Origin: Ascidia mentula | Lineage: Eukaryota > Chordata > Ascidiacea > Phlebobranchia > Ascidiidae | Assembly: GCA_947561715.1 (NCBI GenBank) | Contig: OX387203.1 | Location: 2,232,001-2,296,000 of the forward strand | Length of the DNA: 64,000 bases | Direction: 5' to 3' | In this document: piece by piece, positions 1 to 64,000 of the stretch | How the letters are laid out: every line of letters begins with the position of its first letter | Position numbering within the stretch: position 1 is the first letter of the stretch | The notes under the pieces: generated by a model | The model's input: the letters and a program-made list of their open reading frames with translations, nothing else | Told to the model about the DNA's origin: nothing | Databases searched by the model: none | Position numbers and translations under genes: made by a program

Positions 1-1000
1 CAACATTAACGTGTATAGTCTACCCAATCTCTTCAATTTGTGGCCAATTTTAGCACAAACCTATAACGGCTTCATGCATGTGTGTTAATTAATAGGAAAG
101 CACCATTGCTCACACATTACATTGCTGTTTCTGGTAACTTGACATCGGGGTAAGTTTAAACCCTGGGGAGATTTGAATTGGACAAATACGGACAGAAAAA
201 GATGTGGAAAATTGCTGAAAAAGGTAGTATTGGTTGAATCTCTCCACCAAGCCCCACCCAATCTCCCTATTCTCCCCACACCATATCCAACCTGTTCCAA
301 GATTTGAAGATATATTTTCAAAGTGCAGTTTTGTCTGAATTAAATGAGTGTTATACAGATTATTGGGTCACAAAGAATCCTAGCAACTTTCCTGTCATTA
401 TTTGCACACTTGCTCTTTTGCACACAAAAAAACCTTTAACCAACCAAGCTTTCTAACTGGTTTTCTCCTATCTCTTCCCATTGATGATGGTATTCCTTAA
501 CCTGCATGAAGAAGCTGTGTATTTTTTACAACCAGCAAGAACCTACAGTTATGGCACAAAGTTTGGTGCAAGCTGTTCACCCAATCCTTTGGAATACCTT
601 CGGAACCCAAGCATTGCATTTGCCACTTTTCAATACCAGGCATTACCAAGACCCAATTACCTATTGCTGAACCGTCACCCCATACCAATGCACTTACAAC
701 CTAGTGAATCAAATACATTCATTATGTGTATTTTGTGTTGAACTTTCCTTGTTTAGGTATCACATTGAAAATCAAATAGTATCTGAATTAGCTGGTTATG
801 AATATTTCTGTTAAAAAATACTTCTGCTTCTTATGGTTTGTAGCAAGAAAAATGATAGAAATAAATGAACAGTACATAATTTCAATTATTTTGCAAAAGT
901 GTTTTCATCGGAAAATTATCACCGTGGTGACAAACATTGTGTTCAAGATTTTTTTAGTATTTAAAGTAAAAGTATTTAAAAAAAATTCTAACCCTAATTT
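1..1000. other. Left edge, no gene recognised
   Basis: Short open frames occur on both strands but none has a recognisable domain or a convincing pair of splice sites. The stretch could be the last intron of a gene that enters from the left and ends with the exon at 1011-1455, or plain intergenic DNA. Confidence 0.4.
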
Positions 1001-1010
1001 TTGTGCACAG

Positions 1011-1455
1011 CGTACAGGCTTTCGCAAATCCAGAAAAGATGACTTCGGCCCCTGCTAACGCCCAGTTCCAGCCTTACGCCCCGGTGTTTAACACACCTAG
1101 CAGGCCTGCATCCGCGTTGCCTGTCTCACAGATCCTCACCAGTGGCGGAATTCCGAGTCTCCTTGGCCAACCGCCGCCATTGGTCGGCTGTGGACCAATA
1201 GGAACATCGGGCGGGATTCTCGGTTCAGCCGTTGGAAACTTCGGTGTAGCGTTGCAGTCTGCGCGACGCTCACTGATGGCGAAACACCGCGGACCAACGG
1301 GTTCCACGCGCCCCAGCGGCCGTTACAGGTCCGGTAATGGATCCACTAGCAGTGAAGTGGATTTCACGTTGGACGTTGACCTGCCAGCGGGTGATTCTTC
1401 ACCTAACGGCAAAGATAAGCGCAAACCCAAAAGAGAAAAATTCCAGCCTTACTAA
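1011..1455 (+). CDS. Unrecognised Gly/Pro/Ser-rich protein, terminal or only coding exon
   Basis: An open frame is preceded by an acceptor-like sequence (TTTTTGTGCACAG, ending at 1010; a second AG ends at 1017) and closes with a stop at 1453-1455. The first ATG in the frame is at 1039 and would give a 138-residue protein. The composition is low in hydrophobic helices and rich in Gly, Pro and Ser. There is a central Gly/Leu-rich part (around ILGSAVGNFG), a basic stretch (SARRSLMAKHRG) and a Lys-rich end finishing KREKFQPY. GC content rises sharply against the flanks, as expected of coding DNA. Two readings are open. It may be the last exon of a gene from the left, or a short intronless gene whose mRNA receives a spliced leader at the AG just before the ATG, as many Ciona mRNAs do. 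I do not recognise the family. Confidence 0.55.
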
Positions 1456-2264
1456 ATACTTCAATATGAATGTCCTTCTTGCTAAGATATTGGCAAATAT
1501 TTCTTGTGGGTGGATTTGCTCATCAAGGTTTGGAATATTGCCAGTGGGCAGACGATGATGTAATTTTTAGCTTAACATGGCGCTTGTACTTCCGGTCACT
1601 GTATTTAGTATTTGTTTCAAAATTAATACTGACTTCGTACCTGACAAAATATTCCAGCAACAAATTATTCGCATTCGCCTGCTGAGGCCATGGATAACTG
1701 CTTCACATAGGATGTAACTGCAAAATGGCACATACGGTAAAGCATAAACAGACGAACAGGCAAAATTATGAGACAAAATACATGGCTTTTTTATACGGGC
1801 AACATAATTTTCCTGGATTGCCAAAACTCGTTGCCGAGAAATCCAAAAAATAACATTTTATCATGTGATGTGAATGGGATAACTGTTGCTGTGTTACTCT
1901 GCTTGTTTGTGTTTCAATAGTTCCAAACGTTCGACTAGGCGTTTATTAAATGCATGCTTGCACAAAGCACATGACTGTACAGTTTGAAGCAGCGCCAGCA
2001 TGATGAATATGCCTTGAATTCAAAGATTTTCTTCTTTAAACTAAGATATTTCAAGATTCGGCAAGGCGAGCGTTTGAACAGGAAGGCTATATATAAACAC
2101 TGCACAGCAACAAGCAAAGGTGTCAAAGAATTGGGTCTTCAGCAATCTTGGCGGCATTGGGAGGCACTTTCAGGCGCTAACCCCAGAGTCCTATAACGCA
2201 AAAAAGGTCTCAACAAAATACTGGTTACATTCACTTAGTTGGTGAACGAAATTACTCCACAGAG

Positions 2265-2450
2265 CAGTGTTTCCCAACCGGTGGTACGCAAGCACCTTTT
2301 CGTTATTTTCGGTTAAAAAATCGTAAGTGATCCCAATATTTTTGTTACTTCATTCCCTAGGTTACTTTGCAACACTCAACTAGGTGGTACGCGTTGAAAT
2401 TGTTTCACCTTCAAGTGGTACGCAACCACAAAAAAGTTGGGAATCACTAC
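2265..2450. mobile_element. Non-autonomous hAT-like MITE
   Basis: The element begins CAGTGTTTCCCAACCGGTGG and ends in the inverse form GTTGGGAATCACTA, with GTGGTACGC-type subterminal matches on both sides. This is the usual end structure of hAT transposons. Flanking 8-mers (CCACAGAG and CAGTAGAG) match at 5 of 8 positions, so the target duplication is imperfect. It is about 185 bp and has no coding capacity. Confidence 0.6.
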
Positions 2451-3578
2451 AGTAGAGGATAAGCTATCATTAGCCGTATAGTCTACATGTCAGAAAAAGT
2501 TTCACATTTTCGTTAGCACAACGATCAGACGTGATTGTCGAGCTATTTAATTAAAATTAAGCCACGTTGGATGTTTCCAAAACGGCAAACTTGTAAGTTA
2601 GTAGCCAGTATAATAGGGGAAATGACTACACTACTGCATTGATCACAGTTATTTGCTACTGTTTATTAAAGTTTACTGCGGAACTGAGACGCTGATTCAA
2701 GCATATCTCTAATGCGTTTTCCATCGTTGTGTAGCCTCTGCTGTCAGTGGTTTCACAGAATACGACGTCTTCTATAAATATAGATTTAGTGTCCTTTTGC
2801 ATGTGTAGCCTAATTTTATCTAACAGTAGCCTACGTTTAGTTTTAAAATTTATTTTCTTCATGGATGGTGAAAATGAATCGGCAAATTCCAACGATAATT
2901 TTAACGTGAAAAAAACATAAAAAAATTATATGCCTTGTTTGTTGAGTGTTGTCGCATTGATCGCACGTTCATTGACGTCTATCCCCCCATCAGAATCCAC
3001 CTGTTGAAAGACAAAAATGCCTTAATGTTCTTAGCCCACCGCGGGCCTTTACCACCATTCCAGATCGCAAAATAAACGTGAATTTTTTATAATTTTGGAG
3101 GCTATCAATGACGCCAGGATGATGATCTTATCGTATTAAACGTGAAACGTCTAACGTAGTGTGCCATACAATTGACAACCATATATGATGAAAATACATT
3201 TCAAAACTAGGTTCGGTATATGGCACTCCTGCGTGTTTATGCAAGTTGTATAAATTAAATCTGCTTGTGAATTAATTGTGCTAACTGATGTGTTCTACAA
3301 CGTAGTGTATATATGCATGTTATTATTTCACTAACGCTTGGCAAAAATATATATTAGACTTTCTTTACGCACGTCAGTGTCTTTCAGTAAGGATTCTTGT
3401 GCGTTCCAAATCATCGGCTTCGTCTCTGTTGATTCCACATTATCATTCTATCAAAAAATACCCCACAAACGGTTATTGGTATAGGCTTTTATACTAATTG
3501 TAGGGTTCATTTCAAACATTATGGGCCCAATTAATTAGTTTGTTAGTAAAAGCACCTACCGGGATTCTTTCGGTGATT

Positions 3579-3592
3579 CCCCCCCCCCCCCC
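3579..3592. repeat. Poly-C tract
   Basis: About 14 consecutive C residues, followed by ACCCC. Low-complexity sequence; exact length is likely to vary or be miscounted in sequencing. Confidence 0.8.
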
Positions 3593-4330
3593 ACCCCAAT
3601 TACTGATGTTTGAGATAAAAAGTTTAATTGCAATAATCAACAACAATCAATATGCTGGCGTTTGAAAATAACTTAAATTGCGTGTATAGTATTAAGCATA
3701 GTTGAACAGTGCAACATTGCGCAACAAATTTCACGCGAGGTCATGAAATTGCTCCCACACAAACACACACAAAGTAATCAACAAAAGCAGGCCGATTGCC
3801 AACGCAAGAGCGCCACTTAACAGCGCTCCTAATTTATTTCAATCTCCATGCACAAATTTAATGGTTTCAAACTGAACATATAGCCAAGACAGTTTGTCGT
3901 ATAGGGTTGACATACTTGAATTTCAACAGGAGATTACTTTCAGTCGTTTTTTGACGTCACTTGCCGTAGTTGCGAACCCAGGACCCCTAGGAAAGACTCA
4001 AGCAGCAATACATGACCAAAAAAGGCAATCGCCAAGACACCCGCAAGAATTTAGAACCCAAAACACGTAAGTTTTCGACAAGCTCTGTGGTAAAACACGC
4101 CCCTGGCCTGGTTTCGTTTTTCAGCATGTCGCTGCAAACTTTGTGTGTGTGTGTGTCATAGGTGGTACCGAGCGCAATACACAAACTTGAAATTTGTATC
4201 CGGAGGTTGATCTACAAATCCGCAAATCTTCATATGTCTCATTTTTCATATCAAGAACAGTTGTAGTTTCATTGTCATCAAGGATAATCTTTGTCATTAA
4301 AATTTTTAAATTTCTGATTAAAAATCTAAT

Positions 4331-4546
4331 TTACCAAAACGCCAAATTGGCGAATGGATTGCATAATGAGCAACAAAAAAGAACGCCTTGATTGATATTT
4401 TCACCGCTCTCATATTTATTAAGGACCTGGGTGGGCAAATACAAAGATACAAAAACATAATTGCCATTGTCCCGGAGGCTGGTGTATGAAGAACAGTACA
4501 AATCGTTTGTGTTTTCCTTCTGTATAACCACAAAATTTACGAAAGG
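4331..4546 (-). CDS. Possible cytoplasmic exon of the gp130-like receptor
   Basis: Downstream of the membrane exon (minus strand), an acceptor-like CGCGTAG precedes an open stretch. One frame contains tyrosines in contexts such as NGNYVFVSLYLPTQ, which would suit a receptor tail. Another frame fits the phase of the alternative donor after SVRNVSK. The two frames cannot both be right and the main donor (GTAAGA at 4646-4651) is in a third phase. I therefore treat this as unproven; the true tail exon may lie elsewhere. Confidence 0.2.
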   Translation of the reverse strand, partial: PFVNFVVIQKENTNDLYCSSYTSLRDNGNYVFVSLYLPTQVLNKYESGENINQGVLFCCSLCNPFANLAFW

Positions 4547-4651
4547 TTTTTCCACTACGCGATAAATAATTGTTAATATGTTAGTGCTGCGTCAGTATTT
4601 TATGTAGGCCAGTACTGCACAATAAACTCACATTTTGGAAACGTTTCTTAC

Positions 4652-7600
4652 CGATAATGAAGCGAATGCGGGCTGCGGGATGGCCGGACACAGATTTTTC
4701 TGTATTTTGCGTCGTTTCGCTATCACTATGGAAAGGATTATCACCAGGGCGATGGCACCAGTTGTCAAGGCAACCACCGATGCAGCACTGAAGTCAAAAT
4801 CAGAAGTATTGATATTTTGTGCGTTCCTTTTACGTTCAACTGAATGATCAAAATGCGAGAGCTGAGATCGCCAAATATAAAGCGCTGTGCTGATGGGGCC
4901 ATCCTGTCTTGCTACGCGAAAACATGGTAATTTGTTGAGCGTTGCCAATGTTTTGCATTGACCCGTTAGATCGTAAAAGTGTTGCTCTTGCAAAGGTCGA
5001 TTTTTAAAGTAAAACTTCTTATCTCGGTTATGAGGTTTCACACTAATAAGTTACAATCTGCAAAGAAGTTCTGTAGCGCGCTGAATAGTTTACAGAATAA
5101 AATAAAACGGGGCTTGTTTTACCTCAGTTCTTCTCTCCACCAAATTTGTTCAACTTTATTGCATGATCCTTCGCCATTCTGATTCCACATAGAAACACGC
5201 ACGTAATAATTTTGACCTGCTTGGAGCCCAGGAATTTCATACTTGTGCATGAAACCAGCTGCTGTTGCTTTGAGGTCTGTGGAAATATTGGACTGCTATC
5301 AAACCCAACAAATCGGCTGCAATTTTTTGGGTTGCTTCAATGACTTTAATAATATGACTAGCATAGGTGTCTTTGGTGACTTGCAATTGCCATTAAAAAT
5401 GTAAATTGTGCTGAATTTTACAGTTTACAACGAGGCAAATGGTGAAACTTACAGCCACAAACCACAGAGTCACAAACATGATTTGTATGGTCTCGGTACA
5501 GGATAGATTTTGTCTAACAATTTATAAACCTTGCGGTATATGGTCGATGTTTTGATATTAAACTTTATTTGGTTTGTTGAAGTTATTTGTAACAATAGAT
5601 CAAGTCTATCTCATTTTTCGCACCCTGTGTATTGTGTTTTAAAATGCGATTTGAAGTTTTTCTCCGTATAATTTCAGGCACCTTGTCTTACATTTATTCT
5701 TAATTTGCAGGTACTCATGCTGTGCAACATAAGAATACGACCAGAGACAGAAAAAAATCGCGATGACCTTTTTAATGGAGATCGCATGGCATAGTCGGTG
5801 GAACCCAGCCTTAACGATACGATCCCTTATTTTTAAAGAAAACAATGATGCTCGCGAGCCCACATTTGCTACTCATGGTCACCTCTTTATCGTGGGTCTT
5901 AAATATAACATTATGTCTAGGACCACTTTGCTTCTCTGTGATGGCGAAACATTTTCGGCGGGAAATGCCCCATTTTCACGCTTCAATGTCCAATAACCAC
6001 AGGAATTCGATGCGCCCCTTTTCCTCCCAATCTGGTTCGAGCATATTTTTGCTGCCGTTCTTGTGTAACAGCAACGCAAAGGCAATCACAATGCTCCGGC
6101 ACAAACAAAAAAATGCATTTTTAAGGAGCTTGAATCGTCCTCTATGGTGATGTCCTGTTTCACCGACACCGTTGCTTTGTTTTGAAAAAAACGTAGCTAG
6201 CCATCCAATAAAAACCAGTGATATTGCTGCAAACAGATCGACATAAAAGCCTGACTTCTATACAAACGAACCGTCGATACTGTTAAAATTAATTCAATCC
6301 AATCATGCACAAACTGCCGGCGAAGTGATTATTAATTTTACCATTTCATAACTTTTTACCTTCCTCTGTTATCTTCCAATTGGATTGAGATTGACCATCA
6401 GATTTTTGCAACACTTGTTTCACCATCAAAGGATGTGGACACGAGACTAAAAGTAAATTTGGGTCGGTACATTTATCATTGATTTTCAATTCGGCACAAA
6501 CAAGTTATTTTGCATCTGGAACGCTGGATTTCCTGCCAAAGGCTAGTATGACGTACTTTGACATGCCACATTGTTCGATACCAAATTAGGTGCGTGGCAA
6601 AATTTTTCGTCCGATATGTAGATGTTGTATCCTTCCAGTGAACCAACCCAACTTCCCAATTCGGGGTTACTCCAGGTCACTTCAAGCTCATCACCAGTTT
6701 TGTGGTCGAGGCTCACGTGAGGTTCATTCTCAGGGGCTAAACGGAATAGGATACAATCGCATGTTTGTCTGAGTTTGACAAATTCTTGAAAGTCCTAGAG
6801 TGGTCGAAGCGGATAAGGAGAATAATACCTGCGGTTTTAAAGAAGAACGCTGACTTCAGCTCGCTCGCTGGGCCAACACCAATGTCGTCGGTTTTGAAGG
6901 CCACGGCGAATCTGTAAGCCTTAAATGGTCTAAAATTGAAGTTGACGAAGGCTTCAAATTCCTGGTTTAATTGCCTGCAAAAGAGAATGTCTTGTATATC
7001 GCCCAAAGTGGCCTGAAACGGCGTAAACCAACATAAAACACAACCACGGCATGTTGTCAAAACAAAACGAACTCAGTTGTGTGTTTCTCAGTAATTACCT
7101 TTTAACTGGAACCGTCACCGACTGCAGCTGCCACAGCGTTTCTTTTTGCTGCCGCTTGCTCGCGACTTTGTGGGTTGAAGGTTGTGGCGTTATTCTGAGT
7201 AAAATATCCAATTAATATTCTCTCAACGAGATAATTCATATGTTGTTATCGGAGACCCTAAAGACATCTCGTTATTCTTAAACGCGGTTGGCTGTAAAAA
7301 CGTTTGGAATAACGCCTTGAACAAAAAAAAGACCGACCCAGGCATGACAAGAGTTAGTCAGATCAACTTGTGACTTGTGACTATAACTTACCGCCTCAAA
7401 TCGGGTCGACCGACGCAACCCCTTACCTCTTGGCGTCACAATTTCCTCGTACGTTTTTACGGCGAACAAAAACTCTGCGACTACACATTAACAGATGCGG
7501 GAGTAGCAACACGTGTTATGTTGCAGTCAATGTTAACCGCAGCCAGTGATAAGGTAGGCGTATCGCGCCGCAGGAGGTAACCCGAAGTCCCAGAGCTTTG

Positions 7601-10600
7601 TGTTCTCACGTTACAGTAAGGTGGGCGTATCGCGTTTTCCCAACTGCACTAGAAGTTTGCTGTGTATAACACTTGGACCTCGCTACTTTGCTACGTATTG
7701 GTTTACCTAGATTTGCATTTCCTAAACTGTTGCTAAAGCAGATGAGCTCCGGTCTATTCCATATACTACTAACAATCGTTCCAATGTTCAAAATTTGAAG
7801 GATCATGTTCCGAAAATACATAGTGACCTTTAGGTGGTCAACCAGCTTACCTGCCAATATCAAGCAACGCTATGTGGGGCTGACCACGAGCTTTCGTCGG
7901 GTCCACGGTGATAAGAACACTTTCACGAGGTTTTGATTGGTCCGAATTGCTAAAAAAAGTTCCATTTTACCACTATGAGCAAACAGTAAAGCATTTTACT
8001 GTTTTTCAGTGACAAAGTGTTGCCATCGACTGATACGTCTAATGCAGTGTTTTCCAAACTAGGTTTTGTGGAACCCTTTTATCAGAAAATATTAAGGGAA
8101 CGGTTTCCATGAGTTACTACCTGGTTGGTATTATTAAAAAAAACTGCTCAACATGCTCGTATTTGGAGGTTCCAACCTAAATAACCTTGAAGGGTTCCAC
8201 GGACGTGAACGTTTGGGAAACACTGGCTTACTGAACGTATGATGTTGGGAAACTATTCATACCTGGTTTGATTAATGTTTGTTTTTTGCACCAAAGACCG
8301 GATGTCGTATTCTTTACCGCCCAGAGGCCAGAAAAAAACGTTCAGATTTCCAGTTTCAAGCTGAACATTTGTGTTATGTTTTTAAAAAAAAAACTATTTA
8401 TGGTGATTTTCAGTCGGTCCATATTAATTGTACATTTAAACTTCAGGCAAATTTACCCTTAATACTGTTCAACAGCACATACCGTATTATAATCCATACA
8501 TTTCGGACACCTAATTTGGAAACGAATTTTGGCTCTGCTTGAATTCATGACCACGAGGGAGGCGTTTTCCACTGCATATCGGTCTGAAACAACAAGGAAA
8601 TGCCTTTTTTATTAGTTTTTATTAGTGTGTAAAAACCGATTAGGAAATAGTTTTTTTGAAAGGGTCGTATACCGGTTAACTTGATTTCATTCGCTTCAGA
8701 ATCTCCTACGTCGTTTCTACTGCTCACCGAAACTCTGCAGTTGGCCAATGTCAGCGCTTGCGATTCTTGGCTGTCAAACAAGCAAACTGTGGTTAAGAAA
8801 TATATAGTAAATCGGCGTATACGCCCTGTGTATTCTTGCACATATGCTTAAGCGGGTCGCGATCTCATGATTGGGATGTAAAACTAACAACGAAAGTTCG
8901 TCAGCTTTTAGTTGATGGGTTAAATGAATACAGTTGACATATGTAACATAAAAAGCTTGAAACTAGCTTGCTTTTTTGCACAAATATTGTTTCTAGCCAG
9001 AGATATTGCATTGACCCGGATCAAAATATAAACACGCTGTATTTTTATGCCAAAATTGGATATATTGCTGAACTTTGTCAATGTTATGAAACTATTAGAA
9101 GTTTCCGATTGAAGTCAGCTAATATATTAGCTATATCGAAAAATCAATTTCGCTCTGGACGGACATCCTTAGTGCCAACTAGAGGGCTAGATTCTGAATC
9201 AATTAAGGAACCAGTCTTACTAAACTTCGTTGTTTTGTTGGAGTTTGAGTTATTCTTCTGTCAGGTCGATGACCCTTATTTTGTAGGATGGTTTACGTGC
9301 AACTGTTTTGAGTAACACTACTCAGTCTAAATCCGTCTTGCAGCGCGTGCGACGGTGCGTATTATGCTGACTACACAGGTTACTAGGCTACTTAACCATG
9401 AACATTTTGCGGTTGGCTGAAACAAGGGATAAACTTTCGGTCGGTCTAATAACGTCGAGTCAGCAAAGCTCCCTGGAACTTACCCATTGCAAGACGTGTT
9501 TACGGCGAACGCATCGACTGTTATGCGTTTGTGGCTGTACCGTGGTATCTGTTGAACAGAAAAACGGACAACTGTGATGGCAAATATGGATTCACTTTAC
9601 AGTTTTATACGGAAAAAATACCCACCTCGCTGCAAGCTATCACGGCTAATTCAAATGCTGATTTTTGTTCCGTCTGTTCACGCAGTTCTACAGGCAAATA
9701 ATGTAATGTTTTTATAATAATGTAACGGGATATGTGTATGGCGGATTTTATTGAATATTGCAAAGGTACAAGTTACATTCGCCCTACGAGGCATATTTAA
9801 GTGATCACTTCACTAAATCCTTTACATACAAAAATCGCCGAACACGGGTCTGGGCGCTGGGGCGGAAATCGTTTTTCTAACGATCGGTTTGCAACTGTAA
9901 CATACGTCACAGAAACCAGTGCTTGAATTGCGTAATGTTTTGCGTGCAGCTTTGCACAAGTATTGCATAATCCCACAATGTGACCCAAATGATTTAGCCA
10001 TCGAATATTCTCGAGTAAAGTGATTCATTCAACATCCTGTTTACCACATAAAATGTTCTCCTATGCTTATGTCACATCACACCTATGTTCTTGTATTATA
10101 TTACTTCAAGCGCCTCATGATATCACGTGACATTATTGACCAATCAGCTCTCATGATGGAGAGCGCAAAAGAGCCCAGTTTTTACCCGTAAAATTTAGTC
10201 AAGTCAAGTCTAGTCTTCGCCATTCTATTTGCTGTCATCCTATCAACGTTGTATTGAAAGCTGTAATGTACCGTCGTAATGAAGAAGATAACAGAAATAA
10301 ATACAATTATTCGGGAAGAGATCTTGGTTCTGGGTGCTTTATAGAACGGGGCAGAAGCAGGTTTACCCATCAAAGAGACTCAATAACCGCTCAGGCCATC
10401 GAGACACTGTTAAATATCTCAGAAACACTTCGAGTTATTTACACAACATAACCTTTTTATTTGTCGTTATAGTATAGAGTCTATACTATAGACGGTGCCA
10501 TTATTCGTAAAAGGTAGCAAATTAATTGCCAAGAGATAAGATGAAAAAAAAATGTTGTGATGGCCTGGTGGGTTGCTGCTTATAATCTCCATGGGATGCC

Positions 10601-13600
10601 AGCATTAATTATAATTTGCATTGTTTATTAGAACAAAACACCCTTTGCGGTAGAGATTGTGCACTCATAACGTTCTAGGCAAAAGAAGTTTTGTGGCAAC
10701 ATACAGTACTTTCTGATTAAACCCAACGCATTGTCTTAGCTTTCTTGGCCTTAACTCAAGCAATACCGTTTTTAATCCACATAACAGCCACGCTTGGACT
10801 CGACGGTGCAGTGGCGGGCGTATGAACAACCTTGGGCAATGTGAAACTGCTCCACAAGTTGTTATTACCATTGAGATCGATTATACGTCCTCGTATAGCC
10901 ACTGTAGTGTTTCCTGCGACGGGTATGCGTGCCTGTATAAAAAAAAGCAGAAAGTCCGAAAGTGCTCGTTCCAGTCGACACTAAATACCTGAGGTTGGGC
11001 CGAAAAACCCCGACTTTTCTTGATTTTTCATGTCAAACGCAATAATTTATGTTGCGAGGGCTCGTTTTGCCAAAGTTGTTAACAAAGCCGAAATATTGAT
11101 AAAGGAATACATAAAACAAACTCAGATACTTTTTCAACAAGAACTGACGATGTTAACTTGTTGGCAAATCGAACCCTCGCAAAATAAATAATTACGTTGA
11201 CATGGAAGTATCAAGAAATGAAACAAACGACTTAGTAAATTTGACCCGGTAGAAGAAGTATGTTGCTCTGTACCTCTTTGTCACAAGCGTAGTCGGTCTT
11301 AACAATCGCGCCTTTCCAAAACTTGTAGTTTTCCTGTTGGCGACGATGGTCTTCTGCAATTTGACCACGCGATTTCCATTCCTCCCAGAAGTGATAAACG
11401 CCATGCTCTTGCAACTGCATGCGCGTCATGAACACGGGTTGATCCGTGTATTGTATCTGCAACTATCCAATGTCCTGTTTTGTACATGGTCAGTGCCGTC
11501 TTTTACTTAAAATTTTAGAAAATTTTGGCGCTGATCGTCAATCACTTTATGTTATTTTGGATACCTATCAAGACAGCACAGATCCGCCGGTAGCACCCAG
11601 CAAACAGTTGTCTGGATTACATTTTTTTCCTTTTGATTTTTTGATTACATTAAACTACTATTTGATAACCTACTGCGTATTGGTAGAAACTGCATGTGAA
11701 AGTCTCGATGCTTCCCAGATCAACGATAATATAAGCTGTTCTTTTGTTACTTCCCTTCTCATCAACGCGAACGTTGAATATGTTTAAAGGATTGGCCATA
11801 ACTGAAATACATCACCATAAGATTGGTTCTGAATAATTTTGCATGGCTTATTCTGCTTCTATTGTAAAACTGTTGCTGGCAGGCATATCACAATTTAAAA
11901 TAGACCGATTGATCCTCTGGCATAAAATTGACGTACTGTATTCTCGACGTTTTGTTTGTCACACGGCCAGGCTTCAAATCCTGATGAAGTTCGAAACCTG
12001 GCCGTGTGGCAGACGAAACGTCGAGAATACAGTATGTTATTTTTATGCCAGAAGATCGGTCTTTTTTAAATCGTTCTACTTCTGTATATTTGTTTGCAGT
12101 ACTCACGTCGAATGGGAGATTCGATAGAAGTTGATTCCCGGCCAAGTTCATTCCACGCTTCGACCGTCACGGTCACCACGCTAAAGATAAAGCTGTAATG
12201 CGCTGGAAAGTCACAGAAGTTCCTATCTCGTTCTACTGTGCAGAACAACACATCTTTCCCGCCTCCATGTCTGTTGACAAGACCTTCAGGTATGTAAATA
12301 TGTCCCTTTATCTAACACAGAAACAGAAAAAAAAATATCCACACAACGGAAATATTTAACCGCAACGAACAAAACAAACAGTAAAGCCCATGCAACGTTT
12401 CAATGGTTTGAAAAATGAATTTGTTAGCAGTTACACGGCTTTACTGGCGGTTTTTAACAAAATCTGCCATGCAATACCTACAGCACTTGAGCTGACATCT
12501 TATGGCCTCAATGGACGGCGTTTTAACAATATATTATACAGTGTCCACAATAATACTTTCCCACAAACCGGACAGTGATTCCAATATATGTTATTTAGTC
12601 CACTTACGTCTCTGTGATTCGAACTGTGAGATTGTATCTGGTGTCGTATGCGTTCAGATCATCACCTATTTCTCTTCGCTGCGATTTATCCCACCTACAG
12701 CTAATTCTCTGCGCCCCGTTCAACAAGCAAGCTAGATTAGTCGGTTTCTTAGGTGGAACTGTGTGAACAAAAGTTGGCAAAGCGTCACTTATATTTAAAT
12801 GGTAAATATCTTGTGGTGTTTCGGATTAAATTTATATTGAAAGAAACACAGTTTGTCCTCCATATGATTCATCTGGTGGTAATTGTCACACTCTGCTGTA
12901 AACAAACGAATTTTTGCCATATGCCACTGTTTTGTCAGTCGTACCAATGCCATACAACCACATAACCAAGTCCAGGACGAACATTGGAGAGCATCTATAC
13001 AAGGTGTTGGTAAACTATTCGGCTTACAGGCCTGAAATTTAAAGCAAATGTCCGTTGTTTGAACCAATCTATTAACAATAAGGTTCACTGACATCGCAGC
13101 TAAGGCATTCCGGATAAAGTGACTTAGCCACTCAAGTTTCCGCGGTGAGGTCTGGGTTAACTATAGGCCTTATGCACCACCGACTTAGCTACAGGAGCTC
13201 AGCGGTTTTGCGGGGTATTTTGTGGTCAAGGTACACTGGTGCGCAAGCGCACAACATGCCAGGTGACTTTCACATATATGTATCTCCACCACCGTAAACA
13301 GACAACGCAGAAGTGTTTCTTATTAGCGCATGGCAAGGCAGGATCGCCCAACTGCGCATGCCCTTTATACTTGGGAATCTTAGCTCGAGAACATGGCATG
13401 TGACAGTTGTACTTCTGCGTTATTACATTAACTAACGTTCAAGTACAGTCAAATAAATTGAAACTTCAATTTTACCATTTTGCTTGTACGGCACCAATTT
13501 ATATGAACCTGTGGCAGGCGAGATTAACACACAACGCACCGCATTTGCCCCGTCGGTCCGGGGTGATCTATAGGTTTTCGCTCACAAAACCAACACTTCA

Positions 13601-16251
13601 CCTGCAACATGCACATCCCCGCCATCGTAATGTCCTGCTTCATTTAAGCAATGTAAAGGCACAACAAACAAGGTCTCCGGAAGTTCATGAAATTCGTCGT
13701 CGGGAAATGATTTCTGAAGAAGATTTCATTTCAAATCCATGCTTTGTATTTTTAAGTTTGTGCTGAAGGTTTTAGGCTGTATCTCGGACTGGTTCGCTGA
13801 TACTACACGCCTGCGGAAACTTTTGAAACTCTTTACAGAACTTAAATGATTTGTAATGTTCTTATTTTATCACAAAAATATATTTTATTACAATCTAATC
13901 TTTTAAGTCATTTGTTTCAATTGTTAGAAGTTTCGTATTTTTTCCGAAATCTTATAATTACAAGTCACTGCTTGCCTTGAACTTAACTTACATAAAGCCT
14001 TACCTCAGTCCAATTCCGGTACTGCGTTTTACAATGAAGTGACTTGACCTTGAAATCGGGTAAAGCTTCAACAAAACAAGTGACCTGTAAATGGGAAAGA
14101 AAACTAAAAATTACTCGTCAGGTCCTCGTGGGGCGTTACCCGGAACGCAAGGACCTCAGTTTACAACACATCGGAAGAAGAATTAAGGGGTCCTCGAGCC
14201 CACAGGTTGGGAACCACGAGTCTACGTAAATGGATATAACTAAATAGTTATTACGTACCCACTGTGCACTCCCATTTCTGCCGCTGCTGGAAAAAGTTAG
14301 TCCTCCAATGTTCCAGTCGACTCCCTGGTAAAGTGATGCGGTTTATTTGTGTAAGAGACAACGGCATTGCCACGCTATAATGTATGTAAGGCATGTATGG
14401 CATTGTTGGTGGCGTGCAGCGTGGCACATGAAATTGTTGATCTTAATATCCTCGAAAAGGGATACTTTCTTTGGATTTATTAATCGTGTTTCCTTATGTT
14501 AAGCAAATGCTTTTATAGGAGCAAGTCCAAAGAGAAAGTTTACGGCCTGTGTCAGACTTGTGCAAGACTAGGGGTCCTTAAATAGCAAATAAAGTCAATT
14601 AGTGATACTGACGATTCGAATTGTAGTCGAAATATATCAGAAACAAACAAAAAAAACAAATGACTTGGGTTTTCTTTACATAACTTGTTAAAAAATCTCA
14701 TACCAAGTCTTTGTTGCCCATAAAAGACTATCGGTAGATTCCTATCCACTTTTAATGAGTTCTATCGAGGCCAATGTATATTATTATTTTACTTTACAAC
14801 TGAGGATTTACTATCGCAAAGGTTTGGGGTGCATCCCTATTGTGTGGTCATCAAAACAATTCTTCGGAAGGTGAATTTCTCTCTTAAGGTTCCTACATAG
14901 GATCGGTTTAAACGGGAAACCGACTTGCAAGCAGACGCGAAATACTTAAAACTACGCCGTGTTTTTGCCCAAAACAGAATAACAAGACCGCCTATGAAGA
15001 GGGGATAATACACCCAAGTAGCCGTGCTTTGTATGACCTTAGAGGGGATCATACACCCGTCTTCGTTCAGACTAGAAGCTTCGGAACATGTTGGGTCATG
15101 AAGGGATGTTTACTACGGCGTCAGTGTTTAACGAACCGAGCGCGGGGCTGAACTTTTGCGCCCAAAAACGACATGGCGGAAACCACATATCCCTCCGTAC
15201 TAAACCAATTTTATGTCAAACAAATTGCAAATAGTCAAGTGATCTGCACTCGCTTTTTGTTTATTTTGTGCACTTAAATGGGGTATATCTAAATTGCCAA
15301 AAAAGGGTAGAATCAGTGAACTGATGTTTGATGACACGCACTAAATTGCAAAGAAAGTAAATTTTTGATTGGGATCATGTATGCCGTTTTATGGCCTGAA
15401 TTCAAAAAAGTGGGTAAAGTATACATGCATATTTTTTAATGATTAAATTGGTAATTAATTTGTATTCATAGGCTTTTCTCTTTGAAAATCCAAGTTGCCG
15501 ATTGCATAACCTTTGCAGTTTTGTCAACAATGTTGTAGTTAAACTAGAGCACCAGCATTCACTTTTTGTGTCTTATCCCGATTTTATGGGGTCCAACTCG
15601 ATGTTACAATTTTCTTCTATTCTCACGGTGTAGTTCTAGTTCTTATAAGTTAGTTTTGACATAAAACTCACCGACTTCCCAGCTGTGGTGCAAGTAAAAG
15701 TGAACTGTTGTCCGGGTTTAACAACTGCATGTAATGGTACCTGGCCGGCGCCTGTAGAAACAAAGCAAAAGCTTGTGTATGGCAATATGGCATTGTTCTT
15801 ACTGGTGATTGGGATAAGCACAACTTGCATTAGAATAATATCTAGCATGCAAGTAAACTAAACAACAAAAACAATTTATTACTACAAGAGGCTCTTCTGG
15901 CAAAAATATTTCTACTTTATACAACTGTTATTGACAACTGATAAGTAAGTATCAACCTTTCGGTTACTATGCAGCAGCCTTCATTAGGGTGATAAACGTG
16001 CAAAAAAGTTTTATTTATTAAAAAAATCTTCTTTTTTGTTGTTGTTCAAAAAACGCTCCGTTATTAACGAATCGTTGTGCTATTGTGTTGGGTCAACAAA
16101 TCGTCGTATTAGCTCGTTGTGCTGCATATATAAACGCGACCATGGGGCAAATTCAGCACAGCTTATTTAAAAAAAAAACACACAAAACATAAACCTCACC
16201 CGTCCATCCAGCGAGGAAAACCGCAAACAACGCAAATGGCAACAACGACAT
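4652..16251 (-). CDS. gp130-like class I cytokine receptor (Ig, CHR, 3x FnIII, TM, box1)
   Basis: Exons placed on the minus strand: 16251-16200, 15751-15672, 14324-14259, 14084-14004, 13031-12959 (weak donor), 12731-12608, 12270-12107, 11456-11323 (weak donor), 10932-10767, 9548-9484, 8770-8673, 8583-8511, 7949-7851, 7765-7707, 7480-7392, 7196-7099, 6974-6829, 6736-6557, 6446-6360, 5276-5123, 4889-4652. Phases agree at nearly all joins; one small exon between 10.7 and 9.6 kb is missing. The first exon is a signal peptide (MSLLPFALFAVFLAGWTG). Exons 2-4 form an Ig-like domain with Cys in FTFTCTT and SLHC. Next comes the cytokine-receptor homology region: ISCRWDKS, VLFCTVERD, TVTVEAWNELG, GGMEIAWSN, then LWSSFT at the WSXWS place. 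Three FnIII domains follow (landmarks VSVSSRNDVG, AVAFKTDDIGVG, YEIPGLQAGQNYYVRV), then the helix VVALTTGAIALVIILSIVIA, KRRK, and CPAIPQP, like box1 of gp130, which binds JAK. Order and count of domains equal gp130/LIFR. The cytoplasmic tail and 3' end are unresolved. Confidence 0.78.
8045..8225. mobile_element. Non-autonomous hAT-like MITE
   Basis: A 181 bp element begins CAGTGTTTTCCAAACTAGG and ends CGTTTGGGAAACACTG, with inner inverted matches GTGGAACCC / GGGTTCCAC. Flanking 8-mers GTCTAATG and GCTTACTG match at 5 of 8. It lies in an intron of the receptor gene and codes for nothing. Both ends are well preserved, which suggests a fairly young copy. Confidence 0.75.
11902..12062. repeat. 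Snap-back element with about 75 bp arms
   Basis: A near-perfect inverted repeat. The left arm (11902 to about 11979) contains TACTGTATTCTCGACG and CACACGGCCAGG; the right arm (about 11988-12062) carries CCTGGCCGTGTGG and CGTCGAGAATACAGTA. The loop reads CCTGATGAAG. The ends are GACCGAT / ATCGGTC. It lies in a receptor intron, about 45 bp from the splice donor of the exon at 12107-12270. RNA from either strand would form a long hairpin. Confidence 0.8.
14114..14220. mobile_element. Fragment of a hAT-like MITE
   Basis: The right end CCACAGGTTGGGAACCACGAG-type sequence is the inverse of the common hAT terminus CTCGTGGTTCCCAACC. A poorly matching left end with AGGTCCTCG is seen near 14114. It lies just upstream, in gene orientation, of the receptor exon at 14004-14084. 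It is too degraded for a duplication to be read. Confidence 0.4.
15888..15990. repeat. Short snap-back repeat, family A copy 1
   Basis: Shares a block with the copy at 28005-28125: here CTATGCAGCAGCCTTCATTA on the plus strand, there the inverse form CTGATAAAGGCTGCTGCATA. The outer arm GGCTCTTCTGGCAAAAA is also shared. On the minus strand the core reads CTAATGA, hairpin, CCGAAAG, one substitution from a hammerhead core. It lies in the first half of the receptor gene, in an intron. Confidence 0.55.
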
Positions 16252-16259
16252 TGCAATGA

Positions 16260-19200
16260 TATTTTCTTCACCGAACACAAAGAACTTTGCTTGTGCTGCA
16301 GAAGAATTTCAGAAGCAGAACCAAAATCTGAGGATCCTACGCTATAGGTCGTAAACTTATAGCCTCCACCAAACGTGTCTTTGTAGCTCTTTTTGTAAAC
16401 GTCCTTTTTTCCTGCCGTATAAGAACGCTGCATCTCCCTCCCAACGAACAATCCGCCTTGCCTCACTCCCTCGAGCGAAATGTTCACTGGTAAGAAGTGT
16501 TCTTTACTCCTGCTGATTTTCGACTTAAACGCAGGCCATTTATTCACGGAAATCCTTTACAAACTTTAACACATTTTCCAAGGTTTCCTGTGGCACTTAA
16601 TAGCAGTAACTTAAACAATTCTTACTAATCTGTCAGGTTACAACATTAAAGAGATACAACGGTCCATTAAAAATTTATAATTGTAATTTTTCTTTTTTGG
16701 TCCCTTTACTTATTTTTGTGCAATGCAATCATCTAGTTATTGCGGATCAAAATCTGATGAGTAATGCCACCATTTTCACTCCTTTAAAAGTTTTTTTATC
16801 AGCACAAAAGTCTGTTTTTATATTTTGTCATGGTCGGCACTAGTCATATATTTGGCCAGCAGAGGGCCATAAAGAGCAAAATCACGATGCCGAACATTTC
16901 CATATCACAAATCCGCGCCACGCGTAGAAGCATCAACACAGCAACATTTACCATATAATGAGACAGCAGAAAGCTATCCGTACCGACATACAAAAGACAA
17001 GTTAGTCAGGCGTGAAGGGAGCGTGATTCAAGCGTGTCTTTCAGGAAAGCCTTGATCTGCACTCCGTGGAGCTCGTCACCATTCATGTGCCATTCGTTAA
17101 GGGCTAACTCCCTTATGGTAAACACCCACTGGACCCTAAACTGCGCCATTTCTCTTAACTTTAGGCTCTCTGTGTGTTAAGGCAAATGACCTTTCTTTGC
17201 AAAGGGTGGGGTGACCTTTCAGGGCGTTTTAGCGGAACGGCGTCTTTCGTGGCATTTTTAGGTAAGTGCTACCGGTAGAACAAATAGAGCGGGAAAACAT
17301 GAACTGTGAATTTTTCTTCTTAAAAACGAACTAATATACTAATCAGAAGTGCTAATTATTGATGTTGTTTAGCAACATATTAGGTTAATGACTACGTCCC
17401 AGTAATATTAAAATGAGGTGTTACAAATTATAGCACAACATATATTATTCTTTGCGATCTGTTGAAACTAGACAATATACATATACACGTGCTGTTGAAA
17501 GTGCTTGTGGGACTTGTAAAGTTGATCTGTAACGTATTGTGTCTTTTCCAAAACAAGACAGCAAGAAAAAGATCTTTCTTAACACAAAAGAAGCGCATTG
17601 TTTTCCCAAATTTCCCACGGAGGTAAATGCAGCAATCATTGTAAATTTTTAATAAAGCGGGACCTTCGCACTCTCTAAGCAAGGCACTGAGTGCTGAGAG
17701 CGGCCTGATTCTCGTACAAACGAGCATGCTACGACGCCCGCACGTAATTCCGATCGTCATGTAATCGACATAGTTAGTCGATTCATGAATAATGTAAACT
17801 CACCAAATTTAGGCTGGTTTCGGTAAGTGCAATTGTAGTTAGCCAGCGAAGCGCAATAACGGCATGTCATTGACTTTATCTGATGGTGAAAACTGGCCTT
17901 AGCAGTAGAACTCTTGATAAAAAGTTACCAGGATGAAATAGCGGAAGGAGGAAAGATATGTTACCTTAAAAAGTATATCCATTTTTTCTGCCAGGTGATT
18001 GTTATTCAGCCGCGTTCAGAACGTAGCATATGCTGTCGTACCTTTTAACGTGGAGGTCAACAGTCGTAATTTAAGTCATTAAGGCAAACTCGAGTGACAC
18101 AAAAAGGAATTTCCTACGTACTAAGGGCAGGCAGTTTTACGCTTTGACGCACAAAAAAGCCCGGCGCCCAAAGCAATGTTGTTTGCCGTTCCGGCCTTTG
18201 ACAAACAGCACCTTTCATAGTGCGACCTTTCTCTGTCGTCAAAGGACATTTGCCCGGTAAAACAAGTTGGTTTTATTGCTCGTTAACTGCGGTGCGTCTG
18301 TGATAAACTGTTCAGTCAGGGTAGTTACTGAAACAGTTACTTTGACAGCAAAAATGCAGAGTGTATTTCGACAGCTTTAGATATGCTGAATTGAAAAGTA
18401 GTGAGCTTTGAGCACCGATAGTCGGTCTTGTAATAAAATTAGTTACCTGTTTAGGCATTAATGTCGTGCAGGATGAACCTAGTATGATAACACAGATTAT
18501 CCGGCTTCGTGAATTACCATGTAAAACACGGTGTTGAAAGCCATAGTATAATGCGCTGTCTCATCATGTTGCCCTAGGCTTTAAAGTACACAAGCTATGG
18601 ATGTCAGCACTCTCTGGACATTGTTTGCGGTTTCTCAAGCAGCCAAGCGAACTTTGCGTCTAACCGGACAGCAGTAAATATTGAAAACCCTTGGCTTTGT
18701 ACTTGTTTATGTAATGTGTCAATCAGGAATCTTCATGCATGTTGATGTGCTGGTATTATAATGACCATACGCGACAAGCCATACGCCAACTTCCCGTCAG
18801 TGAATGCCGATACCTAAATGAATCGCAAAGCGTCGTGTCTACAGCAGGTAGTGCAGACACATAGCGTCAGGGTTGTAGCGTCATGGTCGTAGCGTACCAT
18901 ATGAATTCTTATATATCGTGTACAAATATCATGTCGCTACCTCGTAAGGTGGCCGAGTAACGCGCGTTCAAACTTTTGTTAACTGGCGTATTTTTTTTGT
19001 CAACTAACATCCTTCTGGTGAATTCTTAGTATGCTTGCGTGGTCTTGCTGCAGACTACTGAATTTGGACTCCGTGAGCAAACTTATTTATTAATTGAAAG
19101 ACACGTTGCAAAATCAGGCGTCGTAACGTTAAATTGTTCCAAGCTAACTACCAAAAAAGAACGTGCGTACGTAACAGCGCGATGGCGGAATCAATAGAAC

Positions 19201-19780
19201 ACTGGCAAGAACGATTACTTGGGCGTTTGTAGCGAAGTGTCAGCTAACGCGCATTGTCCAACAGGGTGTCAAAAAGCTTGTGGAAGCTTGGTTTACTATG
19301 TGTTGTTGTGTTGGTAAGGCATTCTAGGAAAGATAATTAACGTCAATTGTGGAAATTGTGTCAAACAGAAAGTTGATTTTACTGTGCGAATACACAATTT
19401 GTAAGGCGACGAACTGCGGGTTTTTGCTTGGAAGGCGATTTGTATTCGCAATCACACGACATGGAAGTTGAAAAATCACTCAGGGTGGTAAATGGAGTCG
19501 GTTGTTGCTGTGGTTGGGTCACTACAGACTAGATGAGCGTTGAGTCCTCAGATTGCATTCCTGCCCTTGCGCAACTACACACTGTGAATTTGAAATGAAA
19601 CAAACCATAGATTTAGCACACATCCATTATTGTACTGAGGGCTTGTGCAACATCCACATATATATTTAACACCTAGTTATAAAAGTAATTTCAGCTAACA
19701 TTCCATCGAATAACGTTGTATGATGTATTTTTTTTTCAATGCTTAGGTACCCTAGCAATTTCGCATATCATACTGTAACT
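16260..19780. other. 3.5 kb gap between divergent receptor and sulfotransferase genes
   Basis: The receptor reads left from 16251 and the sulfotransferase reads right from 19789, so this gap must hold both upstream regions. No exon with splice signals was found. An open frame at 17428-17760 (minus, 110 codons) shows no domain. A T-rich run followed by TCAATGCTTAG ends at 19746, about 40 bases before the sulfotransferase ATG; it would serve as a splice acceptor for a 5' intron or for a trans-spliced leader. Confidence 0.45.
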
Positions 19781-19788
19781 GTGTGAAC

Positions 19789-22700
19789 ATGCTGAGTTAC
19801 AAACTGCAACGCTCGCATTCAACACGGGAGCAAGCCCAGCAGAAGTTCAGTTGCATCATTCGTTTCATGACCACGCGATCTGTATGTTTGTCTGTTGTGG
19901 TCAGCCTTTGTTTTCTTTCGGTTCTTTTGACCGCAACAAACTTCACCTATGAATCCTACCCCGGGCGCTACACGATTGGTCCAAGAAAGACAGATGTAAA
20001 AAGTGACGTTCACAGCCCGCCGGAACGGTTCGAAAGTTTGCAAACTATGAAGCCTGTTACTAACGCACTGCCGGAAGTTAAGAAATCAAGAGCTTCGTGG
20101 AGCAAGAAAATGGAGTCGGTTTTCAAGCGGCTGGAAGCTCGACAGAATATATCGGCAAGGGCAGTCGGCGTGGAAAACGCGGAGACACAAAAGCTCTTCA
20201 AGAAGGTTGAAGAGAATCGGATGCAGCAGAAGGATGTTGGGAGCGACATGGGTGATAAGACAAGCGGTAAGTGTCGGGATTACGCTTAAATCGGCCGAAC
20301 AGGACCCGATCAAGTTCTTATTCAAGGTTGCCGTTTACTGTGGAGTTATCTAAAATTGCATGACATCATAATGCAGTTTGGCGGTAATATGCTGTAGAAA
20401 TGTATTCGTTAACGGAAATACTTCCAATACTCTTTGCATTTCTTTGGAATAAAATGCAAAAAAAACAAATCTGCAAACCAAAGCCTAAATATTTTCTCCC
20501 GGCAAATTCAAAGATAATTCGATTGTTAAAATTTGTAACCTATATCATATGTTGCTGCTAATTTAGATTTCTGTTGCTTTGCAAAATAAGCAGAAAATCA
20601 TATTTTGCATAATAGAAGAAGGTTACGACCCGATGATGGGCAGGGAGGAAAAGGAAGACGATGTCATGGATCCAAAACGAGCCTCGTTTTTGAAAAGCGC
20701 CCTTCAATATACAACAACCTACAGGTCTCGATATCATCACTACTACAACGAACCCATCAAGCTTTTACCTGCTCAGACAAAAGGTGCGTGTTAAGTGCGG
20801 TTGTCTGCCTCATTTATTTCTAATTTGTGTGTCAGGGCATTACCACAGCAAAGCAATTAAATAATGGAGAAGAAGCCAAGTGGCCAGACGGGTTTAGATT
20901 TAAATGCAATGAGGTACTAACTCAATGTTTGCGACAGCCTTATTTTCAACGACAGATTTTAACAATCGCAGTATGAAAGGCTGTGGTCTGATGTGGGTAT
21001 TTAATACATTTTTTACAGACTTTATGGCCACAATTTGGCCGGAAACTTTGAGGCTCTTTGTCGTTCTCTCTGTTCCCGGCCTATCTTTTGTTACTTGTCT
21101 AAAGTCTGTGTATTTAGTGGGCGAACAAATCCTACAGGCTATGCAGTATCGTCAAAGCCTTCGCCGGTTTACCTAAATATACTTGAATGAACCCCAGAAC
21201 AGATAGAAGTCACCACAATTCATTCTGCTGACGTTTTACTTTACAGTTTGAACATTTTGCCATTCATGGTTATTCAATTGAATAAATTAAGCCAACCCAC
21301 TTACGTTAAAACTGTGGCGTCATAACGTATTTTTTATGGCAAATCGTTTGGTATTAGGGGCGTTCCTCAGTAAGTCATTTGACCGATAAACCGCGACCAA
21401 GCACCGTTTAAACACAGGAATAATAATACAGCTGCGACGCCTTCTTGCGATTTCGTATTTTCATCAAGATATCATACGTTGCGCAATATAAATACGAAAA
21501 TACAGAGAAAATCGCGTATATACAGATTTGTAGAAAGCAATGGTAGCTAAATTAACTTAGTTCTACACCACAGAAGCAATTTAAAACTCAAATGATTTAA
21601 GCAGTATTGAATCAAAGTCAAGATATAAAGATTCCCAAGCAGCTCCCAGTGGAATTAAGGCAACACCTCACTATCAGACGTAAACCCCATAAGAGCCGCC
21701 CCAAGGGACGAGAACGCCCAGAGGCAGCCAAACAAAAGAGGCTCGACAAGCAAAGTGACGTGCTTGCTCTGTTAACCCGCTGTTTAAGACAGTGCCATTG
21801 ATTATCTGACATGTGCCTTTATCGCTTGTGTAGGTGTCATCATTCTGACGAACTACCGCTCGGGATCCACATTCTTGGGGCAGCTCTTTAACCAACACTC
21901 GGACGCGTTTTACACATTTGAACCTCTCCTTCCGTTCACCAGCTTTTGTCCACGTGAATTGCCCCACATGGCGCAGGTGTTGCATCGAATGCTCAAGTGC
22001 GACTTTCCAGATATGATCGAGTTGTACTCCCGTATGAAGGGACCAATGCGACAAAGCCACCTCGACGTCGAATGTTTAGTCGACAACTTTTGTTTCCGGT
22101 GAGTAAAACCATGAACCAAGGTGTACTAAAGAGATCAAGAGGTTCTTGCCGATACGTTTATCGCATCATTCTAACTGTTGCATCCAAATTCATTTACCAA
22201 ATTTGATCTCAGATAAGCGGAATTGATTTTTTTAAATACATCTGCTGACATAAATTGGAGTCTTGTTGCTTCAAAAGACATATAATACCTATTGCAGCAA
22301 TTTGCTGTCGCATAAAAAGACGATGCCTAACCGAGGGACAGATTCTCATACAGTTGATAAACAAATTTTACCAATATTGGCAAGCTGCAGACAGGGTGTG
22401 TACACGCACTGTCTGCAGCTTACCTTTATTATTATGGCTTTTTTTTGCACAAATCTTACCAAATTTGAAAAAAATTATAGTTAAAATCTAAAATCTAGTT
22501 CTAAATTTTGTGGGGTTGACCAAATCCCAAACCCAAGTTTTGCATGTTGCGAGAACGTCTTACTGCATCGCAGGCCTCAAATAGACCTTCAATCGATTAA
22601 TGCGCGACGTTTTCCATGGAAACCGCAAGTAACTATATAGCAGATATGATAGGTCAATATGCTGATGTGATGCAACGAAAACTCGATACTTAATCGCAGA

Positions 22701-24856
22701 TCGAGTCAACTTCATGAATATTTTATCGAAAACCTTACCCCTTATCGCATTATCATGTTGCCCCAGGCGAAAGACGGATGAGTTATGCGGACAGAAGCTC
22801 TGTCCATTTGGTGTTCAGCGGAAGTGTGCCAAGTGCGGGCCAATCCATTTGCCCAGAGTCAACAATCAATGCCGTGCCAAAAAAGTAAGTTTTGGACTAT
22901 TCTGTAGTATAGTTTAATCTGTAGGGCATTACTAACGCACAATAAACCTTGGATTATATGGATTTCATATATCCGATAAATTCATCCAGGTATAAAAAGT
23001 AAAACAAATTGCTCCAATTTCATCAGAATTAAATCCGAATTAAGCGAGTCAGAAATAACCGAAGTTTCCTGCAGTTAAATATTGTGGAATTTTTGGCGGA
23101 CACAGACACAGCACCATGCATGCAACATTTAGGGAACAGACGATCCCTTAAAGCGAAACGTGCATAATCATTAAAGTCATCAGACTTATCGTGTTCAAAG
23201 CAAATACTTTGTTTGTTTTTGTAACGTTTCGGGTTAAAAATTCTCAACGTTGTAATTCGTAGTTACGTTTTTTCCTTGTACCAAAACCACAATGACTCAT
23301 GGAATCCAAACATTCACTTATTTTAACACGAGTTGGCTGTTGACAGCAAACTTGCCATTTGGAAACGAACATGCAACTTACAATAAATACTTTTAGATGT
23401 CTGTTATCAAAGTGATCCGTCTGTGCGATGTAAACGGACTGAAAACAATCGTCAATGACCCTACCATGGATCTGAAGGTAATTGTTGGCAATGATTGAAA
23501 TCCTACACCCTAAAGAAATTATGAAAGAAATATTCCTTTTTTATTTAACTACGTTTGGCTTAATTGGTCGATGAAAGTGCCAAAAAATAAGTTCTTACCA
23601 CAAGCAAGATCGTATAGAAGAGTCTCACCAAGCTGCACACTGATTAGACCTAATAGGTCGAAAAATGGTCATGTCTGTCTGTCGCTTACATTTTATGTTT
23701 TTCGTTGGTTTCGCACAGTTGGAGTACGACAAAGTCTCACATTAAATCGAAATTAACAAATGTATGAAGACCTCTGCTAATACTTTATTTTAGGTAATTC
23801 ATTTGGTGCGAGACCCAAGAGGAATTCAAAGCTCCCGTTTAAAAATCGACAAGAAATGGAAGATGAAGGACAACTCAAGAGACACTTGTGCCAGACTTGA
23901 GAAAAACGCGAGACAGGGATTCGGCAACACTAGCGCAACAGAGTGGCTGAAAGGAAGATATCTCCGAGTTAGGTGCGAGAAGAATAAATATTTTTTGCCT
24001 ATCACTACGTGTTCTTGAATTATTGAGGTTCAAATACCACGAGTATCTGCATAGTATCTAATATTTCCAAAAGCGTTATTACGCTTTGTGTGGTAGTTGC
24101 TTTAAAACCTTTAACATTTGCATTGACCACATGAAAAATGGAACTTCCGATTAGCAACAGCTCTCTGGTCTCAGAATCTACTCTTTTATCTATTTCGTTG
24201 TAAGCTTAATCTTGGGGTCTGTCATGGATATAAAAGTAGATCTTACTAAGAAACCTTCCTTAAAATATTGACTCATTTCTCCTTTCGCCAAAAAGTGCAT
24301 CGCAAATTTGAATCAGAGAATACTGACGATGCCTTCAGGCCCTGGCATACTGGTAACCTAAAGAAAGATATTTTGCAAAGATCTGATATTTACTCTGCCA
24401 TATTCATATGGTTCCGATATTTTTGCCTTTTTCTAACTTATTGTCATATTCATTAAGTTGTTTCAAAGCCTAACATAAACTTACCGTCGGAATTTCACTA
24501 TTTTACAAATTTTCAATCGCAAACTTATATTGTGCAGATATGAAGACCTGGCTTTGGAGCCATTCAAGAACGCTGCCGAGATTTACCGCTTCGTGGGCCT
24601 CGACTTTCAGTCCAAGATAAAGCGTTGGATCGCTCAAAACACACGCGGCGGCGAACAAGGAGAAAACCGCAGGAACCACGCATTTACCACGAACCGAGAT
24701 TCGGCTGCAGCCATGGAGTCTTGGAGAAAGCATTTGACTTTCGGGAACGTTACGGCGATCCAGAAAAACTGCAAGCAAGTGATGGACATGTTTGGTTACA
24801 CACCTGTAGCCAGCAAAGCTCAACTACTCGATTTCGACATGAGGCTTATTTCGTGA
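19789..24856 (+). CDS. Carbohydrate sulfotransferase, Gal/GlcNAc/GalNAc 6-O type (CHST1-7 family)
   Basis: Seven exons, all phases agreeing, give 535 residues: 19789-20266, 20616-20783, 21834-22098, 22767-22884, 23397-23477, 23794-23972, 24538-24856. Known role of the family: Golgi transfer of sulfate from PAPS to C6 of a sugar in keratan or chondroitin sulfate or related glycans. Visible: a type II membrane anchor at about residues 31-50 ([20 protein letters not shown]), a charged stem of some 160 residues, and the PAPS 5'-phosphosulfate loop TNYRSGSTF at about 221-229. A cysteine-rich part follows ([17 protein letters not shown]), then the 3'-phosphate site [15 protein letters not shown] at about 371-385, and the usual C-terminal YEDLALEP and WRKHLTF. 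The domain is complete, so the enzyme should be active. Which sugar it uses cannot be told from sequence alone. The start is the ATG opening the anchor; an upstream in-frame GTG is not used. The 5' acceptor at 19746 hints at a non-coding leader. Confidence 0.93.
22381..22423. repeat. Short inverted repeat, family B fragment
   Basis: AAGCTGCAGACAG and TGTCTGCAGCTTA face each other around GGTGTGTACACGCAC. The same CTGCAGAC...GTGTACAC ends are present in the larger copies at 45877-45972 and 61036-61150, so this looks like the outer ends of that element with the middle lost. It lies in a sulfotransferase intron. Confidence 0.55.
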
Positions 24857-24859
24857 CGT

Positions 24860-26200
24860 AGAAGGACAATTGACGTCACTTTGTAATTTTTTCGATACCT
24901 TTATTTATTTTTCCGGCCGCCTAGTTGGTTTCATTCCTTTAAAATATTTACTGTTTGTAGCAAACTACAATGTATTGCTGTTACAAAGAATGTGCGTGGC
25001 CTGGCATTTGCAAATGCCCTCAATGATATGCTGCTTCGTTTCTTTATTGACATAAAATAGCCTCAAATCAATCACTCATAGTCTTTATAAGATTCGTTTT
25101 TGTTCCGGATATGAACTAATTGCAACAAACATTCTTTAAAGTCCCTTTGGCCATGGCTAAGTGCCCCAAAAGTATATTGGTGTACTGCTAAAAGCCTTGC
25201 TCCTTAGAGGACTCTTTGTGCTGGAAAATGCATCAGTGAATTCTACTCCGCTAAAACAATGCACTATCTTCTACCTCACTGTATTCTTTTATCACACTGT
25301 GGGATTTTGAAATGTGACCAAGAACAAAAACGTTTCAACCCTATAGTTTGTGTCTCTGTGTTTTTTTTAATACAGTTTGCACTGTTGTTTATTCACCATG
25401 TTTTGTTTGCTTTCGTTTTACGTACATTGTCATAATTTTTGAGATTATTTTAAGTACTTAATTTGATTTTATGACATTTTTCCGAAAATCTTTTCCTGCA
25501 AGAAGTTATTTTTTATCATTTATGTCTTTTATATCGATTTATTGTCGACCTTTACAAGTCAAAAGTATAATGTTCCTCTTTTGTTTGCACCAACCGGTGT
25601 TGTTCCATGCTTACTTTTGTTCAACCCTTCTTTTTCTGTTCGGCAAGAAGTCCAAGGTTTCATCCGCACATACGGCACCTATTACTATTGACATGTGGAA
25701 ACATTCCAGAATTATGTTTCACAATGTCATATTTTATAACGGTTACCAACACTGTTTTACTTCTTCACCTGACAAAAAAATATTCAATGTTTTTATGCTG
25801 TTTTTTTTTACTTTTGTTGCATGTCGTGAACCAGAATGTGAGGCTATCTGACCATTGTCTTAACCTCACTCACTTATGAATCGAAACCCGACAAATCCTT
25901 TTTGCTGTTATCCGTTTAAACGAAGTTTTGGTTCATTCTCGTGGTTTGACGTAACAAAAGTAGCGCCTTACCAGATGCTAGACATGTGACGTCAAACACT
26001 CTTGGGGCAGCTGTTTGCTGTCAGCTTTCAAGTTAACGGTTCTATTAAAGACTAGTATGCAAAGGAATGCCAGTGACTGTATAGCTAGATTACAAGTTGG
26101 TGCATTGCAAATTTACCCAATGCAAAGGCGACAGAATAGCTCTTTGTGTCGTTGTACGAATAATCAAAATAACCTGCCTGTTTAGATTGTTCTAGAGCGT
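24860..26200. other. Gap with the sulfotransferase 3' flank
   Basis: About 1.3 kb of T-rich sequence with no supported exon. The first part is probably the sulfotransferase 3' untranslated region; no clear AATAAA was found close to the stop. The last 200 bases should hold the promoter of the Kelch gene. Confidence 0.4.
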
Positions 26201-26205
26201 TGAAT

Positions 26206-29200
26206 ATGTCGGTTGACGATGCCATAAGTAGTTTTGAATGCAAGAGCTCAAATAGAAACTTGGAGGATATTCCGCAGGAATGGCTGTTAATGTGGGGGGC
26301 AAATAAACTGCGTGAAGCTGGCCAACTTGTGGACATTACTCTGGTGGTTCAAGGGAAAAAAATCAAGCCTTGCCATAAGTACGTTTAAAAAAGCGAAATG
26401 GAGAAAGCTTTACTGAAAGGCTTTACGTGGTAGTCGACGAAACGTGATTGTTAACAGGCCCTTATCTATTATAAACAATTATTTGACCATAATTAACCTC
26501 TGGGTCTGAATCTGAAATCCGGGCATTTTGGTTGGCAGTCAATCGCATAGATATGCTTTTATTGAATAATTTAGCATGGCCGCGATCTGCACAGTACACA
26601 TAACTTATAATTTGCACGTACAAATGTTCATGGTCGGGAGTAAACAAGTCATAGAAATAAAAAAATTAAATTAAATATTTTATCGGTTACGTAAAACTAT
26701 CTGCGCGTTCCCGCGCTTTTCCTTCAGGGTTGTGCTTGCAGCAGGATCGCCCTATTTCCGTGCGATGTTCACACATGATGTTTTGGAGCAATCAAGTGAC
26801 GAAGTGGAACTGAAGGACGTTGATTGTGTGGCTGTGGAAACAATTGTCAATTACCTCTACACGGCCACAGTAAAAATAGACGATGATAATGCTCAGGAAC
26901 TTCTGAGCGCATGCAGTCTTTTGCAGGTAAATGTGTCGCATAATGTGTGTGTCGATTTTTTTGCTTAGCAATGCTTACTATAACAAATTTTTTTTGATAA
27001 CTCATATACAAGTTACAATACAGCAGAACGCGATAGGCAAGTTCAATCTGGCCTCATGGTATATATTCAATATTCTGGCCACATAACTGGCATTAAATGC
27101 AGCCGATGTCATGCCTAAATCGACTACAGCTTTTTAGAAATATGTTTGCAATGACTCTGTTTTCAATGTTATTACCGCACAAAATCATATGTAAGATTCA
27201 AAGCGAAATTAAAAAATGGATTGTACGTAAAAACCTACCTTCGTTTCAGGTTCTTGGACTTCATGGAAAATGCCGGCGTTACATAGAAAGTCGGTTATGC
27301 ATACAAAATTCTATTGAAATCTACACGTTTGCAAAATCGCTGTGTTGCAAAGAACTGAAGGACGTCGCGTTTTCGCTCATGACCAGGCGTTTTGCTGACG
27401 TCACTTCTACTGACGCATTTTTACTTATGTCTAAAGACGATCTTATCGATGTTCTGAACGCGGACGAACTTATGGTGAGTTTAATGTTATTTTGATCTTT
27501 TATGGTTGGGTTAATGATATATCAGGACTTTGCGAGAGAGGAAAATGCGAGAAATTGCCAAAATATCCAGGTTTTTAGTGATACATTTTACCTCTTCGTT
27601 ACGTCTTATTAGTCAGTAGTTGCTGATTACTATATATTTGATATAAGTTTTCCTGCAAAAAAGTTATTGCTGTAATAAATGGGAAGGTGGCAAAAATAGT
27701 TTAGCGTGACTGCTATATATATCTTTTAGAGATTGTGTCTCATCAGATATGGCAGCCCTCCACTGTGATAAGGTCATTCAAGTTCATAAAGACATTTACT
27801 TTTTTTTAAAGGTTGAAAACGAGGAAAAGGTGTACGAGTCGGCACTCTCCTGGATAGCTCATAATGTTGAGGAACGTGGTCAATCCATCAGTGAAATATT
27901 CTCATACATTCGAATGGCTTTACTCGATGAACGCTTTTTAAATGAGTGTATTGCGCAGGTGGAGTAAAGCTTGTTTGTGTATCTAAGTTTATATATAATT
28001 CGGCTTTTCGGGCAAAATAGTTTTTTAGTTTCAACGTTTCGACTGCTTATTCATTGCATCCTGATAAAGGCTGCTGCATAGCAAGCCGAAACGTTAAAAC
28101 GTAAAACCTTTTGTGCCAGAAAGAGCCCCCTTATATTAAACAACATGGCTGTTAGCATCAGCAATGAATTGTGTATCGAAGTAGTGTAAAATCTTGTATG
28201 TAATATTGTTTGTTAACACATATTCCAAATAGATGCCGACGTTTTCGTTTATGTAGCCAACCTCTTTCATGGAAGTGTTTATAAAACAAATTTGCCGAGT
28301 TTTCTAGACTCGGATATTTTGTGTTGTTTACAATCTCCTTTAAAAGAAACCTTCAGGACTTGATTTCGTGCTTTTCAGGAGGATTTGTTAATGGCGCATC
28401 CAATGTTGTGTGCAAACGTGAAAGCCGCCCTAAAATTCAAAAGCATATCTAAAGAGAGACCGCGGTGCTCGGACAAACCCGATACAAATCAACCCGACGG
28501 GCCAAATTTGCAGCCGCCAGATGGTGCTAACGAGTCGGGAAATACTTCACCATCCACAGACACTGCAGACAGTGATACTGAAACTGCCGCAAAGGCAGAG
28601 GAAGATTTCCTTCGTACCCCTTATTTTAATGTTCCACTTTCTGGGACGTCCAAAACTGTTAGAATACCTTTAAACGTGAGAAGAAGAGCCGGAATGGCGA
28701 CTCAAAGCTTGCTGTTATTTACCAATGGGCGTAGAACAGTCGTGTTCGAACCCGGGACAAAACGATACCATTGTGGGGTCCAGAAAGCAGCATCCTCCGC
28801 TGAAAACGTAAATCAAAGTAGCGACACCAGTGAGGATCCAACTGCCGGAATAGACCCTTCCATGCCTATCATGAAAAACGCAGAAGTTTTTGCAACGCAA
28901 AATGGAGCTGTTTATTTAATAGGAGGTAAGTGCGAACTCATTTATTTTTTAGAACATAAATATCCTCTGCGGAGGTCCGCTTTTGGGTATCATGATTTTA
29001 TGTCGTCACACTGATAAAAACAATGCAACGATACTGACGATATATGTGGGTATAGGCAAAATCTATATATGAGCAAAAAAACCTCAGTACAATTGTGGAA
29101 ACACATGTTTTCTGGGTTAAAATGTATTGGCTTTCGTGTGAGACAAATATTTTTCGCTATGAAGCATCTTCAGTGTCTGCAAAAACAACATAAAAAGAGA

Positions 29201-32200
29201 GTAAAAGAACACCTGCAAATTATTTTCTCAAAAAAAGTGGTCGAAATAATAAAATTTTCCCCCAAATTAAACAGGTCTGCAACTCCAAAAGACAGAGAAT
29301 GGGACCTCGATAAAAGCCAAAGTATTTATGTTTGACGTGGAACGCCTAACCTGGAATCAACGAGCGTCGCTGGACGAACCTCGTTGCATGATGGGCCTGG
29401 GGGAGCTGCATGGTCAATTCTGCGTTACAGGCCAGTACAGTTATTTTACTTTACCTATAATGACTGTTCACAAAATTCGTGAATCAGTAGAAATTGTGGC
29501 TGTAGACAATTTAGAATGTCTGAATGTATACAGTTATGATTACAAATGCAAGTTACGTCTGTAAAGTCTATTGTTGTTAAATTGACAGAATGACCGCACT
29601 TTGTCTGGCGATGCCGTAAAACAGGTTCAGGAACATTTATAGTAACATTTTTATGGTTTCAAAATGTTGTGAAAATGAGCATTGCACTGGTTTATTGAAG
29701 TTTTTACATATCGTTGTCTGTTCACAATGTCATCATATAATGCAGTGAGTCATTTCCTGCACAAAACCAAACCGATAAAGGCGGGGCCTGCTGCCGTGTT
29801 GACGTTGCACGTCGGCAGTTACTGCAATACCCCAAGCGTGCGCAATGAGCTGAGTTACACCGATGCCGACCCGCACTGCTGTGGTTTGTATGCGGGTGAA
29901 CTATGGCCTGCCGAAAATGGGCAAAATTTGCTTTCAGGCTGTGTTGAACACCTGCTGTGAACACCGGCTAGTTTCGTCAAATACAATAATCTAAGATATG
30001 TTCACAATTCAAATATAAAGACATGGAATGACGTCAGTAATACCTCGTGCATCGCTCTATTTAAACCCAAATTGGTTCAGCGTGTTAGGTTTGGTTTAAT
30101 TAGAGTTGTCCAGATGGCGAATTGCAAAATCAACAAATCCATAATGGAACGATTGCCATTTAAGCTAAACCTCATCAAGATTCATAGTCGTAGCTACGTT
30201 CATACGAGCTCACCTATTTAATCTAACAGTTGTGAGTAGCACTTTTTTACTATTGTGAGATTTTTTGACCTATAGAAGGTGAACAAATTTGTCTATCCAT
30301 AAGATGTAAGATGAAAAAATTTATTAGACTTCAAAATTACAAAGACACGAACTGTTTATTTTGCAGCTGGTTTATCCGTATGGGTTTTGCAGCTGGTTTT
30401 TTCGTAACGTATGTCGCGGCTCTCCTTATTACGTCATATAGCACACTAATTTGGGAGCGCTTCTCTACAAACTGGGACAAGATTTTTGCATAATTAGATC
30501 GCTGGTTACAATGGAAAATACAGTTCACATTGTGTGCGTACAGATTCACTCTATTGTTTAATCTTACATAAACTTCTTTATTGATCCGGCTTTCTTCGTA
30601 TTGTTCTGGTAAAACCAGATGGACTCTTATCGATTTTTGCGGAGTTTTGGGGTTGGTTCGTGTGACTGACCACGTGTGTCATGTCCAAAAAACACGACGT
30701 CATCCCCACAAACAACGCCTTTATTCTATTGTTTTTTTTCGTGTTCCGGAAAGCATGGTTGGTTTAGACGAGACGTTGGGGGCTCACGTTTCTCTCAACA
30801 GTTTGTACAGCGGAGACTGGTTGTTTGTTTAACGCCACATGCTCGCCAGCCTCTGGTTCTGCGTGTTAATTCGCAGTATTTTAATCTGACGCAAAAAGTG
30901 AAACCAACGTGTAAATGTTGAAAATAACCTTCTTAGTCAACCTGTAACCCCTTTTTTCATTCTTGTACACTACAGGGGGCAAAGGGCTATCCCAAAACAC
31001 TACCCTTTCAACCATGCACATTTATGACTTTGACTCGGACAAATGGCAACGTGGGCCTGACCTTCCCATTGGCCTATATGGCCATGGCTGCGCATCAACC
31101 CGTGACTGCTTGTTTCTGATTGGCGGAAAAACCGAGGAAAAGGTAAAATTTTAACCATTCAGCGGATTTAATACCTCGGTGTACATGATGTGCATTTTAA
31201 TACCATGCTTGTCTTGTATGCAAAATACCGTGGTTTAACAGGAGGTTAAATTCAATACCAGTATATTTTCCATCTTGCTCTTACGCAACCTTTTTGGTGT
31301 GATGTTGCCGCTTCTGCGGGTTTTTATTTATTTATTCCTCGCCCTCTTGCGTGTCCTCGATGATCTTACTTTTACCGCGTTGCCCACAAATCTACGTCGA
31401 ATGGTGCATGTGCGCGTGTTAACAGCAATCTGCAAATGTTGTTCTGTTTTGCGATTTTTCGCATTGCACTGACTTGTCCCAGGCAAAATCATGTTCTGGA
31501 TCATAGCGCAACCTAAAGTCTAATCTTTTATGTTTACTTTTGCCCAGGATATCATGTCCGCCGTGTATAGTCTTTCCTCGCCCGATGGCCAATGGAGTGC
31601 TACATATTCTCTGCAAGTACCCAGGTTTCTGCTCGGGGCGACTGCTTTTTCTTCCACAGGATCAAAAGAGAACCATGATTTTATTTACGTTGTCGGCGGA
31701 ATTGGTCCTGATGGTCCCCTATCTACGGTCGAGGTTCGAAATGTCTGCTGATTTGCCGTGTTGTTGTTGTGGTTGTTTTTCCCATTTACAAAAACATGCA
31801 GTTTCTTCCCAATTCCTTTGCAATTCAGTTTTCTTCATTTTCGGTTTCAAATTCTATTCTATTTATACATTTTCCCTGCGTTCTAAAACCTTTAAGAAAA
31901 AGAATGCACTCCTTCCTTAATATTTTTTGTAGTATCTCGATCTTTGCGATGGAAAATGTTGGAAATTTGGCAAAGAATTTCCTGGCGATCGGTGTGCGCA
32001 AACCGTGACCGTCGTCAACCAATCACTGTGCGCAGTCGGTGGCCACGTGACAGAAAGGTATGGCTATCCACGACTCTCTTTGTGTTGCAAAGAATCGGCG
32101 TATTGCAGCGCAGCGGTTTCTTGCGAGTTGTCGTTTTCAATTTAAAATAGCATTTTTAATACAGACAATCCTCTTTAGTATGACTTTCTGCTTTTTTCAA

Positions 32201-32472
32201 GTTTCACTTCATGCCTATTTACCGTCTTTGATTTACCAAAACCTTGCCTGATGCTTTTTCTACCCAATAACTTTAACGAAATAACCAACAGGGCTCAGAA
32301 TCACCACTACGAATCGAAGCAAAAGTATGATGTCTACACTTTGACGTCGGTGGACCCAGAAGGTCCCAAACAATGGCTGCAAACCACCAGTCACGTACGT
32401 GGTATTGCTGGACATATGTGTGCCAGCACCTGTTTGCTTGTTGATCCGTCTCGGCTCGGTGCACACCGGTGA
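26206..32472 (+). CDS. BTB-BACK-Kelch protein (KBTBD/KLHL type, CUL3 adaptor family)
   Basis: Ten exons give about 701 residues: 26206-26378, 26728-26926, 27250-27474, 27812-27958, 28379-28925, 29275-29430, 30976-31142, 31548-31733, 31933-32057, 32292-32472. Phases agree throughout. Known role of the family: the BTB domain binds CUL3 and the Kelch propeller binds the substrate of the ubiquitin ligase. Visible: BTB (LVDITLVVQGKKIKPCHK, VVLAAGSPYFRAMF, IVNYLYTATVKI), then BACK (residues about 125-250, with ALSWIAHN and MSKDDLIDVL). A polar acidic insert of about 80 residues follows (Asp/Ser/Thr/Pro-rich, 28440-28620), then Kelch blades marked by AVYLIGG, LFLIGGK, FIYVVGG and LCAVGGH. The blades are irregular and the last exon (KYDVYTLTSVD, CLLVDPS) resembles the end of KBTBD2/8-like proteins, but I would not assign an orthologue. 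The intron after 29430 begins GC, not GT. Confidence 0.88.
28005..28125. repeat. Short snap-back repeat, family A copy 2
   Basis: The left arm has CAACGTTTCGACTGC and the right arm GCAAGCCGAAACGTT. Between them lies CCTGATAAAGGCTGCTGCATA. The segment AGGCTGCTGCATAGCAAGCC can pair as a short stem followed by GAAAC, so the layout is CTGATAA, stem, GAAAC. It lies in the intron between Kelch exons 4 and 5. Confidence 0.6.
29431..30975 (+). other. Large Kelch-gene intron with GC donor and a GC-rich block
   Basis: This 1.5 kb intron starts GCCAGT and ends CTACAG. The splice is required because the flanking exons join in phase within one Kelch blade (FCVTG then GKGLSQN). A GC-rich block at about 29780-29960 is open in two frames but shows no domain and lacks splice signals, so it is more likely a repeat than an exon. 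Confidence 0.5.
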
Positions 32473-32479
32473 AGTCCAG

Positions 32480-35400
32480 TGATAAAAACGACAATCCTTC
32501 GACCAATTCTTGTATATTAATTTGATGCTTTTCGCTTTTGTTAAAAAAGTATCGAAACAAGTTAAAACAGTTTAATTCATTTTGTGAGATGTTGGGAGGT
32601 TGGTTTCTGTTCAAAACCCACACGGTTTTGTTACATGATGAATTATTTCTGTGTACTTTCACCAATATTTCTATTGTTAATGCTATTGTTTGTTTTTTCA
32701 ACGTTGGCGTTGCTACAATATCATGGGGTCGAGAGAAAAGGTTGAGGTCAAATCAAGTGCGTTTCAACGCACTGTCGGTTGGAACATTTTTCACATGATC
32801 AACATCTTTCCACACAAAGTACTTGATATCACATGACATAAATCTTTTAAAACGTATAGCATAGCGTAAAAAGGACGAGGGCTGTCACCATGTTGTTGCA
32901 AACCATCGCTATATTTGAAATCCAAAGAACTCTTGAATGTAATGCCACACTTGGTCTCTAGAGCGCTATGTGTTTCACATATGGACACTAACAAGCCGGA
33001 TGGCGAAAGCTTTGGCTTCGATCATCGTTTCCACTGGATAAGCAGTCCTCCACGTGCGATCGAGTGGATGTCCTTGCTCCTGTTTTGTTGTCTCTTCTCC
33101 CGGAGTTCGGGTCGAAACACTCATGTTAAGCACCCTCAGTGCATTTTTATACAAGGCTGCGACAATCAAGTACTCAAGTGCGGAGTCGTTATTCTGTTTC
33201 AATAGTGGATTCTTTATTTGTAACGTTTGTCCCATGTCCATCTTATCTTCTGTGTTGGTGTTCTAGCGACGCGGCCACCAACTGTTGTTAAATGGCTTTC
33301 GTCGGCCAGTATTTTTAACACGTTCAGCCTTTATGCGCATATTTGTGCATAATATAAACGCAGAGTCTAAACTACCAGCTGACCGTGTAGTATCATTGCT
33401 AGTCGATAACCGTGTGATATGTTTGATTTAAAAAATACACCTCTTAGAGCAATCCCTACGGTCAATTCAATTCATCAACATGACGAGCTTAGCATATTAA
33501 TTCACTGAAATTAAAACAGATGCAAATGATGACGTTTCCATAACAATATGTCAAAGAACACAAACGTGTTGCGTAAATTTCCATTGTTGATAAATGATAT
33601 TTACGGACAAAAATTCCTCTACTGACACTTACGGACGCCTGTGACTCGGAAAATCCGTCACCCAATGTAATCAGAACATTGCAGTCACAGATCGATTGAT
33701 AACATTAACACTCATAATTCAGCGGCATCACCATAAACGTGTATGAAAATCGTGCCATGTTCTGCGTCAAAGGCGTTTCCTCCGTTACCAATTCCACGTA
33801 TAGGTCAAGGCGGCAAAAATAAACGGCGTATACGTAATCAACGCGAGACTTTTGCGTTTGTGTACGTAGCCTCGCCATTGTCGTATTTTGGGCAAAGGTA
33901 TATTTTGCATATCCTGCACGGCAAGGTAATTGAATTTGCTTTACGTAACAGGGTTGATTGAAAATTTTTTAAATCCTGCACAAAAATTCGCTACAATACC
34001 TAATAAGGCTTATATCTTTAACCTCATTAGGATGCTTTGTCTTTAATGCAGGCAAATAAATTCAGTCAAAGTTGAGTATCTGTTTTTTTTCTAAATCCGG
34101 CACAATGCTACGGAAAGGTAGTCTGGGGTTTTGAAATGTGTTCACTTACGCGCGTGACTTTTAAGCATTCATTAGTTATGACCAACATTTCTGTGGTCTT
34201 CGCTAAATACCGCCGCGCTAATTTTGTTGTAGATTTACGGCTGGTTGTAGATTTTACATTTCGGTCAGCGAAATATAGGATGACGCAAGCAAACGGAAAT
34301 TCGCAGTCCCGTGCTCGAATCACCTTGTTATGCATGCCACTCTGATGACAAACACAGCCGTCGTGTAAAATCAGTCTGCGTTGCCGCGGAACAAACTGCG
34401 CACGCGGAACCTCAACTGAATGCTCGCTGGCGCATTTATACTCGCGTGGCCGATCGGTGGGCCCCAAAATCAATAGTGACTGCTGACGCACACATGTAGT
34501 TCCCAGTTGGCCCTTTTGGCCGGCGGCACACGGGTGCTATTAAATATGCAAGGCTTGCTGTTGAATCACTGTTGCTCTTTCCAAGGATTCGTGTCGTCAA
34601 TTTGTCAAATTGTCCGCCATGGCTAAAACCTTACGCCGGCGGTTGCTGCATAAGACCTCATAGGTATAGATGGGTTATATAAGTTAACACACCAATAGTA
34701 CGATAAAGTTATCATCTAACAATGTTTCCGTTTTTTTAATAAATCGAATGAAAAGGTGACAACAAATAATGTTTGAAAGCAATGCTAGTATAATTGTGTC
34801 GGTTGCTTCACGTAAAAGCAAGAACAATAGTTGCAACAGAAAGCAAAATTAAAAAAAAAACTTTACCAAGGAAATTTTCTTAAATTTGCCGAAATCAATT
34901 TTACAGGTGAAAAACTAAATAATGCGTATGCTGAGCAATAAGGCCAGTAATTTGTATTAGTGAGCAGCAGCGCACTCATGAATAACTTTTGTTAAGGTTT
35001 AAATCAATATTGTGATATATTTGAACAAGGTTCTTCCCCAAACCAACAAACGGACATTAAACAAAAACAAAATAGGAAAAAAATATTGTCATGGTTTCTT
35101 CGTCGGTTTACGCTCTAAATGGTAAACAGACTTCTAAAAACTTCAATTAAGCAACCATTCCCCTGCGAGCGAAATCGGGTCAATGGCTTCACTGCCAAAC
35201 TTAATTACGCAGGTGTGCGGAATGATCTTAGTGCCGCAGTGTAGTAGATCAAATCTGATTAAGTACCGCGTGATCTATGCAACTAACACATCTTACAATC
35301 CTTACCCAAACTATAAGTGAAATGCATTTTAGCTGTATTAAAATTACTTTTAGCAGCTAAGCTGTATCAAAATTAGTTTTCCTGACAAGTCGAAATGTTG
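32480..35400. other. Intergenic, nothing recognised
   Basis: Starts with the Kelch-gene 3' flank. Open frames near 32975-33241 and 34108-34491 (both minus) have no recognisable domain and no clear splice context. I see no supported gene. Confidence 0.35.
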
Positions 35401-35404
35401 TAAA

Positions 35405-35600
35405 AAAATTCATGCTCCTGATGGGGTTCGAACCCACGATACTGCTCTGTGTCGACGGGGCCAAAAAAGCTCTACGTATGGAGTGCCGGGCATTGTGTTC
35501 AGGTCCTTGAAGTAAAAGTTTCTAAGTGAGGCGACCCTGGCTTGACCCGCAACAGCTTCTAGTGCTTCTGCTACAAATGAATTCATGACCATCAAACGCA
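35405..35600 (-). mobile_element. tRNA-derived SINE-like copy
   Basis: Read on the minus strand, a B-box-like GTGGGTTCGAACCCCATC lies close to an A/T-rich 3' tail (CATGAATTTTTTTAC). An A-box-like TAGCAGAAGCACTAGAAGC is farther upstream. The middle (TTTTAC...CAAGG, ACCTGA, GCCCGGCA) aligns loosely with the copy at 51815-51945. It is about 190 bp. The 61-codon open frame across it is treated as chance. Confidence 0.45.
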
Positions 35601-37316
35601 GAAGAACATCACGGATTCCAAACGGCCACGAACTTTATTGCAAGAAACCTCTTGCAAATTGGTAAAACCATATTGATAAAGGCAGCGGTAGGATTTTTTG
35701 CGTTAATTTGGGTTGTCCATAAAAGCATCGATGTCTTTTTTCGTCCCTTTAACTTTTATACGCGTTGTAATATCACAATGCAGTCTTTCATAAGGCGAAA
35801 ACTGGTACAGCTGCGACGTGGTGTTGATCACTCACTCATTTTCTCAACTCTGCTCATCAGTGATTTTGCGTTGTCCAATTTCGCTATTAGCTAGCAATGC
35901 GTTGGTCATTGATCAGACAGCAGAAAAATCACATAGGAATAAAATCGCATTGCAAACAATTGCCCTGATGCCCTTTAAGTGTGAGTCAGCTTTCAAATGC
36001 GTGCAACGAACCTTTCTCTGTGGAGTATTGAGAATAGGAAAGTAGAATCAATTTTCTTGCAAGCGTTTGTCCGTCATGTCCATGACTGTATAGGCCTAAC
36101 ATACAGGATGTAATGTTTTTGTAACTAATGTGCTTGTACTGCGGTTTCACATGATAGTAATTTCGACATTGACCTTTCCGTTTGTTCCCCTCACGAAAAT
36201 CGATGACATTAATAAACTTGGTACTCGTTTGTAACTTGTTATTTCGTAACATTCATGCGCTGTGACTCCAATAGTTGTGCTGTCAATGACGCTGTATCAT
36301 ATCGCACTCATATTTTAGGATTAGATTCTGCGTCTGTTAGGAATTGTCACTGTATGGTATAAAATACAAACACCTTGTAGCTCTGCCAACAGAACTAAAT
36401 ATAGCAGTAACAAGCCCTGTCTACTGCAAATTAAGTGTAAAAAAAAAACTATTTAATTTAATTGAAATATCAGTGCCCATTAACCTAAATGCAACATAAA
36501 AATAATGTTATCCAAATTTTGTACCAGGCTTTTAGTATTTAGCCAATATTGCCGTGATGTTTGCATTGTATGGTTGCGCACGGTGGCAGCAATAAAGCCA
36601 CGTGTTTTCGACTCAGCGTAATTTCCCTACCCTTTCGAAAACGACCTTCTTTTAAATGGTACGTGGCGTTAAACAACCACAGACTCGCAAAGCTTGCAAC
36701 GAGGGGTTTGCCGCGGACCACAAACGAAATTGATTCACATTTACAAGCGCTCTGTTTGCTTGTTTAATCTTTTCGAGCGAGCAAGAATCGTTTCAGACGA
36801 ATTAATGCTTTCTTATTACCGGAAACGGAGTAAAATTTAAACGAGGCAAATATTATGGTCAGTTATGTCCACATAAAGGACCACGTGACCTTGCCTGCTG
36901 GTGATTGGCTCTCAGCGGGGGTGTTGCATTCAACCTTGGGTTTACGCTCCATCGGGCCATATTGGCGCAACTCGTTAGTTATCTTTCATGGTGTCAGATG
37001 CTTGAAACCACAAACGACTCCCGCTGTGCTGTCGTTAGGAGCTTTCCGTAATCTACATCGCCTTTAATAGAATTGTGTCAACAAACATATGATAAGACTC
37101 AAGGGCGCGTGGCCGTTTATTGACTTCCTCAGCGATGCGATCATATATCTTGGCAAGTGGGCATTAGGACCACAAGGCGGAATTCCCTAAATTTGTGTTT
37201 CCATTCGGTGGTAACGGTTTGGTTTTGCAATTTTCTGGAATGACTCGACACTATAGAGTCGATGGACGGTCGCAAATTGGTCTTTCCGCCATAACTTGCT
37301 TCAAACCCAGGGAGTT

Positions 37317-37560
37317 AAATAAAAAGTAATTGATTTGTAGACTGGGTGACCGGATTCATGATGAAACTCGCAAAATATCTGTATGTTTCCTGATACGTTT
37401 GCACAAATTGAACGTAGAAATAGTGGCTGATGGATTGAGATTGTGAAATGTTTTTTGTGCCTCGCGGGCCCCAAGCTGTTGGGTCATTAATTTTGGGGTC
37501 GCATTTTTCGGTTTCAAAACTTTCCTTTATTTCTGATATGAGAGGACATTTGCTTGCCAC
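37317..37560 (-). CDS. Candidate terminal exon of an unresolved minus-strand gene
   Basis: A minus-strand frame stays open for over 80 codons and reads like protein (for example SKCPLISEIKESFETEKCDP and SISHYFYVQFVQTYQET), closing with a stop at 37317. There is no recognised domain. It may be the last exon of whatever gene supplies the other minus-strand candidates between 39 and 46 kb, but no splice phase link could be made. Confidence 0.25.
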
Positions 37561-39327
37561 AGTAATGGAGCCATTTTACATCAATGAAGCCCGATTGTTT
37601 GGTTGTGTGTACTCACTTCACTAGGTTTCGAAATACCACTGAAAGTTTGCGGTTTGAAACCTGATGCCTTCCTGGCATTCGTCTCATCAAATTATTGTAT
37701 TGGCATTGTAACGCATCAAATCGAATGCCCTTGATAAAGGATAAAACCGTTTTTCCGATTCATTTTTGCTTTTTGCATGCAAGGTTATGTGGGTTGACGA
37801 GGAACCCCCAAAACGTTAGAAAGTCAACGCAGACCGCCTGGTCGTCCAAATTTCTTTTGGCTTTCTTTTAGTGCGCCTGTTGCAAACTTTACAGACATAT
37901 TCGGGCTTCATATTTTTCGTAAAAACGTTTTGTGTAATGTAACTACGTTCCAACTCAAAATGACGATTTCATTTAGAAGCTAGATGCCAATATATAAAAT
38001 TATAAATATGTTGCAACTCGATCTAACCACTCTACACCTCGCATTCCATATATAAATCAGAAATCAATTTTTTGGGATGACTGACATTACCCTAACATTG
38101 GACTTCGTCTTTGTGCAATGCAGCACTGTTCTAACTACTTTTTCACTGTGTGTCAGCGCTTTATACAGTTGTGTGTATTTTTTGACGGTAAGCATACAGC
38201 GTGGATTGACAAGCGAGTCACAACATTACGTATTGCAACATTCCAATCTTTTTATAGGACCTGGACATTTCAGTTGCCATTTACGGTCGCTTTGGTCTAA
38301 ATATTTACGTGTCACTGTATGTAAAAATGCCCAAAACCCTGCTGCTAACCACAAGCGTTGCACTGTATCTACATTGTGCGTGAAAGAAACATTACGTCAC
38401 TTTGGATGCTCTGGGAACGTAACCCGTGTATCAAAGGTCAAACCATATGCATATTGTTTAGGTCCGTAAGTAAAGGTACAAATATGCAACTGTATAGTGT
38501 AACTGCTAGTTTGCATTCAAATAGTCTTGGAAGCAGAACGGCAATTCGGCATCTACGCATGTGATTACCCAAGTTCACAAGCCAATGTGTATAACGTGTG
38601 CTCACAAATCACACCTTACGATTTGTTAAAAAACAGCTAAAATCAGTTCCGTCGAAGCTCTAGTGAAGTACGTATCTCCGGATCAAAACATTTCTAGAAA
38701 AGAAACCACTGCTTCACACCGTACACCTCTGCTTTGTACAATGATTAAATGTACGTCACAAGCTTTCTGTGTCGGAATTTCGACTCGGTCTCGACAAATG
38801 CTGGATTAAGGTTTACAGTGTGGTGAAACCGAACGATATATGAGCGTTGTTACGACGCAATGTTCACAATAACAAGGCAAGATGCCTTCTGTTGTTTGTT
38901 TACATTCCTCCCTGGCCTTTAAAAACCTAAACAAAGAAACCCCAAATGCAAATGAACGTTTCCAATTACGATGGCGTTCGTCTGTTAAATTACATTTTCC
39001 AAGAATAACGTGACGTTGTCAAAGGTGCCTGTGAGGACATCTTACGATTAATTTGACTGCAAAAGACCATGAGTTTTTCAAATTGCCGATCGTTGGTTGC
39101 AGTTTGTGTTGCATACTAAAGAGAATGTACTTTTGCCATTAGTTGTAACGCGCAACAGAATACAAAGAAACGAAACAAGTTTTCTCCTTTGGGGAAAAAA
39201 ACCGACACAAAATCGCGGTATTTAATTTCAGACTGAGATTTCTCCTAAACGAAGACTTCCGAGATCACCCATTGTATTGCGAAGGTATTTTCCGTGTCAA
39301 ATGCAGGCAGCTGGAGTATTAACTTAC

Positions 39328-39452
39328 ACGCAACCGTCCAAGTGGGGGCGTTTGAATTTGTAGCACGCGAAACGGCGAAGTCCAAATAAACCGTGGGAAA
39401 ATAACCATATGTCGCATCTTTAACAGGCATCGCTCCTGCGTCACCACTACAT
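39328..39452 (-). CDS. Candidate internal exon, extracellular-type beta strands
   Basis: On the minus strand, an acceptor-like CCCGGTTTAG precedes an open stretch. It ends at a strong donor (GTAAGT, 39322-39327). The translation includes CSGDAGAMPV and VYLDFAVSRATNSNAPTW, which looks like strands of an extracellular beta-sandwich, loosely integrin-calf or FnIII-like. No neighbouring exon could be joined with confidence, so family and gene limits are unknown. Confidence 0.3.
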
Positions 39453-41755
39453 CTAAACCGGGAACATTTCCTCAGCCACACGTAGGGCGCGTGGAGTTTA
39501 TTGTAATTTTCCGTCGTTTATGAGCAAGGGTGAGGAATTATGATGGAAACACAAAAGAGTGCGTTGAGAAGCCTTCCCGGCGTGGCAATCGTAATTGAGG
39601 TAAGCAATAAAATATATCGGTTAATTTAACCACTAACATCCGTGGTACAAATACAGTTTGATGTCCGTAAAACTTACAGATGCACTGCAATGTGTTGCAT
39701 CATATAGGGTTTTTCCAACTGAGCACCAAACTTTGCAGCCATCGCTTTTTCATCTTCTGGTTCATGAGTTTGACCTAAGTCAGCAATTACTGCCACATAT
39801 TTTCACCCACGTACTTTCCCCACGCGTTTTGGGGTAAACACGTCAGCCCCCAAAACGCCCCCATAGGGGATGACTCATGGTTTCGTGGTTTTCTCCATGG
39901 GGCTGAGGTTACTTTTGAGCTTGAAAATCCGCCAGTCTGAAAGGAAGTTTCCGGACCAACGACAAAAATGTCAGTTGCGTTGCAAAATTCAGTCGCAATT
40001 GCGCTTTTTGGAGAAACAGTTTTGCCTGAGGTTCAGGCATGCTCTCCAGGAAAGAACCTGACGACCCGTTGATTGAAGTGCAGCGGTCCGTGCGAGTCTG
40101 ACGTGTGTACGTTGTTTGCCATACTCGTCTATTGACTGTTGTTTTTCTTCAAAAATTCGTTGTGTGACATTTTTCAGTGTTTGCGAATTCTCCGCGCTTG
40201 TCTGCGTCCTTTGCTAACGGTTTCACGTTCCGCTTCATTGAAGCAAAAGGGAACAAGGCCCAAGATTAGGGTAGCGATAAAGGTTCTTAAAACTGCATAT
40301 TCCAGTGTTTACCTGACTTTGTGAACAATCGATGCCTTTGTTTTAGGATAAAACGGGGGAATTTGAGACCAGGCATCATAAACTGCAATCTTGAACCTAG
40401 AATGGCCAACAACCAGACAGGCTTCGAAATACCTATGTGAAAATTTACACAAATGCCAATTTTCTTTTACTTCAAAAAGATAAGACATCCGTTGTAACCG
40501 CAGTATTTGCTTTCTGCTAAGAATCGTGAACGTGGTTCAAATCGTGGTGTTTGCCTGTCTGGCAAAAATCGGATCATTAGGCAGCTTTCGTCCTTCGTGG
40601 CTTATACAAAGCGCACACAACACAGTACGTGATATAGCACCCCAGTTAATTTTAATTATGCCAGGAAGAAATCGTGCGCATATTTTCGTTGAAACCGTAA
40701 AGGAAACATAATGTTTAGTCGATAGGTTTAACCGTAAATACCACAAAGTGCTTGCGTTGCTATTTGCTGGGCCATGATTGTGGAAATAAAATTCTTTGGC
40801 CGAACATAAATGCGTTGCAAGAAATTAACAACGACGGTTACCATTGGCAACCTCGCTAACAACACGTGTCGTGGTTTATGGTTCAGTTGAGAATTTCATT
40901 TTGCAAAAAAAAAATTTCATTGGTGATGGGTTGAAAAAATTTAAGAAACCCTGTTTTTATTTTACATGGCGTAGAACTAAATATGGGCATTTTTGATATA
41001 TCACTGAAAAGGAAACGAAACATCGCGTTCTAGACGAGCTTGTCTGGTGTTTCCGCATATTGATTACTTGAGAGTCGTTATCAGTTTTTCAACGATGACG
41101 TTTTCTATTCAATCGCGCCACCTGTGACGTCATTGAGATTGACACGTGATGTGTGGTTTACTGAGTTCTGGGCCCCACCATATGGCCACGCTATGTACAT
41201 TATTGCACAAACAGTGGTCATTGGCCACACAAACTGTGTACAAACAAATAATTATAGAAACGTACAGGTTGTATTGGTATGTGCCGTAAAACATGTCATC
41301 CGACATTACTTGTACTAACTCTATATATAATTTGTATAAGGTTAGTGCTGCTTTCTTCTAAAAGGCTAACCTTATGTGATCCTTGCATCGTCAACCGTTT
41401 TGTTGGCATAGAACAGTGGAAGCTCCAACACACAAAATAACATGACTAAAATCCCCTCGTGTTACTTCTACTAAATCTATATCGAAGATTAATATCAATG
41501 CGGACTTTATTCGGCAAAGGGCCTTTAACGTTTAAACTATGGCGGGTAATACACTTGGGGGTACCAAGGGGAACTTCCGAACCAGGACATCGAATGACTT
41601 ATTTAGTGCGTATTCAGGACAAGCTCGTCAAAGTCCTCATGTTGAGCCTGAATTTGAAAAAAAGCCTTTGCCGTGTAGCCAACCATAGGGCGATGTTGTA
41701 TTCGTCAAAAATCCTACAAATGAAAGTAATTGAACGAAGAACTTAGCATAATAGT

Positions 41756-41980
41756 TTATATATTCAATGTGGCCGTGGCGTTGTATACGAACAATACATT
41801 ACATGTTCGTGGCATCAAATCGCTTATAACATCAGGGTTTAGTATCGATTTAGATGATTGTAGCATCCTGACACCGGACACGATTTCGCAAAAGGGAGAG
41901 CGCCGAACGACGGGACCGGCGATCACGCGTTCCCCACGCGAAAAAATAACGAGCAGAATAAACGGGAAATACGTCGCCAT
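41756..41980 (-). CDS. Candidate first exon with signal peptide
   Basis: A minus-strand ATG at 41980 opens a 74-codon frame starting MATYFPFILLVIFSRGERVI, a plausible signal peptide, followed by a tail with two cysteines (PFCEI, RTCNV). TATTTAAA lies at 42045-42052, about 65 bases upstream of the ATG, a suitable place for a TATA box. The frame may continue by splicing before its stop. It could be the start of the gene whose later exons lie at 39.4 and 37.4 kb. The product is unknown. Confidence 0.3.
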   Translation of the reverse strand: MATYFPFILLVIFSRGERVIAGPVVRRSPFCEIVSGVRMLQSSKSILNPDVISDLMPRTCNVLFVYNATATLNI

Positions 41981-42218
41981 GGAAAGATCGACGTTTCCGC
42001 TTAAACATCGACCGCTGTGCGGGTCCGACCAGCACAAAAGGAAATTTAAATACCAGGTATAAAGAGAGATAGCTTGACGGCGCAGTCTTTGCGTCAGTTT
42101 TGCGTCACTGTCCAATCAAAGCAATTGGGTTTGCTATGACAGATATCGCGAACTGGCATTTTAGAGATTTGTTTTTTACAGCTAAAAATAACTGCGTGTT
42201 TATGTATGCAACCCATAC

Positions 42219-42320
42219 CTTGTAACACTGCTTCTGTAAGGTTTTCAAAGGTGCTATAAAACGCACCGTGTGGCGGCCAGATGGTAAAACTCCATTGTCC
42301 AAGACGTTTTACGATCCTAC
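42219..42320 (-). CDS. Candidate internal exon
   Basis: Minus strand, bounded by an acceptor-like AATAACGTAG and a donor GTATGG (42213-42218). One frame is open and reads GQWSFTIWPPHGAFYSTFE, which is protein-like with aromatic and Gly/Pro turns. No family recognised. It is upstream, in gene sense, of the signal-peptide candidate, so it would belong to a different gene ending between 42.2 and 42.0 kb, or be chance. Confidence 0.22.
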
Positions 42321-42510
42321 CTACGTTATTGTAACAGTTAGATAGATATCATGGCAACCTTTTAACCCGTCATGATTCTAAGGTTGTTGTTGTTTCGGGT
42401 TTAATACGTTCAGGGATGCGGTGACTTTTCCGTTTGTCCAAAGCACATCCAGTAAAGGTTTCTACATCTAAGCGTTTTGACGTGAAAATGATTTATCATT
42501 GCAGTTTCCA

Positions 42511-42753
42511 TCAGTGTTTTGTGTTTTTTGTTATCAGGAAAACTTCAGCGCTGTAGTAAATTAAACTGCTTCTTTGGCAAGTCACTGGCACTTCAAAATT
42601 GTCGGTTATTCCCCTAAATTCCGGCACCAATTTGTTTAATTGCTTATGATACACTCTGTCGGTTGACGTTTTTGTTTCGGAATAATAAGCTTGTCCCAAT
42701 ATACGACCACCAGCACTCGCACGCACACCCGCCTTTACGGACCAGATATTGAC
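42511..42753 (-). CDS. Candidate exon
   Basis: A minus-strand frame is open for 80 codons after an acceptor-like AAACGCTAG. It includes VNIWSVKAGVRASAGGRILG and FEVPVTCQRSSLIYYSAEVF and ends in a stop at 42511. The sense-like composition and a Cys in a strand-like context suggest an extracellular domain. No family assigned and the 3' boundary is uncertain. Confidence 0.25.
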   Translation of the reverse strand, partial: VNIWSVKAGVRASAGGRILGQAYYSETKTSTDRVYHKQLNKLVPEFRGITDNFEVPVTCQRSSLIYYSAEVFLITKNTKH

Positions 42754-43592
42754 CTAGCGTTTGTTAATTATTTTGCGTGTACGTTTTTGGAAATTGCGTG
42801 AAACAACATGTGCGATTTGCGTTACGTAAAAACGTATTTAAATAGCATACCTGCTGCAAAGCAGCTGGTCTTGTAACAGGAATAATTGAAATCAATGCGG
42901 AAACCAAATTAATTTGTTCAAAAATATAGTTACATCGAGGCAATTTGTGTCAAATTTGTTTTTGACGTTGGGATAAGTCTTGCGCAGTGTAAAATTTTAG
43001 CACGATTCGATCGTGACTTTTTGGCAATCCCATATACTGCAGTGGATAAACCCCTACCATGGCCTCTATGAACGTGATTTCAATCAGTGAGTTTTAACGT
43101 TTTTCTGTTATACTCAGCACCAAAGTTTGATACGCACAAATGTTGTTAATTCTGTATTCATACAAAGTGCAATTAATTCTGTACATTGAAGTTTCACTTG
43201 TGTAACGCCAAAGAAGTGTTGCTGGTCAGGTTTTGATTTCATGAAGTTAAGTCATTTTCATTGTTAAATCAATCGTATTGTACAACTTTTAATGCATTTA
43301 TATAGGCTTGATATTTTTTAGATGAGATTCTAAAAACAATTGTCGCTAACCGGAAGGCTTCGAATGTGTGACATGATAAAATAGGCAACATTTTTATACC
43401 CAAACTACTATAAAAACAACCATAGGAATGCTAAACGGTAAACAGAAGTAAAAATGTCATTGACACCGTTTAAAGTTCATCGAGCCATACGCCATGAGGC
43501 CGAACAAATTGATGAAAATACCCCAATAATAACACCATCTTCCATCTATTCGATCCAATGCAAGTGGTCGGTCGACCGCACTTAATGTTTAC

Positions 43593-43722
43593 GGTAACCA
43601 ACGCAAATGTAGATTTCTTAGGGGTAACTATTTCTGTAACATCGTCGATCGCATGCAGTCTACCCGCAAACGATCGCAAAAGTGTTTGGGCCTTTTGGGG
43701 CTGAACGAGAACAACCTTTGGA
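43593..43722 (-). CDS. Candidate internal exon
   Basis: Minus strand, from an acceptor-like TTCCAATAG to a donor GTAAAC (43587-43592). The open frame includes PKVVLVQPQKAQTLLRSFAG and ends in a Thr/Val-rich stretch. No recognised domain. It may join the other minus-strand candidates of this region. Confidence 0.22.
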
Positions 43723-44397
43723 CTATTGGAATTTGCTCACGAAACATTGAGCGACATAGCTTCCAGTGTAATATCCTGTAACGTGAAGAGGGTTCATGTG
43801 TCCTGTTCGGCATTTGCACGCGAACGTAAAAAAACCTATGGCATTGTATTGAAACGGCAATAACCTGGCGTTCATTGTACTCCTGGTTTTTGTTCTCATA
43901 CAATTACATCTGGCGTTCTCATCACAGCGGCTAGTTACAAAAAAGTGGTTTTCATTTCGCATAGCGATAGATCCAAAACAAGTTAGGTCATTGCCACCAT
44001 TTCCCGTAACCGCTGTTGAATGATATTAAAAGCCGTTATTCTGCCAACAAAGTGCATCGTGTCATGCCATGTTCTTCCGCAGTTGTCCCACATGGGAAAT
44101 ATCAAACATATGTATATAGCTGGCGGGCCGCGTTATCAGAGATATGTGTGGGTCTTTTACCCACTGTTATTGTGTATATGTAAATTATGAATTCGTTGCA
44201 TATTTATAGCAACGTCCAGCACACTTCGAAAACAAGTAATGTAAAAAAACGTTTCAAAGTTACGGTGCGCTCGTGTGTTTCTGTCGGTTTTGTAAGTGTT
44301 TACTGCTTTAAAACAGATAGTGGCGATTGTTCAGAGTCGTTTGCGTTGAAGAATCAAAACAATCCCTTCACCTAAAGTTTTGCGGTTGCCAAACTCC

Positions 44398-44507
44398 GGT
44401 CTGGTATGACGCAGGTATAGAAGAATGGGATAATTGGTCGGGTTTCGGTTGCACACTGCGTTGCGCTCAAAAGACAAAGAGGCATTCCGGAAAGTTGTCT
44501 ATGTGTG
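44398..44507 (+). CDS. Candidate thrombospondin type 1-like exon
   Basis: Plus strand, between an acceptor-like TATGACGCAG and a strong donor GTACGT. The frame reads EEWDNWSGFGCTLRCAQKTK followed by a Cys near the end. W..WS, C...C and a basic strand are the order seen in TSP1 repeats, which are frequent in ascidian secreted and matrix proteins. Only one such exon was found and no partner exons could be joined, so it may be a relic or a chance match. Confidence 0.22.
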
Positions 44508-45876
44508 TACGTCATTGGTTTAACCAACTATAACAACATTAACGGTGTATATCGGTTTTGCCGACAACGCTATCATATACCTGGTGTTTGCCTCCTAAAA
44601 AGAGAAGGACAACACTATTCAATTTGCAACAGTTTGCAATGAGGCAACGCATTTCGCAGGTCGTTTCACTATTACGTAACACCACTGTCATTTACTCGTG
44701 TTGTTGTTATGCTTTTGCATTTGTGCGATCGCAGGGATTGCCTCGCTATGCAAATTGTGGTGAGGATAACCTGATCAAAATCCAAATATGTTTTATTTCA
44801 GATCGCGTATGTGGCGAGGCCGTGTGTTTGATTCTATATTAGTGGAGTGCTTCCACCGCGAAACTGTAACCTGTTGGGACGGGACATCGGGTTAGGGAGA
44901 TATCCTGTGCATTCCGTCATACCATACGACCGTTACATATAATTTTTCCCAAATCCTGACAAAAAGCGAACGGTGTTTTCCAGTTCGGCCAGAACAATAT
45001 GCGAAAAAAGTCACTATGTCTATTTGATTTCTATACACTGTACGATTCTGTTTTTTGGTTAAAGTCATTTTGTTGGTATAGTCGCCTGTAACAAAGTTAT
45101 TAATTATGTAATTTTGACATTACATTCGTAAACAAAAATGTACCGATAAAATACATGAGAAATATAAAAGGTTTCGTGTCCATATTGTACTCCAAATTAG
45201 CTAATCTATAACGTTACGTTGGTTAACGTAAGCCAAACTATCAATATTCATAATCAGACATAATTTGTAGTTTCACGCTTGGAATACTTAGTTTACATGG
45301 ATATATTGCTGAGCGGAGGTAGTCAAACATTTTGACGTTGTTGTTGTGTCATATGTTCATATGATTTGCGTCCAAAATTGTGGTACGTTTTGTGTATAGA
45401 GCGCATGGGTATTTGACCAAATCTGATGGAACATTTGAGATTTTGCATTTTTCTGTTGCTCTGTAAACCATAGTCAGTCACAACAGAGTCGGGAGCGAAG
45501 GTCGTCTTGCACATGGTAAACAGGAAACAATCCTCGTGTGTATTATGGCATTCTACGAAATTAAAGGGTAAATCGAAACGCCCCTTTAACCACACCAAGA
45601 CGACTATCGTGTTTAAATAAATGCGATTATCCCTTTGCATCGGGTTGATGACTTCTTTCATGGTCTGTTCGCTTTAAATATCTTTCTCGAAGGCTGTTTA
45701 CAACAGTTTGGCCTTTCCATATGCAGTTGTCCTTCCGTCGCGGAATGAGACCATCCTTTGCAATGGTGTCAATAGGACAAGACTCAAGTTTCATGATCTT
45801 TGCGCTTAAATGCAGTGGAAACGTACACAAGTTTCATGTTGTTGGGAAACATATGTTCCCAGCCAAACAAGCTCTC

Positions 45877-45972
45877 ATAATCATTGAGAGTTGCCAAAGG
45901 CAACAGCTGCACTGATGAGACCTAACATATCGAAACAGTGCGTACACCTGTCTGCAGCCCTCAATGATAATC
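45877..45972. repeat. Snap-back repeat, family B, with intact CTGATGA...GAAAC core
   Basis: Outer arms ATCATTGAG / CTCAATGAT flank GCAACAGCTGCA and TGTCTGCAGC. Inside, CTGATGA (45912-45918) is followed by a 13-base spacer and GAAACAGTGCGTACACC. The seven-base core and GAAA match a hammerhead ribozyme exactly, although the stem II spacer pairs poorly here. The same plan is found at 61036-61150. Confidence 0.6.
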
Positions 45973-46610
45973 ATCAGATGTCTTGATAAAGTATTGGAAG
46001 GAATTCGTGTAGTGTATTTTCGTCTCTGTATTGTTGATATTTGTGGTATACGTAACACGTGGGAGGTGATAAAAATGTACAGTCGAGATTGGCAGGCGTG
46101 ACCCACTCCGTTCGGACAAAAGCATTTGTTTTAAAAAAGTTTACCGCTTTGTAAGCGAACTTTTGTCTTCAGTGCTGATAATTAAACACACATACTTGCA
46201 CTCTGTTCGTCTTTTTTTACTTTTGACAGCCACGAAATTGAAGATGTTTCGTAATGTAAGATGTTAGATAACAGAGCACGTGCCCTCTTAAACAAAAACT
46301 CAATTTATCTTACAAAGCATTTTTTTGTCTAAACCCCATTCGTCGGTTACATAAGGCAACCTAACGAGGCAATACGACCGTAACAAGACAGATTGTTTTA
46401 AAAATTGTGTAACATGTTGTAAATCTGTCCGTTGCGATGTTAACCACTTCACCAAACAGCAACGTGTTAACCCCGCTGGGCAACAGTGCTTGTCTGAATT
46501 TTCTGCGTCTCCACAAGTCAAAAATCGATACCCCGCCGCCAAAATTTTCTGTTCACGAGTTGCCCTTTTGTGTAGGAAAAGGAAAAAGGGTAGACAGGAG
46601 ATTAGAGAGG

Positions 46611-46618
46611 TATATATA
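46611..46618 (+). promoter_or_regulatory. TATA box of the calmodulin-like gene
   Basis: TATATATA lies 97 bases upstream of the start codon at 46715. This predicts transcription starting near 46640 and a 5' untranslated region of about 75 bases. No splice acceptor lies between it and the ATG. Confidence 0.6.
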
Positions 46619-46714
46619 GAGTGCGAAGGCGCAGCAGGACGCACAAATTTGCAGTCAGCCACAAACCGTTGCCGTTCAAGAAGATAAAAGGCAAGACCCA
46701 TAAATATGATAGAC

Positions 46715-48906
46715 ATGGTCAGTACAAGCCACGAACTGGATTTAAACGCAGATGCCGAGTGCGGTTTCAGCCAGGTAAGAATTGGAAACATTTTAATTTC
46801 ACAAAAAGCGGTCGAAAGTTGCCTTTAGCCGAGTTCTGATTTAAATGCGTTGCGTGCAACGATCGATACCAAGTAGATCGACTATGTCCAAGGGAGAACA
46901 AATGTTGTTAAGCAATCATCGGCTTTTAACTTCTAGCTTGTGGTCCCAATGCGGTACCTCAACACACGTAATGCAAGATTGAAATCGATGGCTTGCGCTG
47001 TTTTACTGCATCTTAATCGTATATAGTGTGTAAACTAGTTAGTATTGGATTCTTGCGGAGCCAAACCTCGAAATAGAAAGATTGACGGACGAAGCACAGG
47101 CGAATTTTAACGCTTTCCGTTTATTTACTTACGCAGGAAATGGAAAAATACATGCCTGAGGATTTGCTCCTAGAATACAAACAAGCTTTCCAGATGCTGG
47201 ACAGAAAAAACATTGGAAAGATCACGATAAGGGTAAGTGGACAAATTACGTCTTAAAATATACTGTGTCCCAGTAGATAATGGTGACGTGCTAAAATGAT
47301 ATTTTCCGATCTAAATGCGGCCAAAACTGCATTTTGTTACTGTTAAGGTATACGCAAAACTCTTGATACTTCCTGCCATACAGCGGCGGTTAAGTGACAC
47401 GAACTAATTTTGTATAGGTATCCAAGCTTTTCAATGATAAAGTACATAAATGTTTAATGCATCTGGGGGTACATAGTGATGAGAAACTAAGCCGGACGCA
47501 CGTTTGTATAATCTTGCTTCACGCGTTTTTTAGGACCTTTCGACTGTGGTGTGTTCCATCGGCATGCAAATGACAGAGAAAGAAATATTCGCCGTGGTGT
47601 CCAACTTCGTGGACGTGCAAGACAATATCTCTGGTGTTACCAGATGCATTGATTTTCACGATTTCCTCGCCACGATGGCAACCATTGCCAAGGTAAGTTG
47701 TTAACGTGGCACATATAAGTGTCTGTAGCGACGCACTTGATGATATCAGTCTAATCGATAACCAGCGCATTGAGTGGGATACAAAACGTCAACGTAACTG
47801 TGCAACAGCCTAGGGTGATAAGTAGGGTAAGATCGAACATCGTTGCGCTGAACGTCACGCATCGCAATGACGCAATACCAGATGCATTAAGAATTCTGTG
47901 GCGCAGCGGGTGAAGGGAATATTTTTAACCAACGTCAATCTTGTGATTGATGAGTAATTTGCGGCCAATCACATCACAACGAATGCCCATAGCATGAATT
48001 TCTTCTTTTGAGATTTATCGTTCTTTTGTATTTTTACAGGATTGCGTCTCTGAGGACGAAATCAACCGCGTATTCCGACAGTTTGACAAGGACGGCGACG
48101 GTTTTATTTCACCCGAAGAACTCCGCGCATTGCTATCTCGCCTCGGCGAAAAAGTCACCGACGATGACTTACAGGTTCGTTATGCATTCCAGACATGCGT
48201 TAATATGTGACATTTCGCCAATCTACAAACAAAACAATGACTAAGAGAGATAATGCATAAGTGACTAACCCGGAAAATATCGTGAATTTAATATGTGTTG
48301 ATACTCTCCGGTACCAAAAAATATTGTTTTTTTGTGGGTAAACCAAACTTAGTGCATAAATTTATAGTGACGTATAATTTACCAGGTAAATTTTTATTGC
48401 AGGAAATGATGCATGAGGCTGATAAAGATGGCGACGGCCTAGTGAGTCTAAGCGAGTTCATTCACGTAATGACTGGTTCTACTTTGATTGACAACTGCGT
48501 CGGAGGAAGTCACGAGTCAAAGTCGCCTGCATCCGAGTCCGTGTTGCTTCGAGGTGTTGAAATCGAGGCTCTGGAGCGTTTATCTGCTCCGGAGGACCGA
48601 ATCTTTGTGGAAGATGGGGACTTGTCGATAACTTTTGCGGTTCCCAGGACCCAAACGAAACGCAAGTCTTCATTTGGCAAAAGAAGAAAGAGCATTGTCG
48701 ATTGGATCAAAGGGCGTCCCAAGAGCCAGTCTTGTCAGGAGGAGCAACGACCCGTGAGCAGAGTCAGCACAAGCAGTAGCTCTTCCTCCGACATGGACTC
48801 CTCCAACTCAATAAGTTCATCTCGAAGAAGGAGGAGCAGCATTGGAAGAACTCTTCAGAACGGTTTAAGGATGACCTTCATGAAGACGCTTCGTACTGGA
48901 AAGTGA
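46715..48906 (+). CDS. Calmodulin-like EF-hand protein with a long basic Ser-rich tail
   Basis: Five exons, all in phase 0: 46715-46774, 47137-47232, 47534-47692, 48040-48174, 48403-48906, giving 317 residues. The first 170 residues have the four-EF-hand plan of calmodulin. The first two loops are degenerate ([11 protein letters not shown] and [16 protein letters not shown] lack the full set of acidic ligands). Loops three and four are canonical: [12 protein letters not shown] at about 121-132 and [12 protein letters not shown] at about 157-168. So calcium should bind only in the C-terminal lobe. The tail of about 145 residues is unlike calmodulin. It has acidic parts ([10 protein letters not shown]), then a basic block ([19 protein letters not shown]), a serine run and RRRRSSIGR. 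These are good sites for basophilic kinases, and the block with Trp and Ile could itself be a calmodulin-type target helix. It may be a calcium sensor that binds its own tail, but that is inference. No close named homologue is recognised. Confidence 0.9.
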
Positions 48907-49470
48907 ACTCTCTTACTGCCCAGCAGTTCCGCGAGGTTTAGGGTGCTACGTCTGCTTTTGAGGCCAATCGGGCAGTTTGTGATTCCGCACAAGGAGGGTG
49001 ATGACAACAAGTGGATGCTCTTTGTAATTTTTGCCTGCTTAAGCTTGAAATAGCTTTTTTTTCAAAATTCTTTGAACATTTATCGCTATTTAAAAATGTC
49101 ATTACAATTTCTTTAATTTATAATCTATTTATTTTTGCACGATAATCTGTTGATTGTTTTTCCATAACTACTAACGTATCGACGTTTTAATACTAATCCA
49201 TTTTCTTACAATCAATTTATTCGAGTTTGAAAGCCATATAGATACGTACTTTAAGGATTAATGACTGTTGTCCTTTTTTTCGCGTACTCTACTTTATCCA
49301 AGCTTTATTGTGTTCTTTTTCACTTCCCGCAACAAGTGTTCCATTCGCTTTCTTCCTTGTTTCGCCGTTAGTTTGATCAAATTTGTTCTACATATGTTAC
49401 GTAGAAATCTATACATGCTTATTTTGTCAGCAAAAGTCGTTTATTTCCATAGCACGGTGCGCAAAAAGAA

Positions 49471-49476
49471 ATAAAA
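49471..49476 (+). terminator. Possible polyadenylation signal of the calmodulin-like gene
   Basis: AATAAA about 565 bases after the stop codon, in T-rich sequence. It is the first canonical hexamer noticed on this strand after the gene. Confidence 0.35.
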
Positions 49477-49594
49477 TATTTGAATTTGCTAATTTATGTT
49501 TGGGATATTTCAAGGGTTTGATGATGTTCTCAGATATGTTATTATTTGATATCGATTTGAATTAAATAATTTTGCTTGCCAAATTACCAGTGCC

Positions 49595-49695
49595 TGAAGT
49601 AGGCTACATTACAACATAGGAATCGAATCCTATGATCATGTCGTGTGATTGCTCCCTCGACAGATGAATGCGTTCCGGTTCCTATGTAGCAATGC
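49595..49695 (-). repeat. tRNA-like repeat
   Basis: The minus strand carries GGATTCGATTCC, close to the B-box consensus, inside a palindrome CATAGGA...TCCTATG. GCTACATAG and ATGTAGC at the two ends could pair like an acceptor stem. No convincing anticodon arm was found. A decayed tRNA or SINE head is the best reading. Confidence 0.3.
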
Positions 49696-51814
49696 TAATG
49701 ATTAAAAGATAAACAATCAACTCCAATCATGCACCTCAAGTGATTAAATGAACTAATGTTTTTTTGTGACAAAGACGTGAATATCAAATTAGCGTTCAAC
49801 TTAGCATAATGCCGCCAGCTTCTGCAGGCTTGGCAACTTGGGAATGCATTAAATGAATTCAATAGAAATATTACCACGTTACATTTATCTCTAGTCTAAA
49901 GCTTATTTTATTCCCTTTTATTCGAATATTTAACTGCGATAACACACCCTGTCAAAGCGACAGAATTAATGAGTTGTAATAATTGCGTATAACTTGCGGG
50001 AAGTATAGCTGAGTTAAAGCCGACTCCCAACGACGTATTCTTGAGTCACAAACAGTTCAAGTGTATTCATATAGAAGAGCAGTGCGCAGATTTTACGCAA
50101 ACAGGCAAATAACGCCAGGGGCGCAATTGACGCATACTGAGGTGTGCAGAATTCCGCAGGTGCAAGTCACGTTGATTACACTAAGAACATGAAACGCCCG
50201 TTTGCTGGGTCAACTGTAGGACAAGCATCATAGAATTACACAACAATGTGAATGCGAGGAATAGACAAATATTTAACCACCGAGTGAGGCCCGAATTTAA
50301 AACCAAAAATGGTTCGAAACCAGACCGCGGTTCGCCAGTTGTGCAGCTGTTATGGGACTCTTGCTGTGAAAAAACATATTATTGTTTAAGGTATGACACA
50401 ATACCTTCTCCATGCAATAATTCAAAACATTGCACTATTTCATGCAGATTAGAATTAGTAATTTTGAAAGCACAACAAAACATTTATGTAATTGAAAGAA
50501 TTATACAAACGATATTGGAAATGTTGTTTGCATTAGATACAGGCATTCGACATTTTAAATTCAAATTCTCAACCTGAAGGAGTGTGTTACATTAAAAGCA
50601 CATAAATAAATTTTGCCACTTGTAAACCAACATTCCTATGAATTTATAAATAGAAGCCTCATATTTTTAGCATCATGCACTATCCATAAACTGCCTATCG
50701 AAGACATAAGCTATTATTGGTGATTTGAATAGCACCTTGGGAGCTGCTCCATTCTGTTCCCGCTGCACGTGTTTACGCATATCTTAACTGTGCATTACGT
50801 TCCCTGCGGTTTTAGGTGTTGTCAGACGGGAGAATGGGAGAACGCACTGCCTACAATTCATTTCTATTGGCTACACCGAAATCCCGATTTACGTATGCGA
50901 TTAAACGCAAGGAACGTGTTCAGGTCGAATGATAATTTTGCATAGAAATTTTGCGTGCTATATCTGTTACACTGGATGACCGTGTTCTTTTTCGCTCTGC
51001 TTAGTGCCGTGCGCACCTAAAATATTAACCTGATGAAGATGTAACCATGACGCTAGGTTTATAACTGATAGAACCCTTTCCTATCTATTTATTATCATAA
51101 GAATTTTGCAAATACAGTTGCAAATCGTCGCGACAGCTTAATTGATGTTTTTCTCTTTTATCTGTGTGTAACACATTTGGGGCGATACTATGGCTTGGCA
51201 ACTATTTTGTGCAGCTCCTACACCTTCTTGATTATATTCTTTTGTCCTCTTTTGAAATGGCGTCATCGGGTTTGTAACAGGCTGTAAAAATACATTATGT
51301 AGCTCCTGCTTTTGTGACACACAAAATGTTAAATCGGCAAAACATGCTCAAAGGAGGTTTGGGGTCGGCACCATTGTTTCTGCTTTAATGGCAACACAGT
51401 ATTGTTTATGTTTTCCTCTATATAAGGGATTGTGAAACGCTGTTCGGTAATCGGTATGATCTAAAGCAAGAAAGAAGGTTTCATAACAAATGACAGTAAT
51501 CACCTTACCGGCCAGGTGTTCATCTTCTGTTCTTTATAGTTTACAGAATGGAAATTCTGATAAGCGTATTTGAAGCAGGAAATCAGAAACACAACTGCAA
51601 AAACCGCCGTAGATAAACTGAACCACGTTCAGTAAACCGAATGTACCCACCCACTGCCATATGTCACGCGAACCATCCTTCGGTCCACACCATGCCGCTT
51701 TGATGCCATACGGTTAACGTGTTCATCACACGTTATATAGTATTGTTATTAAACTTTCACCTACATGTGTTTAAGCGGCAGACACATGGCATAATCGCAA
51801 AATATATTTTTTTG

Positions 51815-51945
51815 ACCACACCGGGACTTGAACCCAGGATATATCCTGGGCACGAATCCCGATCAGGTTTTCTACTTGTAAAATGGGTCGGGCGCTTGAC
51901 CAATGCTGCCAATCGCCCACCCTCATCCGTCGTCGTATTGTGCCA
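51815..51945 (-). mobile_element. tRNA-derived SINE-like copy or tRNA pseudogene
   Basis: On the minus strand, an A-box-like TTGGCAGCATTGGTCAAGCG is followed about 80 bases later by the B-box CTGGGTTCAAGTCCCGG. The 3' end is GGTGTGGTCAAAAAAATA, an A-rich tail. The spacing is too long for a functional tRNA and the anticodon arm is irregular. Part of the middle resembles the copy at 35405-35600, which supports a SINE family. Confidence 0.5.
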
Positions 51946-53322
51946 AAAGTAGCTTAAGAATGCCACCTAGCTGCGAAACGTAAATATTTATTACTCCGCA
52001 AACGAAGCGATGACGGACTGGACAGTCTGCTACTTGTTATTATTTAAACATCGTAATGATCACAAATTCCCAATGAAAATAACAATTGTCACGGTCTTCG
52101 TTACCTGTAGGTTTCGTTCGACGAACTGCCACACGAGGGTGCTCACTATTATAAGTTTTTTATTGTTTAGTGCATTCATAATCAGTTTTTTAGCTATTGT
52201 GAGGTACTTAAGGTAACATGTAAAGTACTTGCAGGTAGGTAACATTGACCGATTAACGAACAATGTAACACGTAACGAACATAATTAACACATACAAAGA
52301 TATTTTTCTTTATATATCTAGAAATATATGAGCGTTACAACCTAGGCCATAGAATTCGACTACGTCAAATTTAAAGAAACATGGTTTTGATACAATAGGT
52401 GTGGTTACAAAGTTGTTTGATCACCAAATGTTAACTGGAGTTAGATTGTTTAAGATGGAACTTATCCAGTGTTTCTAACCCACGTAAAAATGCTTCACGA
52501 CAATTGAATCCAAGCGTCACGCTGCATGCATCGTGATAACGGGAAACTAAAAATAAAAGAAGGCCGACCGACGCACAATGACGAGACGCTAAGAGAGATG
52601 ACCAATTGAAAAACTTAGCTGCTCTGTGGCAGACATACGAATATTTGTAGTCCAGATTACAATAGTATAGCTGAGTTTTTCAGCAGCGAAACGACATAAA
52701 GCAGCTTTTGAACCGAATATTAAAGGCCTCATTGTTACAGCCTGTGCATTTCAACTAGAATCAGTTCAGCATTTAGATGTGACATGATTATGTGAAAAAA
52801 CCAGATGCTGTGGGTATTTTCTTCGGGCAAACATTACATTGAGCGTTGTTTGTATGTATTTTCTATTTCCCTCTCCGCAAGGACTGTGAGAGCGGAAACC
52901 AGTTATGTCCCATTATTCTCACAGCATTTAAACAACTTTATCCGCTTTCAATAAAAAATTGAAAAGCCTGCTTTTCTATGTAGAAAGGGGAGTGGAATAT
53001 ATATGTTTTTCATTGCTAGGATTACCGCCTTCGAAATGGGTAGGTCTGTTACACTTGACTGAGCTTGCTCGAAGAAAGTAGTGTTAACGAACGAATGGCT
53101 GCTTGAATTAAAGTAGCTTGGCCGATGACGTGGAAATTACAGCAGCCAGGCTTATTAACTTGAATTGACTGAAATCGAACTTACTTCTTTGTTTGTACTT
53201 TGAAATTGGCGCGTTGACTGTACTGAAAATTAGTACTTGGCCGCGGGCGGATTTCAGCACATACTTGTGTGTGCGTTGACGCTGACGGGCGTCGTTTTGG
53301 GTTAGAGTAAATATACTACGTT

Positions 53323-56300
53323 ATGACTGCCAACACAGAGGAACTAGGGCTAGGACAGGATACTTCCGCTACATCAGGCAATGGAGAAGTAAAGTACGAA
53401 ATTTTGGACGTGGGTCCGGATCCAGAGCATCACAATTATCAGCAAACGGCTGAAATCATTGACTGTGACGCCATTCAGGTCGCTTCAGGACTATTAGGTT
53501 GCAGAGCGATGTCAAGACAGAACCAGTTTAAACAGCTGATAACGTACGCCGTTGGAATATTTTTTTTCTACTTGCTTTATGGAATCATCCAAGAACATTT
53601 GTAAGTTCTACTTTTTAGACTTGGTGTGTCGAATATTGTTCAATTACACGCTGGTGGACTACAATAGATGATTTGGATGGTATTTAACGAGCCACTCTAC
53701 ACGTCATGACACGCTCTGCTTGTTTGCTCATGTGGGCGTGTCGCCGTTCTGCTTCGGTGGCCGTATGTGACGTCAAATGTACATGTGGCTTTTTTGTTCT
53801 TGGGGGAACGAACTGTAGTAATCAAGAATAAGATGTAGTTTTCAGCTTTGTGAATTCGTTGGTTGTTAGAAATGGTGCTGTAACATTATTTTGGTTTCTT
53901 AATTTTTTGTTTTTTGATGACAGTTTAGGTAAAAATAATTTCGTGTCTCCACTTAAAAGGATGCAGATTTTATGAATAAAAATCCTGTAAAATAGGAGCA
54001 ATCTTGTCAAATATGTCTTCGCACAAAATACAATATAACCAAACCAAACAACTGGTCACATGCTTTTGTGGCATATTTTTCTGTTACTTATTTTTTGGAA
54101 TTGCTCAAGAGAAATTGTGAGTTTCATTGTTTACAAAATCCCTTACTGGAATTCACAAGATTGTTGAAGTTTCCTTTATTCAGATCACAGGAAAATTAAA
54201 CAAGCATAGTTAAAATACCACCATTCGTATATATACAATTTAACTTAGTATAGTCCAGATTGTTAAAAATGTTTTGATATATCCTCTAAATTATATTGGT
54301 AATCCGCAAACATAATTGCAACTACATCGTTTATGATGAATGTCAGTTTATTAAATGAAGAGGTTTGATAATTTTAAAATTGTTATGTTTCATTATAAGT
54401 TTTAAAATTCTCAGTATAAGTTTTACTATGTTTTTTTTTTAGATTAAGGGGGGAATATGGGGGAGATCAATTCACCTATGCTCAAGCACTTGTGTTTGTC
54501 CAGTGCGTATTTAATGCCTTGTTTTCAAAAACAAGTAAGTGAATGTTTAAATAAACTGTAAAAAGTCATACTTAAAATTGTTGCGCCTGCTTGATATTAA
54601 TGCCTTCTGTGATTGTAGTTATGTCGTATACCAAACCAGACCCTGACAAAACACCGAAGATGTTATATGTGATGTGTTCAATTTGTTATATGGGTGCTAT
54701 GGTTGCTAGTAACCATGCACTATTATATGTCAGCTATCCAAAACAGGTTGGTTCATCCAAAATACTAACTATGAGTAAAAATATATCCATTTTTTTTAAT
54801 TTTTTTGTGAACTTTTAATTCAAAACAATTATGAAGTTTGTTGCCTTGCCAGCTGGACTTGCTTGAAGTTTTAAATCCCTTTTACTAATGCAGGTGATCG
54901 GTAAAGCATGTAAGCCTATTCCCGTTATGATCCTGGGTGTGATATTTGCACACAAGCGCTACCCAGTGGTGAAATATCTTTTTGTTCTGATGATCGTATG
55001 TGGAGTTGCTGGTTTTATTTACAAGGACAGCAAAGCTGTAGACAGCAGTGAACATTTGTTTACAATTGGGTTGGGGGAATTTCTTCTGGTAGGTCTAATA
55101 GAAAATTAATTGTATGTTTATTCGGTGAACGTAGATTGCGTGAACAAACTGATTTTTTTTTTTATTAAGGCAGTAGTTCATTGTTTTTGCGTGCATTGTT
55201 TTCTGATGGGTTTTTTATTCAACATTTCCGCCTGCTTTTTAAATTTGTTGTTACAAAACATACTTTTTTTATTTTCAAGTCACATCACCTTTAGCTGCTG
55301 CACCAATAAAATAGCCAGTCAACATTTTTTGTGTGCATTAATTGTTTCACAACACAAAATGTAAATATATTTCGGGATCCTGCAATACTTTTTCATGAAT
55401 CAAAATGTAGCAAACAGACAAACATTTATTTTTCAGCTTCTGTCCCTCTCATTGGATGGATTCACTGGTGTCACTCAAGAAAGAATGCGGGCCAAACATT
55501 CCACAAATCATCACCATATGATGTATAACATTAACTTTTATTCCTGTATCATTCTCGGAACAGGTATGTGTCGCTTGTGGTGTGCATAACTAAAATATTA
55601 AGAAAAATGTACTCCTTAAATTGCTTTGTAGGTCTTGTGGTTTCCGGGCAAGGAATTGGGTTTTTCCGATTTATCATGATGCATCCAGTAGTTTTGTGGT
55701 ATCTACTTCTCTTTAGCCTTACCTCAGCATTTGGTCAACATTATATTTTCCTCACAGTGAGTTTTTCCACATGCTTTGTTTGATTAGCTTTCCAATCTAC
55801 TTGGGACTGGATAAAATATGCACTGTACTGTAGAAGTTTATGTTGATAAGCCCTATTCAAAGGATTGACAAAGCCAGTTTGTTTGTTATAATTTAATTTC
55901 CTGTATTCACAATAAAACAAACACATATATACAACTATTTTGCAGGTAAATCATGATTATTGATATATCCAAACACATTGTTTTGCTATGGCACAACTAT
56001 ATATATTTGGTACATGTGAATTGTTATGTATGGTTACTCTTGATATCCTTGTTTACAGGTGGTTGAATTTGGTCCTTTAACATGTTCGGTGATCACAACT
56101 ACACGCAAGTTTTTTACTGTCCTATTTTCCGTTATACTCTTTCAAAACCCAATGAGTCAAAGACAATGGTTGAGCACTTTTCTTGTCTTCACAGGTAATC
56201 AAATTTCTAAATATCCATATAGGTGCTTGTTTTAACTGTGAAATAAAGATATTTAACTGAGAAGATGCCCAAGGAAAGAATTTGGACAGGCAGCATCCGA

Positions 56301-56434
56301 TGGATCTTACAATAAATACATATTTCCGTTAACAAACATAACACAAATACTCTTGCCTTTTAGGTCTTGGTCTTGACTCTATATATGGAAGATCAATCAA
56401 GCCCAAGGTTAAAAGCGATGCCCCAACAAAGTAA
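53323..56434 (+). CDS. SLC35B1: SLC35B1, ER nucleotide (ATP/ADP) transporter
   Basis: Exons: 53323-53600 (first exon a), 54443-54534, 54619-54746, 54894-55088, 55437-55563, 55632-55756, 56059-56194, 56364-56434. This form has 383 residues; with the alternative first exon b (54013-54116) it has 325, close to the vertebrate length of 322. It is a multi-pass ER membrane protein of the nucleotide-sugar transporter family; mammalian SLC35B1 is reported to exchange cytosolic ATP for ER ADP. Diagnostic stretches are [63 protein letters not shown] and [17 protein letters not shown]. They follow human SLC35B1 closely in order. Form a adds about 60 acidic, soluble residues in front of the first helix. 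The end (SDAPTK) lacks a clear KKXX retrieval signal. Confidence 0.95.
54013..54116 (+). CDS. SLC35B1: SLC35B1 alternative first exon b
   Basis: ATG at 54013 starts [18 protein letters not shown] and continues [15 protein letters not shown], ending at a GTGAGT donor in the same phase (two bases, TT) as exon a. It aligns with the end of exon a ([21 protein letters not shown]). It therefore looks like a duplicated first coding exon with its own start. Splicing to 54443 gives the shorter, standard-length protein. It lacks the acidic N-terminal extension. An internal promoter or separate leader would be needed just upstream. Confidence 0.75.
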
Positions 56435-56486
56435 CTCTGCTGCTGCAATGCCCAATACAACAAAGTAGCCAACCAAGTGTATGTCA

Positions 56487-56492
56487 AATAAA
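56487..56492 (+). terminator. SLC35B1 polyadenylation signal
   Basis: AATAAA 53 bases after the stop codon, followed by T-rich sequence. This predicts a very short 3' untranslated region. Confidence 0.65.
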
Positions 56493-57499
56493 AGTGCATT
56501 TCAGAGATATTTTTGGCCAAGTTTAAAGTGTAAAGGTGGTAGCCCTACCGTTTGACTTTTGATTTTAGCTTTTCTGACAGTATAATTGGTGCTCTACAAG
56601 CATTTCAAAATAGACTATTGCTGATTGAACTCCTTTTTAATTGTAATTGATGTGAAAAAAATCATCTGCACTGATATTTAGTCCTTTTTTGTTGTTGGAA
56701 AAAAGTCTTCTTTGTAATTAAAACCTCCAAATATAACATGGTATCATTTTAAGTCTTCTCATGCCATTGGTTACGGTTGTTGATGATTTTTACTGTTTAA
56801 ACACCTTTTCCGCATTGCAGTTGCTACTCATTCTTACATTGTGCCTAAAATCCTATTGCGTTCTTTTTGGTTGAGATTAAGTGAGTTTATGTTGCTTTTA
56901 TTTTTAGGCAATTGTGCAGAACTTTCGCGCTTTTCTTGTAGCACAATTTATGGGTAAATAAAAATCCATTTTTTATTGGGACCAAAAACACACCTTCAGA
57001 CGTAGTTTAATTTTAATACTGGAGTGAATGTCCGATAACATACCCAATAGATTTATATCGTACTTACAAAATATGGCTTATTCATGCAAAATACTTGAGA
57101 TTCTATATTCAGTAAAAACTAAAAAGGGACTACAAAAGACGAGGATTTAGGCTATGTTGATCTTTCTGAGGATTTTCAAAGCATAATGGGCCCAAACAAG
57201 TTTCATTGTGACTGGTGTTAAAACTTGTGTACATATTTAAATTGAAGGATTATGCATTTTTATTACTCTCTCTTTAGTGCAGCAGAAATTTCCTAACTTT
57301 TTTCTATGAATTGTGAGGCCCAGAAAAATTTTTTTCGGCCAATTCCATAGAAATCGGTACACAATATTGTTTAGAATATCGTTACGCATGATTAAATAAT
57401 TGATTGACATTTGCCAAATACAACTAACTCTTGTTGTTCAAGTTAATGTAAAAATTTACACAATTCCTCCTATTTTCGTGTTTGTTGTTATTCGGCGCA

Positions 57500-60400
57500 A
57501 TGGATCTTGCTGTAAATTTAGACAACTTGGACTTAACATCGGACGACTATGTATTGGACAACGTGGACGGTAAGACAAGTACATTGGAGATATAAGTACG
57601 TAATACATATAAATACTGTAAGATTGAAAGCAATATTTTTTGCAATTATATCAGCCTCAGTGCTCCACCACATTATGTGTTATGTCCATATTGGAATGCA
57701 AAACGTTGGCTAGTCCTTACACCTTTTACACAATCAACATTTACATATTTCACATGCACATTTTTGTGTTTTTGTAGAACACATCCAGGAGAATTTGGAA
57801 GATGACTTAGTCAAGGAGGCACTTGAATCTGTATGACTTTTTTATGATTTAAAATAAAAAAAATTATCTTAAATTCTTCTGTAATCCCAGCAAATATTAT
57901 TGCTGTTTTTTTGTTGTTTAAAAATGTTTAGGGTGTTGATTTGAGACAGTATGCGAAGCAAATCGAAAAAGATTTATCACAGGTTGAAAATGGATCTATA
58001 CAGGATTGTGAGTATAGACCTGATATCCTAACTAATTAAAATCATATTTTTTATGGTGAAATCTTGTGCTATTATTTAGACATCGCTGAAAGTGGAAACA
58101 TATCTCAGCTCCACACACAAATAGGGGAATGTGATCAAGTTTTGGAGGTTTGTGTTTAAGTCCATTGAAATAAAAAATTTAATTGCATGCACATTCGATG
58201 TTGACTACAATTTACTTTAGCTAACATGTTTTTTTCAAAAATATGACAGGATTTTGTTGTGTTCTTGTTGTAGAGAATGGAAGGAATGTTGCATGGGTTC
58301 CAACACGATCTCAGCAGCATCAGTTCCGAGATACAATGTCTTCAGGAGCAATCGGTGGCAATGAACGTAAAACTGAAGAATCGTCAATCAGTCAAAAGTG
58401 AATTGAGCCAACTAGTCGATGAAATGGTTGTTCCTGAAGTAATGATATCGTAAGTGAAAACACAAAGTTGTGTGAAGTTCACTGCCTATGATGTTTTACT
58501 TTGTATCTAGAACCATTCTAGAATCCCCAGTCACGGAACGAGTGTTTTTGGAGCAGCTTCATGAGCTTAACCACAAAATAAATTTTGTGAAACAACATGC
58601 CTATAACGAAACAGCAGCATGCCAAGATGTCCAGGATGTAGTTGAAAAACTGAAATACAAGGTTTTTGGTTATTTTATTTAGTTTAGTTACAAAAGGAAT
58701 TTGATGTCAATTGAATTGTAAATCTTCACTTTTTAGGCTGTAGGCAAAATTCGTGACTTTATGCTCCACAAGATTGCCTCATTTCGCAAACCTCTTAGCA
58801 ACTATCAACTGGGACAGAATGCCATGCTAAATAATAGGTATAAAAACTATAAATAACAGTGTTATTTATAAACTTATGTGGAATGCAACAATATCTCATG
58901 GCAAAAGATATTATGTAATCATTGAAATTCCTAATATCTTCTGTGTGCAAGGTTTTTCTACGAATTCCTGTTATCGAACGAGCGTCAAGTTGCCAATGAA
59001 GTGAAAGACGAATATGTCGACACACTAAGCAAAGTGTACTTTTCATACTTCAAGAGTTATCTCAATAGAATCATGAAACTTCATGTGAGAATACAGCCTT
59101 CTCCCTGTTGCATGGCGTTTGTTTCTGATCACATGTGTTTTTGGCAGTTTGATGATGCAGCTGGAAGGGATGATCTCATGGCTGTGGAAGACTCATCCAA
59201 AAGAGGTTTTTTCTCTTCCTCACGACCAGCGATGCGGAACAGATCTTCCGTTTTCACCATTGGCAAAAGAGACGAGATATTAAAAGAGGGCTTGGAAGCC
59301 CCGGTTATTGTTCCCCATGCTGCACAGAAAAATGACACCAAAGTAAAAATTTGTGACATGGTTGAATTTATGACTTGGTTTTATTTGTCACAAACATTTG
59401 TTTTGTTTCTTGATGTAAATTATTTTTCCTGTGAATTAAAGTTTCATGTCAAAGGCTAATCATTGGTTTAAATTTTTAACATGATAGTTTATGTTTCACT
59501 TGATTTCCAGTACATTTACTCTTTTTCTTACAGTACTCATTTGAGAGTTTGTTCAGGAGTCAACAGTACTCCTTACTGGATGTGAGTTGCAGAGAATATC
59601 TTTTTATATGTGATTTCTTCATGTTCACTCCGTCGAACGCAAAAGATCTGTTCAATGCTGTTTTGGGGAAAACGCTCGCTCTTGTCTTGGTGTGTACATA
59701 CAGATTTTTATGAGTTGAGCATACAGTCAGAATTCAGAATTAAAAAAAAACATTGTTGTAATTTGTTTTCTTATTGCAGAAACATGTGGACACAATATGT
59801 TCAGACTCCTATGATAGCATTGCTCTTTTCATATGTATTCACATTGTCAACAAATTTAAGGTAAAAAAACAAAAACATTTTTAATGTGATGTAGTGCTAT
59901 ATATTATTGATGGTGTATGACTCACTGGGTTAAGAAACCTTGATACAAATGTTCACTCATGGCCATTATTGACAGAATATTGTTTTTCTGACAGTTGTTG
60001 TAATTGTTTTTTCTGTGTAAAGGTGATAATGCATGATCGGGAAGTGACTGTGTTGAATCGATACTGGGATACTGTGAATGCAATTTTGTGGCCGAGATTT
60101 GAGCAAATTGTGAGGATGCACATCAGAAGTGTTGTGGATTGCAACGTTAATCATCTTGCCTCCATTGACGTTCGACCTCACTATGTAAAGCTTTTGTCTG
60201 TTTTTTTTATAACGTTATAGTCGTTAACTTTTTACGTTTTAATTCGATTTTCATGTACCTTTTTACATTGGAGAATATCGTTGCATAGGTTTATGCGTTG
60301 TTTAAACGAATAGAACCGATATTTTTAATTATAAATTGAGTCAAGATTACTTCTATCAAAATAAACCAACTCTACATCCATTTAGTCTGGTAAACGTTGA

Positions 60401-62530
60401 ATTGCGAATAGATTACTCGGCGATATGCGGAGTTCAGTGCTGCCATAGTGAGGATCAATGAAAACCTCCCCAGCCCACAGGTCGAACAAGTGCTTGGGGA
60501 ACTACAATCAGAGGTAAAAAATGGTGTATTGTGCGTTTATTTTAAATTGTGGTTACCTCACACCTGACCGTCACTTGTGCGAAAGGCTGTAGTTGCTCAC
60601 AGGAACTGCATCAAACTGCAAAGGCAAAGACATCTGTTTTCGTTAGGCACCAAACTAAGTGCATCCGTACGGACAAGGTGGAATCACTAAATCAAAGCAA
60701 AAACTAAATCATTAGTGCCGTCAACCCATATTTGTTGTTTAAACATTTAAAAACGACGATGCTCAACTTTTCAGGTTCAAAACTTCATCCTGCGACTCGC
60801 CGCTTGCTTTCGTGAACGCAAAGACCAACTTGTTTTTCTCATCAACAACTATGACATGATGCTGTCTGTCCTTATGGTAAGCCCTCTCTATAGGGCTGTT
60901 TCTTTAACTGTTCATCAAGGAGCTTTATACTTATTGCAAACGAATTCTGTTCAGATTTCCTATGTTATTTATAATGTCTTGTTTCTTGCGGTGAACTAGG
61001 TCCGAACTTTTTGGAAATTATTTTTTATTCTTTGGGAGATGCAGACTTGGTGTACAAACTGTTTCGACCTGCAAGCGCAGTGCCACAGGTAACAGCTGCA
61101 CTAATGACACCTTACAGGTCGAAACAGTGTGTACACCCAGTCTGCAGCTCTCGATAATTAATATGACTCTTTTTGCAAATGTCTTTTGTTTTGTATAATT
61201 CGCAAAAATTAACTGTCCCAGGAACGGACGGCGGAAGAGTCGAAAGAATCTGACAGTTTCCAACAGTTGTTGAACAGTCGAACCCAGGAATATGTCGACG
61301 AAATTCTTGCCCCTCACTTTGGTGGAATGATGGCTTTTGTCAAAGACTGCGAGGTAAAACTCTGGTCTCGATGGAGAATAATTTTCCTGTAAACTGGCAT
61401 TAAACAGAAATGTTGACACGAGATGGCGAAAACTTGTCACTTGAAAAAAGGACGGTTAATTTATTCCAAAACGTTTACCAGCAACTTTTCATTTTGGGGG
61501 GGGTTTGTAGCTAAACTTGTTGGCTTTTCAAGTAATCATGTTCTTTTAAAGTCGTTTTGGCAAATATGGGAAGGCGTCTTGATTTTCAATATGTCGTAAG
61601 TTTTCACTCAACCAAAAATCAAAAGCGTTTCCAGTACCGAAAACTTCTATGGTTGTTCCAGAACGTGATCGAATCCGGGCAGACCGACAAGTTGCGCGTT
61701 TATGAACAGAAGGTGGCGCCCTTGGTTCAGGGGTTTGCCGCAGGGTGGCGCACAAGTGTGGACTTAATAAGCCGAGAAGTGACGCGTTCCTTCACCAACT
61801 TCAAAGTGGGCAGCACCATTGTTCAGGTGATTAAAACAAACATTGTTCATATTACGTTATAGTATCGCACATTTAACCTAATACCAACGCATATGCACCG
61901 CTTCGGGTCCGGGTAAGTTTTTAAGCCTAGTTAAAATGTTAATTTCCCCATTCTAGTTATGCTATTACCATAAACCACCGATCGTCATTGTTAGCAAACG
62001 TTTAAGTTATGTCATCCAATACCGACCAACCAAGTTTTTGTATGATTCAGGGTTGTGCATACAGAATACTAAGCTAATTTGGATCAGTTCGAACCAAGGT
62101 CCCCTGGCAGACTGTCGATCGCGCACCACATCACGATATATATTTATATGTTATTATGTAACTTAACATAGAAATACATATCAAGACTGGGTTTTTGTAA
62201 TAACAAACAAAACGGTGCCGTGGATATGGCATTATACACTACAGGTAAACCGCACAGTAAAAAAAATTACTAGAGTGAATGTAAAAGAAGAGCTCTTGGC
62301 ACCTTTAAAGGTTACAAATGGAACCTTGGCTGGAAATCAAATTGTTAAATCGTTAAAGTGAGCTTTTGCATTTTGTCTTTCAGGCGGCGTTTACCAGTTT
62401 GATCCAGTACTATCACCGGTTTCAAAAACTATTTACTCAGTCTCCCTTTAAGTCGGTGCCGGCCAAATCCGAACTGGTCAACATGCATTTAATCATGGTC
62501 GAAATGAAAAAATATAAACCTAATTTCTAG
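57500..62530 (+). CDS. VPS52: VPS52, GAR​P/EARP tethering complex subunit
   Basis: Seventeen exons with all phases agreeing give 689 residues (human 723): 57500-57569, 57778-57830, 57932-58007, 58080-58147, 58274-58449, 58511-58661, 58737-58837, 58952-59084, 59148-59342, 59534-59689, 59780-59860, 60023-60184, 60412-60513, 60775-60876, 61222-61353, 61662-61826, 62384-62530. Known role: with VPS51, VPS53 and VPS54 it tethers endosome-derived vesicles at the trans-Golgi network. In EARP, VPS50 replaces VPS54 at recycling endosomes. Visible: N-terminal coiled coils (IGECDQVLERMEGMLHGF), the conserved middle (REYLFICDFFM, DLFNAVLGKTLAL, YDSIALFICIHIV), WPRFEQI, VRPHYITRRYAEFSAA, FLINNYDMML, RSFTNFKVG and the conserved end LIMVEMKKYKPNF. 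Nothing is missing. The gene follows SLC35B1 on the same strand about 1.1 kb downstream, too far for a typical ascidian operon. Confidence 0.97.
61036..61150. repeat. Snap-back repeat, family B, in a VPS52 intron
   Basis: The 31 bp arms at 61041-61071 and 61115-61145 match at about 28 positions (GCAGACTTGGTGTACAAACT against the inverse of ACACAGTGTGTACACCCAGT-type sequence). The middle carries CTAATGA, then ACCT-TAC-AGGT, which pairs perfectly, then CGAAAC. Compared with the copy at 45912, the parent core can be inferred as CTGATGA, GACCT/AGGTC stem, GAAAC. Confidence 0.7.
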
Positions 62531-62539
62531 CAACCTCTT

Positions 62540-64000
62540 TCAAGCACTTGTCCGTATTTGTATTCATTCTTAACTGTCCAAGTTTAAGGTCATGTTGGAA
62601 CGGTTCGAGCGTTGGTCCTATGGTGCAATACTATTACGATTTATTTCCATTCCAGATGTTTATTTGATAAATACTAACGACGTTTTGCACAAATCGCGAA
62701 TGTTGTTGCTTTGTTGACGTGGTTCTAAAATCTGTGGAGGCTGTCTTTTAACATCTTTCTATTAAACTTAATGCCCTGCGCAGCATCAAACACTTGTGCA
62801 TCAACGATTTTAATAAAACAGCAATAAATAGAAAACGATGTTTGGGAATCACCAATTTGAACGCAGAAAAAGACGCAACTCTAAGCGAATAGTAACCGAA
62901 AAGACGACAAAGAAGCACTTTGTAGAAAGAGTATAGATTCGTCGATTGAACTTGACAGAGAAAGTTGGAAAGGAAACATTATTTACAAGGTTCGTACCGG
63001 TGGAATTATATACAGTGCTTACTTGGCCGTTCACTTGAATAAGGCCTGGAATTCATACATTGCTCTCCGTTATAAGTTTGTCGGTACGCAATGTGAGAGA
63101 AAAAGGTTTTGTGTTAGTGCAAATTTTTTAACACGGAGGTTAGATGGATATGTTACAGCGCAAAACCTTGTATTGTATAGCACGCAGAGATTTTATGCAA
63201 TACAGAAGAAATTTCTGAAACCAATCCGCAGCGCCGCATTTCTACTTAAAACTTTTATGGGAAACACCGCGGCGACTCCCAATGTAATACTAAAATGCAC
63301 ATCAATTGCAGATAGGCGCTGTTGGCTTGAGGGCCGTACAGAAAGGAAATCTTTGGCAACTTCGAAACCGGAATGCGAAACAAAACAAGGGAAATAAAAC
63401 ACGTTAGATTGTGTAAAAGAGAAACACGATTGCCTGCACGATGCACAATGTACTTTAAACCAAGCGCAATACTCACTAATGCAACACGCTAAAAGAAATT
63501 GAGAAGCAAGGCTAGAACCGTACGAAAATGGGGCTACTTTAGGTAAAGGTCAAGCAATAAGCGTGTGTGTTTTGTGCAAGTGTGGCTAAAGTCGGATTGT
63601 CTCCCGCGTGGCGAATGCCGATAGGCTGTAAACTGTGCGATGAAAACTTGCATCCCGTTTACCAGAACAGTGTTTCACAAATATTTTTCAATCTTTGTAA
63701 AGCGAAACCAAGCGATTTTGGTCCAAAATGCAATCAAGCAGGGCAGTGTTTCGCCCAACAAAAATGCCCCCATTACCTCGTACCTCGCACAAACAAAACG
63801 AAACAAGGTAAATAACGTAGTTAGGCAAAGCACGATTGGGGTTAAAACTAGGCGTGTGAGTGTGTACCTTCCCTGTTATATAGCGACTACACGATTCAAA
63901 GCACAGCACAGGAGCAGTAGCATTCGGCGACAAACAAAGACACGATCTCAATCTGAAAGTGCTTTAAAACTTTTACCGTTTTTTGCCTCGGGCATCCTCA
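62540..64000. other. Right edge, nothing recognised
   Basis: After the VPS52 3' flank, open frames at 63023-63397 and 63567-63815 (+) have no recognisable domain or clear splice context. Two similar A-rich patches (near 63390 and 63800, each with ACAAGGnAAATAA-like sequence) may be degenerate repeats. Confidence 0.35.
62812..62817 (+). terminator. VPS52 polyadenylation signal
   Basis: AATAAA about 280 bases after the VPS52 stop, with a second copy a few bases later (near 62824). Confidence 0.5.

Follow-up and report, generated by a model that had tools for sequence, protein, structure and literature searches.

Does a gene of the tunicate Ascidia mentula encode a cytokine receptor of the gp130 kind, and which of the known receptors does it most resemble? 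The question arises from a 64,000-nt stretch of DNA (the window, C71:2232001-2296000), in which a sequence-only reading had recognised a gp130/LIFR-type receptor. Both strands of the region were read, and we assembled the gene manually from the minus strand. Genome-wide searches covered an assembly of 195,842,439 bases (195.8 Mb) in 79 contigs, compared with 95 scaffolds and 197.0 Mb given for kaAscMent1.1 in the available text of its description (PMC11109543). Our analysis indicates that the gene very probably encodes a gp130-like class I cytokine receptor, on the contig matching chromosome 7 and in the only copy seen. The locus contains one open, phase-consistent exon chain for a single-pass protein whose cytokine-receptor homology region (CRH) falls in the gp130 group and which carries a box1-like PxxPxP motif.

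Mitochondrial code of the host

The earlier reading had placed the gene in the prehistory of the vertebrate family on condition that the host was a tunicate. Contig C79 (19,461 bases) is mitochondrial: within the first 9,900 bases COX1 lies on one strand, and cytochrome b, COX2 and other frames were recognised by eye on that same strand. Across 485 gap-free aligned residues of COX1, AGA or AGG codons (n=16) stood opposite mammalian Gly 13 times, Ala twice and Gln once, and never opposite Ser or Arg. TGA stood at Trp in 6 of 6 cases and ATA at Met in 12 of 19 within the same alignment. AGR encodes glycine in the ascidian mitochondrial code, so the COX1 codons identify the host as a tunicate, as that reading had supposed. 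A CelA profile gave 2 genome matches, neither above the cut-off, and also produced matches in 11 of 14 control genomes, so it was set aside as host evidence. A voltage-sensing phosphatase exon, which matched human TPTE2 (1.6e-20) about as well as a PDB voltage-sensor phosphatase (9.5e-20), was likewise set aside.

An exon chain on the minus strand

Reading of the genomic DNA yielded 23 exons, running from 16251 to 4652 on the minus strand in a single frame of 853 residues:

16200..16251, minus: exon 1 (A), ATG start codon with signal peptide MSLLPFALFAVFLAGWT, from hydropathy
15672..15751, minus: exon 2 (B), Ig-like domain begins (..QQFTFTCTTAGKS); Pfam I-set and ig below cut-off
14259..14324, minus: exon 3 (C), Ig-like domain, by reading
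14004..14084, minus: exon 4 (D), Ig-like domain, by reading
13602..13713, minus: exon 5 (D2), Ig-like domain ends (LPETLFVVPLHCLNEAGHYDGGDVHVA), phase 1 end; aligned with IL-12R beta-2
12608..12758, minus: exon 6 (E), first CRH module, PPKKPTNLACLLNGAQRISCRW, from PDB-sequence matches and motif
12107..12270, minus: exon 7 (F), second half of first CRH module, from PDB-sequence matches
11674..11801, minus: exon 8 (G), second CRH module, from the exon chain
11274..11456, minus: exon 9 (H), second CRH module, from the exon chain
10767..10932, minus: exon 10 (I), end of second CRH module with WSSFT at the WSXWS place; next FnIII-type module begins
9626..9687, minus: exon 11 (J), FnIII-type module, by reading
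9484..9548, minus: exon 12 (K), FnIII-type module, by reading
8673..8770, minus: exon 13 (L), FnIII-type module, VSVSSRNDVGDSEANEIKLT, by reading
8483..8583, minus: exon 14 (M), FnIII-type module, by reading
8263..8360, minus: exon 15 (N), FnIII-type module, by reading
7851..7949, minus: exon 16 (O), FnIII-type module, by reading
7427..7480, minus: exon 17 (P), least certain exon; phase-fitting frame less FnIII-like than the AEFLFAVKTYEE frame
7099..7194, minus: exon 18 (Q), FnIII-type module, by reading
6829..6974, minus: exon 19 (R), FnIII-type module, FKAYRFAVAFKTDDIGVGPASELKSAFFF, within a weak PTPRD match
6557..6736, minus: exon 20 (S), membrane-proximal FnIII domain; Pfam fn3 7.9e-09, residues 674-794
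6360..6446, minus: exon 21 (T), insert in membrane-proximal FnIII domain, within the Pfam fn3 span
5123..5276, minus: exon 22 (U), YEIPGLQAGQNYYVRV, in the membrane-proximal FnIII domain and the Pfam fn3 span
4652..4787, minus: exon 23 (V), membrane helix followed by box1-like CPAIPQP; phase 0 end at a splice donor

The minus-strand ATG at 16251 was confirmed as the start. All 22 internal junctions are GT-AG and phase-consistent. Exons and sites were picked by eye to fit, so this agreement supports the model without being independent of it. When each site was left out in turn, all 23 donors scored at least 3.8 (458 decoys: 90th percentile 2.8, 99th 7.1). Acceptor scores obtained in the same way were mixed, with 5 of 22 at or below 0.5 (383 decoys: median -1.8, 90th percentile 3.9). 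Codon-usage scoring was too weak to judge frames: for exons C, M, Q, T and V, among others, an alternative frame scored at least as well as the one in the model. Exon P scored -0.3 in the phase-fitting frame and 2.3 in the frame reading AEFLFAVKTYEE. The latter more closely resembles an FnIII F strand, but it has no in-phase join to its neighbours and was set aside; the phase-fitting frame was kept for that reason and marked uncertain.

The hydropathy of the joined protein is that of a single-pass receptor. Exon A encodes a signal-peptide-like N-terminus, and a single strong membrane helix lies at residues 812-830 (mean hydropathy 2.8, 19-residue windows), both as first read. Box1-like CPAIPQP, likewise anticipated, follows just inside the membrane at residues 841-847. 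Among 19-residue windows starting at residues 31-789, none exceeded 1.3. These data bear on whether two adjoining genes have been merged, a soluble Ig-CRH protein upstream and an FnIII membrane protein downstream. The chain was read entirely from genomic DNA, three introns are longer than 1 kb (B-C 1347, I-J 1079 and T-U 1083) and exon P is uncertain, all of which would allow such a merger. Against it, phase is continuous through every junction, the joined exons encode only one strongly hydrophobic stretch ahead of the helix (a statement about exons, not introns), and the domain order agrees with that published for both Ciona and gp130, as far as the cited part of PMC1963337 describes it. We therefore regard a merger as very improbable and retain a single gene.

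Intron F-G contains an imperfect inverted repeat (window 11911-12057) of two 68-base arms, 87% complementary and separated by 11 bases. Its 20 genome matches are spread over several contigs, in the manner of a small non-autonomous transposon. Exons of other genes were also observed. On the plus strand of the window these comprise a sulfotransferase exon at 24479-24856 (Pfam Sulfotransfer_1, 1e-09), a BACK (BTB-kelch) exon at 27097-27495 (5.7e-11), an EF-hand exon at 48292-48906 (1e-07) and a Vps52 C-terminal exon at 58935-59459 (3.5e-19). A plus-strand frame at 19756-20289, which matches no Pfam family and contains a stretch resembling a membrane anchor, may be the 5' part of the sulfotransferase gene.

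A cytokine-receptor homology region of the gp130 group

Family membership was assessed by phmmer against PDB sequences, with unrelated matches in the same lists as background. The whole protein matched 27 sequences at E<=10, including 19 class I cytokine receptors (14 gp130, 2 IL-12R beta-2, 2 G-CSFR and 1 CRLF1); the others were 4 PTPRD, 1 contactin-3, 1 Mrr domain and 2 LolC. With a 291-residue CRH query, class I receptors accounted for 22 of 26 matches at E<=10: the same 14 gp130, 2 IL-12R beta-2, 2 G-CSFR and 1 CRLF1, together with 3 prolactin receptor sequences. Best E-values were 2.3e-05 for IL-12R beta-2, 7.7e-05 for gp130, 7.1e-04 for G-CSFR and 0.003 for CRLF1. The four remaining matches had E-values of 0.17, 1.6, 1.6 and 2.2, so the best unrelated score was 0.17 and the claimed homology region is confirmed. 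A match of this region to a non-cytokine FnIII family, which the sequence-only reading had named as the outcome that would speak against it, did not occur. As gp130-group receptors matched first, the region belongs to the class I family and is nearest the gp130 group. These matches also support the interpretation of the gene as a gp130-type receptor.

Motifs within the CRH, which is single in our model and spread over the five exons E-I, were partly canonical. The first cysteine pair, C141-X9-C151-R-W153, agrees with the class I definition CX(9-10)CXW. That definition continues, in the accessible part of PMC1963337, with X(26-32) after the W and then CX(10-15)C. The second pair (C191/C200) departs from both published ranges, with spacings of 37 and 8. 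Human gp130 in the PDB alignment gives 25 and 9, likewise outside, so the published ranges are not strict. WSSFT occupies residues 366-370, the expected WSXWS place, and the exact motif is absent; WSXWS is described as highly conserved although slightly variable (PMC1963337, cited passage).

A Pfam search of the joined 853-residue protein returned 9 families at E<=1, and fn3 alone passed its cut-off (one match, residues 674-794). Below cut-off were Pur_ac_phosph_N (5.5e-05) and Ig_Rha78A_N (0.0034) on the last module, EpoR_lig-bind (0.0015, residues 131-224), LIFR_D4 (0.01, residues 132-230), I-set (0.046), ig (0.068), IL2RB_N1 (0.13) and PKD (0.5). Results from eight single-exon frames were weaker than those from the joined protein. 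The Ig-like domain that had been proposed is thus faint in Pfam, but the IL-12R beta-2 alignment (query 104-159) spans the end of the domain and crosses into the CRH. The count of three FnIII domains did not survive: one fn3 domain is above cut-off, and the roughly 440 residues from WSSFT (366-370) to the helix (812) have room for about four. This suggests about four FnIII modules between CRH and membrane, all but the last predicted from spacing and reading.

General FnIII similarity could also account for gp130 likeness if the ectodomain were that of an Ig/FnIII adhesion protein or receptor phosphatase. Residues 633-726 do match PTPRD (4 of the 27 sequences, best E 0.0042), residues 627-706 match contactin-3 (0.65), and fn3 is the sole Pfam family above cut-off. 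The CRH nonetheless matches class I receptors better than it matches other proteins, and CX9CXW is present. We find an adhesion or phosphatase-like ectodomain hardly credible, and a gp130-like receptor remains the best explanation. The Pfam class I models below cut-off, WSSFT, the 37/8 cysteine spacing and the mixed acceptors count against that explanation, as do the less FnIII-like frame of exon P and the assignment by reading of the Ig-like domain and of every FnIII-type module except the last.

The original label was gp130/LIFR-type, of which the first half stands, as the CRH matches the gp130 group. LIFR and OSMR are of the same receptor group, and the weak LIFR_D4 match lies below cut-off. 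No LIFR or OSMR chain appeared among the 27 whole-protein or 26 CRH matches to PDB sequences at E<=10. We use gp130-like and not LIFR-type because the model has one CRH, whereas that of LIFR is duplicated (PMC1963337, in the part available).

A search of the whole genome with the CRH plus the next module found no second gp130-like copy: all 8 matches (E<=1) fell within the window gene, in a search that a very divergent paralogue would escape. A search for further class I receptors with the EpoR_lig-bind profile gave two genome matches (E 0.06 and 0.916), which were discarded because their surroundings were read by eye as cathepsin-like and oxidase-like genes; this profile search is insensitive, missing the window gene itself.

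Candidate cytoplasmic tail exons

The sequence-only reading had ended the gene at 4652. That position is instead a splice donor, where the last modelled exon ends with LCPAIPQPAFASLS preceding GTAAGA, and candidate tail exons lie downstream, the best terminal one ending at 2926. We searched 1300-4651 for chains of at most two internal exons, with acceptors of at least 0 and donors of at least 3, scored with the splice sites and codons of the gene's own ectodomain exons. The candidates were:

3373..3447, minus: candidate tail exon Z, NDNVESTETKPMIWNAQESLLKDTD, phase 0 at both ends; used by the top-ranked chain of the filtered search
2926..3000, minus: candidate terminal exon W, VDSDGGIDVNERAINATTLNKQGI, stop at 2926; AATAAA or ATTAAA hexamer at 2854
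4427..4519, minus: rival candidate tail exon X, KENTNDLYCSSYTSLRDNGNYVFVSLYLPTQ; acceptor good, in-phase donor weak
4187..4288, minus: rival candidate tail exon Y, ..NETYEDLRICRSTSGYKFQ, holds YXXQ; poor acceptor

Among 853 chains, V-Z-W ranked first (10.9) and V-W second (7.4). V-Z-W would give about 71 cytoplasmic residues and 902 residues in all, V-W about 46 cytoplasmic residues, and neither tail contains tyrosine. Exon X, which does contain tyrosines, has an acceptor of 7.8, an in-phase donor of 1.3 and an other-phase donor of 7.3; exon Y, with its YXXQ tyrosine motif, has an acceptor of -3.1. Both Y and X's in-phase donor had been removed by the filters in advance, so the search was no fair test of either exon. 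The Ciona protein, which reaches at least residue 1124, is longer than the best chain, and this also counts against our best explanation, as does the lack of tyrosine in the tail of that chain.

These tails raise the question of whether the receptor signals by itself. With a short, tyrosine-free tail it could be a decoy or a JAK-only chain. Both top-ranked chains and the poly-A hexamer at 2854 fit such a role, and there is a precedent in Drosophila, where short Latran antagonises Domeless (PMC2914635, in the text available). Several points weigh on the other side. The box1-like motif is kept, and the genome search found no second gp130-like chain to antagonise. Tyrosines are present in both rival exons (one lies within the YXXQ), and the filters kept Y and X's in-phase donor out of the ranking; the splice and codon models, moreover, derive from the gene's own ectodomain exons. 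On balance a receptor that does not signal alone seems unlikely.

JAK-type genes, STAT matches and a proposed mechanism

Candidate downstream partners are encoded in the same genome. A FERM_F2 profile search identified two neighbouring loci on C71 at about 8.02-8.03 Mb (L022:1133-4597 and L022:6186-9506), each a single open frame, with 1155 residues in the first and 1107 in the second. Both contain FERM and two kinase stretches, and the first also has an SH2 match. Against PDB sequences this first frame matched 7t6f_A, a 1173-residue tyrosine-protein kinase chain, at E 1.3e-109, and JAK-family kinase domains made up most of the best 60 of its 828 matches. The STAT_bind profile matched the genome at 3 places, a close pair on C71 and a single site on C2. 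For the sea squirt, the part of PMC3296744 cited here reports one JAK and two STATs; A. mentula has two neighbouring JAK-type genes against the one JAK reported for Ciona. Some 11 to 16 kb from the JAK-type frames lies a CelA-like cellulose synthase stretch (C71:8043861-8044481, E 1.1e-29, below cut-off).

We propose that a helical cytokine would bind the CRH, perhaps together with the Ig domain, and that two receptor chains would then pair. JAKs docked at the putative box1 CPAIPQP would phosphorylate each other, and STAT would be activated downstream. This last step is the least certain, because the tail exons are only candidates. The chain would most likely act as a homodimer, because only one such gene was found; Liongue and Ward made the same proposal for the gp130-like protein of Ciona. 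There is a small but real chance that the only gp130-like receptor found has a short box1-like tail without tyrosine, in which case JAK/STAT signalling would proceed without receptor phosphotyrosine docking, or the chain would not signal.

Comparison with known receptors

The PxxPxP pattern of CPAIPQP resembles the box1 of vertebrate gp130, with Cys in place of the box1 Trp. Vertebrate gp130 (IL6ST), IL-12R beta-2 and G-CSFR resemble the window gene, with its putative Ig-like domain, in having one CRH, FnIII modules and a helix, and provide its best CRH matches. Relative to gp130, the window gene has WSSFT for WSXWS, a longer gap between cysteine pairs and probably four FnIII modules where gp130 has three; any box2 or STAT sites would lie in the tail, for which there are candidate exons. 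Drosophila Domeless and Latran are likewise invertebrate gp130-like receptors with JAK/STAT partners. The Domeless homology domain lies on one exon according to the cited part of PMC1963337, unlike the five-exon CRH of the window gene.

The closest counterpart is found in another ascidian. In the available text of their 2007 study, Liongue and Ward described two class I receptors in Ciona intestinalis, gp130-like and CLF-3 (PMC1963337). There, cigp130-like (BN000969) has an Ig-CHD-FBN-TM-box1 layout with a split CHD, homodimeric signalling was proposed for it, and ESTs cover residues 662-1124. By that published description the two genes share a tunicate host, a predicted Ig-CHD-FnIII-TM-box1 order, a multi-exon CHD and one gp130-like gene found per genome. 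They differ in length, the Ciona protein reaching at least residue 1124 against 853 residues and a candidate tail here, and in host, a different ascidian (Ascidiidae). We infer orthology from layout and copy number.

The idea of a pre-vertebrate family member therefore stands as to the tunicate host, but the gene is not the first of its kind, given the Ciona intestinalis member published earlier (PMC1963337, available text). A literature search on Ascidia mentula and cytokine receptors found no report. PMC1963337 places most class I receptor diversification after the tunicate-vertebrate split, and a tree including a Ciona IL6R has been published (PMC13203501, part seen). Published accounts of gp130 origin differ: within the accessible part of PMC8226699, the text says mollusks and a figure legend says lampreys.

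The A. mentula gene is a new ascidian member of a receptor kind already described in Ciona in 2007, a useful addition and not a surprise. No invertebrate group is closer to the vertebrates than the tunicates. Adding an exon map for a second genus of ascidians makes it easier to separate features that are likely ancestral, such as Ig-CRH-FnIII order and split CRH exons, from those that vary, such as the exact WSXWS, the box1 Trp and the STAT tyrosines. This tunicate gp130-like gene refines the known picture without changing it.
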